Shown here: positions 1 to 64,000 of the stretch, piece after piece
Layout: each line of letters opens with the position of its first letter
How positions within the stretch are numbered: position 1 is the first letter of the stretch
NCBI GenBank assembly: GCA_016191115.1
Contig: JACPPG010000070.1
Coordinates: 1-64,000 of the forward strand
Source: Planctomycetia bacterium
Lineage (GTDB): Bacteria > Planctomycetota > Planctomycetia > Pirellulales > JACPPG01
Reading direction: 5' to 3'
Length of the DNA: 64,000 nucleotides
Position numbers and translations under genes: made by a program
The notes under the pieces: model-generated
What the model was told of the DNA's origin: nothing
Seen by the model: only the letters and a program-made list of their open reading frames with translations
Database searches by the model: none

Positions 1-137
1 AGAGCCTCGGGGATTTGGTGAAACTTTGACGGGCAACCATCGGCCATTGGCACACCTCCGTGCGAGTTGGGAAGAAACGCTCCCTCAAACCGCACTTCCC
101 GTGCCAGTGGCCATGCGTATAGTATTTGGATAGGCTC
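1..137 (-). mobile_element. Probable end of an insertion sequence, partial at window edge
   Basis: Read on the minus strand, the DUF1501 coding sequence loses all family resemblance after the codon for Leu at 138-140. The sequence then continues with GAGCCTATCCAAATA, which resembles the terminal inverted repeats of IS5-family (IS427/IS1031-like) elements. The preceding TTA would be the target duplication. A possible reading frame starts at ATG 47 behind a GGAGGTG ribosome site and leaves the window. No transposase motif is visible in the 15 codons available. A group II intron or another inserted segment is the alternative. Confidence 0.35.
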
Positions 138-860
138 TAAGTTGAGGGCCTGGGCCTCGAACGAGTCGATCGCTCGCATCGTGCCGGAACTGTCCACCTG
201 CCGCCGTATCCGGTCGAACGACTGCCGCAGCCCGATCCGGTCGCGCATCCGCCCGGCGTCGCCTGCGCTGTCGAGACCGATATTGGGCACGTGAAACTCG
301 GGCGCGCTCGGATCGCCCGAGACGCGGAAAGGCTCGTACCGTGCTCCGAGGTAGGCCGGCCCGGCGATGACAAAACCATCGTAGGTCGATATGCCGTTGA
401 CGCCCACGTAATTGGGGATCGTGCGGGCCGGATCGAAGCGCAGGTAGTTGGCCACGGTGAACAGATCGGGGAACTCGGGCTTGGGCTTGTCTTGCGAAGC
501 CGGGTCGCCTGTCAAAAGCTGCAACGAACCGGCCGGGTGGCCGCCGCCCGTATGGGCCATGGACCGCAAGATCGTGAACCGATCGGCCATCGCGGCGTGC
601 CGCGGCAACAGTTCGCCAAGCCGCAGGCCGGGCACGCGCGTCTCGATCGAACCGTGCGGCCCGCGGAACTCGCTCGTTGCCGCCGGCTTGGGATCGTAGG
701 TTTCCAGATGGCTGGCGCCGCCCCGCAGCCACACCAGAATGAGCGCCGTTCGTTCCCCGTCTCTCGAACCGGCTGCTTCGGCGCGCAGCCTCAGCAGTCC
801 CGGCAGCGACAGGCTGCCGAGCCCCGCCAATCCGACTCTGAGGAACTCACGTCGTTTCAT
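138..860 (-). pseudogene. DUF1501 family protein, N-terminal part, apparently interrupted
   Basis: Starts at ATG 860 and reads without a stop to the window edge. The first about 240 codons match the planctomycete DUF1501 family, which is sulfatase-like, usually exported by the Tat route and usually paired with a DUF1549/DUF1553 partner. The N-terminus KRREFLRVGLAGLGSLSLPG is Tat-like. It is followed by a conserved WLRGGASHLETYDPKP stretch and the segment FTILRSMAHTGGGHPAG, then GVNGISTYDGFVIAGPAYLG. After SFEAQALNL the expected continuation is missing and unrelated sequence follows, so the gene is probably broken by the insertion at 1-137. Function is not established for the family. It has no DUF1549 partner beside it here. 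Confidence 0.65.
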
Positions 861-964
861 GGATGCTGCCGTGGTAACGCCCGTCTGCATGCCTCGCGAG
901 CGGCACCATCATCGCATACCGGCCGCTTTCGCTCAAACGGCAGATGAGAAGCGCCTGCCGCGAT

Positions 965-1036
965 GGCGAGGCTCCCGCCGAGCCGCCGCGTTGAGTGGCG
1001 TGTCCCCGCGCACGCCGGCTCGGCGGGAGCCTCGCC
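965..1036. repeat. REP-like inverted pair (family A)
   Basis: GGCGAGGCTCCCGCCGAGCC at 965-984 and its exact reverse complement at 1017-1036 form a stem-loop. The pair lies between the start codons of the divergent DUF1501 fragment and the sulfatase. Six further copies occur at 6111, 6154, 10441, 10509, 11406 (imperfect) and 11504. Confidence 0.85.
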
Positions 1037-1133
1037 CTCCCGGGACTGCTCAATTTGACCTCGGTGGGGTTGCGGGACCATACTGTCGCGCGCATACGCG
1101 ATTCGCCCTGTTTTCTCCGAGAGGGAGATCTGT

Positions 1134-2549
1134 ATGGCCCTTTTCCAATTTGCATCCCTCAGCCGACACGCCTCTGCCGCCGCGCTGGCAGTCGGGCTTG
1201 GCATGGCCATTCTCTCCGGCGCGGCACAGTCGGCGCAAGGCGCCGACAAGGCCGCCAAGCCGAACATCGTCATCCTGCTGGCGGACGACCTGGGCTACGC
1301 CGATGTTGGCTTCCAGGGCTGCAACGACATCCCCACGCCGCACATCGACTCGCTGGCCGCCGGCGGCGTGCGGTGCACGAGCGGTTACGTCTCCGGGCCG
1401 TATTGCAGCCCCACGCGCGCCGGGCTGTTGACGGGCCGGTACCAGCAGCGGTTCGGGCACGAGTTCAACCCTGGCGGCCGCGAGGAAGCGAACGTCGGAT
1501 TGCCGCTGTCGGAGACGACGATCGCCGATCGCCTCAAGGCGGCCGGATACAAGACCGGCCTGGTCGGCAAGTGGCACCTTGGCGCCGCGCCCAAATTCCG
1601 CCCGCCGAAGCGCGGCTTCGACGAGTTCTTTGGATTCCTGGGCGGGGCGCATCCTTACATTGCCGAGCGCGGCGCGCCGATCTACCGCGGCGACCAGGTC
1701 GTCGACGAGCGCGAGTACCTGACCGATGCCTTCGGCCGCGAGGCCGTGGCGTTCATCGAGCGGCACCAGAAGGAGCCGTTCTTCCTGTACCTGGCCTTTA
1801 ACGCCGTACACACGCCCATGCAGGCCACCGATGCGCGGTTGGCGCGGTTTGGGTCGATCGAAGACACGCGCCGCCGCACATACGCCGCCATGCTCACGGC
1901 CATGGACGAGGCGGTCGGCCGCGTGCTCGACGCCCTGCGCACGGCCGGGATCGAGGACAACACGCTCGTCTTCTTCTTCAGCGACAACGGCGGCCCGACC
2001 ATGCCGACCACCACAATCAACGGCTCGCGCAATACGCCGCTGCGCGGCTCGAAACGGACGACGCTCGAAGGAGGCGTCCGCGTCCCCTTCGTCGTGCAGT
2101 GGAAGGCGAAGCTGCCGCAGGGCCGAGTCTACGAGCAACCCATCATCCAGTTGGACGTGCTGCCGACGGCACTCGCGGCCGCCGGCACGCAAACGCAGCC
2201 CGATTGGAAGCTCGACGGCGTGAACCTGCTGCCGTATCTGTCGAGCGAGAACAAGGCCGCCCCGCACGAGACGCTCTACTGGCGGATGGGCGAGCAAATG
2301 GCGCTACGCCACGGCGACTGGAAGATCGTCCGCTACGACCCCACGGCCGACGGCCAGCCCGGCGAACCGGCCACGGCCACCCGGCTCTACAACCTGGCCG
2401 AGGACATCGGCGAAGCGCATGACCTGGCCGCAGCCCAGCCGGCCAAGGTCAAAGAGCTGGAAGCGATCTGGCAAGAGTGGAACGGGCAGCTTGCCAAGCC
2501 GCTCTGGGGCGGAGGGCGGGCGGCGGCTCGTGCCGGAGCGGCGGATTAG
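1134..2549 (+). CDS. Secreted arylsulfatase
   Basis: A 471-aa sulfatase of the alkaline-phosphatase superfamily that would hydrolyse sulfate esters, probably on polysaccharides, in the periplasm. A signal peptide spans about residues 1-36. The metal-binding DD pair is at 51-52 in ILLADDLGYADVGF. The formylglycine site CSPTR starts at Cys91, so a maturation enzyme is needed. Lys146-His148 lie in GLVGKWHLG, His226 in AVHTP, and the second metal pair is Asp284-Asn285 in FFFSDNGG. The start has a GAGGGAG ribosome site at 1121-1127. Full length for the family. Planctomycetes carry many such genes, and the substrate cannot be read from the sequence. Confidence 0.93.
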   Translation: MALFQFASLSRHASAAALAVGLGMAILSGAAQSAQGADKAAKPNIVILLADDLGYADVGFQGCNDIPTPHIDSLAAGGVRCTSGYVSGPYCSPTRAGLLTGRYQQRFGHEFNPGGREEANVGLPLSETTIADRLKAAGYKTGLVGKWHLGAAPKFRPPKRGFDEFFGFLGGAHPYIAERGAPIYRGDQVVDEREYLTDAFGREAVAFIERHQKEPFFLYLAFNAVHTPMQATDARLARFGSIEDTRRRTYAAMLTAMDEAVGRVLDALRTAGIEDNTLVFFFSDNGGPTMPTTTINGSRNTPLRGSKRTTLEGGVRVPFVVQWKAKLPQGRVYEQPIIQLDVLPTALAAAGTQTQPDWKLDGVNLLPYLSSENKAAPHETLYWRMGEQMALRHGDWKIVRYDPTADGQPGEPATATRLYNLAEDIGEAHDLAAAQPAKVKELEAIWQEWNGQLAKPLWGGGRAAARAGAAD

Positions 2550-2653
2550 ACGTACCCGCTCTTTTCTTTCGCCGAAGGCGCTTTGCGGTTATCTCTCTCT
2601 CGCTGACGCTTGTGGGTGCATTGGCGGCTTGGCGTCCAGAACGCTCGTCTATT

Positions 2654-3745
2654 CTACTCAATCGCGAGCGCATCCCGCTCAGTCCGCAGAGCCCGGCTGC
2701 CCGCGACTGCGACTTTCATGGCTCGCAGGCCGTCTTCGTGCGTTACGCGGAACGGTTCGCCCGCGCGGCAGCGGGAGACGAAGTCGGCTAGCTCCGCCTT
2801 GTAGGCCTCGCCGAAGCGCTTGATGAAGACCGGCACGCTCGGGCCGTAGTCGCGGAGCGAGAATGTGCGCTTCTCGATCGTGCCCGCGGGGCTGTACGCC
2901 TCGACCGTGACCGACAGCGGGTTTTCCTGGAAATGGCCGACGTGCAGGCAGCCGGCGTCGCCGAAGACCCACGTCTCGTTGCGGTAGCCGGCCACGTGGT
3001 TGCGGCTCACCTGGACCTGGCCCAACACGTTGTCGGGGAACGAAAGCTGCAAGAAGGCGTCGTCGAAATCCTCGACCACCGAGCTGACCGCGTGATTGTA
3101 GAGATTCGCGCCCAGGGCCACGGCCCGCGTCGGCAGGGCGCCGCCGAACCAGATCATCTCGTCGATATTGTGTACCGCCATATCGACCAAGAGGCCGGGG
3201 CTGTCGTAACCGTCGGGCGGGGGCACGGGGTCTTCGAGCACCGAGACGAACTTGAACGGCCGGCCGATCCGGCCCGCATCGAGCCATGCCTTCGCGCACA
3301 CCAAGGGCGCGTCGAAGCGGCGCATGAAGGCCAGCATTACCGCCTGCCGCCGCGCCGCGTCGGCATTCAGCCAGGCGACGAACTCCTCGGACGATTCCAC
3401 GGAGTGGGTGAGCGGCTTTTCCAAGAGCACGCGCTTGCCCGCCGCCACCAGCGTCCGCGCGTCGCGATAGTGGTCGGCGGTTCGCGAGGCGATCATCGCG
3501 CCGTCGATCAGGTCGGCGGCCGCCACCTCTTCCACGTCGCGAAGGGCGCGAATCTCGCTCGCCTGGCCGGCTTGCAGCTCGGCCGCCACGCGCGCGGCCG
3601 TGTCGCCGTGGCCATCCACGATCGCCACCAGCTCGCAATGGCCCGTCTCGCGCGCCAGCTCCTGGATGTGCCGGGCGTGAAAGACACCAATCCGCCCCAC
3701 GCCCACCATCGCCATCCGAATTGACCCGCGTAATGGTTGAGACAT
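2654..3745 (-). CDS. Gfo/Idh/MocA family oxidoreductase
   Basis: A 363-aa NAD(P)-dependent oxidoreductase of the glucose-fructose oxidoreductase / inositol 2-dehydrogenase family, cytoplasmic. The N-terminal Rossmann fold carries VGVGRIG at about residues 15-21. The family's catalytic EKP motif appears as LLEKPLTHS near residue 145. The C-terminal half is the alpha/beta substrate domain. A second in-frame ATG lies ten codons in, just before the Rossmann strand, and may be the real start. The gene is 37 bp downstream of the amidase and on the same strand, so they may be co-transcribed. The closest named activity might be inositol 2-dehydrogenase, but substrate specificity is a guess. Confidence 0.88.
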   Translation of the reverse strand: MSQPLRGSIRMAMVGVGRIGVFHARHIQELARETGHCELVAIVDGHGDTAARVAAELQAGQASEIRALRDVEEVAAADLIDGAMIASRTADHYRDARTLVAAGKRVLLEKPLTHSVESSEEFVAWLNADAARRQAVMLAFMRRFDAPLVCAKAWLDAGRIGRPFKFVSVLEDPVPPPDGYDSPGLLVDMAVHNIDEMIWFGGALPTRAVALGANLYNHAVSSVVEDFDDAFLQLSFPDNVLGQVQVSRNHVAGYRNETWVFGDAGCLHVGHFQENPLSVTVEAYSPAGTIEKRTFSLRDYGPSVPVFIKRFGEAYKAELADFVSRCRAGEPFRVTHEDGLRAMKVAVAGSRALRTERDALAIE

Positions 3746-3782
3746 GGTGGCGCTCTAAAGCGACGCGATATTTTGTGGTCGT

Positions 3783-5147
3783 CTACGTGTCGCACTCGGC
3801 CACGAGCGGCGGCCGAGCCGCGAAGCCGATCGCCCGCTCGCACCATGCGGACACGGCCAATAACGGACCTTCTCCCCAATGCCGGCCGATGAGCTGCAAT
3901 CCGACCGGCAAACCGTCGCGGGCCACGCCGCACGGGAAACACACTGTCGGGCAGTTCGCATAGCTGAAGGGGGCGTTGAAGCGCGGGTCGCCCGTCGTCT
4001 CGGGCGTGGGGGCCGTCGTGGTCGTGGCCGGCGTCACGAGCGCGTCGTACCGCCCGGCAAGCGCTTCCAGGTCGCGCGTGAACTGCTCCTTGTGCTTCAG
4101 GGCCGCGGCGTAGTCGAGCACGCTTGTGGCCAGCGCCTCGTCCAATAGCGAGGCAAGCTGCGGGCCGTACTCGCTGCGACGGGCCGGGAAATTCGCGCGA
4201 TGATACTCGGCCGCCTCGATGCCCATGATGCGGCGATGATTCACGATTACGTCCGCGAAGCTGGCGGGCGGCGGCATCTCTTCGACCGTTGCGCCGGCGG
4301 CGCGCAGCCGTTCGATCGACGCCGCCACGACGGCACGGACCTCGTCACTGGCCGCGTCGCGGAAAAAGCCCGTCATCAGGCCCAAACGCGGCGGCGCGGC
4401 TCGCTCGAGCCCGGCGGCGTAGTCAGGCACGGGCACGTCGACCGAGAACGGATCGAGCGGCTCGTAACCGGCCATCGACGCGAGCATGATCGCCAGGTCC
4501 GAGACGCGCGGGGCGATCGGACCCGGATGGTCCATGTGGTACGCCAGCGAGACGATCCCGGAGAGGCTCACCAGCCCGTACGTCGGTTTGCAGCCGGCCA
4601 CGCCGCAGTAGCCGGCGGGGCGGGTGATCGAGCCGCCGGTTTGCGAGCCGACCGCCGCCATGCACATGCCAAGCGCGACCGCCGCGGCCGACCCGCTGCT
4701 CGATCCGGCCGGCGTGCGTTCGAGGTTCCAGGGATTGCGCGTCGGGGGCGGATCGAAGCTGGCGAACTCGGTGGTCACCGTCTTGCCCAGGATCACCGCG
4801 CCGGCCGCGCGCAGCCGCCGCACGATCGGGGCATCCTGCCGGGCGACGTGCCCCGCGCGCAACCGCGAGCCGGCCAAGGTCGGCCAACCCTCGACGTCGA
4901 TAATGTCCTTGATGCCGATCGGGATGCCGTGCAGCGGGTGGCGCGGGCCGCCTTTGTGCAGCTCGTCGTCGAGCCGGCGGGCCTGCGCCCTGGCCCCATC
5001 GGCGTCGACCATCACCCACGCGCGGACGCGCGCGTCGAACCGCTCGATCCGCGCCAGACACGCCTCGACCAGGTCGAGCGAAGTGAGGCGGCCGGCGCGA
5101 AGCAGGTCGCCGGCTTCGCGGATCGAGGCGGGAAGTTCGTTTGGCAT
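3783..5147 (-). CDS. Amidase signature family amidase
   Basis: A 454-aa amidase-signature enzyme that hydrolyses carboxamides. The Ser-cisSer-Lys triad is visible: Lys80 in GIPIGIKD, cis-Ser149 in TPAGSSSGSAAAVALG and nucleophile Ser173 in GSQTGGSITRPAG. Length and the GLPVGLQLIG C-terminal motif fit the family. GatA of the glutamyl-tRNA amidotransferase is related, but no gatB or gatC is nearby and the overall sequence fits a stand-alone amidase better. It lies 37 bp upstream of the Gfo/Idh/MocA oxidoreductase on the same strand and probably shares its transcript. Confidence 0.9.
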   Translation of the reverse strand: MPNELPASIREAGDLLRAGRLTSLDLVEACLARIERFDARVRAWVMVDADGARAQARRLDDELHKGGPRHPLHGIPIGIKDIIDVEGWPTLAGSRLRAGHVARQDAPIVRRLRAAGAVILGKTVTTEFASFDPPPTRNPWNLERTPAGSSSGSAAAVALGMCMAAVGSQTGGSITRPAGYCGVAGCKPTYGLVSLSGIVSLAYHMDHPGPIAPRVSDLAIMLASMAGYEPLDPFSVDVPVPDYAAGLERAAPPRLGLMTGFFRDAASDEVRAVVAASIERLRAAGATVEEMPPPASFADVIVNHRRIMGIEAAEYHRANFPARRSEYGPQLASLLDEALATSVLDYAAALKHKEQFTRDLEALAGRYDALVTPATTTTAPTPETTGDPRFNAPFSYANCPTVCFPCGVARDGLPVGLQLIGRHWGEGPLLAVSAWCERAIGFAARPPLVAECDT

Positions 5148-5240
5148 GGGAGGGCTGGTTGAATGGGCGTCGCGGTCGTCGAGCCGACCATTCTAAGTCG
5201 CCGCGCCGTTGCCGCCAACGATCTGAAACAGAAGGAGATG

Positions 5241-5330
5241 ATGAACCACAAAGACACGAAGGACACAAAGGATTATTCTTCGTGTTCTTTTGCCTTCCTT
5301 GGCGCTCTTGGCAGCCTTGGCGGTTCGATT
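5241..5330. repeat. CACAAAGACACGAAGG-type dispersed repeat region
   Basis: AACCACAAAGACACGAAGG starts at 5244 and continues as a second ACACAAAGG unit. It is followed by a roughly complementary TTCTTCGTGTTCTTTTGCC arm at 5277-5295. Repeats of this kind recur in intergenic DNA of planctomycetes and other bacteria and can be mistaken for coding sequence. The remainder of the 182-bp gap to the amidase start holds nothing recognisable. Confidence 0.6.
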
Positions 5331-6661
5331 TATTCGCCGAATGCCAGCCATTGTCGGCCGAAAGCAAGCCGGTCGAGCGATCCGGCGGCCGCGAGCGATT
5401 CGGCGGCCGGCGCGGCCCACGCCACGATCGATGGGTGATGCGCAAGCCGTGGACAAACGGCCGCCGCCCACGCCGCGGGAACCTGCTGCACGACCGCCAC
5501 GTTCGCCAGGTCGAAGGCCTTGTACACGGCATCGGGTAGGATCCCGCGCGAGCCGATCATGCCGCCCGACGCCCTGTGGAGCGCGGCCGTTAACTCGGGC
5601 GAATCCGCCTCGCTGTAGTCGAGCCACGGCCTGGCCGGGTGGCGGAGAAACGCCGCTACCCGCGCCGGCCATTCCGCGGCGGCGTGCGCGCTGGGTGGCG
5701 CCGTTTCGCGCATGGTCTGCCACACGGCCGATGCGCCCGCCACCAGCCGCACCTCGACCGGCGTCAGTACTGGCTCTGCATCGGGATCGGGCCACTCGGG
5801 CCAATCGTGCGCGGTGGTGGCAAAATCGAAGGACGTGCCGGCCGCAACCGGTTCGCACATGAGCTCGCGCTGGCAGCCGCTGGCGATGAGCATGAGCGGC
5901 TCGCCGGTCGCCGGCCCGCCCACCAATCCGCTGACGTGCAGCAGCGGCGGGTCGCCGGGCTGCCAGTAGACGGCCAGCCGATCGACGTGCCACAGCGCGC
6001 GGATTTCCAACCGCACCTCGCCGATCGGCCCGCCGGCAAGGCGCTCGCGCCCAGGGCGGATAATAGGGGTTGGCGCAGAGGTTAGGGGTTGGGGGTTAGG
6101 GGTCAGGGAGGGCGAGGCTCCCGCCGAGCCGCGCGCAGAGGTGCTCACGGGAGGGCGAGGCTCCCGCCGAGCCGCGCCACGCAACGCGGCGTCAGGTGGC
6201 AACACTACGTCGACTTCGACCACGTTCGACGGTTGCAGGCGGTCCGTCACGTCGCTGGTTGCCGGCACCGCATAGCCGTCGATCAGCCCGAGCGGCTGGC
6301 CGTTGAGCGAGAACGAGCCGGCCGCATCGACTCCGTCCGCGACCAGCCACACCCGCTCGTGCGGCTCAAGCCCCGTCGGACGATTAAAGTGCCGGCGGTA
6401 GCGGACGCGGCCGCGAAAGTCGGCGCCCAGCGTCTCGCCCCAGTCGGCCGGAAGCTGCACGCGGCCTTTTGTAGGGTGCTCTGCGAGCACCGGTTCCTCG
6501 GGTTGGGAACCGCCGGCGCTCGTAGGGTGCTCTGCGAGCACCGGATTGCGGTGAGCGCCTTCCACAACGCCGGTGCTCGCAGAGCACCCTACGGATGCGT
6601 CGCGCGACAGGACCTCGAAATCCCACGGCCCGCGCAGTCGAATGACGTGAGGGTAGGGCAT
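5330..6661 (-). CDS. GH2-like (beta-galactosidase-fold) protein with embedded repeats
   Basis: About 443 aa. The N-terminal third resembles the sugar-binding jelly-roll domain of glycoside hydrolase family 2, with the conserved GRVRYRRHF and LNGQPLGLIDGY segments. The C-terminal third (GGMIGSRGILPDAVYKAFD and PSIVAWAAP) resembles a shortened GH2 TIM barrel; I see no clear catalytic acid pair, so activity is uncertain. Two non-family stretches translate repeats: REP family A at 6111-6173 and three copies of a 23-mer at 6471-6592. Start is ATG 6661; GTG 6670 is also possible. Neither has a convincing ribosome site. Confidence 0.65.
   Translation of the reverse strand: MPYPHVIRLRGPWDFEVLSRDASVGCSASTGVVEGAHRNPVLAEHPTSAGGSQPEEPVLAEHPTKGRVQLPADWGETLGADFRGRVRYRRHFNRPTGLEPHERVWLVADGVDAAGSFSLNGQPLGLIDGYAVPATSDVTDRLQPSNVVEVDVVLPPDAALRGAARREPRPPVSTSARGSAGASPSLTPNPQPLTSAPTPIIRPGRERLAGGPIGEVRLEIRALWHVDRLAVYWQPGDPPLLHVSGLVGGPATGEPLMLIASGCQRELMCEPVAAGTSFDFATTAHDWPEWPDPDAEPVLTPVEVRLVAGASAVWQTMRETAPPSAHAAAEWPARVAAFLRHPARPWLDYSEADSPELTAALHRASGGMIGSRGILPDAVYKAFDLANVAVVQQVPAAWAAAVCPRLAHHPSIVAWAAPAAESLAAAGSLDRLAFGRQWLAFGE
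6111..6173. repeat. REP-like family A, two direct copies inside a CDS
   Basis: GGCGAGGCTCCCGCCGAGCC occurs at 6111-6130 and again at 6154-6173 in the same orientation. Both lie within the reading frame of the GH2-like protein, where they are translated as low-complexity residues without a frameshift. Just upstream, 6065-6110 is a GGGGTTAGG-like low-complexity run. Confidence 0.85.
6471..6592. repeat. Three copies of a GTAGGGTGCTCTGCG 23-mer inside a CDS
   Basis: Two direct copies (6471-6493 and 6522-6544) and one inverted copy (6570-6592) of a 23-bp sequence starting GTAGGGTGCTCTGCG. The unit contains its own CTCTGCGAG hairpin core. The set lies in the GH2-like gene and is translated as repeated VLAEHPT peptides. 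This is a REP-like element family distinct from family A. Confidence 0.85.
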
Positions 6662-6726
6662 GCGCGCCACGCCGCGTGGCCGCGGCGGCTAAACGGTGGA
6701 AGCGTACCGCCGGCTGCCGCCTACTG

Positions 6727-8688
6727 CTACTCCGGCACGAATTCCTGGACGATCGTCACTTCGCGAATCTGCCGGCTGTCGGGCTCGAAGCAGCGAATCT
6801 TGATCTGCACCCCGCGTAGCGGCACCCGATACGGCGGCGCGGTTTCCTGTTCGCCGCCGTCCCATGTGCCGTTGCCATTCAAATCCGTGAAGGGCTCCGG
6901 ATTCATGCCGCCGCCCCATGTGCCGCTCCCATCGGAATCGACAAACGGCTCTCCACCCTCATCGATGACATTGTTGCTATTGTTGTCAAATCCATCGGTC
7001 CCTTCATCAGTCAACTGCGCAGGGCTTAAGCTCGGGTCCCAGTTCCCTTGATCGACCCCGTCCTGTTCGTAGTGCGTCGACCAGGTGTCGTACACCGAGG
7101 CCGTGTATGTGCCGCCCGACAGCCGGGACCGCGCGTCTCCCGGGCCGGAAAACGCCGAAATGCCCATTTGATTGGCAAAGTTCAGGTCCACGTAGGCGCC
7201 CTGTCCGACTTGCTCGACCTTGTCGTCGTTAGTTAGCAACGGGTTGGTCGGATTTTTTGTGGTCGATCCGAAATACACCAGCGCGGCATAGTACGCCGGG
7301 TCACCGGGCATCACGTAGTCGCCACGGGGGTTGCTTCCCGAAAAGCTCTGGCTCAAGTCACGAACTCGCAGAAGAAGCGGCGCCGTCGGGTCCCACACGC
7401 GCACATCGAAGGCCAGGACGTTGGTGAGAATCACATCCTCGCTGAGGCGCGTGCTCTTGGGATCGAAATAGACAAATAGCGTGCCTGTGGCGGGGTCGAC
7501 GTCGTCCCATGGGTTGGGGCTCGTCCACGCATCGAACGACTCGGGGCCCGGCGATGCGCTGGTGCCTAAAGTTCCGACCCTCAAGCCGATTTGCGGAATC
7601 ACCGTTCCCAACTGCGGAAACGGCTGCACGGGAGGAGAATTGAGATTGCAACAGGATTCGCGCAGCGTCGGGAGGCCAAGGCGCCCCTGGCTGGGGTACG
7701 ACAGGGGACTGCCCGAGCCGTACAGAGCCGTGTAAAACGGAGTGTTCGTATAGTAGATGCCCCAGCCGCGTACGTCGTGCGGGAAGCCGTAGGGAGACGG
7801 AGCACTCGAGTTTATCGGCGGATGGGCAAATCGATTCTCGCGCTTCGTCAAGTCGCCAAGGGAATTGGCGATGATTCGCTGCGTCGGCGCGGGACCTAGA
7901 TCGGCCGTCCCGCCCACTGCGTGCGCGGAGATGTCGTTCTGCAAGTAGTACGTGCTCGGCGTGCCGCCTGGACCTGGCGGCGGACTGGAGTACGGCAGCC
8001 GAATATCGACGTTGTCGTACGCGCCGTTGCCGTTCAGATCGGCGTACTCGCCTGGATCGGCCGTGCCATTGCCGTTGGTGTCCTGCCACGGCTCGGGCGC
8101 CCACAGGCGGTTGACGTCGGGCCGAACCAAGAGCACGCGCCGGTACAGCGTCGTGCCGCGCAGGAACCAGACCACCTCGGCCACTTGCGACTGAATCGGC
8201 GAGTACGCAGGCGGCGAGGGATAGTTGTACAGCGTGTTAAACGACGCCCGATCGCAAAATCGCCCCAAGAAAGGCGCATCGCGGCTGCGGGTTGTGAACA
8301 TGACCATGTCGTCGTTGTCCCCGACCGTCGTATCGGGGCCGGTGAAGGCCGCGCTGCTCCGCTCGTCCATCACCTGCTTCGTGTTCGGCAGCAGCCGCCC
8401 TACCGGGCCTTCGATGTACTCGAAGTAGCCCTCGTCCGCCTCGGGGCTGCGCGGCGGCAGCATCTGCACGGTGATGCCGGCCAGGTCCAATTGCAGCCGG
8501 TGCTTGCAGGACCGCAACTGGTCGCTCATCTCCATCCCCGCCCGGCTGGCCGACACGCTGTCGGTGACCAGGGCAAAGATGGTGATCACCAGCCCCAGCA
8601 TGATCAGCGTCACCGCCATGGCGACGAGGATCTCGATGAGGGTGAAGCCGCGGCGGGACGAAGACTCTCCACGGAGGCACGGAGGCAC
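6727..8688 (-). CDS. Large prepilin-like protein (GspJ/PulJ-type N-terminus) with calcium-loop repeats
   Basis: A type II secretion / type IV pilus pseudopilin-like protein of about 650 aa, far longer than a usual pseudopilin (about 200). The prepilin peptidase site and hydrophobic helix are RRGFTLIEILVAMAVTLIML. The large extracytoplasmic part contains at least three calcium-loop-like segments: DTNGNGTADPGE, DLNGNGAYDN and, near the C-terminus, DSDGSGTWGG and DLNGNGTWDGGE. The start is unclear. GTG 8688 gives a 14-residue leader but lies in a CGGAGGCACGGAGG repeat. The frame stays open upstream to 8910 through an ATGATGA repeat that probably is not coding. Probably a minor pseudopilin or surface-exposed calcium-binding protein. 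Confidence 0.75.
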   Translation of the reverse strand: MPPCLRGESSSRRGFTLIEILVAMAVTLIMLGLVITIFALVTDSVSASRAGMEMSDQLRSCKHRLQLDLAGITVQMLPPRSPEADEGYFEYIEGPVGRLLPNTKQVMDERSSAAFTGPDTTVGDNDDMVMFTTRSRDAPFLGRFCDRASFNTLYNYPSPPAYSPIQSQVAEVVWFLRGTTLYRRVLLVRPDVNRLWAPEPWQDTNGNGTADPGEYADLNGNGAYDNVDIRLPYSSPPPGPGGTPSTYYLQNDISAHAVGGTADLGPAPTQRIIANSLGDLTKRENRFAHPPINSSAPSPYGFPHDVRGWGIYYTNTPFYTALYGSGSPLSYPSQGRLGLPTLRESCCNLNSPPVQPFPQLGTVIPQIGLRVGTLGTSASPGPESFDAWTSPNPWDDVDPATGTLFVYFDPKSTRLSEDVILTNVLAFDVRVWDPTAPLLLRVRDLSQSFSGSNPRGDYVMPGDPAYYAALVYFGSTTKNPTNPLLTNDDKVEQVGQGAYVDLNFANQMGISAFSGPGDARSRLSGGTYTASVYDTWSTHYEQDGVDQGNWDPSLSPAQLTDEGTDGFDNNSNNVIDEGGEPFVDSDGSGTWGGGMNPEPFTDLNGNGTWDGGEQETAPPYRVPLRGVQIKIRCFEPDSRQIREVTIVQEFVPE

Positions 8689-8696
8689 GGAGGAAG

Positions 8697-8790
<94 letters not shown>

Positions 8791-9170
8791 GGCGTTGGGC
8801 TGGTGCATTGCTCTTCTCCTGGCGCATGGAGCAGCGCCTTGTCGCTTCGCCCTTGCCCAACAGGCTGGCTCGCCTGGCCCGCGGCCGCCGCAGATCATTA
8901 CCGGGCACAAAGAGGATGGAGCGTACCCGGCGTGCGCCGGCGAAATGCGTCCCGGCGTGACCTGCTATTAACCATGTTAGCCGCCGCTTGGCCGCCGCGT
9001 CAAACTTGAGGAGGTGGGCGGTAGGGAGAAAGAGAGGACGCGGCCGGCAGCGGGCAGCAACAGGAGGGACCGGCCGTCGGCACCACCTGTTTAGCCGCCG
9101 CGGCCACGCGGCGGGGAAACACGTCTCGTACCCCGAAGCAGCCAGCCGAAAGCGGGCGGCAACTCACGGC

Positions 9171-9212
9171 TAATCGCTAGTTGCTACTCGCTAGTTGCTA
9201 ATCGCTAGTTGC
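9171..9212. repeat. Three tandem 14-bp units
   Basis: TAATCGCTAGTTGC, TACTCGCTAGTTGC and TAATCGCTAGTTGC follow one another without gaps. The array runs into the last codons of the TerC gene. It may affect the mRNA 3' end of TerC. No terminator hairpin is evident. Confidence 0.85.
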
Positions 9213-10254
9213 TTCGAGCTTTGGTCGCTTCGGCCCGCTTGGCCGGCTGGCCGGCTTGGGCCGCTTCACGTACCGCTTCCAGCCGGGCGCCTACGAGCGA
9301 GGCCAGGATCGACACCGCCAACAGCGACAGCACCACCACCAGCGACGCCCACGCCGGCGGGTGACCGATCCAGTGCCGCGCCCACTCCGGCGGCATCCCG
9401 AACTGGTTCACGTACCACTCAGGCGGGTCTGCCACCCAACCCAGCAGCATCTTCGCCCCCACGAAAAACAAGATCGCGCTCAGGCCGTAGCGCAGGTAGC
9501 GGAACAAGTCCATTACTCCGGCCAACAGAAAGTAGAGCGCCCTCAGCCCGAGGATGGCGAACACGTTCGAGGTGAAGACGATGAACGGGTCCTTGGTGAT
9601 GCCGAAGATGGCCGGCACGCTGTCCATGGCAAAGGCAAAGTCGGTCGTGTCGATGACGATCAGGACGACGAACAGCGGGGTCATGGCCCAGCGGCCCCCC
9701 TCGCGGACGAAGAACAGCTCGCCGTGGTTCTCCTTCGAGATCGGCAGGAAGCGGCGCATCAGCCGCAGCGTCCAGCCGTGCTCGGGGTCGGTCTGCTCTT
9801 CGCTCATCGCCAGCTTGATGGCCGTGTAGATCAGGAACGCGCCAAGAAGGTAGAGAATCCACTCGAAGCGATTGATCAGCCCGGCCCCGGCGAGCACGAA
9901 CGTGAGCCGCATGACGATCGCGCCCAGGATGCCCCAGAACAGCACGCGGTACTGGTACTTGAGCGGCACGCGGAAGTAGCTGAAGATCACCGCGAACACG
10001 AACACGTTGTCCATCGACAACGACCATTCGACGAGGTAGCCGGTGAAGAACAGGACGGCGTTCTCCGAGCCGCCCAGGTACCAGACGACCAGGTTGAACG
10101 CCAGCGCGATCGCGACCCACAGGCAGGTGAACAGGGCCGCCTCGCGGAGCGAGGTGTCGCGCGACTTGCGGTGGAAGACGCCCAGATCAAGTGCCAACAG
10201 CGCCACGACCAGCCCGCCGAACGCCAACCAATGCCAGAACGTAATTTCGATCAA
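9205..10254 (-). CDS. terC: TerC/Alx family integral membrane protein
   Basis: A 349-aa polytopic membrane protein with about eight to nine hydrophobic segments. It has the TerC hallmark SMDNVFVFAVIF in the third segment and TTDFAFAMDSVPAIFGIT later; these acidic residues form the metal-conducting core. Characterised relatives export Mn2+ or accompany tellurite resistance. The C-terminal about 35 residues are a charged, Ala-rich cytoplasmic tail. I looked for a yybP-ykoY-type leader in the 300 bp upstream and saw none, only repeats. No ter operon partner is nearby, so a manganese-efflux role is more likely than tellurite resistance. Confidence 0.92.
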   Translation of the reverse strand: MIEITFWHWLAFGGLVVALLALDLGVFHRKSRDTSLREAALFTCLWVAIALAFNLVVWYLGGSENAVLFFTGYLVEWSLSMDNVFVFAVIFSYFRVPLKYQYRVLFWGILGAIVMRLTFVLAGAGLINRFEWILYLLGAFLIYTAIKLAMSEEQTDPEHGWTLRLMRRFLPISKENHGELFFVREGGRWAMTPLFVVLIVIDTTDFAFAMDSVPAIFGITKDPFIVFTSNVFAILGLRALYFLLAGVMDLFRYLRYGLSAILFFVGAKMLLGWVADPPEWYVNQFGMPPEWARHWIGHPPAWASLVVVLSLLAVSILASLVGARLEAVREAAQAGQPAKRAEATKARSN

Positions 10255-10440
10255 GGCGGGGCTTCAACCGTTGCGTGAGGAAAGGGACACCAAACCGCGG
10301 CGAAGGGGCGATTTCGGCGCTTCTCGGCGTGGCGTAATCATAGAGAGTCACGCCCAAGCGGGCAACGGCGGCGCAAGGTCGCATCGGCGTGGTCAAGATG
10401 GGCGCGATCGTGCATGTAGTCGAGATGGCGTGTTCGGGAA

Positions 10441-10528
10441 GGCGAGGCTCCCGCCGAGCCGGCGGAGGGTCTTGAGGAGAAGTTATTTTCGGTCGATTCT
10501 GGCGCCGCGGCTCGGCGGGAGCCTCGCC
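10441..10528. repeat. REP family A inverted pair enclosing half of a second repeat element
   Basis: GGCGAGGCTCCCGCCGAGCC at 10441-10460 and its inverse at 10509-10528 flank GAAGTTATTTTCGGTCGAT (10479-10497). The enclosed segment matches one terminal repeat of the 97-bp element at 17720-17816 with one base missing. The rest of the 10255-10567 gap shows no gene. Confidence 0.85.
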
Positions 10529-10567
10529 CCGCCTCGCCCTCCCGCACTAGCAACTCGCGCTCTAGGC

Positions 10568-10738
10568 TCACGAGCCTTTGAGCTTCTCCAGCTCCGCGCT
10601 CACCTCGGCCAATTCCTTTTCCAGGCGGGCCACCTCGGCCGGCTCGTCCATCTGCTTGCGCGCCCCGGCCAGTTGCTGGCGCAATTTCTGCAACCGCACG
10701 TTCAGCACGTCGATGCGCTTCTTGGCCTTCTTGTCCAT
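10568..10738 (-). CDS. Small coiled-coil protein
   Basis: A 56-aa protein starting MDKKAKKRIDVLNVRLQKLR. It is almost entirely helical with a heptad pattern of Leu, so a coiled coil is likely. The ATG at 10738 is preceded by AAGGTCC at good spacing; an upstream start would add 22 unconvincing residues. It is 43 bp downstream of the membrane protein at 10782-11294 on the same strand. I do not recognise a named family, and the function is unknown. Short coiled-coil proteins of this kind occur widely in planctomycetes as far as I recall. Confidence 0.65.
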   Translation of the reverse strand: MDKKAKKRIDVLNVRLQKLRQQLAGARKQMDEPAEVARLEKELAEVSAELEKLKGS

Positions 10739-10781
10739 GGGGCGGACCTTGCCGGCGGTGAGTGGACGCCGGGCGTGACGC

Positions 10782-11294
10782 CTATATCCTCTGCGCTCGC
10801 GCAATTCTGGCGTCGGCGGCAGCGGGCGGAGCGTCTGACTTCAGCGTGCCGTGCATCGTCCGCATCACGCCAGCAATGCAAACGACTGTGACCATGAGAA
10901 TCAAGTTAAGCGTCAGCCACGCGCGGGCGTTGACGCGGATCCGCTGCGCCGCGGCCGAGCGGCCCACCAGCAGGCTTGCCAGCGCGAACACACCGAGCGC
11001 CAGCACGAACTTGATGCCGAAGAGCATGTGGTAGGCCGGCGGCAACTTGGACTGAGCGTTCAGGGTGAAAAAGCTGTACAAGCCACTTACCAGCAAAAAC
11101 AGGATCGCGCCAGCCACCCACTTCGCCCACCGCGAACGGATCCCGTCGGCGAGCACCGTTCGCTCGGCATCCGAGAGCGACGCGGCCGCCGGGAGCACGG
11201 CCGCCCACATGAAGATCGAGCCGCCGACGGCCGTGATCGACGCCAGGATGTGCATCCAGCGAAACAGCAGGGCCAGGAGAAACGCTGTATCCAC
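10782..11294 (-). CDS. CopD-like four-helix membrane protein
   Basis: A 170-aa membrane protein with four hydrophobic helices and a short polar tail. The first helix contains RWMHILASITAVGGSIFMW, resembling the His-containing helix of CopD/YebZ-type proteins; a further His lies in MRTMHGTLK after helix four. GTG 11294 is chosen because it has AAGGAT at proper spacing and sits right before the first helix. The upstream extension of the frame to 11600 is translated REP sequence. A role in copper or heme handling is possible but unproven. Confidence 0.6.
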   Translation of the reverse strand: MDTAFLLALLFRWMHILASITAVGGSIFMWAAVLPAAASLSDAERTVLADGIRSRWAKWVAGAILFLLVSGLYSFFTLNAQSKLPPAYHMLFGIKFVLALGVFALASLLVGRSAAAQRIRVNARAWLTLNLILMVTVVCIAGVMRTMHGTLKSDAPPAAADARIARAQRI

Positions 11295-11405
11295 TCGCTC
11301 GATCCTTTTTCTGCAAACCGAACCGGGGACGCTCGGCACGAGTCGCTTGATCGTAGGCGGCGTGGCGGAGGCTGTCCAGGCGCCGCCCGAAGCGCGCACG
11401 GGATT

Positions 11406-11523
11406 GCGAGGCTCCCGCCGAGCGTTGGAGAGGAGCGCACGCTGACCGAAATCCTTGGGGCATCCCTTCAGTTTGTCCCAGCCACCCGCCTCATTCTTCT
11501 GGCGGCTCGGCGGGAGCCTCGCC
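11406..11523. repeat. REP-like family A inverted pair
   Basis: An imperfect copy at 11406-11424 (last base pair of the 20-mer changed) and an exact inverted copy at 11504-11523. They lie upstream of the CopD-like gene, in the 386-bp gap to the next gene. The rest of that gap (11295-11680) shows no other feature except a GGAG ribosome site before 11681. Confidence 0.8.
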
Positions 11524-11680
11524 CTCCCCGCCGCGACGTCGTGGTCCGCCGTGGCGGAAAGCTCAGCTTCAACGCCGGCGAGTGTGGTTGGATCGACCAT
11601 CTACTTGAATCGCAGCCGCCGCGTGGCACAATCGAAGTGTGGTACGGCAGGTACGGCTGGGCTTAAGATTGGAGCATGCG

Positions 11681-11935
11681 ATGCCAGAGTTCCACGGGGC
11701 AGCCGATCACGACCGATACGTTCAGTGGCTTCGCGACCATCCGGACGGGTATGTCTTGCAGTTCAATCAAGGAACGGACATCAAGCTGCATCGGGCATCT
11801 TGCCGACGGATTGGCAGCATCGGACAACCGCCGCCGCGAGGAAGGATTTGGACTACCTATCGGAAGCGGTGTTCCGATGACCGACGGGTCCTCTTTGCAA
11901 TCTCGAACCAGCGTTGCCGGTATTGTGATCCATAG
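11681..11935 (+). CDS. Small protein with terminal CxxC pair, unknown function
   Basis: An 84-aa protein starting MPEFHGAADHDRYVQWLRDH with GGAG upstream. It has KLHRASCRRI in the middle and a C-terminal RCRYC, so three spaced cysteines and a His could bind zinc. Small bacterial proteins with an LHRA-C core and a closing CxxC are familiar to me, but I know no proven function. It lies 82 bp before the GH99-like gene in the same direction, and both are visibly less GC-rich than their neighbours, suggesting joint acquisition. Confidence 0.6.
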   Translation: MPEFHGAADHDRYVQWLRDHPDGYVLQFNQGTDIKLHRASCRRIGSIGQPPPRGRIWTTYRKRCSDDRRVLFAISNQRCRYCDP

Positions 11936-12017
11936 CGGCCAGTCGTGCGATTGAATAATGTCGCATGGGCCGGTGACCTTGCGCAGACCTAGCGTGATCG
12001 AAACGGGACGGTTGCCG

Positions 12018-13010
12018 ATGCAATTGATCCTTTTACTGTCGTTGCTTTGTCAGCTTGATCTCAAGGACTTGGAGAGTCCCACTGTCGGCTGTTGGTATCA
12101 TCCCTTCTTCAGCCTCAAGCGAGGCGAAATGCAGCACTGGAACGATGTCAAGAACTGGCAACGTCCCCTCCCGATCGGCGGGCGTTATGACATGGAAGAT
12201 CGCAAAATATTCGAACACCAGGTCAGACAGATTCGCGATTGCGGAATCTCGTTTCTCGTGTTCGACGACACAAACTGCGTCGACGTGGAGAACGGTCAGA
12301 TCGACAGGCGCATTAAGACATGGTTCGACTACATGGATGCACTGCCGGAGAAGGAACGCCTTCTATTGTGCATCGCTGCTGGCGGCGAGCTAAACGTGCA
12401 CAATAACCAGGGGTCGTGGTTGAAGAACGTTGACTACCTCTACCGTCAGTACGCAACTCGGCCTTGCTATGCCAGGCTTGAAGGCAAGCCGCTTTTCTTG
12501 TGGTACATCGACAAAGACGTATGGCCGGAATGGACGGATGAAAGATGGACGGTGAGGAAGGCATACGCGCATCACAGGCCAGAAAGCAAGACCGGGTTTT
12601 CGTGGGGCGTGCGTGGCGTCCCGTCTCCAGACAAGGAATGCATGCCAGTGATGGTCGGATGGCATCGTCCCGATAGCCCAGAGGTCTTTCCTCGTAACAA
12701 CGGAGAGTTCTACCAGCGCGGATGGCTAGAGGTGCTGCGACACCAGCCGAGGTACGTCCTATTGGCTTCGTGGAATGAGCACGCTGAGGCATGCGCGATA
12801 GAAGATACGACCGAATATCGAGATCAGTACCGTCGTCTCACGACGGGATACATTGCCGCAACACATCACAAGAGGCTAGACGGCTTCGTGTATACGATTG
12901 AGGGGACGACGGATAGCTATAAGTGGGTCAAGGATAAGCCCGCGAAGGCGACAGCCCCGCGTGGTCTTCGAACGGACATCGTAGTACCGAAAGACTATTT
13001 TCCTCGCTGA
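12018..13010 (+). CDS. GH99/GH71-like secreted glycan-associated protein
   Basis: About 330 aa. A short hydrophobic leader (MQLILLLSLLCQL) suggests export; ATG 11958 would add 20 residues before it. The body begins TVGCWYHPFF and has FLVFDDTN, KPLFLWYIDKD and the late motif LASWNEHAEACAIEDTTEYR. This pattern matches the endo-alpha-mannosidase-like (GH99-like) TIM barrels found in polysaccharide clusters, where SWNE carries an active-site Glu. No sugar cluster is adjacent. Base composition near 50 to 55 percent GC by eye, well below the surroundings, points to horizontal transfer. Substrate unknown. Confidence 0.6.
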   Translation: MQLILLLSLLCQLDLKDLESPTVGCWYHPFFSLKRGEMQHWNDVKNWQRPLPIGGRYDMEDRKIFEHQVRQIRDCGISFLVFDDTNCVDVENGQIDRRIKTWFDYMDALPEKERLLLCIAAGGELNVHNNQGSWLKNVDYLYRQYATRPCYARLEGKPLFLWYIDKDVWPEWTDERWTVRKAYAHHRPESKTGFSWGVRGVPSPDKECMPVMVGWHRPDSPEVFPRNNGEFYQRGWLEVLRHQPRYVLLASWNEHAEACAIEDTTEYRDQYRRLTTGYIAATHHKRLDGFVYTIEGTTDSYKWVKDKPAKATAPRGLRTDIVVPKDYFPR

Positions 13011-13043
13011 TGGGCGTTCGCCTCCAACCTCAGATCTCAGGTC

Positions 13044-14375
13044 TCAAGCCTGTCTCTCGTCGAGCAGCCGATCGACCAGCACGAGCGCCTCGCGTTTCGC
13101 CGTCACTTCGCCGTCCAACTGAGCCGCGCGGACGCTTTCCAAGAGCCAGCGGTAGATTTCGCCGCGCGGCACGCCGTGCGCGACCAGATCGTTGCCGTCC
13201 AGAAGCGGCGGCGGGTTCAGTTCCTCCATCGGTCGGGCAAGCTGCTCGCGGCAGTACGCAGCATCGACCGCGCCGCGCGCGGCCGTGTCGCCGCCCACGG
13301 CCAATGCCTCGGCTTGGTGCAGCGCCACCAATTCATGGATGTCTGGCGAGATCAAGAGCGGCTGCAATTTCGACCACCGCTGCGGTGCCGCGCCGGCCAG
13401 AAGTCCATGATGCGCGAGTAGCCACGTTGCCGCGTCGTGCTCCTTGTTCGACAGTCGCCACCGCTCGCAAATCGCCTTCGCAGCGGCGATAGCCTTCGCG
13501 CGGCCCTCTGCCGTCGGCAGCGAGCCTAACGCTCGCGGCTCCTCGCCGAGGGCGTGCACAAGCGCGGCAAGCGCCAGGGCAAAATCTGCTTCGCGCAAGC
13601 CGGCCAGGACCTGCAATGTGTGCTGCCAAAGCTTCTCGCCGCCGGTCGCTCCGCGCAACGCCGCCAGCTCCGGTAAGAGCTCCGCGAGCAACCTTGTCTC
13701 CAAAAGCAGACCAAGCGCCTCGGCCCGCGTGGTATGCGCGAGCATCTTGCGCATCTCCTGGGCAACGCGTTCCGGGCTGACGACGTGGATCGTGGCCGCC
13801 ATCTCACGAATCGCTGCTAGCGTCTCCTCGTCGAGCCGAAAATCGAAGCCGGCCGCGATCCGCACCGCGCGGATCATCCGCAGCTTGTCCTCGGCGAAGC
13901 GTGCCCGCGGATCGCCGATGGCGCGGACCAGCCGGCGGGCGATGTCATCGAGCCCGCCGACGTAGTCGATGACGCGTTCCTCGATCGGGTCGTAGAACAG
14001 GCCGTTGATCGTGAAGTCGCGGCGCTGCGCGTCGTCCTCGGGGCTGCTGAAGACGACGGCATCCGGGTGGCGGCCGTCGCTGTACTCGGCATCGCGGCGA
14101 AACGTGCTGACCTCGACGGTTCCTTCCGGTTTTCGTCCCACGACGGCCACGACGCCGAAGGCGGCGCCGATCGCCAGCGTGTGGCGGTGGCCGAACAGTT
14201 CCCGGATCTCGGCCGGCGTGGCGCTAGTGGCCACGTCGTAGTCGTTGGGCGTGCGGTCCAACAGTTGGTCGCGGACGCAGCCGCCGGCCCACAAGGCCTC
14301 GAACCCGGCCTCGCGCAGCCGGCGCAGCACGCGCACCGCCAGTTCGCGCCGTTTTTGAGGATCGACTTGAGACAC
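13044..14375 (-). CDS. cca: CCA tRNA nucleotidyltransferase / poly(A) polymerase family
   Basis: A 443-aa class II nucleotidyltransferase. It shows the GGCVRD nucleotide-binding motif, the DYDVAT catalytic Asp pair, RRDFTINGLFYDP, and the RMIRAVRIAAGFDFRLD motif of the tRNA-binding neck. The C-terminal half is helical, with no clear HD motif. It would add CCA to tRNA 3' ends; the one tRNA gene in this window lacks an encoded CCA, which fits. Some bacteria split CCA and A addition between two paralogues, so A-adding or poly(A) polymerase activity is possible. GTG 14375 is preferred over TTG 14414 because GGAG precedes it at good spacing. Confidence 0.88.
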   Translation of the reverse strand: MSQVDPQKRRELAVRVLRRLREAGFEALWAGGCVRDQLLDRTPNDYDVATSATPAEIRELFGHRHTLAIGAAFGVVAVVGRKPEGTVEVSTFRRDAEYSDGRHPDAVVFSSPEDDAQRRDFTINGLFYDPIEERVIDYVGGLDDIARRLVRAIGDPRARFAEDKLRMIRAVRIAAGFDFRLDEETLAAIREMAATIHVVSPERVAQEMRKMLAHTTRAEALGLLLETRLLAELLPELAALRGATGGEKLWQHTLQVLAGLREADFALALAALVHALGEEPRALGSLPTAEGRAKAIAAAKAICERWRLSNKEHDAATWLLAHHGLLAGAAPQRWSKLQPLLISPDIHELVALHQAEALAVGGDTAARGAVDAAYCREQLARPMEELNPPPLLDGNDLVAHGVPRGEIYRWLLESVRAAQLDGEVTAKREALVLVDRLLDERQA

Positions 14376-14458
14376 GAGTCGGGGGCTCCGCGAAGAGGTG
14401 AAGGCAACCAGCAAGTGGGTTCGCCGTGTTTCGATCGCAATGCCGCGCCTGTATCACA

Positions 14459-14833
14459 TTATGGCGCAACAACGCCACCTTCCGGCAGCCCAAAGTGATC
14501 GCGGATTGCCTGCTCGATTCGTTGCATCGTGGGAAGGCGAACGACGCCAAGCTGACGGCCCAGACGCCGTTTGTCGACCGCTCGAATCTGTTTGGTGACG
14601 ATGCTTGACGGCCGCGTCATGCCGCCCTCGGGCGGGTCAATGGCGATCCAGTGATAATAGGCGAATCGGCCTGAAGTTATGGGCATGACCAGCACGGTGC
14701 CGGCCATCTCGTTCATGTGGTCGTTCGAGATGACGACGGCCGGCCGCGTCTTGCGAATCTCATGACCAATGGAGGGGTCGAGGGCGACGCGGTACACGGA
14801 GCCGCGCCGAGGAAACCGGCGTCGGCGAATCAT
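14459..14833 (-). CDS. MazF/PemK-family endoribonuclease toxin
   Basis: A 124-aa PemK/MazF-type toxin that would cleave mRNA. It has the N-terminal RRGSVYRVALDPSIGHEIRK, the RPAVVISND strand and VLVMPITS typical of the fold. The conserved R in KTRPAVV and the T/S in PITS are present. ATG 14833 overlaps the antitoxin stop by four bases (ATGA), the classic coupling of such pairs. The C-terminus IEQAIRDHFG is the normal closing helix. Intact by eye. Confidence 0.88.
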   Translation of the reverse strand: MIRRRRFPRRGSVYRVALDPSIGHEIRKTRPAVVISNDHMNEMAGTVLVMPITSGRFAYYHWIAIDPPEGGMTRPSSIVTKQIRAVDKRRLGRQLGVVRLPTMQRIEQAIRDHFGLPEGGVVAP

Positions 14834-15147
14834 TTGGTTCGACCTCGGCGCGACGGCGGGTCGAGTTTCTGCCACCGTGCGTCGGATGCAGCGTCCCAGT
14901 CGGCGGCGACTTTTCTGCCGGCGTTCGCGGCCGCGGCGTAAGACTCGCGCAGCCTCGCCGTGTGGCGGACCTTCGCCAGGTAGTCGATATAAGATCGCAG
15001 CGCCGCGGCCACAAAGCCGCTGTTGTTCCCTTCGTGGTAGGCTCGGGCGTACTTCCGCACGTCGGCCAGCAGATCCGGCGGCAGAGTGAAAATCGCGCGA
15101 TCGTACCGTTTCTTTTGCGGATTGTGTCTGGATTTTGCTTTGGACAC
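14830..15147 (-). CDS. Ribbon-helix-helix antitoxin
   Basis: A 105-aa protein upstream of and overlapping the MazF-like toxin. The N-terminal RYDRAIFTLPPDLLADVRKY and following helix NNSGFVAAALRSYIDY fit a CopG/MetJ-type ribbon-helix-helix DNA-binding domain. The charged C-terminus (about residues 70-105) is probably the disordered toxin-binding tail. Start is GTG 15147; no ATG is in frame after an upstream TGA. The palindrome at 15199-15212 lies 50 bp upstream and is the likely autoregulatory operator. Confidence 0.85.
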   Translation of the reverse strand: MSKAKSRHNPQKKRYDRAIFTLPPDLLADVRKYARAYHEGNNSGFVAAALRSYIDYLAKVRHTARLRESYAAAANAGRKVAADWDAASDARWQKLDPPSRRGRTK

Positions 15148-15198
15148 CGATTGTCTCGCTTCGTCGAGGAGGGCGAGTAAACGCTGTCAGTATATATC

Positions 15199-15212
15199 GT
15201 AGTATATACTAC
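15199..15212. promoter_or_regulatory. Palindromic operator of the toxin-antitoxin operon
   Basis: GTAGTATATACTAC is a perfect 14-bp palindrome in an AT-rich patch, with a second half-match AGTATATAT at 15190-15198. It overlaps where the antitoxin promoter -10 region is expected on the minus strand. Ribbon-helix-helix antitoxins bind such tandem sites to repress their own operon. Confidence 0.65.
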
Positions 15213-15235
15213 AGTCCACGCGCGTTGTCGATGTG

Positions 15236-15394
15236 CCAGGGCCATTCTGTTTTTCAAAATGGCGAGGCGGGAAAATGGAACTGGCTCCGAGCATAAACAG
15301 CGCAAGCCCTTTCAGACCAACGTTGCGTCTCGGTGCCTGTCCCACTTTCCCGCCGGTGCGCCGCCGGCAAGCTTGAATCTGTGAATGGCCCTGG
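15236..15394 (+). mobile_element. 159-bp MITE-like element, copy A
   Basis: Ends are CCAGGGCCATTC and GAATGGCCCTGG, a perfect 12-bp terminal inverted repeat that extends imperfectly to about 28 bp. It is flanked by an 8-bp direct repeat TCGATGTG (15228-15235 and 15395-15402), a target-site duplication. It carries an internal stem (GGGAAAATGGAACTGGCTCC against a later inverse) and has no coding capacity. Nearly identical to 16354-16512 and, inverted, to 18431-18570. Confidence 0.85.
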
Positions 15395-15427
15395 TCGATG
15401 TGCCTCCCTAGCGACGCGGCGCCCGCG

Positions 15428-16264
15428 CTATTTCGCCGGCTGCGCGCGCAAGAACCGCTCCAGCCCGGCCAGATCGTCGGTGTTGATCAGGTCGACGCCG
15501 GCGTTCGATAGTTCGCTCCACATGGCCGCGTTGGCGGGGATCGCCCAGAAACGCACGCGCCGCCCCTTGGCGTGCGCCTTGGCCACGAAGCCGCGGAGCT
15601 TGGCCCTCTCCGCCTCCGGCATCTCGCCGGTGCCGCGCCAGCGGAAATGGCTGATCCAGTTGTCGCTCACCAAGGGCATCAGGTTCGCCGGCGCGTCGGA
15701 ATCCAGATCGCTCATCCGCCCGTCGATGCCCGCGTAGCGCACGTCGTCGGCCGCGATGCGATCGATCGGCCGGTCGCCGGAGATGACGACGGTCACGGCG
15801 CCGGGCCGCGCCTGGCCGTCGCGGACGACGGTGAGCATCTCGGCGTAGCTGGCCAGCCGCTCGACGAGCGCGGCGTAGGCCCGCTCGCCGTCGGCCTTGA
15901 TGTCGATCAGGAGCGTGAAGGGGGGGCCATCGCGAAAGACGCGGCCGCCGTTGGCGCGGACCCGCGCCAGGAGCGGATCGAGGTACAGGGCTTCCAGGGT
16001 CCGCCCCGGCTTGACGTCGCGGCGGTTGTGCGCGACCAGTAGCGCGCCGTCGACCAGGTAGATATCGGCCTCGACGCTGCAAAAGCCGTGATCGAGCGCG
16101 TCAAAGAGCGGCCGCTCGTGCTCGTAGTCGTTGTGGGCGTGGGCGTTTGCGAGCGGTTTCGGCTGCGCCGGCTCAGCGGCGCGGGCAGCGAGGTCGGCAG
16201 CCGCGGCGACGGCCAAGGCGAGGACCACCAGCGTCGCGAACGGTCGATTGTGGCGGCGTTTCAT
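15428..16264 (-). CDS. Secreted GDPD / PLC-like phosphodiesterase
   Basis: A 278-aa exported protein. A signal peptide spans about residues 1-30, then comes PLANAHAHNDYEHERPLFDA and CSVEADIYLVDGALLVAHNR. These are the catalytic-His and metal-binding parts of the glycerophosphodiester phosphodiesterase TIM barrel; LLIDIKADGE is the later acidic strand. It would cleave phosphodiesters in the periplasm, releasing glycerol phosphate or an inositol headgroup. ATG 16264 is chosen because the signal peptide begins there; the frame extends upstream only through the MITE copy B sequence. Confidence 0.82.
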   Translation of the reverse strand: MKRRHNRPFATLVVLALAVAAAADLAARAAEPAQPKPLANAHAHNDYEHERPLFDALDHGFCSVEADIYLVDGALLVAHNRRDVKPGRTLEALYLDPLLARVRANGGRVFRDGPPFTLLIDIKADGERAYAALVERLASYAEMLTVVRDGQARPGAVTVVISGDRPIDRIAADDVRYAGIDGRMSDLDSDAPANLMPLVSDNWISHFRWRGTGEMPEAERAKLRGFVAKAHAKGRRVRFWAIPANAAMWSELSNAGVDLINTDDLAGLERFLRAQPAK

Positions 16265-16353
16265 GGGATGTTCCCGCGGCTTGTCGTGCTGGATGCGGCA
16301 GCGTAGATTGTGCCTTCGATTGTCGCCGGTCGCCACGGCCGACGCCAGCGGTC

Positions 16354-16512
16354 CCAGGGTCATTCTGTTTTTCAAAATGGCGAGGCGGGAAAATGGGACT
16401 GGCTCCGAGCATAAACAGCGCAAGTCCTTTCAGACTAACGTTGCGTCTCGGTGCCTGTCCCACTTTCCCGCCGGTGCGCCGCCGGCAAGCTTAAATCTGT
16501 GAACGGCCCTGG
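16354..16512 (+). mobile_element. 159-bp MITE-like element, copy B
   Basis: Same length and orientation as copy A, with ends CCAGGGTCATTC and GAACGGCCCTGG. It is flanked by CCAGCGGTC at 16345-16353 and 16513-16521, a 9-bp (or 8-bp) target-site duplication. It lies in the divergent gap between the GDPD-like gene and the glucose dehydrogenase gene, so it may carry or displace their promoters. Confidence 0.85.
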
Positions 16513-16555
16513 CCAGCGGTCCGTGGCTTCCCCCTGTTCCAAGAGAGACGCTTCG

Positions 16556-17659
16556 ATGAAGGCGATCGCCGTACATCCGGGAAAGGCGGGCAGCGTCCAT
16601 TTGGCCGCCTTACCCAGGCCCCGCGTCGACGAAGTGCCCGACGGCCGGGGCGTGCTGGTGCGGGTGCTCAAGGTCGGCATCGACGCCACCGACAAGGAGA
16701 TCAACGAGGCGAAATACGGCGCCGCGCCGCCGGGTTACGATTTTCTGGTGCTGGGGCACGAGAGTTTCGGCATCGTCGAAGAGGTCGGCGCCCGTGTCTC
16801 ACACGTGCGGCCGGGCGATTACGTCGCCGCCACGGTCCGCCGGCCGGGATCGTCGATCTACGATCAGATCGGCACGAGCGACATGACCAGCGAGGAGACG
16901 TACTACGAGCGCGGCATCAACCTGCTGCACGGCTTTCTGACCGAGCACTATGTGGACGACGCCGAGTTCATCGTGCGGATGCCGCCGGGGCTGGCGCACC
17001 TGCACGTGCTGGCCGAGCCGATGAGCGTCGCCGCGAAGGCGGTGCAGCAAGCCTACGAAGTGCAGCGGCGATTGAAGGTCTGGCGGCCGCGGATCGCGTA
17101 CGTGTTGGGCGCCGGTCAGATCGGCCTTTTGTCGACGTTGATCCTGCGGTTGCGGGGGCTCGACGTCTACACGCTTGCCCGCAGCCGGGCGCCGTCGCGC
17201 AATGCCGAAATTGCCGAAGGCTACGGCGCGACGTACGTCAGCACGAGCGACACGCCGCTTTCGGACCTGGCGCGGCGCGTGGGCAAGGCCGACCTGATCA
17301 TCGACGCCACCGGCTCAAGCGCCGTGGCCTTCAGCGCGATGAGCGTGCTGGGCCACAACGGCGTCCTCGTCTGGACCAGCATCACTGGCGGTCGCGAGCA
17401 CATCCAGGTGCCCGCCGATCAGGTGAATCTCGACTGGGTGCTGGGCAACAAGCTCCTGCTGGGCAGCGTCAACGGCAACCGCGAGCACTTCGAGATGGGC
17501 ATCCGCGACCTGGCGGTCGGCGAAGTGACGTATCCCGGCGTAACCCAGCGGATCCTCACCAATCCGGTCGAGGGGCTCGAGAACTACGCCGAGGCCATCC
17601 GACTGCTGGTCGAGGAGCGAGCCGCCTTGAAGGTGTACGTCGATGTGGCTAGCGGTTGA
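16556..17659 (+). CDS. Glucose 1-dehydrogenase-type zinc alcohol dehydrogenase
   Basis: A 367-aa medium-chain dehydrogenase. The N-terminal GroES-like domain has [15 protein letters not shown] and [13 protein letters not shown], the latter with the His-Glu metal site as in archaeal glucose dehydrogenases, where the usual Cys ligand is an Asp. The nucleotide-binding fold carries [13 protein letters not shown] near residue 187. The C-terminal region ([20 protein letters not shown]) matches the glucose-dehydrogenase C-terminal domain. It would oxidise glucose or a related aldose to the lactone with NAD(P). The start has an AGAGAG site upstream. Downstream lies a gene-free kilobase. Confidence 0.85.
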
Positions 17660-17719
17660 GCGCCCTCGGTCGCAGGCGGCGGGCGGTGCGAAGCTGCGCA
17701 AACTTTGCCGACGGTTAGG

Positions 17720-17816
17720 ATCGACCGAAAAATAACTTCCTGATTCTCTGACCCCTCACGGGTGCCCTCTCCCGCAAGGGGCGAGGGTATTGAGGAGAAG
17801 TTATTTTTCGGTCGAT
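17720..17816. mobile_element. 97-bp element with 20-bp perfect terminal inverted repeats
   Basis: ATCGACCGAAAAATAACTTC at 17720-17739 and its exact reverse complement at 17797-17816. The interior (CCCTCTCCCGCAAGGGGCGAGGG) is itself palindromic. It has no coding capacity. One arm recurs at 10479-10497. A MITE-like or palindromic repeat element; no clear target duplication is seen. Confidence 0.75.
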
Positions 17817-17880
17817 TCTTACCGCCAATGTGATTGGCTATCCGGGCCGCAATCCCTGCGCGGAGCGTCGAGCGCCGGTT

Positions 17881-17902
17881 CCCAGGGGTTGCCACCCCTG
17901 GG
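17881..17902. repeat. Palindrome CCCAGGGGT...ACCCCTGGG
   Basis: Nine-base arms separated by TGCC form a perfect hairpin. A following CTTCGCCAGCG adds to a REP-like appearance. No T-run follows, so it is not an intrinsic terminator. Confidence 0.7.
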
Positions 17903-18288
17903 CTTCGCCAGCGTGGCCTGTGGCACTCTTGGATACTCCCTGGAATGATGCCGCCTCGAACTTGTTCTTTGCGCGTTGGGGGACCGCTTTCGCGATCGCG
18001 GTGTACAATAGTGGTGTCGGGTTGCAGCGCACGCTCGGCGGGAGCGGTGGCAAAAAATCCTGATTTCCGCCGTACCCGCCGGGCGATCTTTGCCGATCTA
18101 ATCTGCAACACGTCAACCGAGCCTATTTCGACCAAGCCTCTCGCCTTGAATTCCGTCGGAGGTGCCAACCCAAAAAGCGTGGATCAGGGTCCTTAGTATT
18201 GGCTGGTGCTTAGCACAGCCTGGCCCTCGTCCTTCTCGCAGCGACTCCACCGTCGCAATCGGCGGGAGGTTGGATTCAAAGTGGCCGT

Positions 18289-18327
18289 GGCCGTCTTCGT
18301 GCAAACGAAACGGCCGCGGTTTTTTTT
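18289..18327 (+). terminator. Intrinsic terminator without an obvious gene
   Basis: GGCCGTCTTCGT pairs with ACGAAACGGCC around a GCAA loop with one bulge. It is followed by GCGG and eight T. This is among the strongest terminators in the window, yet no plus-strand gene ends within 600 bp upstream. Confidence 0.75.
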
Positions 18328-18430
18328 GTGCGCAGCGGCTCGAACTCACTCCTGGGAAGGGGGTTGCGAACCGCGCCAAGACGGCTGGCGGGCGACACCG
18401 GCCCCTTGCAGCCCCAGGCGGCCGAACCGG

Positions 18431-18570
18431 CCAGGGCCATTCACAGATTCAAGCTTGCCGGCGGCGCACCGGCGGGAAAGTGGGACAGGCACCGAGACGC
18501 AACGTTGGTCTGAAAGGACTTGCGCTGTTTATGCTCGGAGCCAGTCCCATTTTCCCGCCTCGCCATTTTG
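18431..18570 (-). mobile_element. MITE-like element, copy C, inverted and truncated
   Basis: Reverse-orientation copy of the element at 15236-15394. It begins with an intact CCAGGGCCATTC end at 18431. It stops at 18570, 18 bp short of the other terminal repeat, where unrelated GTCGAGCCTGAC begins. No target duplication remains. It lies upstream of the PSCyt1-WD40 gene and creates a spurious upstream extension of that reading frame. Confidence 0.8.
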
Positions 18571-18705
18571 GTCGAGCCTGACAATGCGTCAGTCCCGACT
18601 CCCGCCGAGGCGAAGCAATTCGCCGACACCGTTGGACGACACCCTCGCCCGCCGCGCCACTGCCCGCCTTCGTCGATGTCGACCGCGTCCGAGTCGAGGT
18701 GCCCC

Positions 18706-20142
18706 ATGCGCTTGCTGCGCCCGATAGTTCCGGCGTTTGTCGCCCTGGTGATCGCCGGTTCGTCCGCCGTGGCGGAAGATGCCAAGCCGGGCGAAGCAAA
18801 GCCCGCGGCCAAGGTCAGCTTCTACCGCGACGTGCGCCCGATCATCCAGGACCGCTGCCAGGGCTGCCATCAGCCGGCCAAGGCACAGGGCGGACTGGTG
18901 ATGACCGGCTACGCGGCGATCAAAAAGGGGGGCGAGAGCGAGTCGCCCGGCTTCGTGCCCGGCGATCCCGACACGAGCGAGGTCGTCTCGCAAATCACCG
19001 CCGTCGGCGATCAGCCGCCGGCCATGCCCAAAGGCGGCCCGCCGCTCAAGCCCGATCAGATTGAGCTACTGCGGCGCTGGGTCGCTGAGGGCGCCGCCGA
19101 CGACACGCCTGAGATAACCGAAACGGCAGTCGACATGGCGCATCCGCCGGTCTACACGTTGCCGCCGGTGCTCACGTCGCTCGACTATTCCCCCGACGGG
19201 TCGCTATTGGCCGTGTCGGGCTACCACGAAGTGCTTCTGCACCAGGTGGATGGCAGCGGCGTGGTCGCGCGGCTGGTGGGCTTGTCGGAACGGATCGAGT
19301 CGGCCCGCTTCTCGCCCGACGGCAAGCGGTTGGCCGTGACGGGGGGCTCGCCCGGCCGCTTCGGCGAAGTGCAGATATGGGACGTCGCCGCGCGCGAGCT
19401 GAAGCAGTCGGTCCTGGTCACGTACGACACAGTGTACGGCGCCAGTTGGTCGACCGACGGCACAAAGGTGGCTTTTGGCTGCGCGGACAACACGTGCCGC
19501 GCGATCGACGCCGGAACCGGCAAGCAGGTCTTCTTCCAGGGTGCCCACAACGATTGGGTGCTGGACACGGTCTTTTCCGTCGACAGCTCACACCTGGTAA
19601 GCGTGAGCCGTGACCGCTCGATGAAGCTCAACGAGGTGGCCACCGAGCGATTCGTCGACAACGTCACCAGCATCACGCCGGGGGCCCTCAAGGGCGGGCT
19701 GATCAGCGTCGACCGCCACCCGAAGAAGGACGAGCTGCTAGTAGGCGGCGCCGATGGCACGCCCAAGATCTACCAGATGCACCGCACTAAAGCCCGCGTG
19801 ATCGGCGACGATTTCAATCTGATCCGCGCCTTCGACGCCATGCCGGGTCGCCTCTTCTCGGTCCGCTACAACGCCGATGGGTCGCGCATCCTGGCCGGCA
19901 GCTCGAGCGACGGGCAGGGCGAGGTGCGGGTCTACCAGGAGGCCGACGCCAAGCTCGTCTCCCGCTTCGCCAGCGAAAACGGCGCCATCTACGCCGTCGC
20001 CTATCGACCGGACGGGAAACAGGTGGCCACTGCCGGGTTCGACGGGATGGTTCGCCTGTGGGACCCGGAGACCGGCAAGCTGGTGAAGGAGTTCTTGCCG
20101 GTGCCGGCCGAGCCCGCCAGCGTTGCCCAGGCAGCGAAATGA
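18706..20142 (+). CDS. Planctomycete cytochrome C domain plus WD40 repeat protein
   Basis: 478 aa. Signal peptide (about residues 1-23), then a PSCyt1-type cytochrome domain with heme site CQGCH at 51-55 and a later Met in PPAMPKGGPPL. WD40-like repeats follow from about residue 150 to the end (YSPDGSLLAVSG, FSPDGKRLAVTGG, YRPDGKQVATAGFDG). A periplasmic electron-transfer or scaffold protein. It overlaps or nearly abuts the DUF1549/DUF1553 gene downstream; the two form a standard planctomycete pair of unknown function. ATG 18706 has GAGGT upstream and begins the signal peptide, so the longer open frame through the MITE is rejected. Confidence 0.88.
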   Translation: MRLLRPIVPAFVALVIAGSSAVAEDAKPGEAKPAAKVSFYRDVRPIIQDRCQGCHQPAKAQGGLVMTGYAAIKKGGESESPGFVPGDPDTSEVVSQITAVGDQPPAMPKGGPPLKPDQIELLRRWVAEGAADDTPEITETAVDMAHPPVYTLPPVLTSLDYSPDGSLLAVSGYHEVLLHQVDGSGVVARLVGLSERIESARFSPDGKRLAVTGGSPGRFGEVQIWDVAARELKQSVLVTYDTVYGASWSTDGTKVAFGCADNTCRAIDAGTGKQVFFQGAHNDWVLDTVFSVDSSHLVSVSRDRSMKLNEVATERFVDNVTSITPGALKGGLISVDRHPKKDELLVGGADGTPKIYQMHRTKARVIGDDFNLIRAFDAMPGRLFSVRYNADGSRILAGSSSDGQGEVRVYQEADAKLVSRFASENGAIYAVAYRPDGKQVATAGFDGMVRLWDPETGKLVKEFLPVPAEPASVAQAAK

Positions 20143-20192
20143 ATTCGAGCCAACACGCACAAAAACCGTCCGCGCACAGGAAAAATCGGGTT

Positions 20193-23100
20193 ATGAATCG
20201 AAACCAACGCACGCTTGTTCTCTCGATCGCCGCCGGCTTGGCACTCCTGTTCGCGGCGACGGGACGCACGTCGGCCGACGAGGGCAAGCCCGAGAAGCTG
20301 CCCGAAGGAATGCAAGTCGTCGGGCTCGCGGCGATTCCGGCGACGATCGAGCTCAAGCACCGCTACGACTACGCCCAACTGCTCGTCACCGGCGTATTGG
20401 CCACGGGCGAGCGGATCGACGTGACGCGCATGGCCGCGGTCGAGGCGCCGGCCGCGTTGCTGGCGATCTCGCCCAATCGCCTGGTGCGGCCCGCCGGCGA
20501 CGGTACAGGCGCCCTGGCCGTGTCGCTCGCCGGCCAGACGCTCTCGGTTCCCGTCAAGGTGACCGGTCAGAAGGACGACTACCCGATCAGCTTCGTGCGG
20601 GACGTGATGCCGGTGGTGTCGAAGCTCGGCTGCAACGCCGGCACCTGCCACGGCGCGGCCAACGGCAAGAACGGGTTCAAGCTGTCGCTGCGCGGTTACG
20701 ATCCGCTGTTCGACCATCGCGCGCTGACCGACGATCTGGCCGGCCGCCGGTTCAATCGCGCCGCGCCCGACCAGAGCCTCATGTTGCTAAAGCCGTCGGG
20801 CGGGGTACCGCACGTCGGCGGCGCGATCACCCATCGCGGCGAACCGTACTACGAGATCCTGCGGGCGTGGATCGCCGCGGGCGTGAAGCTCGATCTGGAA
20901 ACGCCGCGCGTGACGAAGATCGAGGTGTTTCCCAAGGAGGCCCTGGTGCCGCTGGCGGGCATGAAGCAGCAGGTCGTGGTCACGGCAACCTATGCCGACG
21001 GCCGCACGCGCGACGTCACGGCCGAGTCGTTCCTCGTTAGCAGCACGACCGACGTGGTGGAGGTCGACAAGCAAGGTTTGGCGATCGGCATGCGTCGCGG
21101 TGAGGCGTCCTTGTTGGCCCGCTATGAGGGTTCCTACGCCGCCACGACGGTGGTGGTGATGGGGGACCGGAGCGGCTTCGTATGGCAGGACGCGCCCCAG
21201 AACAATCACTTGGACAAGCTCGTCTACGACAAACTCAAGAAAGTGAAGGTTCAGCCGAGCGAGCTGTGTACCGACGCTGAGTTCATCCGCCGCGTGTACC
21301 TCGATTTGCTGGGCGTGCCTCCGCAGCCCGACGCGGTTCGCGCCTTCATCGCCGACGCCCGCGACACCAAGGTCAAGCGCGACGAGATGATCGACCGGTT
21401 GATCGGCAGCCCGGAATACATCGACCACTGGACGAACAAGTGGGCCGACCTGTTGCAGGTGAATCGCAAATTCCTGGGCGAGGAAGGGGCGTGGGCGTTC
21501 CGCAACTGGATTCGCCAGGCGCTGTCGGACAACATGCCCTACGACCAGTTCGTGTACCGCGTGCTGACGGCGTCGGGCTCGACGCTTGCGAACCCGCCGG
21601 CGTCGTACTACAAGGTGCTGCGCACTCCGGCCGACGCGATGGAAAACACCACGCAACTGTTCCTGGCGGTGCGGTTCAACTGCAACAAGTGCCACGACCA
21701 TCCGTTCGAGCGGTGGACGCAGGACCAGTACTATCACCTGGCCGCCTATTTCGCCCACGTCGGCCGCAAGGCGGCGCCGGAGTTCGCCGGACGCTCGGTC
21801 GGCGGCACCGCCGTCGAGCAAGCGCTGCCCCTGGTGGAAGTGGTCTACGACCAGGGCGCAGGCGACGTCACGCACGAACGCACCGGCAAGGTGGCCGGGC
21901 CGGAGTTCCCCTACGCGTTCACCGGCAGCCCCGAAGCGAACTCGCCGGCTGCCCGCCGCGAGCAGCTCGCCCGCTGGATCACCAGCAAGGACAATCCGTA
22001 TTTTGCCAAGAGCTACGTGAATCGCATCTGGAGCTACCTGGTGGGCGTGGGGATCATTGAGCCGATCGACGACATTCGGGCGGGTAACCCGCCGTCGAAC
22101 CCCGAGCTGTTGGACCGGTTGACGGGCGATTTTCTGGCAAGCGGCTTCGACGTCCGCGGCGTGTTCCGCGAGATCTGCAAGTCGCGCGTCTATCAACAGT
22201 CGATCGTCACCAACAAGTGGAACCAGGACGACGACATCAATTTTTCGCACGCGCTTGCCCGGCGGCTTCCGGCCGAGACGCTCTACGACGCCGTGCACGT
22301 CGCCGCCGGCTCCCGCCCGAAACTGCCGGGCGTGCCGGAGGGTTTCCTGGCCTCGCAATTGCCGGATAGCGGCGTCGAGCTGGCCGACGGCTTCTTGAAC
22401 CTCTTCGGCCGCCCGCCGCGTGAAAGCGCGTGCGAGTGCGAGCGATCGAGCGGCGTGATGCTCGGTCAGGCCTTGAACCTGGTCAACGGACCGACGATTG
22501 CCGAGGCGATTTCCGACCCCAAGAACCGCATCACCTCGCTTGTCGCCTCCCAGCCGGACGACGGCAAGCTGGTCGAAGACCTGTTCATGTCCATCCTTTG
22601 CCGGTTGCCCAAGCCGGAGGAATCGGCCGCCGGCGTCGAGGCGATCAACGCCGCCGGGCGCGACTACGACGAGCGGCAAGCGGCGTTGACTGCGCTCGAG
22701 AGGGACAAGCTGCCCGCCCGCCAGGCCGCATGGGAGAAGAGCCAGCGGCCGGTCGCGTGGACGGTGCTTGACGTGGCAGCGGCCACGAGCGCCGGCGGCG
22801 CTGAGTTAACCAGGCAGCCCGACGGCGCGATCGCCGCCAGCGGCAAGAGCCCCGAGGCCGACACGTACACGATCCTCGCCACGACAAAGCTGGAAGGGAT
22901 CACGGCCATTCGCATCGAGGTACTGGCCGATCCGAGCCTGCCGTCCGGCGGGCCGGGCCGTGCCGCCAACGGCAACTTCGTGCTTAACGAGCTGCGGGCC
23001 TCGGCGGCGCCGCTGGCGAACCTGGCGGCGGGCAAAGCCGTCGCGCTGGGCCCGGCCGATGCCGACTTCTCGCAAGCCGACCTTGCGGCCGCTACGGCCG

Positions 23101-23531
23101 TCGACGGCGACCCGAAAACCGGCTGGGCGATCGCCCCGCAGTTCGGCAAGCCGCACGTGGCCGTGTTTGAGGCGGCCGAGGACGTGGGCGCCGCCGGTGG
23201 CACGGCGCTGTCGCTGGTGCTGGACCAGCAGTACGGCACGCAGCACACGATCGGCCGGTTGCGGATCTCCGCTACGGCGGCCAAGAGGCCGGTCAAGCTC
23301 GACGGGCTGCCGCCGGCCGTGCTCGAGGTCCTGGCAATCGCCCCAGAAAAACGCACCGCCGAGCAGCAAGCAGCCCTGGCCGCGCACTATCGCACGCAAG
23401 ACGCCGAATGGATGCGCCTCTCGGCCGAAGTCGAGCGGGCGAAACAGGCGCAAAGCCAGTACCGCCTGCAAGGGGCGCAAGACCTGGCCTGGGCGCTGAT
23501 CAACAGCCCGGCGTTCTTGTTCAATCGCTGA
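20193..23531 (+). CDS. DUF1549/DUF1553 cytochrome-domain protein
   Basis: About 1112 aa, exported (signal peptide about 1-28). An N-terminal Ig-like domain is followed by a cytochrome-like segment with CNAGTCH and KNGFKLSLRGYDP, then a second Ig-like domain. DUF1549 contains RRVYLDLLGVPP and the heme-like site FNCNKCHDHPFERW. DUF1553 contains YFAKSYVNRIWSYLVGVGI and GQALNLVNGPTIAEA. A region of about 250 residues between the DUF1553 motifs and the C-terminal INSPAFLFNR looks like a discoidin-type beta domain. ATG 20193 has AGGA upstream and starts the signal peptide. ATG 20139, which overlaps the previous stop as ATGA, is the alternative and would mean translational coupling. Family function unknown. 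Confidence 0.88.
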   Translation: MNRNQRTLVLSIAAGLALLFAATGRTSADEGKPEKLPEGMQVVGLAAIPATIELKHRYDYAQLLVTGVLATGERIDVTRMAAVEAPAALLAISPNRLVRPAGDGTGALAVSLAGQTLSVPVKVTGQKDDYPISFVRDVMPVVSKLGCNAGTCHGAANGKNGFKLSLRGYDPLFDHRALTDDLAGRRFNRAAPDQSLMLLKPSGGVPHVGGAITHRGEPYYEILRAWIAAGVKLDLETPRVTKIEVFPKEALVPLAGMKQQVVVTATYADGRTRDVTAESFLVSSTTDVVEVDKQGLAIGMRRGEASLLARYEGSYAATTVVVMGDRSGFVWQDAPQNNHLDKLVYDKLKKVKVQPSELCTDAEFIRRVYLDLLGVPPQPDAVRAFIADARDTKVKRDEMIDRLIGSPEYIDHWTNKWADLLQVNRKFLGEEGAWAFRNWIRQALSDNMPYDQFVYRVLTASGSTLANPPASYYKVLRTPADAMENTTQLFLAVRFNCNKCHDHPFERWTQDQYYHLAAYFAHVGRKAAPEFAGRSVGGTAVEQALPLVEVVYDQGAGDVTHERTGKVAGPEFPYAFTGSPEANSPAARREQLARWITSKDNPYFAKSYVNRIWSYLVGVGIIEPIDDIRAGNPPSNPELLDRLTGDFLASGFDVRGVFREICKSRVYQQSIVTNKWNQDDDINFSHALARRLPAETLYDAVHVAAGSRPKLPGVPEGFLASQLPDSGVELADGFLNLFGRPPRESACECERSSGVMLGQALNLVNGPTIAEAISDPKNRITSLVASQPDDGKLVEDLFMSILCRLPKPEESAAGVEAINAAGRDYDERQAALTALERDKLPARQAAWEKSQRPVAWTVLDVAAATSAGGAELTRQPDGAIAASGKSPEADTYTILATTKLEGITAIRIEVLADPSLPSGGPGRAANGNFVLNELRASAAPLANLAAGKAVALGPADADFSQADLAAATAVDGDPKTGWAIAPQFGKPHVAVFEAAEDVGAAGGTALSLVLDQQYGTQHTIGRLRISATAAKRPVKLDGLPPAVLEVLAIAPEKRTAEQQAALAAHYRTQDAEWMRLSAEVERAKQAQSQYRLQGAQDLAWALINSPAFLFNR

Positions 23532-23748
23532 AAAGGGATCGGCCCGTTCTCGCCGGCGGAGATTTGGCCGACCGCGCGCGGTGGGCTCGTCCTGCGCCAC
23601 CGCTACAACCGCCACAGGTGGACCTCTTGGCGATTCACGGCGGCCCGCGCGACCTAAGCTTGTGGTGGCTGAGGGGCGGCAACCGTTCGGACACATTTTG
23701 CCCGACAGCGGCGACGCGGTTCGTCGTCATTCTTCTCGAGGCATTGCC

Positions 23749-25011
23749 ATGAATCACGCTTCGCAACTGTCTCGCGGTTCGACCCTTTGGTCGAGCGCCT
23801 CCACGAGGACGCAGCTCTATTGGGTGTTGATCGTTTCCGCCGTCCTCTTTGTCGGCGTGCGCGTGACGAGTTTTGTGACGTCGCATTCCGGCCGTGCCGC
23901 GGCGCCGTCGGAAGAGGCAATCGCCGCCGTGGCCGCCGAACCCAACCAGCCGGCCCCGGCAGCGGAAGCGGCGCCCGCGGAGTCGACAGCGGTCGCGTTG
24001 GGGGGCGGGCATCCTGCCCGCCTTCAGGAGAGCGCCGATCGTGCAGCAACCCAAAACGCGGCCGAAGGCGGTCAGCTCGCCGCCGAAGGCGGGCAGGATC
24101 CCCGCCCCCCAGTGGCCGCGATCCCGCAAGGACCGCGGGAAACCGTCGCGCCGACCGACAATCCGCCGGCGGATCCTGATGGTACAGCGCCTGTCGCCGA
24201 CGCGGCAGACGAAGAAGAGGCGCGCCCGCGCGGGCTGGAGGATTTGCTGAGGGCCTTCGCGACGTCTTCCCGCCGCCGGCTCTCGACGCCCAGCGGCTAC
24301 GCGGACCAACCGGAGAGTGCGCCCCAGGACGAGGCCCAGCCAGCCGCGCCGTCGCCCGAGGAATGGGCGGACGATATCCTGCTGTTTCCCGTGGTCGCAC
24401 CAGCGGCCGCTCCCGCCGGCCAGCGGGCGATCGACGCGGTGGTGCGGTTGTTTACCAGCCCCGGTCGGGTGAATCCGGCCCAGCGCGGGCAACAGTCTGA
24501 TTCGCACGAACCGGGCGAAGCGGTGATCGAGACGGACGCGCTCATCGTGCCACCCGATGCCACGACCCCCCAAACGTCCGGCGACGAGTCCGCTCACGAG
24601 ACGGGGCCCGCTATCACGCCCGCCGGCGATACACCCGAAACGCCACCGCCGGCTGAAGCGCCCGGGGAAGGCGCGGGCGAACAGGAAGCGGCGGACGCCG
24701 ACGCGACGGGCTCGTCCCAAGAGCCGGCCGTCCTTCCGGGACCCTCGGTGCTAGTGCTAGTGAACCCGCACGACAACGGGGCGACGATCCGCTATCTAAT
24801 CAACGGGCATGCGTTCTCGATGGCGCCGGGTCAGTCGCATCGCTTGCCGGTGGGCAAGACGTGGCGGCTGCGGTTTCACCGCGGCGGAGAGTTCGGTGAG
24901 TTTAGCGAGGCCTTGCGCGAAGGGTCGTTCGAGTTTCGCATCACCGACGAAGGATGGCAACTTGCCCCGCGCGAAGGCGATACGCTCGTCGAACCCAGCG
25001 ACGCGCGGTAG
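23749..25011 (+). CDS. Single-pass membrane protein with Pro/Ala/Glu-rich region and small C-terminal domain
   Basis: About 420 aa. One transmembrane helix (YWVLIVSAVLFVGVRV, about residues 23-38), then a long Pro/Ala/Glu-rich, probably disordered periplasmic stretch. A globular about 90-residue C-terminal domain follows, starting VLVLVNPHDNGATIRYLING and containing FHRGGEFGEF. I recall this C-terminal domain as common in planctomycete envelope proteins; its role is unknown. A 111-bp palindromic repeat element lies in frame at 24000-24110, adding 37 codons. ATG 23749 starts just before the helix. Confidence 0.65.
   Translation: MNHASQLSRGSTLWSSASTRTQLYWVLIVSAVLFVGVRVTSFVTSHSGRAAAPSEEAIAAVAAEPNQPAPAAEAAPAESTAVALGGGHPARLQESADRAATQNAAEGGQLAAEGGQDPRPPVAAIPQGPRETVAPTDNPPADPDGTAPVADAADEEEARPRGLEDLLRAFATSSRRRLSTPSGYADQPESAPQDEAQPAAPSPEEWADDILLFPVVAPAAAPAGQRAIDAVVRLFTSPGRVNPAQRGQQSDSHEPGEAVIETDALIVPPDATTPQTSGDESAHETGPAITPAGDTPETPPPAEAPGEGAGEQEAADADATGSSQEPAVLPGPSVLVLVNPHDNGATIRYLINGHAFSMAPGQSHRLPVGKTWRLRFHRGGEFGEFSEALREGSFEFRITDEGWQLAPREGDTLVEPSDAR
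24000..24110. repeat. 111-bp element with 26-bp inverted ends, inside a CDS
   Basis: The ends are GGGGGGCGGGCATCCTGCCC... and its inverse, with one mismatch in 26. Its length is exactly 37 codons, so the host frame (23749-25011) is preserved. No target duplication is visible. Confidence 0.75.
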
Positions 25012-25023
25012 CGGGTCCCGTGC

Positions 25024-25044
25024 CACGGCTTCTCGCAAGCCGTG
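25024..25044. repeat. CACGGCTT/AAGCCGTG hairpin between convergent genes
   Basis: Eight-base perfect arms around CTCGC in the 74-bp gap between two converging genes. A REP-like palindrome that could act as a bidirectional transcript end, but without a T-run. Confidence 0.65.
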
Positions 25045-25085
25045 CAGCCACGGCAAACGGCGGCACAGTTCGGTCAACGCACACT

Positions 25086-25823
25086 CTACGTCGACGGACG
25101 GGTCACTCCGCGGCGGGCGGTCGGGCCAGCGGCCTTCTTCGGCAGCTCGTTCCGCGGCGCGGCCGGCTCGCTCGTCCCCTGGGGCGTTGCGTCCGCCGCC
25201 GGACCCGTCACGCACGAGTTGCCCGTGCACGCCGCTCTGCCACTCGGCTGATAGCAGGCGGGGCGGCACGTCGGGCAGCCCTCGCATCCGCCGCACGACC
25301 CGCAGCCGGCGCCGACGCACGTGCCGGCGGGCCGGTATTTCTCGTTGAAGCCGGGACGGTATTGGATGTACTCGCCGGGACCGCCGCACTTGTCGCAATG
25401 GTGCGTGTCGTAGTGGGTGTAGTAGCCTTGGCCCTTCCAGCAACCGTAGCAACGCGGCTCGTGGCAGTAGCCCAGCCATGTATCGCAGCAGGGCGGGACG
25501 CCCGGCCAGACCTGGTTCGGGTAGATGTTGCGCAGGTCGACGGAGAAGGCGGCGCCCGGCGCGATCTGGGAGGTCATTTCGGACGGGAGGTAGCCGCCGC
25601 CGACTTCCGCGGCGGCCGCCTCCTCCACCACGACCGGTTCGCCAGGCGCGGCGGGCGTCGGCAGACCGGGAGTGACCGGGCCGTCGAGGTCGACCCGCTG
25701 GGCTGTGCGGTGGGGAGCGGTCGCGCGGCTGGCGGCGAATTTGACCTGGTTCTGGCCGGCGGCCACGTCGACCAGGGCCAGGACCGTCGCGAGGGCGGCG
25801 GCGGGCACAATTGCGAACCTCAT
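25086..25823 (-). CDS. Secreted cysteine-rich protein, unknown function
   Basis: 246 aa. Signal peptide MRFAIVPAAALATVLALVDV, a low-complexity N-terminal third, then a Cys/Tyr/Gly-rich core with PPCCDTWLGYCHEPRCYGC, HHCDKCGGPGEY and CVGAGCGSCGGCEGCPTCRP. At least eighteen cysteines in about 90 residues suggest disulfide-bonded or metal-binding surface structure. ATG 25823 is set by the signal peptide; the frame is open upstream but unlikely to be coding. I do not recognise a family. It converges with the membrane protein at 23749-25011. Confidence 0.6.
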   Translation of the reverse strand: MRFAIVPAAALATVLALVDVAAGQNQVKFAASRATAPHRTAQRVDLDGPVTPGLPTPAAPGEPVVVEEAAAAEVGGGYLPSEMTSQIAPGAAFSVDLRNIYPNQVWPGVPPCCDTWLGYCHEPRCYGCWKGQGYYTHYDTHHCDKCGGPGEYIQYRPGFNEKYRPAGTCVGAGCGSCGGCEGCPTCRPACYQPSGRAACTGNSCVTGPAADATPQGTSEPAAPRNELPKKAAGPTARRGVTRPST

Positions 25824-26220
25824 GGCAAGTCGAGTCCGTTCTGGAGGAGAGCCCTGCAATCCGTTTCGCTTGTACTCTAGCCGGAGGCAGCGCCTGTAGG
25901 GGTGATAGTGACACGCCTGGCCCGTGCCACCCAAGGTGCGCGGCACGCGGCCACCTTTCGAGTCGGCGCGACGCAGCGGCAATGGTGAGCAATGAAATCT
26001 CTCCGCGAAAAAGCGCTTCGAGAGAGAAACAAGGCATAAAGACTACAAGCCCGATACGAGCTATTCGCGGACCCGCCTTGCGCGGAAAATCCCCACTTGC
26101 CGCGTACGCAGGGCGGCCGAAGCGAGCGTGAGGGGGGTGTTTGCCGCGAGGCTTTGCCGACGCTAGGGGCCGCTTCGGCGTCATCCTCACGGCTTAGCAA
26201 ATCGTTGCTCTTGCGGCGAG

Positions 26221-28359
26221 CTACCGTGCGGTCGCCCCGGCCGTGAGCCCGGCGCTGATTTCGTCGAAGGGGATGCCCAGGGCCCAGGCCGCGGCGGCTG
26301 CCGCCAACGCGTTCTCCACGTCGGCGATCGCCTCTGGCGTCTCGCTGGCGACGGCGGCAAATGGGATCTCGTGAACCGGCTTGTTCGCCTCGACGAGTAC
26401 AAGTTTGCCCTCAGCCGCATACGCGACCTTGGCTCCGCCGCGGCGATGACGTGTGAGGACCGGATGGCGCGGCTGACGCGAGAAGTAGATTACCGTGCCA
26501 CGGCACTTTTCGGCCATGTCGGCCACGAGCGGGTCGTCGGCCTTGAGCACCGCCCAGCCGTCGCGCGGAACCGATTCGACGATGCACCGCTTGAGCACCG
26601 CGATCTCGGCGGCCGTCTCGTTGCCCGAAAGCCCTGCCGGGTCTCCTTCGCCGACATTGGTGACAACCGCCACGTTGCAGTCGTCGAAGCCGAGCCCCTC
26701 GTCCCGCACGCTTCGCGCGCTGACTTCGAAGACGGCCCGCTCGATTGTGGGGTTCATGAGCAGGGCCGCAGCGCCTTCGTAGCCGCTGGCGTCGCACGTT
26801 TTGATGCGCTCGCCGCCGCGATAGACGCCGTCGCTCGTGGCCAGGCCGACTACCGCGCCGCGGCCCAGGATGCGGCCCATCAGTTTCACGGTCGTCGTCT
26901 TGCCGCGCGTGCCGGTGACCGCCACGATCGGAATCCGGCCCGTCTCGCCCGGCGGGAACATCCCGTCGATGATCGCCTGGCCGACCGGCCGCGGCGTTCC
27001 GTCGGCCGGCTGCACGTGCATTTGCAGGCCCGGCCCGGCGTTGACCTCGACCACGGCGCCCCCTTGGGCCTCGAGCGGGCGGCTGATGTCCTCGGCCACG
27101 ATGTCCAGCCCGGCGATGTCGAGTTGCACGACGCGGGCCGCCTCGACGGCGCGCGCGGCAACTTCGGGATGGACGCGATCGGTCACGTCGGTGTCGACGT
27201 TTCCGTTGCGCTTGACCAGGATGCGGGCCCCGCGGGCCGGCACGGATTGAGGCGTATAGCCCTGTTGCTGGAGGGCCAAGAGGATCACGGCGTCGAGCTC
27301 GATGGTGTACAGCAAGCTCGAACAGTCCTCACCGCGGCGCGGATCGGAGTTGAGTTGTTCGTCGATGAGTTGCGCGACATTGCGGGTGCCGTCGCCGACG
27401 ATGACGGCCGGCTCCCCGCGCGATGCGGCCACCACGTGGCCGTTGACCACCAAAACGCGATGCTCGGCGCCTGGTGCGAATTGCTCGACGAGCACGCCGC
27501 TCCCCTCCCGATCGGCGTGGCCGAAGGCGGCCATGACCTGCTCTTTTGTCGTCAGGCCGGTGAAGACGCCCCGGCCGTGGTTGGCGTCGCGCGGCTTGAC
27601 GACCACCGGCAGCCCAACCTCCTGCGCGGCTTCCCAGGCATCGTCCCCGCTGGTGACGGGGCGCCCGTCGGGCACGGGCACGCCGACCGTCTTCAGCAGC
27701 TTCCGCGTGAGCTCCTTGTCGTGGGCGATACTTTCGGCGATGGCGCTTGTGGCGTCGGTCACGGCCGTGAAAATGCGGCGCTGCCGCGCTCCCCAGCCGA
27801 GTTGCACCAGGCTCCCCTTCGACAATCGGCGGATGGGAATATCGCGGTCTTCGGCCGCGTCGACGATGGCCCGCGTGCTGGGACCCAGACAAACGTCGTC
27901 AGCCATGCCGCGCAGTTTGGCGACCTCCTCGTTCACGTCGAACGGCCGGTCGCGCACAGCGGCTTGCAACAGTCGCCACGCGGCCGAAAGGCACTCTCGC
28001 GCCAGCGATTCTTCCTCGAACTCGATAACCACCTTGTAGACGCCCTCTTCAGCGGTTTCGCGGGCCTTGCCGAGGCCGACGTCGCAGCCGGCGAGGCGCT
28101 CCAGCTCGATCGTGACATGCTCCAGGATGTGTCCTTGATAGGTGCCGCGGCGGAGGCGTTCGAAGAAGCCGCCCCGCTCGCCGATGCTGCAGCGGTGCTC
28201 GATCATCGACGGAAGCCAGGCCATCAGCCGCTCGTTGAACCCGGGAAGCTCATTGGAAGGCGAGTCCTTCAGCTCGCCGAGGTCCACGAGGGCCTCGAGA
28301 ACCGGGACCCAGGCCCACACGTTGGGGCCCCTGAGCGTCTTGATGCCGCGGATTTCCAT
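26221..28359 (-). CDS. cphA: Cyanophycin-synthetase-like ligase lacking the C-terminal Mur domain
   Basis: 712 aa. The N-terminal CphA domain (about 1-160) opens with MEIRGIKTLRGPNVWAW. The ATP-grasp domain (about 210-450) has VVVKPRDANHGRGVFTGL and VEVNAGPGLQMH. The Mur-ligase-like central domain has the P-loop GTRGKTT at 483-489 and SARSVRDEGLGFDDC. Canonical CphA (about 870-900 aa) builds multi-L-arginyl-poly-L-aspartate. Here the protein ends at DEISAGLTAGATAR, where the C-terminal Mur domain should begin, and no remnant follows in any frame. Short CphA2-type enzymes also lack this region, so it may be a natural form. No cyanophycinase is nearby. It is divergent from the ABC exporter and DUF1854 gene. 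ATG 28359 begins the family N-terminus. Confidence 0.85.
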   Translation of the reverse strand: MEIRGIKTLRGPNVWAWVPVLEALVDLGELKDSPSNELPGFNERLMAWLPSMIEHRCSIGERGGFFERLRRGTYQGHILEHVTIELERLAGCDVGLGKARETAEEGVYKVVIEFEEESLARECLSAAWRLLQAAVRDRPFDVNEEVAKLRGMADDVCLGPSTRAIVDAAEDRDIPIRRLSKGSLVQLGWGARQRRIFTAVTDATSAIAESIAHDKELTRKLLKTVGVPVPDGRPVTSGDDAWEAAQEVGLPVVVKPRDANHGRGVFTGLTTKEQVMAAFGHADREGSGVLVEQFAPGAEHRVLVVNGHVVAASRGEPAVIVGDGTRNVAQLIDEQLNSDPRRGEDCSSLLYTIELDAVILLALQQQGYTPQSVPARGARILVKRNGNVDTDVTDRVHPEVAARAVEAARVVQLDIAGLDIVAEDISRPLEAQGGAVVEVNAGPGLQMHVQPADGTPRPVGQAIIDGMFPPGETGRIPIVAVTGTRGKTTTVKLMGRILGRGAVVGLATSDGVYRGGERIKTCDASGYEGAAALLMNPTIERAVFEVSARSVRDEGLGFDDCNVAVVTNVGEGDPAGLSGNETAAEIAVLKRCIVESVPRDGWAVLKADDPLVADMAEKCRGTVIYFSRQPRHPVLTRHRRGGAKVAYAAEGKLVLVEANKPVHEIPFAAVASETPEAIADVENALAAAAAAWALGIPFDEISAGLTAGATAR

Positions 28360-28701
28360 GCGCGAGACAGATCGGTGTACGTGATGCAACCGCTTTCCGG
28401 CGCCGCTGTTAAAGCGACGGGCGAGCGACAGGCGGAGACCGCTGTGTGGCACTCTGGCGATGCCCAGCCCCGGCTGGCCGCAGGGCAAGCACCCTAAAAT
28501 CCCAGCTTTACGGCCCTGGCAGGGTCGGTCAAGGGCGGAGTGGCGTTGCACGCCATTTGGCGGTCAGGTTAGGCCGAATTTGACGGGAGCATTTGTCCGC
28601 GTGGTTTTCCGGTTTAGAATTGTGGCATAGGCAGCCGCCAGGCTGTTTGTCCCTCCCCGCGCCGCCCCGCCTGCCGCCCGACTCGGTCTGGAGTTCCCGC
28701 C
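28360..28701. other. Divergent intergenic region between the ligase and the exporter
   Basis: A 342-bp region shared by two divergent genes. I see no coding sequence and no strong consensus promoter by eye. An AT-richer patch TTTCCGGTTTAGAATTGTGG at 28607-28626 is the best candidate for a plus-strand -10 area. The frame of the ligase is open upstream of its ATG but not conserved-looking. Confidence 0.4.
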
Positions 28702-30993
28702 TTGGACGAGATGCCGTTCATTCTGCCCACATTGCCCGACGCTTGGCGCCGCGCCGCTTTGGCGCAGCTCGAGGCGGGCGAAGTCATTCACGCCTGGTTC
28801 GCCCCGGACCTCGACGCGCATCTGCGCTACGTCGAGGGGCTGGTCCTGCTGACCGATCGCCGATTGCTGTCGGCGGAAGCAACGGTCGACGGGCCGGGCG
28901 CCGACGGCTCGACATGGCGCGAGTGGCCCGTCGACGCGGTCGGGAACTTGCGAGCCATCGAGCGGAACGGGCTGGGCACGCTGGAACTATTGGGCGGCGC
29001 CGGACGCGAGTGCTTCTGGCGGTACACAGCCGCCAGGGCCAACGCCGCGCACGAGTTCGTGCGGCGATTCGACGCCCTGCGGCGCGGGATGCCGTTCAAG
29101 ACGGCTGAAGAGCACGAGGACGGCGTTGCACCGGCCCCCGAACCTTCGCCCGCGGTCAGCACGCGAACGCTTTTGCGGTTATCGCGATTTGCGCGCCCGC
29201 GTGCCAGGCTGATCGCGTTGGGCTTCGTTCTCACGCTGGCGACGACGGCGGCGGGGTTGATACCGCCGTATTTGACGGTCCCCTTGGTCGACAACGTGCT
29301 GACGCCGTATCAGAGCGAAGTCAAGGCGATCAAGTCGCAAGAGGGCGCGTCGGCCCAGCTCAAGCAGCAGCAGCTCGCGAAGCTCAAAGAGACCGAGGGA
29401 CCGCGGTTTGCGCGGATCGTCGCGCTGTGCTTGGGCGGCATCGCGGCCGCGGCGGTCGCCTCCTGGTTGTTCGGCTGGGCGCAAGGCGTCGTGATGGCCC
29501 GGGTCAGCGAGCGCGTCGCCGCCGACCTGCGCAATGCCACGTACGCGCACCTGCTCAAGCTATCGCTGGAGTTCTTCGGCGGAAAACGAACGGGCGACTT
29601 GATATCGCGCATCTCGAGCGACACCGACCGCATCTGCAACTTCTTATCCGACAACCTCGTCGACTTCATCACCGACGCGTTGATGATCGTCGGCACGGCG
29701 GCCATCTTGGTGTGGTTCGATCCGGTGCTGGCCGCGGCGACCCTGTTGCCGTTTCCGCTGGTCGCCTGGCTCGTGTACTACGTCCGCGGGCAGTTGCAGC
29801 ATGGCTTCCAGCGCGGTGGACGGGCCTGGGCCGCGATGACCAACGTCCTGGCCGATACGATCCCCGGCATCCGCGTCGTGAAGGCTTTCGCGCAAGAGCA
29901 ACGCGAGGTCGATCGGTTCCACGCGGCCAACGATCGGGTGCTCGAGGCGAATGACCGCGTCAACACGGTGTGGGCCTTCTTCTGGCCGCTCGTGTTGCTG
30001 TTGAACCAGGCCGGCTTGCTCATGGTGTGGGCCTTCGGTGCCTGGCGCGTGTACGACTTCCGCATCGAAGCGGGCGTGCTGGTCGCCTTCCTGTTGTACA
30101 TCTCCCGGTTCTATACGCGGCTGGAGTCGATGAGCCGGATGTTCTCGATGACGCAGCGGGCCGCGGCCAGCTCGCAGCGGATTTTCGAGATTCTGGACCG
30201 CGTACCCAGCGTGCCCGAGCCCACCCAGCCCATCCAACCCAACCCTGTCCGCGGCAAGATCGAGCTAACGGGCGTGGGCTTCCGCTATGGCAACCGCCCG
30301 ATCATCGAGAACCTGAACCTGTCGATCGAGCCGGGCGAGATGATCGGCCTGGTCGGCCCCTCCGGCGCCGGCAAAAGCACGCTCGTGAACCTGGTATGCC
30401 GGTTTTACGACGTGACCGAGGGAGCCGTGTCGGTCGACGGCGTCGACGTTCGCCGCTTCCCGGTGGCCGAGTACCGCCGGCACATCGGCGTGGTGCTTCA
30501 GGACCCGTTCCTGTTCTACGGCACGATTGCCGAGAACATCGCCTACGGCCGGCCGGAGGCAACGCGCGAGGAAATCGTCGCGGCGGCCCGCGCCGCCCGC
30601 GCTCACGAGTTCATCATGCGGCTGCCCGACGGCTACGACTCGATCGTCGGCGAGCGTGGACAGACGCTGTCCGGCGGCGAACGGCAGCGGATCTCCATCG
30701 CCCGCGCGATTCTCATCGACCCGCGAATTCTCATTCTCGACGAGGCCACCAGCTCGGTCGATACGGAAACGGAACGGGAGATTCAGGAAGCGCTCGACAA
30801 TTTGATCCGCGGGCGGACCACGATCGCCATCGCCCATCGCCTCAGCACGCTGCGGCAGGCCGATCGGTTGATCGTGCTCGATCGTGGCAAAATCGTGGAA
30901 GTGGGACACCATCAGGAGCTCGTACACTCCTCGGGCGTGTACGCCCGGCTGCACCGAGCGCAGCTCGCCATGGCGCACGACATGGCCGAGTAA
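28702..30993 (+). CDS. ABC exporter with extra N-terminal domain, cyanophycin-associated type
   Basis: 763 aa, transmembrane and ATPase domains fused, so a homodimer is likely. Residues about 1-150 form an extra soluble domain with VEGLVLLTDRRLL and LRAIERNGLGTLELLG, reminiscent of a bacterial PH-like fold. Six helices follow (about 165-480), with a charged loop of about 45 residues between helices one and two. The ATPase has Walker A GPSGAGKST, signature LSGGERQR, Walker B ILILDEATSSVD and the H-loop IAHRLST. TTG 28702 has GGAG at good spacing; ATG 28711 is the alternative. It is next to DUF1854 and divergent from a CphA-like ligase, so it may export the ligase product; this is inferred from context. 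Confidence 0.85.
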   Translation: MDEMPFILPTLPDAWRRAALAQLEAGEVIHAWFAPDLDAHLRYVEGLVLLTDRRLLSAEATVDGPGADGSTWREWPVDAVGNLRAIERNGLGTLELLGGAGRECFWRYTAARANAAHEFVRRFDALRRGMPFKTAEEHEDGVAPAPEPSPAVSTRTLLRLSRFARPRARLIALGFVLTLATTAAGLIPPYLTVPLVDNVLTPYQSEVKAIKSQEGASAQLKQQQLAKLKETEGPRFARIVALCLGGIAAAAVASWLFGWAQGVVMARVSERVAADLRNATYAHLLKLSLEFFGGKRTGDLISRISSDTDRICNFLSDNLVDFITDALMIVGTAAILVWFDPVLAAATLLPFPLVAWLVYYVRGQLQHGFQRGGRAWAAMTNVLADTIPGIRVVKAFAQEQREVDRFHAANDRVLEANDRVNTVWAFFWPLVLLLNQAGLLMVWAFGAWRVYDFRIEAGVLVAFLLYISRFYTRLESMSRMFSMTQRAAASSQRIFEILDRVPSVPEPTQPIQPNPVRGKIELTGVGFRYGNRPIIENLNLSIEPGEMIGLVGPSGAGKSTLVNLVCRFYDVTEGAVSVDGVDVRRFPVAEYRRHIGVVLQDPFLFYGTIAENIAYGRPEATREEIVAAARAARAHEFIMRLPDGYDSIVGERGQTLSGGERQRISIARAILIDPRILILDEATSSVDTETEREIQEALDNLIRGRTTIAIAHRLSTLRQADRLIVLDRGKIVEVGHHQELVHSSGVYARLHRAQLAMAHDMAE

Positions 30994-31110
30994 GGCGGGC
31001 GTAGCTAAGCGCGTCGGAGCTTATTAGTGTGCCGCTGGCGCTGCCAGTGCCGGCCCGGAACGACAGTTCATGCACTAGCAGGGCCAGTGGCACGCGAGGA
31101 ACAGAGGCGT

Positions 31111-31587
31111 ATGGAAAAGACTCTCGGGGCGATCGAGCTTTCGCACGATCCTTATGGCCGGCTCGTCCTCGTGGACGGGGGCGGCCGGCGGCACGTCGGC
31201 GTGGAGACGATCCGCGCGTTTCCCCTGTCCGAGCCACACCGCTGGATCTCGATCTGCAACGCCGAGGGGGTGGAGGTGTTGTGGATCGAGGACCTGAACT
31301 CCGCGCCGGCCGCGGCGCGCGAGCTGATCGTCGAGGACTTGGCGCGGCGCGAATTCATGCCGGTCATCGACAAGGTCATTCACGTCTCCGGCCAGTCCGA
31401 TCCATCGCAATGGGAGGTCCAGACCGACCGGGGCACGACCCGCTTTCTGCTCAAAGGGGACGACGACGTGCGCCGCATCGGCCCACGCGGGGCGATGCTG
31501 ATCGACTCGTCCGGGATGCGGTACCTCGTGCCGGACCTCCGCCGTCTGGACGCGGCTAGCCGCAGGACTCTTGAACGGTATCTGTAA
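31111..31587 (+). CDS. DUF1854 family protein
   Basis: 158 aa. It has LSHDPYGRLVLVDGGGRRH, VETIRAFPLSEPHRWISICN and EVLWIEDLNSAP, then FMPVIDKVIHVSG and LIDSSGMRYLVPDL. This matches DUF1854, which I recall as annotated with cyanophycin-type ligase and ABC transporter genes. No catalytic motif is evident; it is mostly beta and cytoplasmic. ATG 31111 has AGAGG shortly upstream. It lies 117 bp after the ABC exporter in the same direction. The gap contains a GCCGCTGGC/GCCAGTGC REP-like hairpin at about 31031-31049. Confidence 0.85.
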   Translation: MEKTLGAIELSHDPYGRLVLVDGGGRRHVGVETIRAFPLSEPHRWISICNAEGVEVLWIEDLNSAPAAARELIVEDLARREFMPVIDKVIHVSGQSDPSQWEVQTDRGTTRFLLKGDDDVRRIGPRGAMLIDSSGMRYLVPDLRRLDAASRRTLERYL

Positions 31588-31623
31588 GCGCACGGTATAG
31601 GGTCGCGTCCGCGCTAAGAATGT

Positions 31624-31784
31624 GGTGGCACCCTACGCCGTTCACGGCAGGGCGTCATGGAGCGGCGAAAGGAATTGGTATTTCAAGAGTTCGAGCCTCC
31701 GGCGGCCACGCCGCACTAAATCCGCCTGGCCGCGAAACTTCGAGAAAAATTAACCCCCGCCGCGTGAACGGCGTAGCGTGGCAC
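31624..31784. repeat. 160-bp element with about 25-bp imperfect inverted ends
   Basis: The left end contains GTGGCACCCTACGCCGTTCA (31625-31644). The right end contains its near-inverse, with GCCGCGTGAACGGCGTAG at 31759-31776. It has no coding capacity. It occupies most of the gap between the DUF1854 and DUF3891 genes and is probably a MITE-like or REP element. Confidence 0.65.
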
Positions 31785-31831
31785 CCGATGGCAACTCCAC
31801 CGTGCGCGCATCGGACGCTCGCCTTGCCCGC

Positions 31832-31837
31832 TATAAT
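31832..31837 (+). promoter_or_regulatory. TATAAT -10 box before the DUF3891 gene
   Basis: A perfect TATAAT in a GC-rich context, 26 bp before the chosen start. No good -35 hexamer is seen at 16-18 bp. Confidence 0.45.
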
Positions 31838-31862
31838 TCCGCGGCAAGGAGCCATGCGCCGC

Positions 31863-32642
31863 ATGATTCGCCGTATCGAGCGGGCCGGAGGGAAAGAGAA
31901 CTGGCTATTGGTGCCGCAGATCGACCATGCGCGTGTGTCGGGCCGACTGGCCGAAGCGTGGACCGATGCGTCGCTAGTGGCCATCGAGCCCCCGGGCGAG
32001 CTCGCCAAAGCGATCACCCATCACGACGACGGTTGGGACCAATGGGACGCTGCGCCGGACGTCGATCCGGCGGCCGGCCATCCGCTGAGCTTTACCGAAA
32101 TGCCGCTACCGACCGCGGTCGCCATCTGGGAACGGTCGATCCGTCGGGCGGCCGAGTTCGGCAGCCTGGCGGCGCACGTCGTGAGCGCTCATTTCACAGC
32201 GCTCCTGCAAGCGGCGTCGCCCCGGTGGAGCGCCGACCCGCTGCAGTTCCAGACCAGCCGACGGTTCCTGGACGAACAGTCCGACCTGCGCGAAAAATGG
32301 TTCGCCGACTGGCAAAAGGTGAACCCGGCCGAGCGAACGCGGAAAGTGGCCGGGCGGGCGCTGGCCTACTTGCAATTCTTCGACGCCCTGAGCCTGTGGC
32401 TGTGCTGCGCGCCGCGGTTCGAGCCGCAATCGATGCAAACGCCCGAGGGCTACTACCTGTCGCTGGGCCCGATGGCGGACAACCGTTTTTCGGTGCAGCC
32501 GTGGCCACTATCGGTGGAACGGGTCCGCGCGAGGATCCACGCGCGTCGCATCCCGGTAGGCCGCTACGCAAGTCGCGCCGAGTTGGCAGCGGCCGGCGGC
32601 CAGCAGATCGAGCTCGACTTCGAGCTAATCCCCGCGACGTAG
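31863..32642 (+). CDS. DUF3891 family protein
   Basis: 259 aa starting MIRRIERAGGKENWLLVPQI. It has DHARVSGRLAEAW, AITHHDDGWDQWD, HVVSAHFTALL and a long helical middle, which fits DUF3891, a helical bundle resembling HD-domain proteins. The His/Asp-rich motifs (DHAR, HHDDGWDQWD, SAHFTAL) could bind metal. AAGGAG lies 11 bases upstream of ATG 31863; ATG 31854 is too close to it. The enzymatic activity is not known. A short gap to rdgB suggests co-transcription. Confidence 0.8.
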   Translation: MIRRIERAGGKENWLLVPQIDHARVSGRLAEAWTDASLVAIEPPGELAKAITHHDDGWDQWDAAPDVDPAAGHPLSFTEMPLPTAVAIWERSIRRAAEFGSLAAHVVSAHFTALLQAASPRWSADPLQFQTSRRFLDEQSDLREKWFADWQKVNPAERTRKVAGRALAYLQFFDALSLWLCCAPRFEPQSMQTPEGYYLSLGPMADNRFSVQPWPLSVERVRARIHARRIPVGRYASRAELAAAGGQQIELDFELIPAT

Positions 32643-32674
32643 AGCGTTTCCCTAAGCCTAGCTGCTCCGACGCC

Positions 32675-33274
32675 ATGCCGCCGCTTGTTCTAGGAACGCA
32701 CAACCGCAAGAAGGGGCTCGAGCTGGCGGAGCTGCTTGCGCCGGTGGGGATCGCCGTCCGCACGCTTGCCGATTTTCCGCAGGCCGTGGCCGTGGTCGAG
32801 GATGGCGACTCGTTTGCCGCTAACGCGCGGAAGAAGGCCACCCAGCAGGCGGCGCATCTTCACGAGTGGGTGCTGGGCGAGGACAGCGGGATCGTGGTCG
32901 ATGCGCTCGGCGGCGCGCCGGGCATCTACTCCGCCCGCTACGCTGGGCCGGCGGCGACCGACGAAGACAACAACCGGCGGCTATTGGCCGAGCTCGGCGA
33001 CACGCCGCCGGCGCGCCGCACCGCACATTATGTCTGCCACGCGGTGCTGGCCGAGCCGGGCGGCCGGATCGTGGCCGAGGCGGAAGGGACGTGCCAGGGC
33101 CGGATCGCCTTTGAGCCGCGCGGCTCGGCCGGCTTCGGCTACGATCCGCTGTTCGAGATCGTCGAGTATCAACGCACGTGTGGAGAACTGGGCGACACCG
33201 TCAAGGCATGCCTGAGCCATCGGGCCCGCGCGCTGCGGAAGCTGCTGCCGCGATTGGCCGCGCTCTTGCGTTGA
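32675..33274 (+). CDS. rdgB: Non-canonical purine NTP pyrophosphatase
   Basis: A 199-aa RdgB/HAM1-type enzyme that hydrolyses ITP, dITP and XTP to monophosphates, keeping deaminated purines out of nucleic acid. It shows the N-terminal LGTHNRKKGLELAELL, then GDSFAANARKKA, LGEDSGIVVDALGGAPGIYSAR and the late GFGYDPLFEI and SHRARALRKL. The conserved nucleotide-binding SFAANA-K-A, catalytic D in GEDSG and substrate SHR motifs are all present. ATG 32675 lies 32 bp after the DUF3891 stop. No strong ribosome site is visible. Confidence 0.93.
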   Translation: MPPLVLGTHNRKKGLELAELLAPVGIAVRTLADFPQAVAVVEDGDSFAANARKKATQQAAHLHEWVLGEDSGIVVDALGGAPGIYSARYAGPAATDEDNNRRLLAELGDTPPARRTAHYVCHAVLAEPGGRIVAEAEGTCQGRIAFEPRGSAGFGYDPLFEIVEYQRTCGELGDTVKACLSHRARALRKLLPRLAALLR

Positions 33275-33343
33275 CGGCCGGTGGTAGGGAGCCGGAGCGG
33301 AGATGTCAGATCGCAGATATCAGATATCCGATCGCACATCGTT

Positions 33344-34927
33344 CTACTCCCACTCGATCGTGGCGGGCGGCTTCGAGCTGATGTCGTAGACCACGCGGTT
33401 GACGCCCTTGACCTCGTTGATGATCCGCGTCGAGATGCGGGCCAGCAGGTCAAAGGGCAGCCGGCTCCAATCGGCGGTCATGAAGTCCTCGCTGTCGATC
33501 GAGCGGACGGCGACCGCGTCCTCGTAGGTTCGCGCGTCTCCCATCACACCCACGCTTTGCACGGGCAAGAGGACGGCGAACGATTGCGATGTCTGGCGAT
33601 AGAGCCCCGCCGCGCGAATCTCGTGGACGACGATGGCATCCGCCTCGCGCAGACGCGCGAGCCGGTCGCGAGTCACCTCGCCCAGGCAGCGGACGGCCAG
33701 CCCGGGCCCGGGGAACGGGTGCCGCCAGACGATCTCTTCGGGGAGACCCAACTGGGCGCCGAGCCGCCGCACTTCGTCCTTGAAGAGGTCTCGCAAGGGC
33801 TCGATCAACTGGAAGCTCAAGTCCTCCGGCAGCCCGCCCACGTTGTGGTGCAGCTTGATCGTGGCGGCCGGTCCGTCGACGGCGGCGCCGCTTTCGATCA
33901 CGTCGGGGTACAGCGTGCCTTGCGCGAGGAACTCGGCCCCTTCGATTTTCGCCGCCTCGTCGGCGAAGCATTCGATGAACACCCGGCCGATCCGCCGGCG
34001 CTTCTCTTGCGGGTCGCGCACGCCGGCCAGCGCCGCGAGGAACCGATCTTCGGCCTTTACGACGTGCAGATCGGTGTGGAAGTGGCCGGAGAACTCGCGG
34101 ATCACCGCCTCGGCCTCATCCTTGCGCAAGAGCCCATTGTCGACCAGGATGCAGGAGAGCCGCGGGCCGATGGCCTGGTAGAGCAGCGCGGCGACGACCG
34201 ACGAATCGACCCCGCCCGACAGGCCGCAGATTACCCGGCGGTCCCCGACGCGTTTTTGAATCGCAGGAATCGCCTGCTCGGCAAAATCGCCGAGCTGCCA
34301 GGAGCCGCCGGTGCCGCAGATCGCGCGGACGAAATTCGCCAGCACCTGCCTGCCCTGCGGCGTGTGCGTCACCTCGGGATGGAACTGCACTCCGTAGACC
34401 GGCAGCGATTTGTGCTTCACGGCCGTAATCGGGCAGGTTGCCGTGGCGGCGAGCGCGCGGAAGTCGTCGCTGACGCGCATCACCTGGTCGCCGTGGCTCA
34501 TCCACACTTCGGTCTCGTGCGGCAGACCGGCCAGCAGGTCATCGTCCGACGTGATCTGGCAGCGGGCGCGGCCGAACTCGCGGGCCGGGAAGCTATCGAC
34601 AAGGCCGCCGAGCACTTCGCACGCCAGTTGCATGCCGTAGCAGATGCCCAGCACCGGGATGCCGAGCCGGAAAATCTCCGGGTCGCAATGCGGGGCGCCT
34701 TTTTCGTAGACGCTTCGTGGGCCGCCGGAGAGGATGAGCCCCTTGGGCGCGATCTCGCGGATGCGCGCCGGTGTGATGTCGTGACGGACGATCTCGCAAT
34801 AGACGTTCTGCTCGCGGACTCTCCGGGCGATCAACTGCGCGTACTGCGCGCCGAAGTCGAGAACGAGAATCTTTTCGGCGGCGATATCTTGCGGAAGGGC
34901 GCTCACAACCGCGGTATCCATTGCCAT
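33344..34927 (-). CDS. guaA: GMP synthase (glutamine-hydrolysing)
   Basis: A 527-aa bifunctional enzyme making GMP from XMP. The class I glutaminase domain has [20 protein letters not shown], nucleophile Cys96 in GICYGMQ and the His/Glu pair in [10 protein letters not shown]. The ATP pyrophosphatase domain has the PP-loop [16 protein letters not shown], and the dimerisation domain closes with [21 protein letters not shown] 34927 has AAGGAC at good spacing. It is the only purine biosynthesis gene here. A promoter and a terminator-like hairpin lie directly upstream (34980-35017). Confidence 0.97.
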
Positions 34928-34979
34928 GCGGACCGTCCTTGTCGGCCGCGCCGGCGCCAAAGCGGCCGGCGGCGAAAAC

Positions 34980-35017
34980 AAAAAACCCGGCACCGCCGGG
35001 TGAAATGAAGCATTATA
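34980..35017 (-). promoter_or_regulatory. guaA promoter -10 and terminator-like leader hairpin
   Basis: On the minus strand, TATAAT (35017-35012) is followed about 11 bases later by CCCGGC-GGT-GCCGGG (35000-34986) and six T. The transcript would start just before a perfect terminator-shaped hairpin, about 50 bases ahead of the guaA ATG. It could be a stabilising 5' stem, an attenuator, or the end of a very short RNA. Confidence 0.5.
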
Positions 35018-35109
35018 GGATGGGTCGGCAGGGCTGGCCAGGGGCGGATGCGCTCGCTGCGGCGGCGCCGGTGCGGGCGAGCGTCCTGCGATTTGCTAGA
35101 ATCAAGCCC

Positions 35110-35454
35110 ATGTCCTCAGGCACGCGCAAACGCTGGTTTCAGTTCAGCCTCAGCGCGCTTTTTTGGCTGACGCTGGCCGTCGCGCTTCTGTTGTGGGGGC
35201 TGAGCGAACGCAGCGCGCAGCAGCGGCATGCCGCGGAAAACGCCCGACAGGCCGCGCAGACCAAGCGGACGGAGGCGGAGCTCGCCAAGATGCGTGTCAA
35301 GTTGGATTCCGTGACGAAAGACGCCGCCTGGACCAAATCGCGACTCATGGAACGTGATCTGGAACGCAAATTGGGTGATGAAGAACCCAAAGCGCGGGAT
35401 GAAAAACCCAAAGCGCGGGCACGGCTGCTGGAGCCCTACACAAGCCCTGAATAG
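35110..35454 (+). CDS. Small single-pass membrane coiled-coil protein
   Basis: 114 aa. MSSGTRKRWFQFSLSALFWL leads into one transmembrane helix (about residues 13-31), a pattern very common in planctomycete FSL-type small membrane proteins. It is followed by a charged helix of about 60 residues, probably a coiled coil. Near the C-terminus an EEPKARDEKPKAR duplication reflects a tandem DNA repeat at 35385-35419. Function unknown. It shares a divergent region with guaA and precedes surE by 27 bp. Confidence 0.6.
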   Translation: MSSGTRKRWFQFSLSALFWLTLAVALLLWGLSERSAQQRHAAENARQAAQTKRTEAELAKMRVKLDSVTKDAAWTKSRLMERDLERKLGDEEPKARDEKPKARARLLEPYTSPE

Positions 35455-35481
35455 CCGCCACCCCCGGCACCCTCAACGCCC

Positions 35482-36246
35482 GTGCAGATTCTCCTCACCA
35501 ACGACGACGGCATCTATGCCCCGGGGCTGGCGGCTATGGAGCGCGAGCTGCGCTCCCTGGGCGAAGTCACGGTCGTCGCCCCGGCCACCGAACAGAGCGG
35601 CGTCGGCCACTCGATCACGTTTCTCAGTCCGCTCGTGGTCAAGGAAATCTTCGACGGCGAACGGCGCCGCGGCTGGGCCGTCGAGGGGAGCCCGGCCGAT
35701 TGCGTCAAGCTGGGCATCTTCGAGTTCTGTCCCCAGCGCCCCGCCCTCGTGGTGAGCGGAATCAACGGCGGGTTGAACGCCGGCATTAACGTCCTCTATT
35801 CGGGCACCGTGGCCGCGGCGATCGAGGGGGCCTTCTTCGAGATCACCAGCGTCGCCGTGTCGCTGGAGTTCGACGAACACGCCCGGTACGACCAGGCCGC
35901 GCGGATGGCGCTGTCAGTCATCAAACAGGTGCTCGAGCGGAAGGGGGCGGCGCCGCACCTTTACAACCTGAACATTCCCACGCCGGCCTTGGATCGGGCG
36001 CGGGGGGTGAAGATCGTGCCGATGGGCGTGGCTCGTTACGGCGAGCAATTCGAAAAACGGGTCGACCCACGGGGGCGCAGCTACTACTGGGCCACGAGCG
36101 ATCCGCCGCCGCGGCCGGGCGGAGAAGAGACTGACCTGACGGCGCTGGTGCAGGGCTATGTGACGTTGACGCCGCTGGATTTCGACCTGACGCGGCGGGA
36201 CCTCTTGGATTCGATGCGCGGCTGGGACCTGAAATTGGAGTCGTAG
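35482..36246 (+). CDS. surE: 5'/3'-nucleotidase SurE
   Basis: A 254-aa survival protein E, a divalent-metal-dependent nucleoside monophosphatase. The metal-binding TNDDG is at residues 6-10, followed by APATEQSGVGHSIT, the GSPADCVKLG segment and VVSGINGGLNAG. The C-terminal TPLDFDLTRRD is typical. The start is GTG 35482. It lies 27 bp after the small membrane protein gene and may share its transcript. Confidence 0.95.
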   Translation: MQILLTNDDGIYAPGLAAMERELRSLGEVTVVAPATEQSGVGHSITFLSPLVVKEIFDGERRRGWAVEGSPADCVKLGIFEFCPQRPALVVSGINGGLNAGINVLYSGTVAAAIEGAFFEITSVAVSLEFDEHARYDQAARMALSVIKQVLERKGAAPHLYNLNIPTPALDRARGVKIVPMGVARYGEQFEKRVDPRGRSYYWATSDPPPRPGGEETDLTALVQGYVTLTPLDFDLTRRDLLDSMRGWDLKLES

Positions 36247-36309
36247 CGCGGTAGAATCAAGGTGTTGCTCCGGGGGCGTTTGTCGTTACTCGCAAGCGGG
36301 AGCGCGATC

Positions 36310-36783
36310 GTGAAAAACTCCGCATGGTTATGGCTCGCGTGGTTGCCGCTCGTCGTTGTCGGTTGCAGTGACGCAGGACAGGCGCCGGCCGGTCCCGCGA
36401 CGGGCAGTCCACCGCCGAGCAGCGCAGCCGGCGGCCCACCGCCGATTCAAGCTCCGCCCCCCGCCGCGGCGCCGGTGCAGCAAAAGGCGTCGGAAGAGCA
36501 CACCGAGCGGGGTATCGCCGCGAAGAAGGTGGGCGAAGGCATCCTGGCGACGCCGGCCGCCGCGTACATGCGGATCCCCGACCGCGTCGTGTTCCTCAAC
36601 GTCCAACACGCCATGAACCTGTACAAGGGCGAGAAAGGTGCGCTCCCCAAGACGCACGACGAGTTCATGGCCGAGATCATCAAGGCCAACAGCATCCGGC
36701 TTCCCGAGCTGCCCGACGACAGCCGCTACGTCTATGTGCCGGAGAAAGAGGAGCTGATGATCGAGCGGACGGCGATGCCGTAG
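36310..36783 (+). CDS. Putative lipoprotein
   Basis: 157 aa from GTG 36310 (GGGAG at good spacing). A signal peptide with lipobox LVVVGC places the lipidated Cys near residue 20. A Pro/Ala-rich linker of about 40 residues precedes a small domain with RVVFLNVQHAMNLYKGEKG and GALPKTHDEFMAEIIK, then DDSRYVYVPEKEELM. The domain looks like those planctomycete lipoproteins whose ending resembles a pilin-like competence fold, but I cannot name it. It is followed immediately by palindromic repeats. Confidence 0.6.
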   Translation: MKNSAWLWLAWLPLVVVGCSDAGQAPAGPATGSPPPSSAAGGPPPIQAPPPAAAPVQQKASEEHTERGIAAKKVGEGILATPAAAYMRIPDRVVFLNVQHAMNLYKGEKGALPKTHDEFMAEIIKANSIRLPELPDDSRYVYVPEKEELMIERTAMP

Positions 36784-36900
36784 GTCAGGCACGCCGTGCC
36801 TGACATGAAGCGGGTAAAGCGCCTCGCGCTCGATCGTTGGAACCGTCAGGCACGGGAGTGCCTGACCGACGGACTCGCTGGCGCTTCGGGCTTGTGTGAG
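36784..36900. repeat. GTCAGGCACG palindromes and a GGGCTTGTGTG repeat between convergent genes
   Basis: GTCAGGCACG-CCGTGCCTGAC at 36784-36804 begins right at the lipoprotein stop. A second copy with a different centre is at 36845-36866. CTCGCTGGCGCTTCGGGCTT at 36874-36893 belongs to the family that forms the hairpin at 39389-39467. No T-run follows. They may form the shared 3' end of two converging genes. Confidence 0.8.
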
Positions 36901-36927
36901 TTAGCCGCCCCTCGCTGACGCGGTTGG

Positions 36928-37461
36928 TCACAAGCCCCGGTTCGGCCTGTCGTGCATTTCGTAGCTGTACAAGAGCCAGCCATCGCCGTGCTGCTTCAAT
37001 TCCACCGTGAAGCCTTGGACGAAGTTCTCGTACGGGAACTCGCCCCGCAGGTCCTTGGCTTGAATGAATCCGGTGAAGTCGGCCCGCGCCGACGGCGGGC
37101 TGGTGTGCCGATAGACCTTGACCTCCAGCCGGCGGAAGCCGGCCCGCTCGATGCGTACGCCGGACATCTCGCGGACCACCTGTCCGCGCATCGGCGAGGC
37201 CGGATCGACCCACGTAAGGACGGCCTGCGGATCGTTGGCCTCGAGCGCCCGGGCCGCGCCGTCGAGCGCCACCTGGATCTCCTCGCGATCGGTGACGATC
37301 CACCACTCGAGGGCAAGCATGGCGGCGGCGAGGACGGCCACGCCGGCGATCGCGTAAAGAATGTTGCCGCGGCCGGTCTTGACCAGCATGACGGTCAGCA
37401 CCGCCTCGACCAGCGCGGCCACGACCAATGTGGGCGCCGGGTCTTCGACGAACCAGCTCAT
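36928..37461 (-). CDS. Membrane protein with SnoaL-like/NTF2-type domain
   Basis: 177 aa. Two N-terminal transmembrane helices (about 10-28 and 33-53), then a domain of about 120 residues with EEIQVALDGAARALEANDPQ and VLTWVDPASPMR at its start, which suggests an NTF2/SnoaL-like cone fold. It faces the periplasm or the cytoplasm depending on topology. It overlaps the upstream gene by four bases (ATGA at 37458-37461), so the two are translationally coupled. Function unknown. Confidence 0.6.
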   Translation of the reverse strand: MSWFVEDPAPTLVVAALVEAVLTVMLVKTGRGNILYAIAGVAVLAAAMLALEWWIVTDREEIQVALDGAARALEANDPQAVLTWVDPASPMRGQVVREMSGVRIERAGFRRLEVKVYRHTSPPSARADFTGFIQAKDLRGEFPYENFVQGFTVELKQHGDGWLLYSYEMHDRPNRGL

Positions 37462-37850
37462 GGTCCCGAATCTCCTGGCGACGACTGGCTATGGCGGGAC
37501 GCGGTTCGCAAGTAGCCGACAGCACCGATGCCGACCGCGGCCACGGCCAATAGTATCGACAAGGCGACGGCCAACGGGCGCAAAGAGAACCGCGCTGACG
37601 GCGCTTCCGCGGGGACGTCGAAGTCGCCGGGCTCTTCGGCCGCGGCCGGCGCTACCGTGCCGGGCCCTCCGCGAGCGACGCGCTCGCGCGTCTGGCCCAT
37701 CCTTTCCATGCGGGCCTGCCGTCTGGCGTACTTGGGCGCGATCGCCGTCAATGCCACCAGGCCCGCCACGGCGAAAATCGCCATCCAGAAGAAGGGCGAA
37801 TCCGTCAGCGGACGCGAAGGCGGCGGATGGGAACCGCGAGTGTCGGGCAT
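37458..37850 (-). CDS. Two-helix membrane protein of unknown function
   Basis: 130 aa. One hydrophobic helix near residues 18-38 (SPFFWMAIFAVAGLVALTAI), a charged loop with ARRQARMERMGQTRERVARG, and a second helix near 92-112. Small envelope protein, no recognisable domain. It forms a two-gene unit with the downstream NTF2-like membrane protein through an ATGA overlap. The 120 bp to eno hold nothing notable. Confidence 0.55.
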   Translation of the reverse strand: MPDTRGSHPPPSRPLTDSPFFWMAIFAVAGLVALTAIAPKYARRQARMERMGQTRERVARGGPGTVAPAAAEEPGDFDVPAEAPSARFSLRPLAVALSILLAVAAVGIGAVGYLRTASRHSQSSPGDSGP

Positions 37851-37971
37851 GGCTTGCTCGCCACGGGAAACGCCCCGGCTGCGTCGACAAAGACGGCGGG
37901 GATAGACCGCGCCGCTCGCCTTGTTTTGTAAAAAAATCGCGCGATGCGAGCTGGTCGTCGAGAATCCAAGG

Positions 37972-39467
<1,496 letters not shown>

Positions 39468-39549
39468 CTCGCTATCCAGCCTTCCGCGGGACGGGTACGA
39501 TGAACTGTCGACCGCGGAAGTCGTTGCCGTCTCCTTGCACGCCAGGTCC

Positions 39550-40536
39550 ATGCCCCAGACAGAAACCAGCGCCAGCCCGAGCGTCGTCGAGCCGCTGCCG
39601 GCCAACATCACGAGCGCGCAGCCGGGCGGCGGCGCGTGCTATCGCCTGGAGCTCGCCTGGGGGCGGTTGCGGCGCTGGTACCTGCGGACATTCCGGCCGG
39701 GCTACGTGCGCCGGATGGCCGCCAAGCGCACGGGAGACGCGCGCGGTTGTCCCCACGAAGTGCTCGACCCGCGCGACCTCAAGTACCACCGCAATCGGTG
39801 CACCGCAGCCTGGGACACGGGCGACGACCCGTTCGCCTGGCGCGATCGCCTTCCGCTGGCCCGCTGGGGCCTGGCCGAGGTGCAGATCCTGGGCTGGCCG
39901 CTGTTGGCTGTGACGGTCGCCGTGGCCTTCACGGCCTGGTGGCCGGTGGCGATCGCCACGGGCGGCGTGCTTTTGTGGGTGGTCTCTTTTTTTCGCGATC
40001 CGCCGAGGCGCGTGCCGCGGGAGGCCGGGTTATTGGTCGCGCCGGCCGACGGCCGCGTGGTCGAGATTACACGGCTGGACCACGAGCCGTTCCTGGGCGG
40101 GCCGGCGGTGCGGATCGGCATCTTTCTGTCGATCTTCAACGTCCACATCAACCGTGTCCCCTGCCGCGCTGGCGTGCTATGCTTGCGGTATTCGCCGGGC
40201 AAGTTTCTGAACGCCTTGCGCCGGGAGAGCGCGACCGAAAATGAAAACATGTGGATCGGGCTGGAAGGCGAGTCCGCCGGTCGGCGGCTGATCGTCCGGC
40301 AAATCGCCGGCCAGTTCGCGCGGCGCATCGTGTGCGACCTGCGGCCCGGCGAAACGCTCGAGCGCGGAGTGAAATTCGGCATGATCAAGCTCGGCTCGCG
40401 CACTGAGCTGATTGTGCCCGAGGAACCCAGTCTGGAGATTCTGGTGCAGGTGGGCGAGCGGGTGAAGGCCGGGACCAGCGTTTTGGCCCGCTACCCGGCC
40501 GACTCGCCCGCAACCACCAGTGGCAATGAGTCGTAG
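39550..40536 (+). CDS. psd: Phosphatidylserine decarboxylase
   Basis: 328 aa. It makes phosphatidylethanolamine from phosphatidylserine at the membrane. A hydrophobic stretch of about 40 residues (LLAVTVAVAFTAWWPVAIA) is followed by RDPPRRVP, LLVAPADGRVVEI, IFLSIFNVHINRVPCRAG and FGMIKLGSRTELIVP. The LGS is the self-cleavage and pyruvoyl-forming site. The about 60-residue N-terminal extension is longer than in short Psd types. It is followed at 77 bp by pssA, which supplies the substrate, so the pair completes PE synthesis. Confidence 0.93.
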   Translation: MPQTETSASPSVVEPLPANITSAQPGGGACYRLELAWGRLRRWYLRTFRPGYVRRMAAKRTGDARGCPHEVLDPRDLKYHRNRCTAAWDTGDDPFAWRDRLPLARWGLAEVQILGWPLLAVTVAVAFTAWWPVAIATGGVLLWVVSFFRDPPRRVPREAGLLVAPADGRVVEITRLDHEPFLGGPAVRIGIFLSIFNVHINRVPCRAGVLCLRYSPGKFLNALRRESATENENMWIGLEGESAGRRLIVRQIAGQFARRIVCDLRPGETLERGVKFGMIKLGSRTELIVPEEPSLEILVQVGERVKAGTSVLARYPADSPATTSGNES

Positions 40537-40571
40537 TCCGTTCCCGATGAAACGGGATGCGTGATGGCGTG

Positions 40572-40591
40572 GCACTGGCTGCGGCCAGTGC
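40572..40591. repeat. GCACTGGC/GCCAGTGC hairpin between psd and pssA
   Basis: Eight-base perfect arms with TGCG loop. Related hairpins with the same core occur at about 31031-31049, and an inverted half at 31080-31094. No T-run. It may act as an mRNA stabiliser between the two phospholipid genes. Confidence 0.7.
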
Positions 40592-40613
40592 GCCCCGGAA
40601 AGACCGCCTCAGC

Positions 40614-41483
40614 ATGGCCAAGATTCGAACCGTCGCCGTCCTGCCCACGCTCTTTACGCTGGCCAATCTGGTGTGCGGGTTCTTCGCCATCGTCGTGGCG
40701 GCGCGGGTCGACGCGCCCACGTCGATCGAAGTTCCGTCGGCCTCCCCGCTGGCGCGCAGCCCGATGAAGGCCGTGCGGGCGCTCGACCCGGCCGATCCGA
40801 CGCACAACGTCATGCTCAGCGGGTGGCTGATCTTTCTGGCGATGCTGTTCGACGCGCTGGACGGGCACATCGCGCGGCTGTCGAATTGGACGAGCAATTT
40901 CGGCGGCCAGCTCGACAGCCTGTCGGACCTGGTGACATTCGGCGTGGCGCCGGCGTTTTTGCTGGTGAAGATGTGCCCGCGGTTCGCGTACCTGCACCAC
41001 GATTGGGCGTGGATCATCGCGGCCAGCTACGTGGTGTGCGCGGCGTTGCGGCTGGCGCGGTTCACGATCGAGACGGACGAGGACGACGACCACCTGCACT
41101 TCAGCGGCTTGCCGAGCCCGGCCGCCGCGGCCTCGATCGCCGGGTTCGCCATCTTGTTCTACACGCTGCGGCGCGACGACACGTCGCTTATGTACGCCGA
41201 CAAGATCGACGCGGTGCTGCAAACCGTGCTGCCGTTTTTCGCCGCCTTGGTGGCCCTGCTGATGGTGTCGCGGATTCCCTATCCGCACGTCGTCAACCAG
41301 GTGTTCAGCGGGCAGCGGAGCCTGGGGCACATCGTGGGCCTGGTGTTCGCGCTGGTGGCGATCATGGTGATCCGCGGCTACGCGGTGCCGCTGGTGTGCG
41401 TCGGTTTCGTTGCCCTAGGGCCAATCCATTACCTGTGGCAGGAGTACGTGCAGCGGCAGCCGCACAAGGATCCCCTTTTTTGA
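40614..41483 (+). CDS. pssA: CDP-diacylglycerol--serine O-phosphatidyltransferase
   Basis: A 289-aa polytopic membrane enzyme. The CDP-alcohol phosphotransferase motif is complete: D-x2-DG-x2-AR-x8-G-x3-D-x3-D, read as DALDGHIARLSNWTSNF and GGQLDSLSDLVTFG. About eight hydrophobic segments follow. It transfers serine onto CDP-diacylglycerol, feeding the adjacent psd product. ATG 40614 begins AKIRTVAVLPTLFTLAN, the normal start. A possible 35-codon frame before ribE is not supported. Confidence 0.95.
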   Translation: MAKIRTVAVLPTLFTLANLVCGFFAIVVAARVDAPTSIEVPSASPLARSPMKAVRALDPADPTHNVMLSGWLIFLAMLFDALDGHIARLSNWTSNFGGQLDSLSDLVTFGVAPAFLLVKMCPRFAYLHHDWAWIIAASYVVCAALRLARFTIETDEDDDHLHFSGLPSPAAAASIAGFAILFYTLRRDDTSLMYADKIDAVLQTVLPFFAALVALLMVSRIPYPHVVNQVFSGQRSLGHIVGLVFALVAIMVIRGYAVPLVCVGFVALGPIHYLWQEYVQRQPHKDPLF

Positions 41484-41604
41484 ACCGAGGCGCCACGGTG
41501 GAAGATGTCTTCGAGCGCTGTCTACGCGAAGCCGCCGCGCCGCGCGCCACGGCGCTCGTGCCGTCGCTCGGCGATCGCGCCGTCGCCACCCGGGGTCGGT
41601 CCTG

Positions 41605-42207
41605 ATGTTTACCGGTCTCGTCGAGGCATTGGCTCCGGTCGCGGAGGCGCGGTCGCAACCGCCCGGCCGGCTGCTGGCGATCCGCGCGGGCGGACTGGCC
41701 GATGAAGTGCGCGTGGGCGATAGCGTGGCCGTGAGCGGCTGCTGCCTGACGTGCGTCGCCTCGGCCGCTGGACTACTCTCCTTCGAGGCCGGGCCAGAGA
41801 CCCTCGGCCGCACGACGCTCGGCGAACTGGCGCCCGGTGCCCTCGTGAATCTCGAGCGATCGCTGGCGCTTGGCGATCGGCTCGGCGGACACTTCGTCAC
41901 CGGACACGTCGACGCGATGGGCACGCTCGACGCGCGCGAGGACGACCAGTCGTGGTCAACATTTTGGTTCCGTTTCCCGCCCGAGCTGCGCCGGCAGATG
42001 GCCAGCAAGGGTTCGATCGCCGTCGACGGCGTCAGCCTGACGCTCGTGGCCGTCGAGCCCGATCGGTTTAGCGTGGCGTTGATCCCGCATACACTTGCTC
42101 ACACGACGCTCGGGCCGTTGGCCGTCGGCCGCCGCGTTAACCTGGAGACCGACCTGTTGGCCAAATACGTGCAGCAGCAATCCGCGGCGTGGACGCCGCC
42201 GCGCTGA
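41605..42207 (+). CDS. ribE: Riboflavin synthase, alpha chain
   Basis: 200 aa. The N-terminus MFTGLVEALAPVAEA and the two lumazine-binding repeats are evident; each has GGHFVTGHVDA-like or AVDGVSLTL-like motifs. It converts two molecules of 6,7-dimethyl-8-ribityllumazine into riboflavin and a pyrimidine. Complete; the other riboflavin genes are not in this window. It lies between pssA and rsmA on the same strand. Confidence 0.95.
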   Translation: MFTGLVEALAPVAEARSQPPGRLLAIRAGGLADEVRVGDSVAVSGCCLTCVASAAGLLSFEAGPETLGRTTLGELAPGALVNLERSLALGDRLGGHFVTGHVDAMGTLDAREDDQSWSTFWFRFPPELRRQMASKGSIAVDGVSLTLVAVEPDRFSVALIPHTLAHTTLGPLAVGRRVNLETDLLAKYVQQQSAAWTPPR

Positions 42208-42234
42208 CACCCCTACAGCTCACCCCCCCTCCTT

Positions 42235-43149
42235 ATGACCGCCACCAGCAGCCATCAGACGCAGTCGTTTTTGATGCGGCGCTTCGCCGAAGTGGGCATC
42301 GAACCGAACACGAAGCGCGGGCAGAATTTTCTCGTCGACCAGAACCTGCTGCGGCTGTTGGTCGACGCTGCCAGGCTCGACGCGCGCGACGTCGTCCTGG
42401 AAGTCGGCACCGGCACTGGGGCCTTGACCGCGATGATGGCGCCGCTCGCGGCGGCGGTGGTCAGCGTGGAGATCGACCGGCGGCTGCACCAGTTGGCCAG
42501 CGAGGAGCTGTTCGACGCCCCGAACGTCACGCTTTTGCAACACGACGCCTTGAAAAACAAAAACCACCTGGCCCCCGGTTTATTGGACGCGGTGGGCGAG
42601 CAACTGGCCGCTGGGCCGGAAAGACGGTTGAAGCTGGTGGCCAATCTGCCGTACAACGTGGCCACGCCCATCCTGTCGAATTTGCTGGCCGGCGAGTTGG
42701 TGCCGGCGAGCATGACGGTGACGATCCAAAAGGAGCTGGCCGACCGGATCATGGCGCGACCGTCGACCAAGGACTACGGCGCGCTGTCGCTGTGGGTGCA
42801 GTCGCAGTGCACGGTCGAGCTGGTGCGGGTGATGCCGCCCACGGTCTTCTGGCCGCGGCCCAAGGTCCATTCGGCGATTCTGCACATCGTGGTGCGCGAC
42901 GAGCTCCGCGAGCGAGTCCCCGACCTGGCGTTCTTTCACAGTTTTATTCGGGCGATGTTTTTCCACCGCCGCAAGTTTCTCCGCAGCGAGCTGGCAAGCG
43001 CGTTCAAAGGCAAGCTCGACAAGGGCGACGCCGATGCGCTGATGCGCGAGACCGGCCTTGCGCCGACCGCGCGGGCCGAGGAGCTCGACGTCGACACGAT
43101 GCTGCGGCTGTGCGAAGCGGTGCGGGTGCGGGTGGCAGAAACCTGCTGA
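42235..43149 (+). CDS. rsmA: 16S rRNA (adenine(1518)-N6/adenine(1519)-N6)-dimethyltransferase
   Basis: 304 aa. KsgA/RsmA family: the SAM-binding VLEVGTGTGALTAMMA, the acidic VSVEIDRRLHQL, and the catalytic NLPYNVATPIL (the NLPY motif), then PRPKVHSAILHI. The C-terminal FIRAMFFHRRKFLRSEL is typical. It dimethylates two adenines near the 3' end of 16S rRNA in assembling 30S subunits. A weak site precedes ATG 42235. It converges with the subtilase gene only 7 bp away. Confidence 0.95.
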   Translation: MTATSSHQTQSFLMRRFAEVGIEPNTKRGQNFLVDQNLLRLLVDAARLDARDVVLEVGTGTGALTAMMAPLAAAVVSVEIDRRLHQLASEELFDAPNVTLLQHDALKNKNHLAPGLLDAVGEQLAAGPERRLKLVANLPYNVATPILSNLLAGELVPASMTVTIQKELADRIMARPSTKDYGALSLWVQSQCTVELVRVMPPTVFWPRPKVHSAILHIVVRDELRERVPDLAFFHSFIRAMFFHRRKFLRSELASAFKGKLDKGDADALMRETGLAPTARAEELDVDTMLRLCEAVRVRVAETC

Positions 43150-43156
43150 AAACGCG

Positions 43157-45418
43157 TTACGTTAGCCAAGCGGCGAGCGCGTCTTCTGGCGCTATTGTCT
43201 CATCACTGGCGCAGTTGTCATGCTGCGCCAACCCGCCCAGTGCGTCGTCCAGCCATCCGTCCAGCCCGGAATCGATGTGATCCAAGCCAAGATCGTCGTC
43301 ATCTGCCTCATCAAGCGCGAGTAGCGCTCGATCGCGGACGTAGGCCGCTATTTCGGATGGCTGGGCGGACGGAGCCTGCACATGATTTGAGGCAACACCC
43401 ACGGGCGAGAATGCCGCCAAGGCGGCCCTGTTCGCGGTCGGCTGCGTGCCGTCGCCGCCGTCGATCGACAACCTTCCGAACAGCCGCGCCGCAATGGCTT
43501 CCAGACCGGAGAGGCTTTGCGTTGTCGCGCTGGTGGCGGCACTGCTCGACACCTGGCCCGACGCGGCCAGCGCGACCGTGACGGCGGCGTTGATGCCTCC
43601 GTTGGAATCCGAGCCGCTGATGGTCCGGTTCGCGCCGTCGACGATTAGCGTGCGCAATTGGCTGGCCGTGAGGTTGTGGTTGGCCGAAAGCGCAAGCGCC
43701 GCCAGACCCGCGACGTGGGGCGTGGCCATGCTGGTGCCGCTCAAGGTCGCGTACCGGCCGCCGATGTAGGTGCTGTAAATGTTGACCCCCGGCGCGTCGA
43801 CCTGCACGGCGCCGCTTGAGCCCACGTCGTTTGAGAAGCTGGCGATCGTATTCGACGACGTGTGAGCTCCCACGGAGATCACATTGTTCATCGAGGCGCT
43901 GAACCGCGCGGGATACGACGGGGTCGAGGCCGACTCGTTCCCCGCCGCGACCACCACCAGCACGTTGAGCTGCTGGGCGTATTGGATGGCCGACTGGATG
44001 ACGGAGCTGAAGGAACCGCCGAGGCTGAGGTTGATGATGTCGGCGCCGTTTGCCGCCGCGTAGCGGATGCCGGCGGCCACCGCGTCCGCCGTGCCGGAGC
44101 CGTTGCTGCCCAAGACGCGGACGGGCATGATCGTGGCGCCGGGCGCGACGCCTGTCGAGCCCGTGCCGTTATTGTCGGCGGCGATCGTGCCAGCCACGTG
44201 CGTGCCGTGGCCGTTCCCGTCGTTGGGGTTGTTGTCGCCGCTGGCGAAGTCCCAGCCCGAGGTGTCGTCGACGAAGCCGTTCTGGTCGTCGTCGATGCCG
44301 TTGCCGGCGATCTCGCCGGCGTTGACCCACATCCGTCCCGCCAAGTCGGAATTGTTCGAGTCGACGCCGGTGTCGACGACCGCGACCACGACTCCCTGGC
44401 CTGTATAGCCCTGCGCCCAGGCTTCGGGCGCGTTGATGGCATTCAGGTTCCAGTCGTTGCTGCCGCCGAAGTAGGGCACGTCGGGAAACGAGGTGGCAGG
44501 GGAGGTGGGCGTTGTAGTGGGCGGCGACGTCGTTGCGGCGGGAGCGCTGATGCCCAGGCTGTAACTGGGATTGGTGGCGCCGAGGTATCCGTAGACGCGC
44601 ACGTAGTAGGTGCCCGCCGCCAGGCCGGCGAGGGAAACGGTCTCGCTATTGCCAATTCCCGTGGACGAGCCGACCAGCGCTCCGGAGGCGTTGTATATCG
44701 CGAGGTCCAAATCGCCCTGCGCGTGCTGAAAGGCGATTGAGACCGAATCCGCGCTCGTTCCGACGGCCGTGGTCGCGAATTTGAACCAATCCTGGCTGTC
44801 CGCCATGACAAGCTGCGAGACAGTTTTCGAGGCCGCGAGCGTGCCCAGGTTGTAGGCCGTCGCCAAGGTGTCGTTGTTTTCGTAAGCGTCGTCCGCCAGA
44901 GTCCCCGACGGTCCGTCGACCGACCAGGAGTAGGATCCGCGCGACCAGGAAGCGTAGTTCGTGATGCCGACGTAATAGCGCGTGCCGGCGGTGAGCGTGA
45001 CCGCTAGCCTGCTATCGGTATTGCCGAACGCGATGTCGTCGTTGTAAGCGATCCGCTGGCCGCTGGCGGAGAACACGCCCAGCACCGTGTCCAGGCTGCT
45101 AGCGGGCGTGGAGGCGGAGATCGTGTAGGCGCCGCTGGCGGTCGCGGTGAAGGAGTAGTAGTCGACTTCCGTCGACGCGACAGAGGCCGCGCCGGTGGCG
45201 TCGTTCTGCGCGTTGAGGACGACGGCGGTCGCCGCGGCAGGCACCGCGACAGCAACCGGCGGGACGCCGGCCCAGGTGAGCGCCAGTCGCGGCTCAAGCA
45301 ACTCCGCCGTCAGGCGGCGGCACCGCGCGCCGTGCCGGTCTGGGCGAGAACCGCGATTCCCACTTCTCTGAAGCCAAGTTTCTTGAAAGAACCGCGCCAC
45401 GCTGTTCCGCCGTGCCAT
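43157..45418 (-). CDS. Secreted subtilisin-like protease with LEPR N-terminus and PPC domains
   Basis: 753 aa. The N-terminus carries LEPRLAL near residue 41, a motif of planctomycete surface proteins. Two pre-peptidase C-terminal type beta domains follow (about 80-175 and 190-300; YYSFTATASGAYTISA and WFKFATTAVGTSADSV). The peptidase S8 domain spans about 330-620, with catalytic Asp in VVVAVVDTGVD, His in GNGHGTHVAGTIA, Asn in VVVAAGNES and Ser in LSGTSMATPHVAGLA. The C-terminal 130 residues are acidic with LDEADDDDLGLDHIDSGLDG and may anchor or bind calcium. No obvious propeptide. ATG 45418 begins MARRNSVARFF. Confidence 0.92.
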   Translation of the reverse strand: MARRNSVARFFQETWLQRSGNRGSRPDRHGARCRRLTAELLEPRLALTWAGVPPVAVAVPAAATAVVLNAQNDATGAASVASTEVDYYSFTATASGAYTISASTPASSLDTVLGVFSASGQRIAYNDDIAFGNTDSRLAVTLTAGTRYYVGITNYASWSRGSYSWSVDGPSGTLADDAYENNDTLATAYNLGTLAASKTVSQLVMADSQDWFKFATTAVGTSADSVSIAFQHAQGDLDLAIYNASGALVGSSTGIGNSETVSLAGLAAGTYYVRVYGYLGATNPSYSLGISAPAATTSPPTTTPTSPATSFPDVPYFGGSNDWNLNAINAPEAWAQGYTGQGVVVAVVDTGVDSNNSDLAGRMWVNAGEIAGNGIDDDQNGFVDDTSGWDFASGDNNPNDGNGHGTHVAGTIAADNNGTGSTGVAPGATIMPVRVLGSNGSGTADAVAAGIRYAAANGADIINLSLGGSFSSVIQSAIQYAQQLNVLVVVAAGNESASTPSYPARFSASMNNVISVGAHTSSNTIASFSNDVGSSGAVQVDAPGVNIYSTYIGGRYATLSGTSMATPHVAGLAALALSANHNLTASQLRTLIVDGANRTISGSDSNGGINAAVTVALAASGQVSSSAATSATTQSLSGLEAIAARLFGRLSIDGGDGTQPTANRAALAAFSPVGVASNHVQAPSAQPSEIAAYVRDRALLALDEADDDDLGLDHIDSGLDGWLDDALGGLAQHDNCASDETIAPEDALAAWLT

Positions 45419-45857
45419 GGCCTCCAACTCCGTACTGGTGCTGCGCGTCTTCACCAGAATGGTGGGTGACCCAAAGACGCTGCCGCGCAAGCCATCGACT
45501 CGCCTCATTGACTAGTAACGGATACCTCCGAAAACCGCCACCAAAAAAACGTGAATTTTGGGCCCGTCCGCCTCGCAGCAGCCAAGCTGGCTTGGCCGGG
45601 CCGGGTGAACCCGATGTTCAGGGGGAGGGCGCTACGTCGCGCAATCCGGCGGTCACTGGTCGCCGTCGCGCGCATCGCAGGATTTCTCATCAGGACCTGA
45701 CCCGAGGCGCCACGGTTGGCATTCGCAAAGGTCCGGCCTGCGCCGCCAAGCACGGGCGCGGTCGACCACCGGCCGCGCGGAGCGCTCGATCGCCCTCGCC
45801 CCGCGCCGCGTGCCAAGTTGCACGGGCACACGAGGGGGGTATACTCAAAAACAAGCC
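45419..45857. other. Gap before the tRNA, no gene recognised
   Basis: A 439-bp stretch between the divergent subtilase and tRNA-Gly genes. I see no conserved coding sequence, promoter consensus or repeat. Open frames crossing the tRNA are artefacts. Confidence 0.5.
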
Positions 45858-45930
45858 GCGGGCGTAGCTCAGTTGGCAGAGCGCTAGCTTCCCAAGCTGG
45901 ATGTCGAGGGTTCGAGTCCCTTCGCCCGCT
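45858..45930 (+). tRNA. tRNA-Gly (anticodon CCC)
   Basis: A 73-nt cloverleaf. The acceptor stem is GCGGGCG/CGCCCGC with discriminator T. The D-arm is GCTC...GAGC. The anticodon stem CTAGC/GCTGG encloses TTCCCAA, so the anticodon is CCC, reading GGG. The variable loop is ATGTC and the T-arm is GAGGG-TTCGAGT-CCCTT. CCA is not encoded. The adjacent integrase remnant suggests its 3' end was used as an attachment site. Confidence 0.93.
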
Positions 45931-45949
45931 CTTATCTGGCAAGGGTTTA

Positions 45950-46084
45950 GGTCAGCGCGCCGGCAAGGCGAACTATAAGCACAACCTGATTCGGTGCGTC
46001 CAACGCTGCTGCAATTGGGCTGTCAAGCAAGGCGCCGGATATGCGCGAAAAGCGCGGGGGGTGCTTTCGCATCACCCGAACTAG
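45950..46084 (+). pseudogene. Tyrosine integrase remnant
   Basis: The frame NYKHNLIRCVQRCCNWAVKQ at about 45969-46028 resembles the core of the SAM-like N-terminal domain of planctomycete tyrosine recombinases. It is only a scrap: no catalytic R-H-R-Y motifs follow and the frame ends at 46084. Position directly after a tRNA 3' end fits decay of an island integrase. The remaining DNA to 46217 shows nothing else recognisable. Confidence 0.35.
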
Positions 46085-46217
46085 GTCGCCATAACTGGCC
46101 GCAATCAGCCGTTGCGGACTAGGCAACAGCAGCTTTCGCTTGTGGCGGTCGCTGCTGGTGTTTCTTCATGCGACTCTTTCAGGCTGCGGAGGCGCAGCGC
46201 CGCCTGATGCTGGCCGG

Positions 46218-46562
46218 CTATGCTTGCTTCACATGCGTTCGTGGTTTCTTGGTGGTCTCGGTCTCGCGAATCTGTTCAGGCAGCAGTCCCAGAAGCGCCA
46301 CCTTCGTTCGCGACGCCTCGACGAGCGACTCAGACCGTCCCTCCAGCGCGATCAGCAGTTCGCGCTCGCCGGAGTACAGGTCGGGACTATGGATGTCTAC
46401 GAGGTGGTCTCCCTTTTTCACGGTCATACCGGTGAAATCGGCATACGTCCGGTCCACGCGACCGGCCACGCGCGACGCGATGAAGGCAACATGGCGCTCA
46501 TCGTAATCGAGCTTTCCGACCGGCCTTCCTCCTGCTCGCGGATCGTGGAATTCTAGTGCCAT
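46218..46562 (-). pseudogene. CusB-type RND efflux adaptor fragment
   Basis: A 114-aa frame. GKLDYDERHVAFIASRVAGR, DFTGMTVKKGDHLVDIHSPDL and ALLGLLPEQIRETETT match the lipoyl/alpha-hairpin region of heavy-metal membrane fusion proteins such as CusB. It lacks the signal peptide and the N-terminal part, and stops right after KPRTHV, where the second lipoyl half should begin. So both ends are missing. No inner-membrane pump gene is adjacent, though a probable TolC-family C-terminus lies at the right edge. Confidence 0.65.
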
Positions 46563-46665
46563 TCACGGAGCGCCCTGCTTTGATCGAAAACGCCTGCTAT
46601 TTGGCGTCCTCGCTCAAGTGGTTGTCGAGTACGAGGCCGCGTTGATCGTTGCGGCTGCTCGTTCG

Positions 46666-47334
46666 TCACGTTGGTTGCCCGCTGGCGTAGCGAACGGGGT
46701 CGCGTAGGAATTTGTCGCGGCACTGCTCAACGCAGAAATAATATGTCCTTCCCTGATACTCAACCGAGCCGCCTGCGTCACCCATATTGATCCGCATCCC
46801 ACACACCGGGTCGAAAACGACGTTCTCTTGTTGGTATTGTTCGACGAGCGGCAGCCGCAGGTAGGCATCGACAAAGCCCAGGAGCTTCTCGTCAAGCCAT
46901 GAGGCGACGGTTACTTCGTCGATGGCGTCTAGCGGAAGCACCAATTGATCATGCCCGTCGAACTCGAAGAAAACGGGCAGGATTTCCAAGGCATAGGTGG
47001 CGATGACGCTGTGGGTGTCCCCGCCTGGCGATAGGCCGATTTCCAGCTTCGTGCTGGCTGGATAGTCTGCTGTTCGATCAAAGCGGCAGGCACACCGGTT
47101 CGCAGCCGCCCCCGGTTTTTCCACGTGGGCGTTTGGAAAGCAGCTCGCCACCCTCGCAATCCGTGGCCGGATGACCTGGTCTATCAGCCGGCTAGCAGTT
47201 TGCTCAAATAACGCCGCGCGCTCCTCGTGGGCGGTCATTTCGCGTTTGAGCGCTTCCTGACTTTCTCGACGCCGCGCTTCGGCGGCTGCCAACCTCTCTT
47301 TGATCCGCAGCTCAAGGCTCGCCAACTCGTCCAC
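46666..47334 (-). CDS. YHS-domain protein with unknown N-terminal domain, copy 1
   Basis: 222 aa. Helical residues about 1-60, a mixed domain with RCACRFDRTADYPASTKLEI and LEILPVFFEFDGHDQLVLPL, then a C-terminal YHS domain with DPVCGMRINMGDAGGSVEYQ and YYFCVEQCRDKF. YHS domains sit in copper P-type ATPases and MerP-like contexts and probably bind metal through the Cys pairs. A full paralogue of the protein at 54187-54852, with the same layout and length, in the same gene run. The start is GTG 47334 with GAGGT upstream. Confidence 0.75.
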   Translation of the reverse strand: MDELASLELRIKERLAAAEARRRESQEALKREMTAHEERAALFEQTASRLIDQVIRPRIARVASCFPNAHVEKPGAAANRCACRFDRTADYPASTKLEIGLSPGGDTHSVIATYALEILPVFFEFDGHDQLVLPLDAIDEVTVASWLDEKLLGFVDAYLRLPLVEQYQQENVVFDPVCGMRINMGDAGGSVEYQGRTYYFCVEQCRDKFLRDPVRYASGQPT

Positions 47335-47393
47335 ATCGCACCTCGGAGCACCCCTATTTTCGCAAAAAGAGCCCGGCTGCCATTCCTCACGCT

Positions 47394-47906
47394 CTACCGA
47401 GCAGTTGCGCCATGATGCGGTCCATGTTCGGCGCCCATGTGCCGGTGCTCACCCATGTCTTCCCACATGTGGCTATGTGTTCGACCGCCTTGCCAGCAGC
47501 GCTGCCAGGCGAACTCCTTGTGGTCACCGGCGCCGCCGCCGTGCATCCAGCCGTCCCGGACGCCCCCACCGCGCACCCAGTTGGCCTCCCCGTAGAACCG
47601 GCTGCAAGCCCCCGCTGAATCGCCATCCATCGGGTGGGGCATTAGCTCGACGGTATTCGCGCCGCTTCCCACGGTGATCGGCTCGTCTTCGATTGGCCGA
47701 CGGGACTTCAAGTCCTTGTCCCAGGTGTGGACCATCACCTCGCCGGTGTCCGCGTTGGCCAGCAGTTCCGCGTACGCGGTCCCACCTTTGATCGGCACCA
47801 GGTCGCCGCCGTTGGGACCTGCCGAGGCCGGCGTTCGAGAACACCCGGCGACCATCAGACCTGCCAGTAGCCCTCCCACTACGCTGGCGGCAATGAACGT
47901 CTTCAT
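47394..47906 (-). CDS. Putative lipoprotein with His/Gly-rich C-terminus
   Basis: 170 aa. A signal peptide with lipobox LMVAGC (Cys near residue 22), then a small domain with NGGDLVPIKGGTAYAELLAN and VELMPHPMDGDSAGACSRFYG. A His/Gly/Met-rich tail follows (WMHGGGAGDHKEF, THSHMWEDMGEHRHMGAEH). The tail could bind copper, nickel or zinc in the periplasm. It is translationally coupled to the LOG gene by an ATGA overlap (47903-47906). Function unknown. Its relation to metal is inferred from composition and neighbours. Confidence 0.65.
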   Translation of the reverse strand: MKTFIAASVVGGLLAGLMVAGCSRTPASAGPNGGDLVPIKGGTAYAELLANADTGEVMVHTWDKDLKSRRPIEDEPITVGSGANTVELMPHPMDGDSAGACSRFYGEANWVRGGGVRDGWMHGGGAGDHKEFAWQRCWQGGRTHSHMWEDMGEHRHMGAEHGPHHGATAR

Positions 47907-48547
47907 CTGTTAGTACCTCCCATGCGAAGGCCCTCATTTGGGTAGCACGGACAGCGATATCCCGCCGAGGAATATCGCCGCAGCAGCGAATCGACCAGTC
48001 GTTCAGGCTCCGCTTCGTAGAACACTTCCGCTCCCGTGGTCTTCGCGGCAGCGAGGCTGTCCACAATTCCCGGCAGCGCCGCCGTGATGCCACCGGTTTC
48101 CGCGAGGACTCCGATCAGTTTGCCTTCCTCGTACGCGATGGCGAATTCCCCCAACGTGCCCGATCGACCACCGACCACGACGATCGCGTCGCAACTGCGG
48201 ATGTTCACCAATTCGCGTCCCATGAGCCCAAGTCCGGTGAAGATCAGCACGTCGTACTCCGCGTAGGGCGAGCCGTACACTTCGACGTGCTCCTTCAAAT
48301 TGACGGCTGCCGAGATGCCGATCGTATGCCCTCCGGCCTCATGGGCGCCGAGCACGGCCGCATGAGGCAGGCCGGGGCACGCCCCTGTCAGCAGGCAACA
48401 GCCCTGGTTGGCGATCGTCCGGCCCAGCCGCCGGCAGCGTTCAAGCAAGTCAGGGGCGACCGTCCCGCCCGCCGATCCCATGACGCCGATGCGGATTTGC
48501 ACGCCGGTCAATCGGTCGCGCATGACGTGATTCGACTTCGAGTGCAT
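47903..48547 (-). CDS. LOG/SLOG-family (TIGR00725-like) nucleotide-binding protein
   Basis: 214 aa. It shows IRIGVMGSAGGTV, CCLLTGACPGLPHAAVLGA and IVVVGGRSGTLGEFAIAYEEG, the Rossmann-like SLOG core of lysine-decarboxylase-like phosphoribohydrolases and their TIGR00725 relatives. The usual PGG-GT-E appears as GGRSGTLGE. The role in this operon is unknown: the relatives hydrolyse cytokinin ribosides or sense nucleotides. A one-base gap separates it from DUF2231 upstream and an ATGA overlap joins it to the lipoprotein downstream. Confidence 0.75.
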   Translation of the reverse strand: MHSKSNHVMRDRLTGVQIRIGVMGSAGGTVAPDLLERCRRLGRTIANQGCCLLTGACPGLPHAAVLGAHEAGGHTIGISAAVNLKEHVEVYGSPYAEYDVLIFTGLGLMGRELVNIRSCDAIVVVGGRSGTLGEFAIAYEEGKLIGVLAETGGITAALPGIVDSLAAAKTTGAEVFYEAEPERLVDSLLRRYSSAGYRCPCYPNEGLRMGGTNR

Positions 48548-48548
48548 T

Positions 48549-49037
48549 CTAATGTCGTTCCATGCCGTCGTGAGCATGGCCCTGCTGGATGTCGTGCGAC
48601 AGCAACTCGGGGGCGACGCCCGCGCCGCCGTGATAGACAATCACGCCGCCGAGGTAGCCGGTCACCATCAGCAACAGCGCGCCGACCGCTTCCGCCGAGA
48701 GCAGCGAACCGGTCGGCGGAGATTGACGCGCCTTCCAGCGTTTGACGCACACCCAGGAAAACAAAAGCACAGTCGCGACCGCTAAGCCGAGATGCCACCA
48801 CATCAGCGTATGCGCCTGCTCGGTGTGAGCTGGGACCGTATAGAAGCTGAGCAGCCCGGCCCCGCCGGCAAGCCAGCCCAGCAGGGCTCCCGCGACAAGC
48901 AATCCAGCCGCGGGGCGGGCGAGCGCCGGATGCCTTCGCGCCATGAAGTCCGTGACGATGCCGCTTAGAAGCAGCGCGATGGGAAAATGCACCAGCATCG
49001 GGTGAATCTCCCAGATGTTTGGAGTAGGCAGGTTCAT
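48549..49037 (-). CDS. DUF2231 four-helix membrane protein
   Basis: 162 aa with four transmembrane helices. It starts NLPTPNIWEIHPMLVHFPIA, the classic DUF2231 opening with an H-P-x4-H-F-P motif, suggesting heme or quinone contact. Further His in AHTLMWWHLGLA and in GGVIVYHGGAG could ligate heme; the tail is His-rich (DIQQGHAHDGMERH). ATG 49037 has GGAGGA seven bases upstream. A redox membrane component is plausible in this run; evidence is positional. Confidence 0.8.
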   Translation of the reverse strand: MNLPTPNIWEIHPMLVHFPIALLLSGIVTDFMARRHPALARPAAGLLVAGALLGWLAGGAGLLSFYTVPAHTEQAHTLMWWHLGLAVATVLLFSWVCVKRWKARQSPPTGSLLSAEAVGALLLMVTGYLGGVIVYHGGAGVAPELLSHDIQQGHAHDGMERH

Positions 49038-49074
49038 GGGTTCGTCCTCCAAAGTTTTCTTGACTCTTATGGGA

Positions 49075-49884
49075 CTAGTGGTGCTTATAGAATCCCACGC
49101 CCTTGATGTCGTTCCACGAGGTCGTCTGATGGCACAAGAAACACTGATTGACCTGAGCGTGCTCCTGACCGGCGACTCTCGCGGAGACCATGTGGAAATG
49201 GCCCATGTAGTGACTGGGCGGGGCTTGATGGCATTGCGAGCAATCCGTCGAGCTGGGGGAGGGGTGACGGAAGTCCGCGATCGACCAGCTCGTCGTCACG
49301 TGGCACTCGGCGCAATCGCGACCAAAAAACCTGTAATGGGGGTCCTTGCTGCCGTGACACGTCTCGCAATTCAGGACGGCTTCCAACGCAGAGACGTGTT
49401 GGTGGCCTTGGGGAAGCTCATTGGTCGCCTGGTGGTGATTGATCCAGGCAATCAGTCGTTCGTACGTTTCATCATCCGGCTCGGCACGCGCGGCTTGCCG
49501 AATTTGCCGCAACCCAATCTTGGCGAGTGCCTGGTGATCCATCTTGGTCGGGCGCTGCTCGACACCCTGGTGCTCGGGATGGCATTCGGCGCAACTCGTG
49601 ATCGTGGCGTGAAAGGCAGTCGGTTGGCGTTGCAAGAGTGATGGATTGTCGGCATGGCACGCGATGCACTTGCCGGCCTCCGGTCCCTTTACCGCGGTGT
49701 GGCAAGCGGCGCAGTTCTGCTCCAGGAATGCGTGTCCAGCGGATAGCCGGCCGGGGCGCGCTTGTCGCATCCAGGTTTGTGCCTTTCCCAAATCAGCCGC
49801 CCACCCACCGACCCAGAGGATGCCGGCAACCAGCCCAGCGACGATCGCGAGGGCAGCCCACCCGAACCGTGAGGCAGTTGTCAT
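49075..49884 (-). CDS. Heptaheme cytochrome c
   Basis: 269 aa. One N-terminal hydrophobic helix (signal or anchor, about 10-28), then seven CxxCH heme motifs: CAACH, CIACH, CAECH, CETCH, CAECH, CSQCH and CFLCH. Extra His residues (HHQ, HMV, GHFH) could be distal ligands, as in c3/NapC-like multihemes. It is periplasmic, moving electrons across or out of the periplasm. ATG 49884 overlaps the cytochrome b gene stop by four bases, with GAGGT at good spacing, so the two are coupled and probably form one complex. Confidence 0.88.
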   Translation of the reverse strand: MTTASRFGWAALAIVAGLVAGILWVGGWAADLGKAQTWMRQARPGRLSAGHAFLEQNCAACHTAVKGPEAGKCIACHADNPSLLQRQPTAFHATITSCAECHPEHQGVEQRPTKMDHQALAKIGLRQIRQAARAEPDDETYERLIAWINHHQATNELPQGHQHVSALEAVLNCETCHGSKDPHYRFFGRDCAECHVTTSWSIADFRHPSPSSTDCSQCHQAPPSHYMGHFHMVSARVAGQEHAQVNQCFLCHQTTSWNDIKGVGFYKHH

Positions 49885-50636
49885 GCGAACCACCTCAACC
49901 CGAAGTATATCGCAAAGTAGATATGCAGCGCCAGCAGGCCGTAGAGGATGAAGCTGATGACGATGTGGAACCGGAGCCAGTGGCTGAACCAGCGCTTGAA
50001 CGTTTCGTGCGTTTTAATGGCGTATTCGAGGTCGGCCATGGACTCCGTGATTCGCAGGGCACGCGCGGAAGCCGGCCACTCCGTGACGGCCCTGTCTTCC
50101 CAAAGCAGACGAGCGCCAATCCGCGACCAGAATCCAGAAATCGGCGACAGCATGGCAATCTGTCCCGGCTGAGCCGCTAACTCGGCGGCGACCTGCCGGT
50201 AGCCCACTTCGAGCTGCGTCAGCATGCTCTTTTTTTCGTGGATCAATTCGGAAAACTGGCTCATGAGATAGCGTCCGACAAAGCCGCTTAAGACCACGAT
50301 CAGCATCATGGCCGTCAGGGCGATTCCCAAGGGGCTGACGAACTTGTGGCCGGTGTGCAACAGCGCCAAGATCGGGCCGAAGATGCCGGCGTAGATGTGC
50401 CAGGTCAGCAGAGTTCGCATCGGCACGCGCCTGGTGACAAATTTCTTCAGGGGCAGAATGCGTTTGATCACCATGTAGGCCAACGGCACGAGCATGAGCG
50501 TCGCGCCTGAGATACCAAGCGTTCCTCCCCAGAAACTTCCGGCGAACCACGGTGATCGATGGATGAGGAACCCCAACCAGAGGACAAGCATCAAGACAAC
50601 TAAGCCCGTGGCAGTGAAGCGATCGTGTTCTTTCAT
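49881..50636 (-). CDS. Cytochrome b-type membrane protein
   Basis: 251 aa. About five transmembrane helices with His pairs on helices three and five: TWHIYAGIFGPILALLHTGH and HWLRFHIVISFILYGLLALH. This spacing is what bis-His b-heme proteins (cytochrome b561, ferric reductase-like) show. A charged loop of about 90 residues lies between helices four and five. It abuts the flavin/[2Fe-2S] reductase (stop and start are adjacent) and overlaps the heptaheme gene by ATGA. Predicted to carry electrons through the membrane; that role is inferred from the neighbours. Confidence 0.75.
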   Translation of the reverse strand: MKEHDRFTATGLVVLMLVLWLGFLIHRSPWFAGSFWGGTLGISGATLMLVPLAYMVIKRILPLKKFVTRRVPMRTLLTWHIYAGIFGPILALLHTGHKFVSPLGIALTAMMLIVVLSGFVGRYLMSQFSELIHEKKSMLTQLEVGYRQVAAELAAQPGQIAMLSPISGFWSRIGARLLWEDRAVTEWPASARALRITESMADLEYAIKTHETFKRWFSHWLRFHIVISFILYGLLALHIYFAIYFGLRWFA

Positions 50637-52514
50637 CTACGCCTCCACGACGACGTTGCCCTTCGCTTTGGCCTGGCAAGCCAGGATGATGCCGCGCTGT
50701 TTGTCGCCGGGCTCCAGCCCATCCTCGACGGCCATCGTCACCGAGCCGGAGAGCAGCTTCACCCGGCAGGTCCCACACGTGCCGACGCGGCAGGAGTTGT
50801 CGATTGGGACGCCAATCTCATCGGCCACGTCCAGGACGACCTTGTCGGGCGGCAAGGGCGCCGATTTATCCGACAGAGAGAAGGTGACCGTGGGGAGGGT
50901 GACTGCCGTCGTGTCCAGTCCAGCACCGGCTGGTGGCGCGGCTCGCGGCGCCGGCTCCGGCTTGCCCAGTGCCAACCCAAACGACTCGGTCTTGATTCGC
51001 TCTCGGGAGACCCCGAGCTGGGCCAGCATCGTTTTGACTGCCTCCATCATCGGCACGGGGCCGCAGACGTGCACGTAGCGTGAGGCGAGATTGGGAACGG
51101 ATTGACTGATCAGCTCCTTGGTGATCCGACCCTTTTGCCCCTTCCAATCCGTCCCCTCGGGATGCGACACGGTAATGACCACCCGCAGATTCGGATGCCG
51201 GCGCTGCAGGTAGTCGAGTTCTTCCCGGAAGATGATGTCCTGGGGCGTGCGGCATCCGTACATCAAGTAGATGTCCCCCGGCCAACATCGATCGGTAAGA
51301 TACCGAAGGACGCTCATCAACGGCGTGATGCCCACCCCGCCGCCGATGAGCAGGATGCACTTACACTCCCGCCCGGTGAAGATAAACGCGCCGGAAGGGC
51401 CGGAAAACTCCACCAGGTCTCCCTGCTGAACTCGGCTGTGGAGGAAGCCCGAAACCTCGCCTCCCTCTTCGTGCTTGACGGTGATCTCCGCGAAGTCGTG
51501 CTGCGTCGGCGAGGAAGCGATGGTGTAGCCGCGTTTGGTCGGCTTGCCGTCGAAGGGCACCGTGACCGTGAGGAACTGCCCCGGCAAGTAGCTAAACGGC
51601 AGCATGCCGCCCAGGGGGTTCATGAGCCGGAACGTCTTGACGTCGGGTGTCTCTTGAAAAATGCGGCTAATCCGCAAGTTGCCCGACCATTTCCCCGACT
51701 CGCGAGGCCCAGCCGCCGGAGAAGCGATGGAGGCGCCGCGCCGGCCGTCGGCCAGGAGAGCCGGTGTCGGCGCTGAACTCGGAACGGTGCCTGCTCCCGC
51801 GGTTAATGCGTCGCCGCCGGTCAAGCCCTGGAGCAAGACGGCGGCTCGCTGCATTTTATGAAAGTACATCCAAACCATCGCCACAGCGAAAGCGATCAAG
51901 AACCCCATCAGAAAGACGTGAAACCACGACATACCCAGCACGCCGTTGCTTGCGGGAATGGCCGGCGCGGGCAACAACCTCATCTCGCGTTTGAACCAGT
52001 CGAGAGCGACCTCCGGCGGGGCTTTTCCTTCGGCAAGGGCGCGACCGACGGATGCACCGCTCTCCAGGCGCGACAGGCCCACGCGCATTTGTTCGGTGGC
52101 GGCTTGCATCGCCGAGAGGTTGTTCCCTTGAGCGGCCTCGGCAAGCTGCTCCAACCCTTGCGATAGCACCGACAGTCCCTCCCGCATTCGCTCGTCGGCC
52201 TGCTGCTGGACCTGTTGGCGCTGTTCCGGCGTGAATTCGCCCATGTTCATCAGGGAGGGATAGAGCGCCCGCGAGGCGGTTCCGCTGCCCATCATTCCGC
52301 CCATTTCACCTTCCATGCAGCCACCCATCGCGGTCTGCCCACCGGGCTGACCGACCATCGCTCCTCCGGTGGCCTGGCCGGGGTGGTGTTTCGCGTGTTC
52401 CTCGGGCGAGATTTGGCCGTAGCCATGAGCGGCCAATGTCTGCGCGCCAATGCCAATGACAACGACCGCAAGAAATCGCCTAGCCCGACTTCTTCTGACC
52501 GAGCGGCCCATCAT
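50637..52514 (-). CDS. Membrane-anchored flavin/[2Fe-2S] oxidoreductase with periplasmic Met/His domain
   Basis: 625 aa. An N-terminal signal-like helix is followed by a periplasmic Met/His/Gly-rich, helical region (HAKHHPGQ, MGGCMEGEMGGMMG, about 30-180). One transmembrane helix (FHVFLMGFLIAFAVAMVWMY) follows. Then comes a ferredoxin-NADP reductase-type module with FLTVTVPFDGKPTKRGYTIA (FAD) and LLIGGGVGITPLMSVL (NAD), and a C-terminal plant-type [2Fe-2S] with CRVGTCGTCRVKLLSG and a last Cys in ILACQ. Positive residues after the helix put the flavin module in the cytoplasm. ATG 52514 is preferred over the long upstream frame, which overlaps the CBM48 gene. Confidence 0.85.
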   Translation of the reverse strand: MMGRSVRRSRARRFLAVVVIGIGAQTLAAHGYGQISPEEHAKHHPGQATGGAMVGQPGGQTAMGGCMEGEMGGMMGSGTASRALYPSLMNMGEFTPEQRQQVQQQADERMREGLSVLSQGLEQLAEAAQGNNLSAMQAATEQMRVGLSRLESGASVGRALAEGKAPPEVALDWFKREMRLLPAPAIPASNGVLGMSWFHVFLMGFLIAFAVAMVWMYFHKMQRAAVLLQGLTGGDALTAGAGTVPSSAPTPALLADGRRGASIASPAAGPRESGKWSGNLRISRIFQETPDVKTFRLMNPLGGMLPFSYLPGQFLTVTVPFDGKPTKRGYTIASSPTQHDFAEITVKHEEGGEVSGFLHSRVQQGDLVEFSGPSGAFIFTGRECKCILLIGGGVGITPLMSVLRYLTDRCWPGDIYLMYGCRTPQDIIFREELDYLQRRHPNLRVVITVSHPEGTDWKGQKGRITKELISQSVPNLASRYVHVCGPVPMMEAVKTMLAQLGVSRERIKTESFGLALGKPEPAPRAAPPAGAGLDTTAVTLPTVTFSLSDKSAPLPPDKVVLDVADEIGVPIDNSCRVGTCGTCRVKLLSGSVTMAVEDGLEPGDKQRGIILACQAKAKGNVVVEA

Positions 52515-52516
52515 GG

Positions 52517-52813
52517 CTAGGCGACCTCGATAACGAGGTTCATGGTCCCGAACGGGTTGGGCACGCACAGGGTACAAGCGTCCCATCGCTGGCAGCCCGG
52601 CTCGCAGCACCACGCGCCGTCGACGACGAACTTGAACTCGTAACGGCCCGGCTTCAGGTCCAGGGCCACGCTCCAATCCCCCTCGGCATCCTTCGCCATC
52701 GGCGTGGCACCTGCACTCCACTCGTTAAACGTTCCCGCCAGGAAAACTGCGTGGGCTGCTGGCGCATGGCACTGGAACACCGTCGCCTTTGTGCCTTTCG
52801 ATCGTTTGGCCAT
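52517..52813 (-). CDS. CBM48/glycogen-binding-domain protein
   Basis: 98 aa, a single domain. VFLAGTFNEWSAGATPMAKD, GDWSVALDLKPGRYEFKFVVDG and NPFGTMNLVIEV match the isoamylase N-terminal/AMPK glycogen-binding fold, including the Trp and Lys positions used for sugar stacking. Extra CCEPGCQRWDACTLC cysteines in a loop are unusual for the family and might bind metal. It lies two bases before the flavin reductase start and 9 bp after the Met/Gly-rich gene. Confidence 0.82.
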   Translation of the reverse strand: MAKRSKGTKATVFQCHAPAAHAVFLAGTFNEWSAGATPMAKDAEGDWSVALDLKPGRYEFKFVVDGAWCCEPGCQRWDACTLCVPNPFGTMNLVIEVA

Positions 52814-52822
52814 CGGTCGCTC

Positions 52823-53809
52823 CTACTTTACCGGCTGGGAATGCGATTGATGGTCTTTGGGCTGCTGCGGCGGTTCGCCGGGTCCCATGAATCCCAGCAG
52901 CATCTGGCGCTGCTCGTCGGTCAGCACCTTCGCCGCTTCGCCCACGGCACGAATGAAGTCCAATCGCTGCTGCGCTCTTAGCTTGGCGATTTCCTCGATC
53001 TTGGCTTGAATCTGATCGGCGTCCGGCTCGTCGGCGCTCGTCAATTCCCAAAGCTGCTGTTCGGCCTCGTTGATCTTCCGTTGCGTTGAAGCCTTGGCGA
53101 GCAAGGCGGCTTGCTTGAGCCGGTTCAACTCTTGCTGTTGAGCCGTCTCCAGCGAGATATGCTCCGGGTGATCCAGGAAAAAGCCGGTGGCGCCGATGTG
53201 GTAGATGTGCGATGCGCCGGGGAAGCCAGGCAGGGCCGAAGCGCGCAAGCCGCTTGGAGAACCACCTTGGGGACCCATTGAGCCCATCCCCATCATCCCC
53301 ATCATCCCGGCCATCTCCATGCTCATCTCGTCGGCGTCCATTCCTTCCATGCCTGCCATACCGCCCGCGGCCCCGGCCGGCGCCATGGGCATTTCTCCGC
53401 TGTCGTCCATCATGCCGCCCTTCATCGCGCCACCCTTGCCCATGCCGCCGCCCATGCCGCCGCCCATGCCGCCGCGCATGCCCGCGCCGCCGCCCATTCC
53501 GCCAGCGGTGGCGGGCTTGCGCCCCATCATGCCGCCCTTCATCCCGCCCATCCCTTGCGCGGCGCCAGGCGCCGGCGTGGTTGAGCCCGGTGGCTGGTTG
53601 GCGACGATGCTCGCCTCCAGCCGCGCGACCGCGGAGCGGAGTTCCGCTATTTGCGCCGCGAGGTCCGGCGCCCCGGTCGCTACTCCGCCCGATTGTTGGG
53701 TCCGCCTGGGCGGGTCGGCGGGAGGGTTCGACCGCTGGGCATTTGCCACAAGCGGATGGACGAGTGAGGCAATGGCGAGGGCCGGCATGCCGAAGAGAAT
53801 ACGTTTCAT
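52823..53809 (-). CDS. Met/Gly-rich periplasmic protein with Spy/CpxP-like C-terminus
   Basis: 328 aa. Signal peptide (about 1-24), then a coiled segment (DLAAQIAELRSAVARLEASI), an about 85-residue Met/Gly-rich region (GMGGMKGGMMGR, GGMGGGMGGGMGKGG and MAGMMGMMGMGSMG), then a helical domain of about 110 residues. The last has HPEHISLETAQQQELNRLKQ and EIAKLRAQQRLDFIRAVGEA, ending LTDEQRQMLLGFMG. The C-terminus fits LTXXQ-type metal-resistance chaperones (Spy, CpxP, ZraP). Met clusters are typical Cu(I) ligands. Start ATG 53809. Confidence 0.78.
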   Translation of the reverse strand: MKRILFGMPALAIASLVHPLVANAQRSNPPADPPRRTQQSGGVATGAPDLAAQIAELRSAVARLEASIVANQPPGSTTPAPGAAQGMGGMKGGMMGRKPATAGGMGGGAGMRGGMGGGMGGGMGKGGAMKGGMMDDSGEMPMAPAGAAGGMAGMEGMDADEMSMEMAGMMGMMGMGSMGPQGGSPSGLRASALPGFPGASHIYHIGATGFFLDHPEHISLETAQQQELNRLKQAALLAKASTQRKINEAEQQLWELTSADEPDADQIQAKIEEIAKLRAQQRLDFIRAVGEAAKVLTDEQRQMLLGFMGPGEPPQQPKDHQSHSQPVK

Positions 53810-53860
53810 AGGTCTGACCTCCTGTAGTTGGAGAACGCGATTATTTTTGGGCCACGCTGG

Positions 53861-54124
53861 TCATAAGGACGCGACCGGCCCTGTTATCGGCACCTCGATC
53901 GAATTTACGACGTTGACGACTCCGGCGACGCGGCGGGCAAATTCGGTCGCCATTTGCTTCTCATGGAAGGTCTGCACGCACCCCGTGAGCAGCACGCGGT
54001 CGTGCCGCACTTTGATGCGAACGTGACGCAGGGCCGGAAGGCGTGCGGCGAGGAAAAACTGGCGGACTCGCCGCTCGAGGTCGAGCCCCGTCTCAAACTC
54101 GCTGGCCGCGTGCTGCTCGTCCAT
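53861..54124 (-). CDS. BON-domain protein
   Basis: 87 aa. RRVRQFFLAARLPALRHVRI and VLLTGCVQTFHEKQMATEFA, then RRVAGVVNVVNSIEV, match a single BON domain (alpha-beta fold, usually periplasmic or membrane-associated). ATG 54124 has weak context; TTG 54130 is possible. No signal peptide is evident. It may contact membranes or proteins. It lies between the Met/Gly-rich gene and the YHS gene in the same run. Confidence 0.82.
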   Translation of the reverse strand: MDEQHAASEFETGLDLERRVRQFFLAARLPALRHVRIKVRHDRVLLTGCVQTFHEKQMATEFARRVAGVVNVVNSIEVPITGPVASL

Positions 54125-54186
54125 ATGCAATCTAGCTCTAGCCCCGACCAGGGCGCCGGCCCGCCCGGCAAATCGGCATAATGGCG

Positions 54187-54852
54187 TTATCCCGTCTCGA
54201 ATCGGATGTACCGCGGTGGTTCGGCGACAAAGCGGCTTCGGCAGTCCTCGCTGCAGAAGTAATACGGGTGTCCGCGATACTGAGTGGTCGTCTGCGCGGT
54301 CTCACGGGTGATCCGCATGCCACACACCGGATCGACGACGGCATCTTGCTCGAAATCCTCCTGACCGCGATCGAGCCGCAGGTACGTATCCAAAAACTCC
54401 AGAAGCTTCCTCTCGACCCATGCGGAAATGGCTTGGTCGTCCGGTGCAGCAAGCGGCACGCGCAGCTTGTCGTGGGCGTCGAACTTGAGAAAAACAGGCA
54501 TCATGTACAATTCGTAGGCTATCGCGAGATTCTCGATGGCTTCGTCGTGCTCGACCGCGATTTCCAGCTTGGCAGTCGCTGGGAAGCGATTGGAGTAGCC
54601 AAACCAACATGCACATCGTTCTTTCTGGTCCGCTTTCGCAAGTTTCGCGTTGTCGAAATAGCTAGCCAGCTTCTCCATTCGCGGACGAACGATCGTTGCA
54701 ACGATACGATCCGCGACCTGCTCAAATCTTTCGCGGCGTGGAGCAAGCTCAGCCATGAACTGCTGAACCTGGCCCGGCGACCAGGCCGGCTCCTGTCGTG
54801 CAGCCGCCAGGCGCGATTCGACCTGTCGCGAGAATTCCGCAAGCTCTGCCAC
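54187..54852 (-). CDS. YHS-domain protein with unknown N-terminal domain, copy 2
   Basis: 221 aa from GTG 54852 with GGAGGA six bases upstream. Layout as for 46666-47334: a helical start, a mixed domain with RCACWFGYSNRFPATAKLEI and YMMPVFLKFDAHDKLRVPL, then a YHS domain DPVCGMRITRETAQTTTQYR with YYFCSEDCRSRF. The two proteins share the RCAC core and the (L)EI...PVF.(E/K)FD.HD pattern, so they are true paralogues and the N-terminal domain is uncharacterised to my knowledge. The protein is probably cytoplasmic and probably binds metal. Confidence 0.75.
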   Translation of the reverse strand: MAELAEFSRQVESRLAAARQEPAWSPGQVQQFMAELAPRRERFEQVADRIVATIVRPRMEKLASYFDNAKLAKADQKERCACWFGYSNRFPATAKLEIAVEHDEAIENLAIAYELYMMPVFLKFDAHDKLRVPLAAPDDQAISAWVERKLLEFLDTYLRLDRGQEDFEQDAVVDPVCGMRITRETAQTTTQYRGHPYYFCSEDCRSRFVAEPPRYIRFETG

Positions 54853-54946
54853 AATCCTTCCTCCGGCGTCGTCAACTAACGGACAGGGCTCTGGCTGTGG
54901 CCACGGCCGCAACCAGAGCCCTTCTCGCCGGCACGTTGAGGTCGCC

Positions 54947-55486
54947 TTACTTAGTCGTGGGCATCTTCGCAGCCAGCTTTTTCATCAGTTTGTCGTGCTC
55001 GGCGATCGCCTTATCCAGTGCGTCAAAGGCGTCGTCGCAGCACTTCGCCGATCCTTCGACATCCACCTCGGGTTTCGCGCAAAGCTCAGCCATCGCGACC
55101 TGGTGCTTGGCCGCCTCCTTGACGTGCTTGTCGATCACATCCAGCGACGCCAGCGTCTCCTTGTCCCCCGCCGCGTGCTTCCGCATGTCGACCAGGTGCT
55201 TCTGGAACAGCTTGATGTTATGGCCTATGCCTTCGGCGTGCTCTTTGGCCACTTCTGGATTGACTGGCCGCTTGCTCTGGCGAACGTCCCGAGCGTACGC
55301 GCGGTAGTCGGAGGCGTAGTCGCGGGCGTGATACAGGGAACGAGACGCCGATCGGCTGCTCGTCCCATATTCGCCGCGGAGTTTGGCGCCCGCGTCGCGG
55401 ATTTGCGCGTTGGCCGTGCCCGCGACTCCAACAGCCACGGCCGCCAAGGCGGCCGCGGCAACGCACCTTTTGTTGAGATAGTTCAT
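54947..55486 (-). CDS. Secreted helical protein, QIRDAGAKLRG family, copy 1
   Basis: 179 aa. Signal peptide (about 1-27) and then QIRDAGAKLRGEYGTSSRSA, followed by SLYHARDYASDYRAYARDV and a helical body with two Cys clusters (ELCAKPE and SAKCCDDAFD) and KAIAEHDKLMKKLAAKM at the end. Its paralogue is at 62824-63351. A four-helix-bundle fold similar to small periplasmic metal-binding proteins is likely but unproven. AAAGG lies ahead of ATG 55486. It is the first gene of the run and divergent from the ECF sigma gene. Confidence 0.7.
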   Translation of the reverse strand: MNYLNKRCVAAAALAAVAVGVAGTANAQIRDAGAKLRGEYGTSSRSASRSLYHARDYASDYRAYARDVRQSKRPVNPEVAKEHAEGIGHNIKLFQKHLVDMRKHAAGDKETLASLDVIDKHVKEAAKHQVAMAELCAKPEVDVEGSAKCCDDAFDALDKAIAEHDKLMKKLAAKMPTTK

Positions 55487-55852
55487 CGCTAAGCCTTTCT
55501 AAAAACGGACGATTCTTGTGTCGCCGCGCCGGCCGCCGCCTCGACATGCCAGGCATCCGGGATCGAACGCTCGATTCCGTCTCCGGAGGGTTAGATGCTG
55601 GCGTGCGCCATTTCTTCGGAGGATTTTTCCGGAACGGGCGTGAGACCGCCCGAGTCTCTGCGCGCATTGTGCGGATTCGCACAGTCTGACCGCGATATCC
55701 GCACACTCGCGCCCGCGGCCCCCCCCTTTACAAGCTCGCGGGTGGCCCAAGTTCTATGGGGCGGCATGTTACGGAGAAAGGCACGAGCTTTGCTCTAGAG
55801 ACGCCTCGCAACCCTTGGCCGCGACAGTCCAAAAAAAGCCGGAGAACTTCAC
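55487..55852. other. Divergent control region of the 13-frame run and the ECF sigma gene
   Basis: A 366-bp gap between divergent genes. It holds an ECF-type promoter candidate (55631-55657) and, on the minus strand, GAATCGAGCGTTCGATC-like partial palindromes near 55563-55580. A CGGGCG...CGCCCG hairpin (55635-55652) lies within the promoter spacer. No further gene. Confidence 0.5.
55631..55657 (+). promoter_or_regulatory. Candidate ECF-type promoter
   Basis: GGAACGG (55631-55637), a 16-bp spacer and GTCT (55654-55657), like RpoE-type promoters (GGAACTT-N16-GTCTAA). It is about 195 bp before the sigma gene. It may be self-controlled by that sigma. The match is partial and the spacer is a hairpin, so confidence is low. 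Confidence 0.35.
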
Positions 55853-56587
55853 GTGGCTCGCTCTTCGTCTACCGCGCGAAGAAATCCGTTCGTCGCTGCA
55901 TCTAATGGTCTAGATCGAGGGGGGAGCGCGAACGAATCGCTGACGGACGTGGTTGCTGGCTGCCAGGTGGGGAACCGCCGGTCCCAGAAACGGTTATATG
56001 ACGAGTTCCATTGCAAGGTCTATCGCCTGGCAGTCCGCATGGTTGGGCACCAGGACGCGCCCGACGTTTTGCAGCAGGTGTTCCTCCAGACCTTCCGGAA
56101 CATCGGCCAATACAAAGGCCGCTCGCAGTTTGGGACATGGCTGCACCGTCTGGCCATTAACGAATGCCTGCAATTCCGCAGGCGCGCACGTCGCGCGAAT
56201 TGCCGCACGCTCAATCACGAGCCGGTCGACGACTCAACTTCTCGCGCGCTCCACGCCGAGAACGAAGAGTTGCTTGGTCGCGCCCTGCAAAGGATCGACC
56301 CGCAATTGAGGACGATTTTCCTGCTGCGTGAGGTCGAAGATTTACCGTATGCCGAGATCGCGAGGGCCCTCCAAATCGCTGAAGGAACCGTGGGTTCTCG
56401 GCTGAATCGCGCGCGATCGTGCTTGCGAGAGGAACTTATCGAACTTGGCTGGGAACCATCGGATGAACTGCTCCCAGGTCCGCGAACTCCTGTCCGCGCT
56501 GCACGACCACGAGCTTCAGCCGGAGATCGCGGCCGAGGTCAACGGCCATCTGCGGAACTGCCCGGAGTGTTCACGGCTGGCCGGTGA
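55853..56587 (+). CDS. ECF RNA polymerase sigma factor
   Basis: 244 aa. Sigma-70 region 2 (about 30-110) with RLAVRMVGHQDAPDVLQQVF and TWLHRLAINECLQFRRRARR, and region 4 (about 140-195) with QLRTIFLLREVEDLPYAEIA and GTVGSRLNRARSCLREEL, are complete. The C-terminal about 45 residues after GWEPSDELL are Arg/Pro-rich and overlap the next gene for 125 bases, which is unusual. GTG 55853 has GGAG at good spacing. It is divergent from the metal/redox run and directly followed by its anti-sigma. Confidence 0.92.
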   Translation: MARSSSTARRNPFVAASNGLDRGGSANESLTDVVAGCQVGNRRSQKRLYDEFHCKVYRLAVRMVGHQDAPDVLQQVFLQTFRNIGQYKGRSQFGTWLHRLAINECLQFRRRARRANCRTLNHEPVDDSTSRALHAENEELLGRALQRIDPQLRTIFLLREVEDLPYAEIARALQIAEGTVGSRLNRARSCLREELIELGWEPSDELLPGPRTPVRAARPRASAGDRGRGQRPSAELPGVFTAGR

Positions 56588-57365
56588 CTTCGACGAGCTG
56601 TCGAAGCTCGCCATCCGCCTTCGCAACGTGCCTCTGCCTCCGGCGATTTGGCCCGCGATTGAGGCCGCTCTCGACGACCAAAGTCAGAGGCGTTCTCAGG
56701 GCGCGCGCTGGACACGGAGCCGCGCGGCCGGCCCCGCCATCGCCGCGAGCCTGCTGCTTGTCGCCGCGTCGACGGGAATCCTGGCCTACTACCTTCGTCC
56801 CGGCCACAATGAGCACGGACGAGTTGCCGTGCATTTCGGCCAATACCTCGACGAATTCGATCGAAATTCAGACGAGGCGGAACAAGTGTTATTGGCAAAC
56901 TACGCCGGCCGGCAAGTGAGCCTCGACGAGGCTGCCCGTCAACTCCACTATCAGCCTGCTGCGCCAGCGGACTTGCCGCCTGGATTTACTCGCGATCGCC
57001 TCTACCTGCTGCGGATGCCGTGCTGTCTCTGCGTACAGGCGATCTACAAGGACGCAGCCGGTAGAGCGTTGGCGGTCTTCGAGCACGTCGACGATCAACC
57101 AGGTTGGTTTGGCGACCGGCCAACGATCATGGCGCAGTGCCATGGGCTGCCCACGACCTTGGTCCAGCTTGACGACCTGCTAGCGGCATCCTGGAGGCGA
57201 CAGACGCGAGTCATTACGCTCATCGGTGTGCGCGATTTGGAGGAAGTCTCGCGGCTGATCGAGGCCCTCAACCAACTGGAGCCACAAACGCGCCCCTCCG
57301 ACCAGGCTCGGAATGGCACAACCGTTCTGGATGCGCGCCAATGCTGTGTAGGAATCCCACGGTGA
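56463..57365 (+). CDS. Transmembrane anti-sigma factor with zinc-finger domain
   Basis: 300 aa. The anti-sigma zinc site opens NCSQVRELLSALHDHELQPE and closes with HLRNCPECSRLAGDF (H-x3-C-x2-C). One transmembrane helix (AIAASLLLVAASTGILAYYL). A periplasmic domain follows with MPCCLCVQAIYKD, VFEHVDDQPGWFGDR and QCHGLPTTLVQL, and a late DARQCCVGIP. The Cys-rich core could sense metal or redox state and release the sigma factor. ATG 56463 is inside the sigma gene by 125 bases, so translation is overlapped. A common planctomycete type; its signal is unknown. Confidence 0.85.
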   Translation: MNCSQVRELLSALHDHELQPEIAAEVNGHLRNCPECSRLAGDFDELSKLAIRLRNVPLPPAIWPAIEAALDDQSQRRSQGARWTRSRAAGPAIAASLLLVAASTGILAYYLRPGHNEHGRVAVHFGQYLDEFDRNSDEAEQVLLANYAGRQVSLDEAARQLHYQPAAPADLPPGFTRDRLYLLRMPCCLCVQAIYKDAAGRALAVFEHVDDQPGWFGDRPTIMAQCHGLPTTLVQLDDLLAASWRRQTRVITLIGVRDLEEVSRLIEALNQLEPQTRPSDQARNGTTVLDARQCCVGIPR

Positions 57366-57404
57366 GCCTCCGTTGATCCGGGCCGCGTTACCTGGCGGCG
57401 GGCG

Positions 57405-58649
57405 TCAGTTGTTGGGTGCCGACGCCGGCTCGCCGCCGCCCCGCGTTGACAGCGCCCGGTAGAGGATGAAGTCGATCTGCTCATTTAAGAACTGCACCGA
57501 GCCGTCGGCGAACAGGAAGTGGCCGCCGCTGGGGTGGTTGCTGCGGAAGCCGCTGCACGTGTGGAAGCCCGTGGCCCATTCCGCCTGCGGCAGCGGCGCG
57601 ACCCGGTTGCTCACGCAAGCGAGTGGATTCTTCGCGCGGTCGGCCTTATGCTCAGCTATCGTCGATTCGGTCACCGGGGTCTTGTTCAGCGGCTCGACGG
57701 TGCAGCCGAATTGGCCCCCCATGTGCAAGGACGTCCTGTGGGCAATCGCGTTGACCTGGCCCGGCAACCAGGCCTGGACCGCGGTCGCCTTGCGGCCGGT
57801 GAACTCGTAGAGCAACTCGGGCCCGGTGGTGCCGGGCTTACCACACAGCGTCCACCGCTCGCTGCCGGCCCCCTCGCCCATCGCCATCGTGTTGCTGGTG
57901 CCGTCGATGATGTGTCGGAAGCCATTGATGAGCATGAAGTCGAAGATGCCCAGCTCGTCGGAACGGCCCGCTTCGGGACGATCGCAGAAGGCGTCAGTCG
58001 CCCCCTTGCAATAGATATAGTCCAACACGGCGAACGTCCCACCGACACCTATCGGCGGGGTCTCCGAGGGCGGATAGTCTAGCTCCATAACCAAGCTGTA
58101 CATCAGCGGATCCTTCGAGTCCGACGGGCAGAGGAACAGGGGAATCACCGTCTTGGCGACGCTCGGCCGCTGGTGCTCCCACAACTCTGACATGTCGTAC
58201 AGGCTCCCCAGGTTCTGCTGCTCGAAGTAGGGCAACAGCATGGCCGACGTGCTCATGAACGCGCTTCGGTTGTTGCCGATCTTGCCCGGGTTAATCAGTC
58301 CGCCGGGCGGCAACACGTCATACACGTTGTGATAACCGTGCAGCGCCAGGCCGAACTGCTTGAGATTGTTCCGGCACTGCGCCCTGCGGGCTGCTTCCCG
58401 CGCCGCCTGCACCGCGGGCAGCAAAAGCCCGATCAAAACGCCGATGATCGCGATCACCACCAGCAGTTCGACCAAAGTGAAACCATCAAGGGAGCGACGG
58501 CGGATGGCATCCCGCCGTCGCCCTGGATGCTGCGCCCAATTCCGCGCACGGAGGCGCCGCGGCGGGCAATGCGTCGTCAAACGCCCTACCGTTCGCGGGC
58601 TCCATGGGCTGCGTAAGGAGATTCCAGAAGAATGAGTGTCGCCCAGCAC
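57405..58649 (-). CDS. DUF1559 prepilin-like protein
   Basis: 414 aa. The prepilin site and helix are [20 protein letters not shown], with the G/F cut near residue 56. The DUF1559 domain follows, with [42 protein letters not shown] and the closing [17 protein letters not shown]. These proteins resemble pseudopilins and are very numerous in planctomycetes; the function is not settled. GTG 58649 has GGAG at ideal spacing but gives an unusually long 56-residue leader. TTG 58580 would give 33. It converges with the anti-sigma gene. Confidence 0.88.
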
Positions 58650-58681
58650 GTCTCAACTCCGTGAGAATCAGGCCGCCTGCC

Positions 58682-59926
58682 TCATCGCTGCCGCCGCGCG
58701 CGGCGGTAGACGCCGGCCAGGCCCAGCCCCGCCAGTGCCGCCAGCACGAACGAACCCGGCTCCGGCACAGACGCGGTCGCGCCGCCGCCTGGGGGGCCCC
58801 CGGTCACCAAGTAGTTCGCCGCGATCATCTGGATATCGCTTATGTCCACGATGTTGTCGCCGTTGGCGTTTCCCGGCCGCAGCGCCCCGGTCCCCAAATA
58901 GTTGGCCGCGATCTGTTGGATGTCGCTCACGTCGACAATGTGGTCGAAATTGACGTCGCCGGGCACCAGATTGGCCACGGACCTGACATCGTGCGTGACG
59001 ATGCCGTTCTGCTCGTAGGTCTCCCCATCCTCCCCGAAGCGGCCTTGCATCAGAAACGACATCGTATACAGCCGGTTGGTCCCGAATCCCGTGCTGTTGG
59101 GATCGTTGTCGATGGCCCGACCGATCGACCCCGGGACGGGACCAGTCAACCGGTTGAAATCATCGTCGAAGTTGGGAGCCGAGGTCCCAAGCGGCGAACC
59201 TTGGGCTGTGTTCAGGTTGTCGGTGTTCGCCGGCAACTCCGGCGTCTGCGTGCCGGGCAAGTTGAAATCAATCCCGAGAGCCCATGACGTGGCCAAGTTC
59301 TTGGCGTCGAAAGCGCCGGTCGTGGGGTTCACCGGTGGCGCGAGCCCGGGCCTCGTCCAGTAGGCGGTCTTCATGTCGCGAACGGTGTAGCGGCCAAACT
59401 CCTGTGGCACTTCATTGGGGTCGTTTGCAGTGGAAATTGCCGCGAAGTTCGCAGGCGCCGGCGTGCCGTAGTTGCCCCCCGGCGCGCCCAGCGGCCCGCC
59501 GCCGATGGCCGGAGCATACGAGCCGGTATTGGTGTGCACGACCGTGTGCTGCGCCGCCACCTCCGCGAGAGTTATCGCAAGGCCCGCCGGGGTGAAGTCC
59601 TCCTTGTCGGTGTAGACCGGGGCAGGACCCAGGTCGACCGTCGTGAGGAAACCGGGAGTGCTTTTGAAGTAGCCGGTGGCCTTCCCAACCGTCGAACCGG
59701 AGGCCAGCGGCGTCCAGCTATACTCCACCAAGTCGTTGTTGGGGTCACCGGGATCGGGGTCCCAAGCGTTGTCGCCCGTCAGCGTGAACGTGGAAGAGGA
59801 CTGGATTAGCCACTTCACGTCACCCGCCTGCGTGGTCGTCGCCCCTCCCAGCATGGCCCAGGCCCCAAGCCCAAGCATCGATATCGACAACGTCCCGTAC
59901 TTGCGGCGTCCCCAGCACTTCACCAT
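58682..59926 (-). CDS. Secreted protein with dockerin and PEP-CTERM signal
   Basis: 414 aa. Signal peptide (about 1-34), an unrecognised beta-rich body of about 300 residues, then a type I dockerin with two calcium loops (GDVNFDHIVDVSDIQQIAAN and GNANGDNIVDISDIQMIAAN). The C-terminus is the exosortase signal VPEPGSFVLAALAGLGLAG followed by RRARRQR. So the protein is exported and processed by an exosortase, and may bind a cohesin-like partner. It lies 33 bp upstream of the DUF1559 gene on the same strand. A promoter is not obvious. Confidence 0.88.
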   Translation of the reverse strand: MVKCWGRRKYGTLSISMLGLGAWAMLGGATTTQAGDVKWLIQSSSTFTLTGDNAWDPDPGDPNNDLVEYSWTPLASGSTVGKATGYFKSTPGFLTTVDLGPAPVYTDKEDFTPAGLAITLAEVAAQHTVVHTNTGSYAPAIGGGPLGAPGGNYGTPAPANFAAISTANDPNEVPQEFGRYTVRDMKTAYWTRPGLAPPVNPTTGAFDAKNLATSWALGIDFNLPGTQTPELPANTDNLNTAQGSPLGTSAPNFDDDFNRLTGPVPGSIGRAIDNDPNSTGFGTNRLYTMSFLMQGRFGEDGETYEQNGIVTHDVRSVANLVPGDVNFDHIVDVSDIQQIAANYLGTGALRPGNANGDNIVDISDIQMIAANYLVTGGPPGGGATASVPEPGSFVLAALAGLGLAGVYRRARRQR

Positions 59927-60950
59927 GGCAGTAACCTCCCAGATTGATAGCGCCCATCACCATGCCGGTGATCTTCCCTCCACTGCTAACCGCTAACCGC
60001 CCAAGATATCTTCGCCTGCGAAGAGTTGCAACAATTTTCGGCGGAATTTCGGAATTCATCGGTCGCCGGTCGAGTCGACCCGATGCGCTGCATCTTGGCC
60101 GCCCGCGCCGGCTTCCGCAAAGGGGTTTGGGCAAGCCTGACCAGCCTGACCTTGCGGACCCGGCTGGGGGGGGCCGCACCTCTTGCTCGCGTTCATCCGG
60201 CGCTACAAGAACAGCACCTTGCCGTAGTGGCGACAGCCGACTCGGCAACTCCGACCGGTCGCGTGGCGTACGACTCAGGCCGTTCGCGCCTGGCATCCGC
60301 GCCCGATCCGCGCCCGACCTGGGTTGCGTCGCGCGCGATGTGTTCCCGTGGGACAGCCCAAACTGAAACCAAGGCGGCGGGTCGATGTGTGCCGCGGCTG
60401 GTATCCTTCGGCTCGTTCGTCAGTGGCCCACTCCCCAGACAACAGCCGCCAAGCCAGCGACAAGTATCACGAAGACGATCCGCAAGACGATCCTTGCGCC
60501 ACGCGAAGGTGGCGGCGGTTGATGCCACGAAGCGTGCATCGGTGCGGGCTGATTGGCATCACTCGAGTCGGAAGGTCTTCGGTGACTTTTGAAGACGCAG
60601 ATCAGCTTGGTCAGAGACCACGAAAGCAGAAGTCGTAATCGACCCCGTTGGTATCGGACACGAGCACGCCTGCGTGGCTCTCATGGTGCAAACCCCGGCG
60701 CTAGACCTTTCGCGATCGTCAGGGTTTACCAGGCCGTTGACGCAAGTGCTGTACAGCACAACGGATATGCATGGCTTGGCGTGAATTCACGGGGCCGTGC
60801 GTTCCGATAGCCATATCTGAGTCGAACGGATTCGGCAATCCGCTCGCGCTATCTGCACCCGCGCAGAATAACGCTTTTGTCATGCCCGTGGTTGCTGTTT
60901 TGGCGGACAGGCCGCGGCTCTGGACCCCAACTCGAACGGAGTCACAAATC
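59927..60950. other. Kilobase with little coding potential
   Basis: Between the dockerin gene and the beta-barrel gene. Apart from the 39-codon frame at 60420-60539 I see no coding sequence that looks real. No terminator or tRNA is visible. A CTAACCGCTAACCGCC doublet lies at 59987-60002. The direct upstream region of the beta-barrel gene (60840-60950) shows AT-richer patches, but no consensus promoter. Confidence 0.4.
60420..60539 (-). CDS. Candidate 39-aa membrane microprotein
   Basis: ATG 60539 to TGA 60420. It encodes MHASWHQPPPPSRGARIVLR followed by a hydrophobic helix IVFVILVAGLAAVVWGVGH. The pattern, a Pro/Arg-rich head and a single transmembrane helix at the C-terminus, is typical of genuine small membrane proteins. 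No Shine-Dalgarno sequence is apparent. It is alone in a kilobase without other genes. The evidence is composition only. Confidence 0.35.
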   Translation of the reverse strand: MHASWHQPPPPSRGARIVLRIVFVILVAGLAAVVWGVGH

Positions 60951-62366
60951 ATGTGGTCTTCCAAGGAAGCGATGGCGATTGCCATTGCCGGCCTGTTGGC
61001 CGTCAGCTCCGCCAACGCGGAAGAGGCATTTCGGCTGCCTCCGCCTGTGCGGCAAACCGCCTACGAGTACGACAGCTACTACCGGCAAGAGTCCGCCAGC
61101 CCCAGCGACGCGCCGGCGGACGCAGCGGGCAGCAATTCCTGCGGTGAGAAGAACGGCTGCGGCGAGAAAGAAGAGAAGAACGGCTGCGGCAAGGAAGAAG
61201 AAGAGAACGGCTGTGGCGAAGAGAACGGCTGCGACGGCGACGACGCTGCGGCCGCGGACGCCCCGTGGAGCATGATGGAATTGTTCCCGAAGGACGGCTG
61301 GTTCAAGAAAAAACGGATCGTGATCGGCGGGTGGACGGAAGTCGGCTACCAGAACAAGCCTGACGGTGCGTTTACGGGCAACGGCCCCTTCTTGACGGAG
61401 CCCAACGGCACCCCCGCCAATGGAGAGTGGTTGAGGCCGAACTTAAATCAACAGTATTTGTACGTGGAGAGAGTGGCCGACGGGACCACTGGGACCGACT
61501 GGGGGTTCCGTGCGGACATCATGTACGGCGTCGATGGCAATGAAGGCCAATCGTTCGGCAACACTCCCGGCCGGTGGGACTTCCTGAACGGCTGGGACCA
61601 CGGCGTCTACAATTGGGCGATGCCTCAGCTCTACGGGCAGGTCGCGCTCGGCGAGAAGTTGTCTATCAAGGTAGGCCACTTCTACACGCCAACCGGGTAC
61701 GAAGTCGTGCCGCCGCAGGGTAACTTCTTTTTCAGCCGCCAAATCATGTGGTATAACGCTGAACCGTTTACGCACACCGGCGCGCTGGCAAACTACAAGG
61801 TCAACGATAAGCTGACCCTAGTCGGCGGATGGGTGCTGGGGTGGGATACCGGGTTCGACCGGCTTCGCGGCGGCAGCATGGCACTCGCTGGATTCGCGTA
61901 CAATTTTTCCGAAAAAGCCGTTCTGACGTACTTCGGCGCCTATGGCAACTTCGGATGGCGGGGGGATGGGCAGTTGACGGGGTTCATATTCTCAAATAAG
62001 TGGACGGATAAGTGGACCACCGTGCACCAGTTTGACGTCTTATCGACAAACAACCCCACGACATTCCGCACGGATGGCATCGCCAATAACTCCGTGGGCA
62101 TGGAAAACTACGTCTTCTACGAAATCACAAAGAAGCTGTTCGCTGGCGTGCGTGTGGAGTGGTGGAAGGCCGATGGCACTTCGTACAACACCTTGACGTA
62201 CGGTGTAAATATCAAGCCGAGCAAGAATGTGCTTATTCGGCCGGAAATACGCCATCTTTGGGCTCCCGGCGCTCCCGCCGGCGCACCGGACACGATTACC
62301 CGCAACATATCCAACGTGTACGGAAATTCGACGGTCGTTGGGATCGACACGGTCATCCTGTACTAG
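60951..62366 (+). CDS. Outer-membrane beta-barrel protein with Cys repeats
   Basis: 471 aa. Signal peptide (about 1-24). Residues about 60-100 hold repeated Glu/Lys/Asn-Gly-Cys units (KNGCGEKEEKNGCGKEEEE, then NGCGEENGC and DGDDAAAADA). The remainder, about residues 115-471, is strand-rich with alternating aromatics (VIGGWTEVGYQNKP, VGHFYTPTGYEVVPPQGNFF, FAGVRVEWWKADG) and ends NSTVVGIDTVILY, as in the planctomycete BBP2-type porins. Probably a porin. The Cys repeats would face the periplasm and could bind metal or form disulfides. ATG 60951 has a GGAG site. Confidence 0.8.
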   Translation: MWSSKEAMAIAIAGLLAVSSANAEEAFRLPPPVRQTAYEYDSYYRQESASPSDAPADAAGSNSCGEKNGCGEKEEKNGCGKEEEENGCGEENGCDGDDAAAADAPWSMMELFPKDGWFKKKRIVIGGWTEVGYQNKPDGAFTGNGPFLTEPNGTPANGEWLRPNLNQQYLYVERVADGTTGTDWGFRADIMYGVDGNEGQSFGNTPGRWDFLNGWDHGVYNWAMPQLYGQVALGEKLSIKVGHFYTPTGYEVVPPQGNFFFSRQIMWYNAEPFTHTGALANYKVNDKLTLVGGWVLGWDTGFDRLRGGSMALAGFAYNFSEKAVLTYFGAYGNFGWRGDGQLTGFIFSNKWTDKWTTVHQFDVLSTNNPTTFRTDGIANNSVGMENYVFYEITKKLFAGVRVEWWKADGTSYNTLTYGVNIKPSKNVLIRPEIRHLWAPGAPAGAPDTITRNISNVYGNSTVVGIDTVILY

Positions 62367-62400
62367 CGTCGCAAAATCGGCCTGCGTAAACTCGAAATCA

Positions 62401-62436
62401 GGAGCCGCCCGCGCGCCACAAGCGGCGCGGGCGGCT
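62401..62436 (+). terminator. Strong hairpin after the beta-barrel gene
   Basis: GAGCCGCCCGCGC pairs with GCGCGGGCGGCTC around an A-rich loop, 35 bp after the stop. There is no T-run, so it may be Rho-assisted. Its stem is nearly the same as that of the terminator at 63443-63480. The rest of the 457-bp gap (62367-62823) shows nothing recognisable. Confidence 0.5.
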
Positions 62437-62823
62437 CTGTGAGGTGGACCCCATCGCTGGCCAGTTTTGGGGGCATTTGTGAGGGTCCAGACGCAACACT
62501 CAGTGGGTGCAGACCGCCTCCAACGTGCACGTCAATCCGGACCCCTAGCCTAGCTCGGTCGTTCCCTGAAGCGGCAACTGCGCGTCCCTCGGCCGCGTCA
62601 CCAGGCTGTGCACGCGATCGTGCACCGGCGACAAAGAGCGCCGCGGGGCGGCCGCGCCAGCCGGTTATGCCGGTAATTCAGGGCGTCTGCGTCGATGGCC
62701 GCGCCGCGGGCGCGAGCTACTCTTGGGGAGACGGAATTCGTCGTCCGTCTCGTTTGCGGTTCAATTGGACCGTGATAAAATCGGCCGTCACGTCAAGGGT
62801 TTCATTTCCGAGGAGGGTCGCCC

Positions 62824-63351
62824 ATGCGCTCGGTCAAGTACGTTTCCGTTGCCATTGTCGGAGTCGCCGTTGTCGCGGCCGTCGCCAGGGCGCAGATCCG
62901 CGACGCTGGCGCCAAGCTACGCGGCGACTACGGCGGAATGAACCGCTCCGCGAGCCGATCTCTCTACCACGCGCGGGACTACGCCTACGACTACAATGCG
63001 TACGCGCGGGACGCGATTGAGAGCAAGCGCCCCGTGACCCCGGAAATGGCGCGACACCACTCCGAGGGGCTCGGGCAAAATATCCAACAAGCCCAAAAGC
63101 ACTTCACGCAGGTGCGGAAGCAGGCCGGCACGGACAAGGAAACTCTGGCATCGCTGGATTTGATCGACAAGCACCTGAAAGACGCCGCCAAGAGCCACGC
63201 CGACATGCACGAAATGTGCATGAAAGACGAGGTCGATGCGCAGGGCTCGATGAAGTGCTGCACCGACGCCACGCAGGCGCTTGAGAAGGCGATCGCGGAG
63301 CACGACAAGCTGATGAAGAGGCTTGCCGCGAAAAAGCCGGCGGGCAAGTAA
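62824..63351 (+). CDS. Secreted helical protein, QIRDAGAKLRG family, copy 2
   Basis: 175 aa. A shorter signal peptide (about 1-24), then QIRDAGAKLRGDYGGMNRSA, SLYHARDYAYDYNAYARDAI and a helical body with MHEMCMKDEVDAQGSMKCC and KAIAEHDKLMKRLAAKKPA. It shares the whole layout with 54947-55486 on the opposite strand about 7 kb away. The paired Cys-Cys and His/Met residues hint at metal binding. GGAGGG lies before ATG 62824. A strong terminator follows. Function unknown. Confidence 0.72.
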   Translation: MRSVKYVSVAIVGVAVVAAVARAQIRDAGAKLRGDYGGMNRSASRSLYHARDYAYDYNAYARDAIESKRPVTPEMARHHSEGLGQNIQQAQKHFTQVRKQAGTDKETLASLDLIDKHLKDAAKSHADMHEMCMKDEVDAQGSMKCCTDATQALEKAIAEHDKLMKRLAAKKPAGK

Positions 63352-63442
63352 CCCGATCGCGGTCCGGCATCACGTCCCCGAGCGGTCGATGGCCGCCGCG
63401 GGGGAGCCACTCGCCCAACAACCTGTCGATCAAGACAGTCCG

Positions 63443-63480
63443 CCGCCCGCGCCCCACAATCGGCGCGGGCGGCTTTTTTT
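63443..63480 (+). terminator. Intrinsic terminator of the secreted helical protein gene
   Basis: CCGCCCGCGCC pairs with GGCGCGGGCGG around CCACAATC, then C and seven T. It is 91 bp after the stop of 62824-63351. The remaining DNA to 63827 shows no convincing gene. A 44-codon minus-strand frame at 63644-63778 (MTWKGDAVGTELTKLTTG) is possible but unsupported. Confidence 0.85.
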
Positions 63481-63827
63481 ACCGGCGACAACGGCGATTG
63501 CTTGGCAAGAATTCGCCGCCCGTGGCATGACGGGCTGGGCCTCATCGCCTGCGCAACGCGCGTCTACGTCTACCGCGCGAGGTCGAACGGTGGCGGCAAG
63601 GCCAGGTCGTTGCCATTCCGCAGGTCAGCGCCTTAAAGCATCGCTACGCTCGCCGTAAAGCGACGACCGTGTGGCCAAACCGTATCGTGTCACCGATAGC
63701 CAGGCCGTCGCCGAGCTTGTCGATGCCGGTCGTCAGCTTCGTCAGCTCCGTTCCCACCGCGTCTCCCTTCCACGTCATGTGAATCGTGTTGGGCGTCCCA
63801 TCGGCGCCGCTCCCCGGATCGCCGTCG

Positions 63828-64000
63828 TTACGGTTGGGCCGGTTTCCCTGGCGGCGGCTGGACCTCCTCGGGCAACGGCCCCAAGGGCGCCGGCCCGCCC
63901 AACGCTTGTTCCAGCTCGGCCAATTGGCGGTGGTACTCCGCCAGCGCTTGCGCCTGCTTGACCTGCGCGTCGATTCGTTGCCGCTGTGCTTCAATCAGGG
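63828..64000 (-). CDS. Probable TolC-family outer membrane protein, C-terminus only
   Basis: The open frame enters from the right edge and ends with TAA at 63828. The 57 visible codons read LIEAQRQRIDAQVKQAQALA then EYHRQLAELEQALGGPAPLG and a Pro-rich tail. The heptad-like helix and the ALAEYHRQLAELEQALGG ending match TolC/CusC-type proteins, but a coiled-coil protein of another kind is not excluded. A CusB-type adaptor fragment at 46218-46562 makes a metal RND system plausible near here. Confidence 0.45.
   Translation of the reverse strand, partial: LIEAQRQRIDAQVKQAQALAEYHRQLAELEQALGGPAPLGPLPEEVQPPPGKPAQP

Follow-up and report, generated by a model that had tools for sequence, protein, structure and literature searches.

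We found that a membrane-anchored NAD(P)H reductase (FNR), a diheme b-type cytochrome (cytb) and a heptaheme c-type cytochrome (MHC) are encoded side by side in the window (the whole 64,000-nt stretch of DNA analysed here), in an order that recurs across many phyla and in the company of metal-resistance genes. A three-protein transmembrane relay is well supported; its reading as a horizontally spread, NAD(P)H-driven relay that reduces metal in the periplasm has, in our estimate, a probability of roughly 0.5, and copper or silver would be the electron acceptor. The usual account of bacterial copper resistance invokes efflux, sequestration and oxidation of Cu(I), and we know of no dedicated energy-consuming periplasmic reduction step in that picture. 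If the reading is right, a widespread plasmid-borne relay in metal islands makes periplasmic metal reduction testable in cultured strains and gives a role to proteins annotated as hypothetical, "iron reductase" or "cytochrome c3 family".

Gene layout and the three redox proteins

A preliminary description of this DNA had claimed thirteen consecutive minus-strand frames, and a reading-frame check recovered all of them at 46218-55486. Searches with Pfam and NCBIfam bore out the gene identities given there, with matches to HlyD_D23/CusB (a fragment), YHS (twice), LDcluster4, DUF2231, MtrC-II/cytochrome c3, FAD_binding_6 with NAD_binding_1 and Fer2, AMPK1_CBM/CBM48 and BON, and with Metal_resist/LTXXQ just below the Pfam cut-offs. 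The cytb, lipoprotein and 179-aa frames had no Pfam family above cut-off, and cytb had none in NCBIfam either. The features are as follows.

46218..46562, minus: CusB fragment, 114 aa (HlyD_D23/CusB match)
46666..47334, minus: YHS-domain protein 1 (Pfam)
47394..47906, minus: lipoprotein with a His-rich tail, without family (family searches)
47903..48640, minus: LOG/LDcluster4 protein, loosely associated (Pfam)
48549..49052, minus: DUF2231 membrane protein, loosely associated (Pfam)
49075..49893, minus: MHC, putative periplasmic heptaheme c-type cytochrome with N-terminal anchor or signal (seven CXXCH, Pfam)
49881..50636, minus: cytb, predicted 5-TM diheme b-type cytochrome (conserved His, profile homology)
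50637..52514, minus: FNR, putative membrane-anchored NAD(P)H reductase, 625 aa (Pfam, start codon, 39-sequence alignment)
52517..52813, minus: small AMPK1/CBM48 glycogen-binding-like protein, directly upstream of FNR (Pfam)
52823..53809, minus: Met/Gly-rich Spy/CpxP-like (Metal_resist) periplasmic protein, upstream of FNR (Metal_resist 28.3 bits, cut-off 29.2)
53861..54130, minus: BON-domain protein (family search)
54187..54912, minus: YHS-domain protein 2 (family search)
54947..55486, minus: secreted 179-aa protein, no family assigned (paralog in window)
55853..57365, plus: ECF sigma factor and zf-HC2 anti-sigma factor, divergent (family search)

The redox genes had been described as adjacent or overlapping by four bases. 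FNR and cytb abut, and cytb and MHC overlap by 13 bases from a GTG start or by 4 from ATG 49884. FNR most likely starts at ATG 52514 (625 aa), directly after the CBM48 stop, rather than at 52721.

FNR carries the Pfam domains FAD_binding_6, NAD_binding_1 and Fer2, and its profile matched benzoate dioxygenase reductase and its kin in the PDB. The key FAD, NAD and [2Fe-2S] residues are kept in all 39 aligned reductases, as is an HxxHH motif near a conserved Met. The protein would run from a signal or anchor through a periplasmic segment with HxxHH and a Met-rich stretch, a helical domain and one TM helix to the cytoplasmic FAD/NAD/[2Fe-2S] domains. A single-sequence model of its N-terminal part was poor (pLDDT 61) and was left out of the analysis.

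In cytb, the two His pairs H80-X13-H94 and H224-X13-H238, together with H26 and H97, are invariant in 42/42 sequences, and the charges of its loops (positive-inside) suggest that the side facing FNR is the cytoplasm. Its predicted model was good (pLDDT 86), and a Foldseek search with this model returned 0 matches at E <= 0.001; SpNOX, at E 2.3, was not meaningful. No credible match came from profile searches of the PDB with MHC, cytb or the distant relatives of cytb. MHC has seven CXXCH motifs and matches Pfam MtrC-II and Cytochrom_c3_2. Exactly seven motifs were counted in 67 of the 68 loci with a multiheme match, the remaining one being truncated by a contig end. Ten His outside the heme motifs are invariant in six MHC sequences, a number that would allow bis-His ligation of each of the seven hemes and that suits a wire better than an oxidase. 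Because heme-ligand and cofactor residues are conserved in cytb, MHC and FNR, the electron path claimed in the preliminary description gains support at the level of sequence.

Conservation, mobility and metal-resistance context

The order of the three genes is conserved far beyond close relatives. Among 65 homologous loci in genome_contigs, FNR lies upstream of cytb in 64 and a multiheme gene downstream in 62, the misses being contig ends; in L075, FNR is present as its N-terminal part only. By record titles, these 65 cytb homologs span ten phyla, and an order recurring across so many phyla is not a product of chance. The distance matrices of FNR, cytb and MHC correlate at 0.70, 0.67 and 0.75 over 60 loci (permutation maximum 0.20). 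By gene order and this correlation, reductase and cytochromes belong to one cluster, and the core withstands the refutation test set in the preliminary description.

The unit moves between phyla, plasmids being one of several ways. We found cytb on 52 plasmid records, 26 of them typed as conjugative; phage records gave no match, and viral contigs gave one weak partial match (34%, residues 37-124). Judged by composition, tree and context, the region in the window was acquired. The tRNA-Gly gene at 45858-45931 was rejected as the integration site, its 3' end occurring once in the genome with <=2 mismatches allowed. No integrase was found on contig C27, all 8 integrase matches lying elsewhere.

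We counted genes for metal efflux or copper (multicopper oxidase, CopB, P-type ATPase, RND part or DUF411; at least one required) within about 10 kb. Such markers occurred in 31 of the 41 longer loci and in 0/20 control stretches, a comparison in which the queries were taken from module loci, the controls were all Planctomycetota, and the P-type ATPase and RND queries cannot tell copper from other metals. All 15 longer loci outside Planctomycetota had a marker, as did 16/26 within it; ten of the 41 had none. Multicopper oxidase or CopB was present in 22/41 (control 0/20). On the window's own contig, a heavy-metal-binding-domain protein, a CusB frame of 717 aa, an RND pump, an OEP and the end of a multicopper oxidase lie past the window, at 70-80 kb. 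Within about 12 kb of the unit, nine of the 11 plasmid stretches opened from the 52 records have either genes annotated for copper or heavy metals or a set of RND efflux genes; those of Legionella anisa and Bradyrhizobium BTAi1 show neither. The suggested link to metal handling is thus upheld, efflux or copper-oxidation genes recurring near the module as in a copper/silver island. A literature search on DUF1622 and DUF411 gave nothing relevant among the matches listed.

Genes for NAD(P)H-related enzymes also recur: the set GluDH, gnd, AdhP, GAPDH and glgP was represented in 16/41 longer loci and 2/20 control stretches, and GluDH alone in 14/41 and 0/20. On the Alteromonas plasmid pAM1A3, the genes immediately downstream of the unit encode an [NiFe] hydrogenase.

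Proposed electron path and alternative roles

Electrons from cytoplasmic NAD(P)H would pass through FAD and [2Fe-2S] in FNR, as its conserved motifs suggest, to the cytoplasmic-side heme of cytb (H80/H224), then to the periplasmic-side heme (H94/H238) and on to the seven-heme periplasmic cytochrome c; the three proteins presumably form a complex. The periplasmic HxxHH of FNR would be the kind of site suited to Cu(II), and the Met-rich stretch after it the kind suited to Cu(I) or Ag(I). In its most likely role, the relay would reduce periplasmic Cu(II) to Cu(I) (or Ag(I)), which Met-rich carriers, CusCBA and P-type ATPases could then take up. The unit travels with metal-resistance genes, often near NAD(P)H-related enzymes. 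An extract of PMC7558416 describes a similar NADPH-to-heme logic for eukaryotic cupric reductases. A more specific version is tentative and falls somewhat short of even odds: a dedicated bacterial metalloreductase, NAD(P)H-driven and with a FRE-like logic, whose three subunits would end in a heptaheme wire and in a Cu(II)-His/Cu(I)-Met site that is tethered covalently. Plasmids and further routes of transfer would have carried it, within copper/silver islands, into about nine phyla by record titles, in many cases with its own reductant genes (glycogen, pentose-phosphate, glutamate dehydrogenase).

Several observations count against a metal-reducing relay. Copper-resistance oxidases convert Cu(I) to Cu(II), so the multicopper oxidase or CopB near the module would run the opposite reaction. 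This conversion is also given in an extract of PMC5566968. The ten longer loci and two plasmid stretches without metal markers also weigh against it, as do the eight longer loci without a Spy-like match and the place of the unit beside hydrogenase genes on pAM1A3. In addition, cytb has no significant Foldseek match.

The relay could instead feed a periplasmic enzyme that repairs or detoxifies under copper stress (peroxide, disulfide, methionine sulfoxide) and not a metal. In MsrPQ-Fre, electrons pass from a flavin reductase through a membrane b-heme, in MsrQ, to the periplasmic acceptor MsrP, in a system linked to copper stress. The Met-rich neighbours (the Spy-like protein and the FNR N-terminus) would be oxidation targets, and in eight loci the C-terminus of cytb is extended by a segment containing a conserved motif of two Cys; that of L058, the only one scanned, matches DUF547. 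However, the 13 genes encode no MsrP-like domain (including the molybdenum domain), peroxidase or Dsb-type domain, and the cluster differs from MsrPQ-Fre in its heptaheme acceptor and dedicated reductase gene. We regard this role as unlikely.

A valve for redox balance or oxygen scavenging, passing surplus NAD(P)H electrons to O2 or a multicopper oxidase and so lowering oxygen around copper, would suit the frequent oxidase or CopB genes and the neighbours related to glycogen and NAD(P)H. It is quite unlikely, given that an oxidase is not a constant partner and that the ten extra MHC His point to a wire.

Electrons might also flow inward, with H2 (via hydrogenase), Cu(I) or Fe(II) in the periplasm as the donor and NAD(P)+ reduced by way of the relay. 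The position upstream of hydrogenase genes on pAM1A3 speaks in favour of this, since it would suit a different role or direction. In an extract of PMC5566968, the models for related inner-membrane proteins from porin-cytochrome clusters have electrons passing inward, to quinone. Even so, a hydrogenase small subunit was found in 1/76 loci only, and NAD(P)H-related enzymes recur near the module. Electron transfer from Cu(I) to NAD+ is steeply uphill. We consider inward flow decidedly improbable. It is very unlikely that the relay detoxifies some other metal or oxyanion (chromate, tellurite, gold) by reduction, for although low-potential multiheme cytochromes reduce many metals non-specifically, copper names dominate and mercury, arsenic, chromate or tellurite genes are named in 0/11 opened plasmid stretches, whose gene tables are incomplete.

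Related systems and accessory genes

The preliminary description knew of no operon with this gene set; cytb, at least, is not wholly new, its superfamily having been noted in 2017 as the PCC3/PCC4 family of unnamed inner-membrane proteins in porin-cytochrome clusters (He et al. 2017, PMC5566968, in extract). An hhalign comparison of A4 with A5 (cytb of the porin-cytochrome-like loci L037-L041) gave a probability of 99.7 and E 1.2e-26, these loci being called PCC3-like by gene content and not against the authors' own sequences. By this comparison, cytb is homologous to the superfamily. As in the extracted description, cytb has five predicted TM helices, SGXXG on TM4 (S117 in 90% or more of sequences, G118, G121), HX13H on TM3 and TM5, and a gene beside multiheme cytochromes c. 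It departs from WX3HX13H as given there, with W220 on TM5 but L76 and W79 on TM3. L037-L041 have 10-26 hemes, whereas the window's c-type protein has seven; the partner of cytb is the FAD/[2Fe-2S] FNR, and that scanned in L037 is a 4Fe-4S/pyridine-nucleotide protein. Unlike PCC3/PCC4, the module has a metal-island context and no porin among the 13 genes. A BBP2 porin-like gene lies outside the operon on the other strand, at 60771-62366.

The path from NAD(P)H through FAD and two b hemes to an outside acceptor would resemble FRE/NOX/STEAP, as do the HX13H pairs (motif from an extract of PMC5566968). It differs in having the dehydrogenase as a subunit of its own, anchored in the membrane and supplemented by a [2Fe-2S] cluster and a metal-binding-like periplasmic segment, in the added heptaheme c and in weak matches to Ferric_reduct (PF01794): the window cytb is unmatched, and 11/42 cytb match at E up to 0.1 (best 0.0027). 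CcoG, for which Cu(II) reduction in bacteria has been proposed, has two tetranuclear iron-sulfur clusters according to an extract of PMC7558416. FNR, unlike CcoG, has Fer2 only and no [4Fe-4S] ferredoxin domains. Geobacter Cbc-type complexes (CbcL) combine a b-type cytochrome with a periplasmic multiheme c and are quinol-linked; we know of no NAD(P)H reductase or copper context for them. Identity with the Sideroxydans iron cluster ircABCD was rejected, the extracted description giving mono- and diheme cytochromes.

The thirteen genes do not behave as one conserved system. Only FNR, cytb and MHC are constant, and the other ten are loosely attached. A single thirteen-gene machine was rejected, since L042, a close relative, is the only examined locus in which the greater part of the set keeps its order. 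A Spy-like homolog lies upstream on the same strand in 33/41 longer loci (<=900 bases away in 15) against 0/20 control stretches, with no match in the other 8, and the AMPK1/CBM48 protein occurs in 12/41 against 0/20. YHS proteins 1 and 2 were found in 5/76 and 8/76 loci, the second at the same place in L042, and the BON protein in 1/76, namely L042, in the same order. The DUF2231 protein (4/76), the LOG/LDcluster4 protein (5/76, two being the same place) and the His-tail lipoprotein (4/76, three near-identical) are similarly sparse. The LOG frame is probably over-long, with its true start nearer 48540, and the 114-aa CusB frame is a probable remnant; L042 and L032 both have longer CusB frames close to the module. 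The 179-aa protein has a paralog at 62824-63351 on the plus strand (68% identity over 152 aa). The ECF sigma/zf-HC2 pair is a candidate regulator of the cluster; it is placed divergently in L042 as well, and in L032 some 5 kb separate it from the module.

Gene order of the reductase–cytochrome module

The cluster lies in a Planctomycetota assembly of 6.0 Mb in 93 contigs. The main features are as follows.

46218-55486, minus strand: thirteen successive frames, read by family scans as a CusB fragment, a YHS protein, a lipoprotein without family, a LOG-like LDcluster4 protein, DUF2231, a heptaheme cytochrome c (MHC), a cytochrome b without family (cytb), an FAD/NAD/[2Fe-2S] reductase (FNR), an AMPK1/CBM48 protein, a Spy-like Metal_resist protein, BON, a second YHS protein and a 179-aa protein without family
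55853-57365, divergent from the cluster: ECF sigma/anti-sigma pair, by family scan

FNR probably starts at 52514, with a length of 625 residues. The cytb query matched 42 of 294 genomes of the phylum, its own included; five of the others were close (51-61% identity) and 36 gave weak matches only. FNR, cytb and MHC followed in identical order in all five genomes with a close match. The Spy-like gene adjoined FNR in three of these and lay several kb upstream in L032; the contig of L035 ends before that position and hence falls outside this comparison.

Scanning the genome_contigs set with cytb yielded 65 loci, placed in phyla by their record titles (L086 through its identity to a contig of the phylum's genome set): 45 in Planctomycetota, five each in Pseudomonadota and Nitrospirota, three in Verrucomicrobiota, one each in Hydrogenedentota, Chloroflexota, Bacteroidota, Nitrospinota, Acidobacteriota and Binatota, and one further locus. 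Most are metagenome bins, and the single-case phyla may be misbinned; the Chloroflexota locus (L069) falls among Planctomycetota in the tree. FNR lay upstream in 64/65 loci and MHC downstream in 62/65, the exceptions being contig ends (L078 for FNR; L092, L098 and L106 for MHC). The contig start cuts FNR in several loci, only its N-terminal part precedes cytb in L075, and 2.3 kb separates the two genes in L076. Several loci carry about 0.8-1.1 kb of extra DNA between cytb and MHC, and in eight of these cytb itself is longer. Pairwise distances among the three proteins were correlated across 60 loci (r = 0.70, 0.67 and 0.75; maximum of 1000 permutations, 0.20). Locus L042 has the order YHS-BON-Spy-CBM48-FNR-cytb-MHC-DUF2231-DUF1622-LOG-lipoprotein; a multicopper oxidase lies upstream of this stretch, and a CusB frame some 5 kb beyond. 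In L065, a DDE-type transposase gene (10906-12369; Pfam DDE_5, DDE_Tnp_1) is inserted between cytb and MHC.

Conserved residues and the proposed electron route

Six cytb histidines (H26, H80, H94, H97, H224 and H238) were invariant in 42/42 sequences, with H80/H94 and H224/H238 forming HX13H pairs. Lys and Arg cluster in the loops that precede TM3 and TM5, which places these loops in the cytoplasm. The AlphaFold2 model of cytb was confident and helical (pLDDT 86), and a Foldseek search with it returned no significant match. Seven CXXCH motifs were present in MHC at 67 of the 68 loci having an MHC match; L064, where a contig end cuts the gene, has three. Ten additional MHC histidines, invariant across six aligned sequences, would suffice for bis-His coordination of each of the seven hemes. 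In FNR, R328, Y330, S334, G393-V394-G395, T397, P398, C484 and G485, the cluster cysteines 575, 580, 583 and 613, His 40, 43 and 44 of an N-terminal HxxHH, and Met71 were kept in 39/39 aligned sequences; the Pro after HxxHH was kept in 38/39, and Met74 and Met75 in 36/39.

We put the probability that FNR, cytb and MHC form an electron relay at about 0.85. Electrons would pass from NAD(P)H through FAD, [2Fe-2S], the inner heme b and the outer heme b to the heptaheme chain, and outward flow is likely.

At eight loci (L045, L049, L051, L053, L058, L064, L066 and L068), cytb is extended at its C-terminus by about 300 residues, which contain the motif SCAAVSCP (8/8) and by topology would be periplasmic; the extension of L058, the one scanned, matches DUF547 (E 1.3e-17).

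Passages of He et al. 2017 (PMC5566968) describe putative porin-cytochrome clusters whose inner-membrane proteins have five helices and SGXXG and WX3HX13H motifs, as well as shorter such proteins beside periplasmic multiheme cytochromes, mostly accompanied by a further redox protein and lacking a porin. Our cytb is homologous to that of L037-L041 (profile comparison E 1.2e-26), porin-cytochrome-like clusters from other members of the phylum, and is therefore a branch of the superfamily noticed in those passages. In these clusters the distant cytb relative adjoins cytochromes of 10-26 hemes, whereas MHC has seven. Four of the five contain a pyridine-nucleotide reductase frame, with 4Fe-4S domains in L037 (the one scanned), and four a 555-580-aa frame that we take for an outer-membrane barrel, without a Pfam match in L037. 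Among top-listed matches in open-licence PMC articles, we found no account of the combination of FNR with a heptaheme cytochrome, its cross-phylum conservation or its metal context; by term search, the word cytochrome is absent from the main text of PMC4781885 and PMC8478169, on metal genes of Alteromonas.

Metal-resistance and reducing-power neighbours

Forty-one loci of at least 15 kb, after removal of four near-duplicates, were compared with 20 control stretches of 20 kb from fixed positions (1.0 and 3.0 Mb) in ten planctomycete genomes, one a carrier. At least one metal marker (multicopper oxidase, CopB, P-type ATPase, RND pump parts or DUF411) occurred in 31/41 loci versus 0/20 controls, with queries drawn from module-carrying loci, P-type ATPase and RND queries blind to copper versus other metals, and a planctomycete-only control. 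By group, 16/26 Planctomycetota loci and 15/15 others were positive.

Genes near the module (loci; control stretches)
Multicopper oxidase or CopB alone: 22/41; 0/20
Spy-like: 33/41; 0/20
DUF1622: 10/41; 0/20
CPA1 antiporter: 7/41; 0/20
YHS: 5/41; 0/20 (not significant)
Glutamate dehydrogenase (GluDH): 14/41; 0/20
CBM48: 12/41; 0/20
Set of GluDH, gnd, AdhP, GAPDH and glgP: 16/41; 2/20

All 33 Spy-like genes lay upstream in the same orientation; in 15 the match ended no more than 900 bases from that of FNR, and the others were up to 4.3 kb away. Past the window, at 67-80 kb, the same contig encodes a TRASH-like protein that scores under the cut-off and a protein with a heavy-metal-binding domain. 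It also has a 717-aa CusB, frames for an RND pump (1535 aa) and an OEP, and the end of a multicopper oxidase.

A role of the relay in copper or silver handling is probable. The tethered His/Met segment of FNR is a candidate metal-binding segment that, together with the Spy-like protein, would present Cu(II) and accept Cu(I) or Ag(I). That the metal is itself the electron acceptor is a tentative reading, at slightly under even odds; its main difficulty is the co-occurring multicopper oxidase, which runs the opposite reaction. Relay and oxidase would therefore have to work on different pools or under different conditions, unless the relay has a different acceptor in the periplasm.

Glycogen-related genes recur near the module (a CBM48-like protein, 52517-52813 in the window; glgP; isoamylase; debranching enzyme; also at L053, L054, L110 and L135), as do gnd and glutamate dehydrogenase. 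On the Alteromonas macleodii plasmid pAM1A3 (L111, 11926-16711), the module is directly followed by [NiFe] hydrogenase genes, which suggests a possible electron partner.

Horizontal transfer and surroundings of the cluster

By tblastn, cytb was found in 52 of 72,556 plasmid records, 26 of them typed conjugative, with carriers including Sphingobium, Alteromonas, Variovorax, Spirosoma, Methylophaga and Pontibacter. Of the 11 plasmid stretches examined, nine (L107-L112, L133, L136 and L137) had annotated copper or heavy-metal genes or an RND efflux set; L134 and L135 had neither in the stretch. In a midpoint-rooted FastTree phylogeny of the concatenated module (61 tips, 916 columns), the window module grouped with L042, L043 and L044 (a Methyloversatilis bin), then with Parahaliea, Thalassolituus and the Methylophaga plasmid, at node supports of 0.97-1.0; most other Planctomycetota were placed away from this group. 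The Methylophaga plasmid and Thalassolituus copies were nearly identical (branches 0.01), and the nearby DUF411 and DUF1622 genes matched at 100%. The module has thus been transferred horizontally.

G+C was 0.61-0.70 in the first 46 kb of the window (mostly at least 0.64) and 0.61-0.65 in the remainder. Some 290 bases separate the truncated CusB (46218-46562) from a tRNA-Gly (45858-45931) whose 3' end points toward the region; no second copy of that 3' end was found in the genome. Two secreted proteins without known family, at 54947-55486 (minus strand) and 62824-63351 (plus strand), share 68% identity over 152 residues with about 7 kb between them, and at L032 and L055 homologs of the former are found close to the module.
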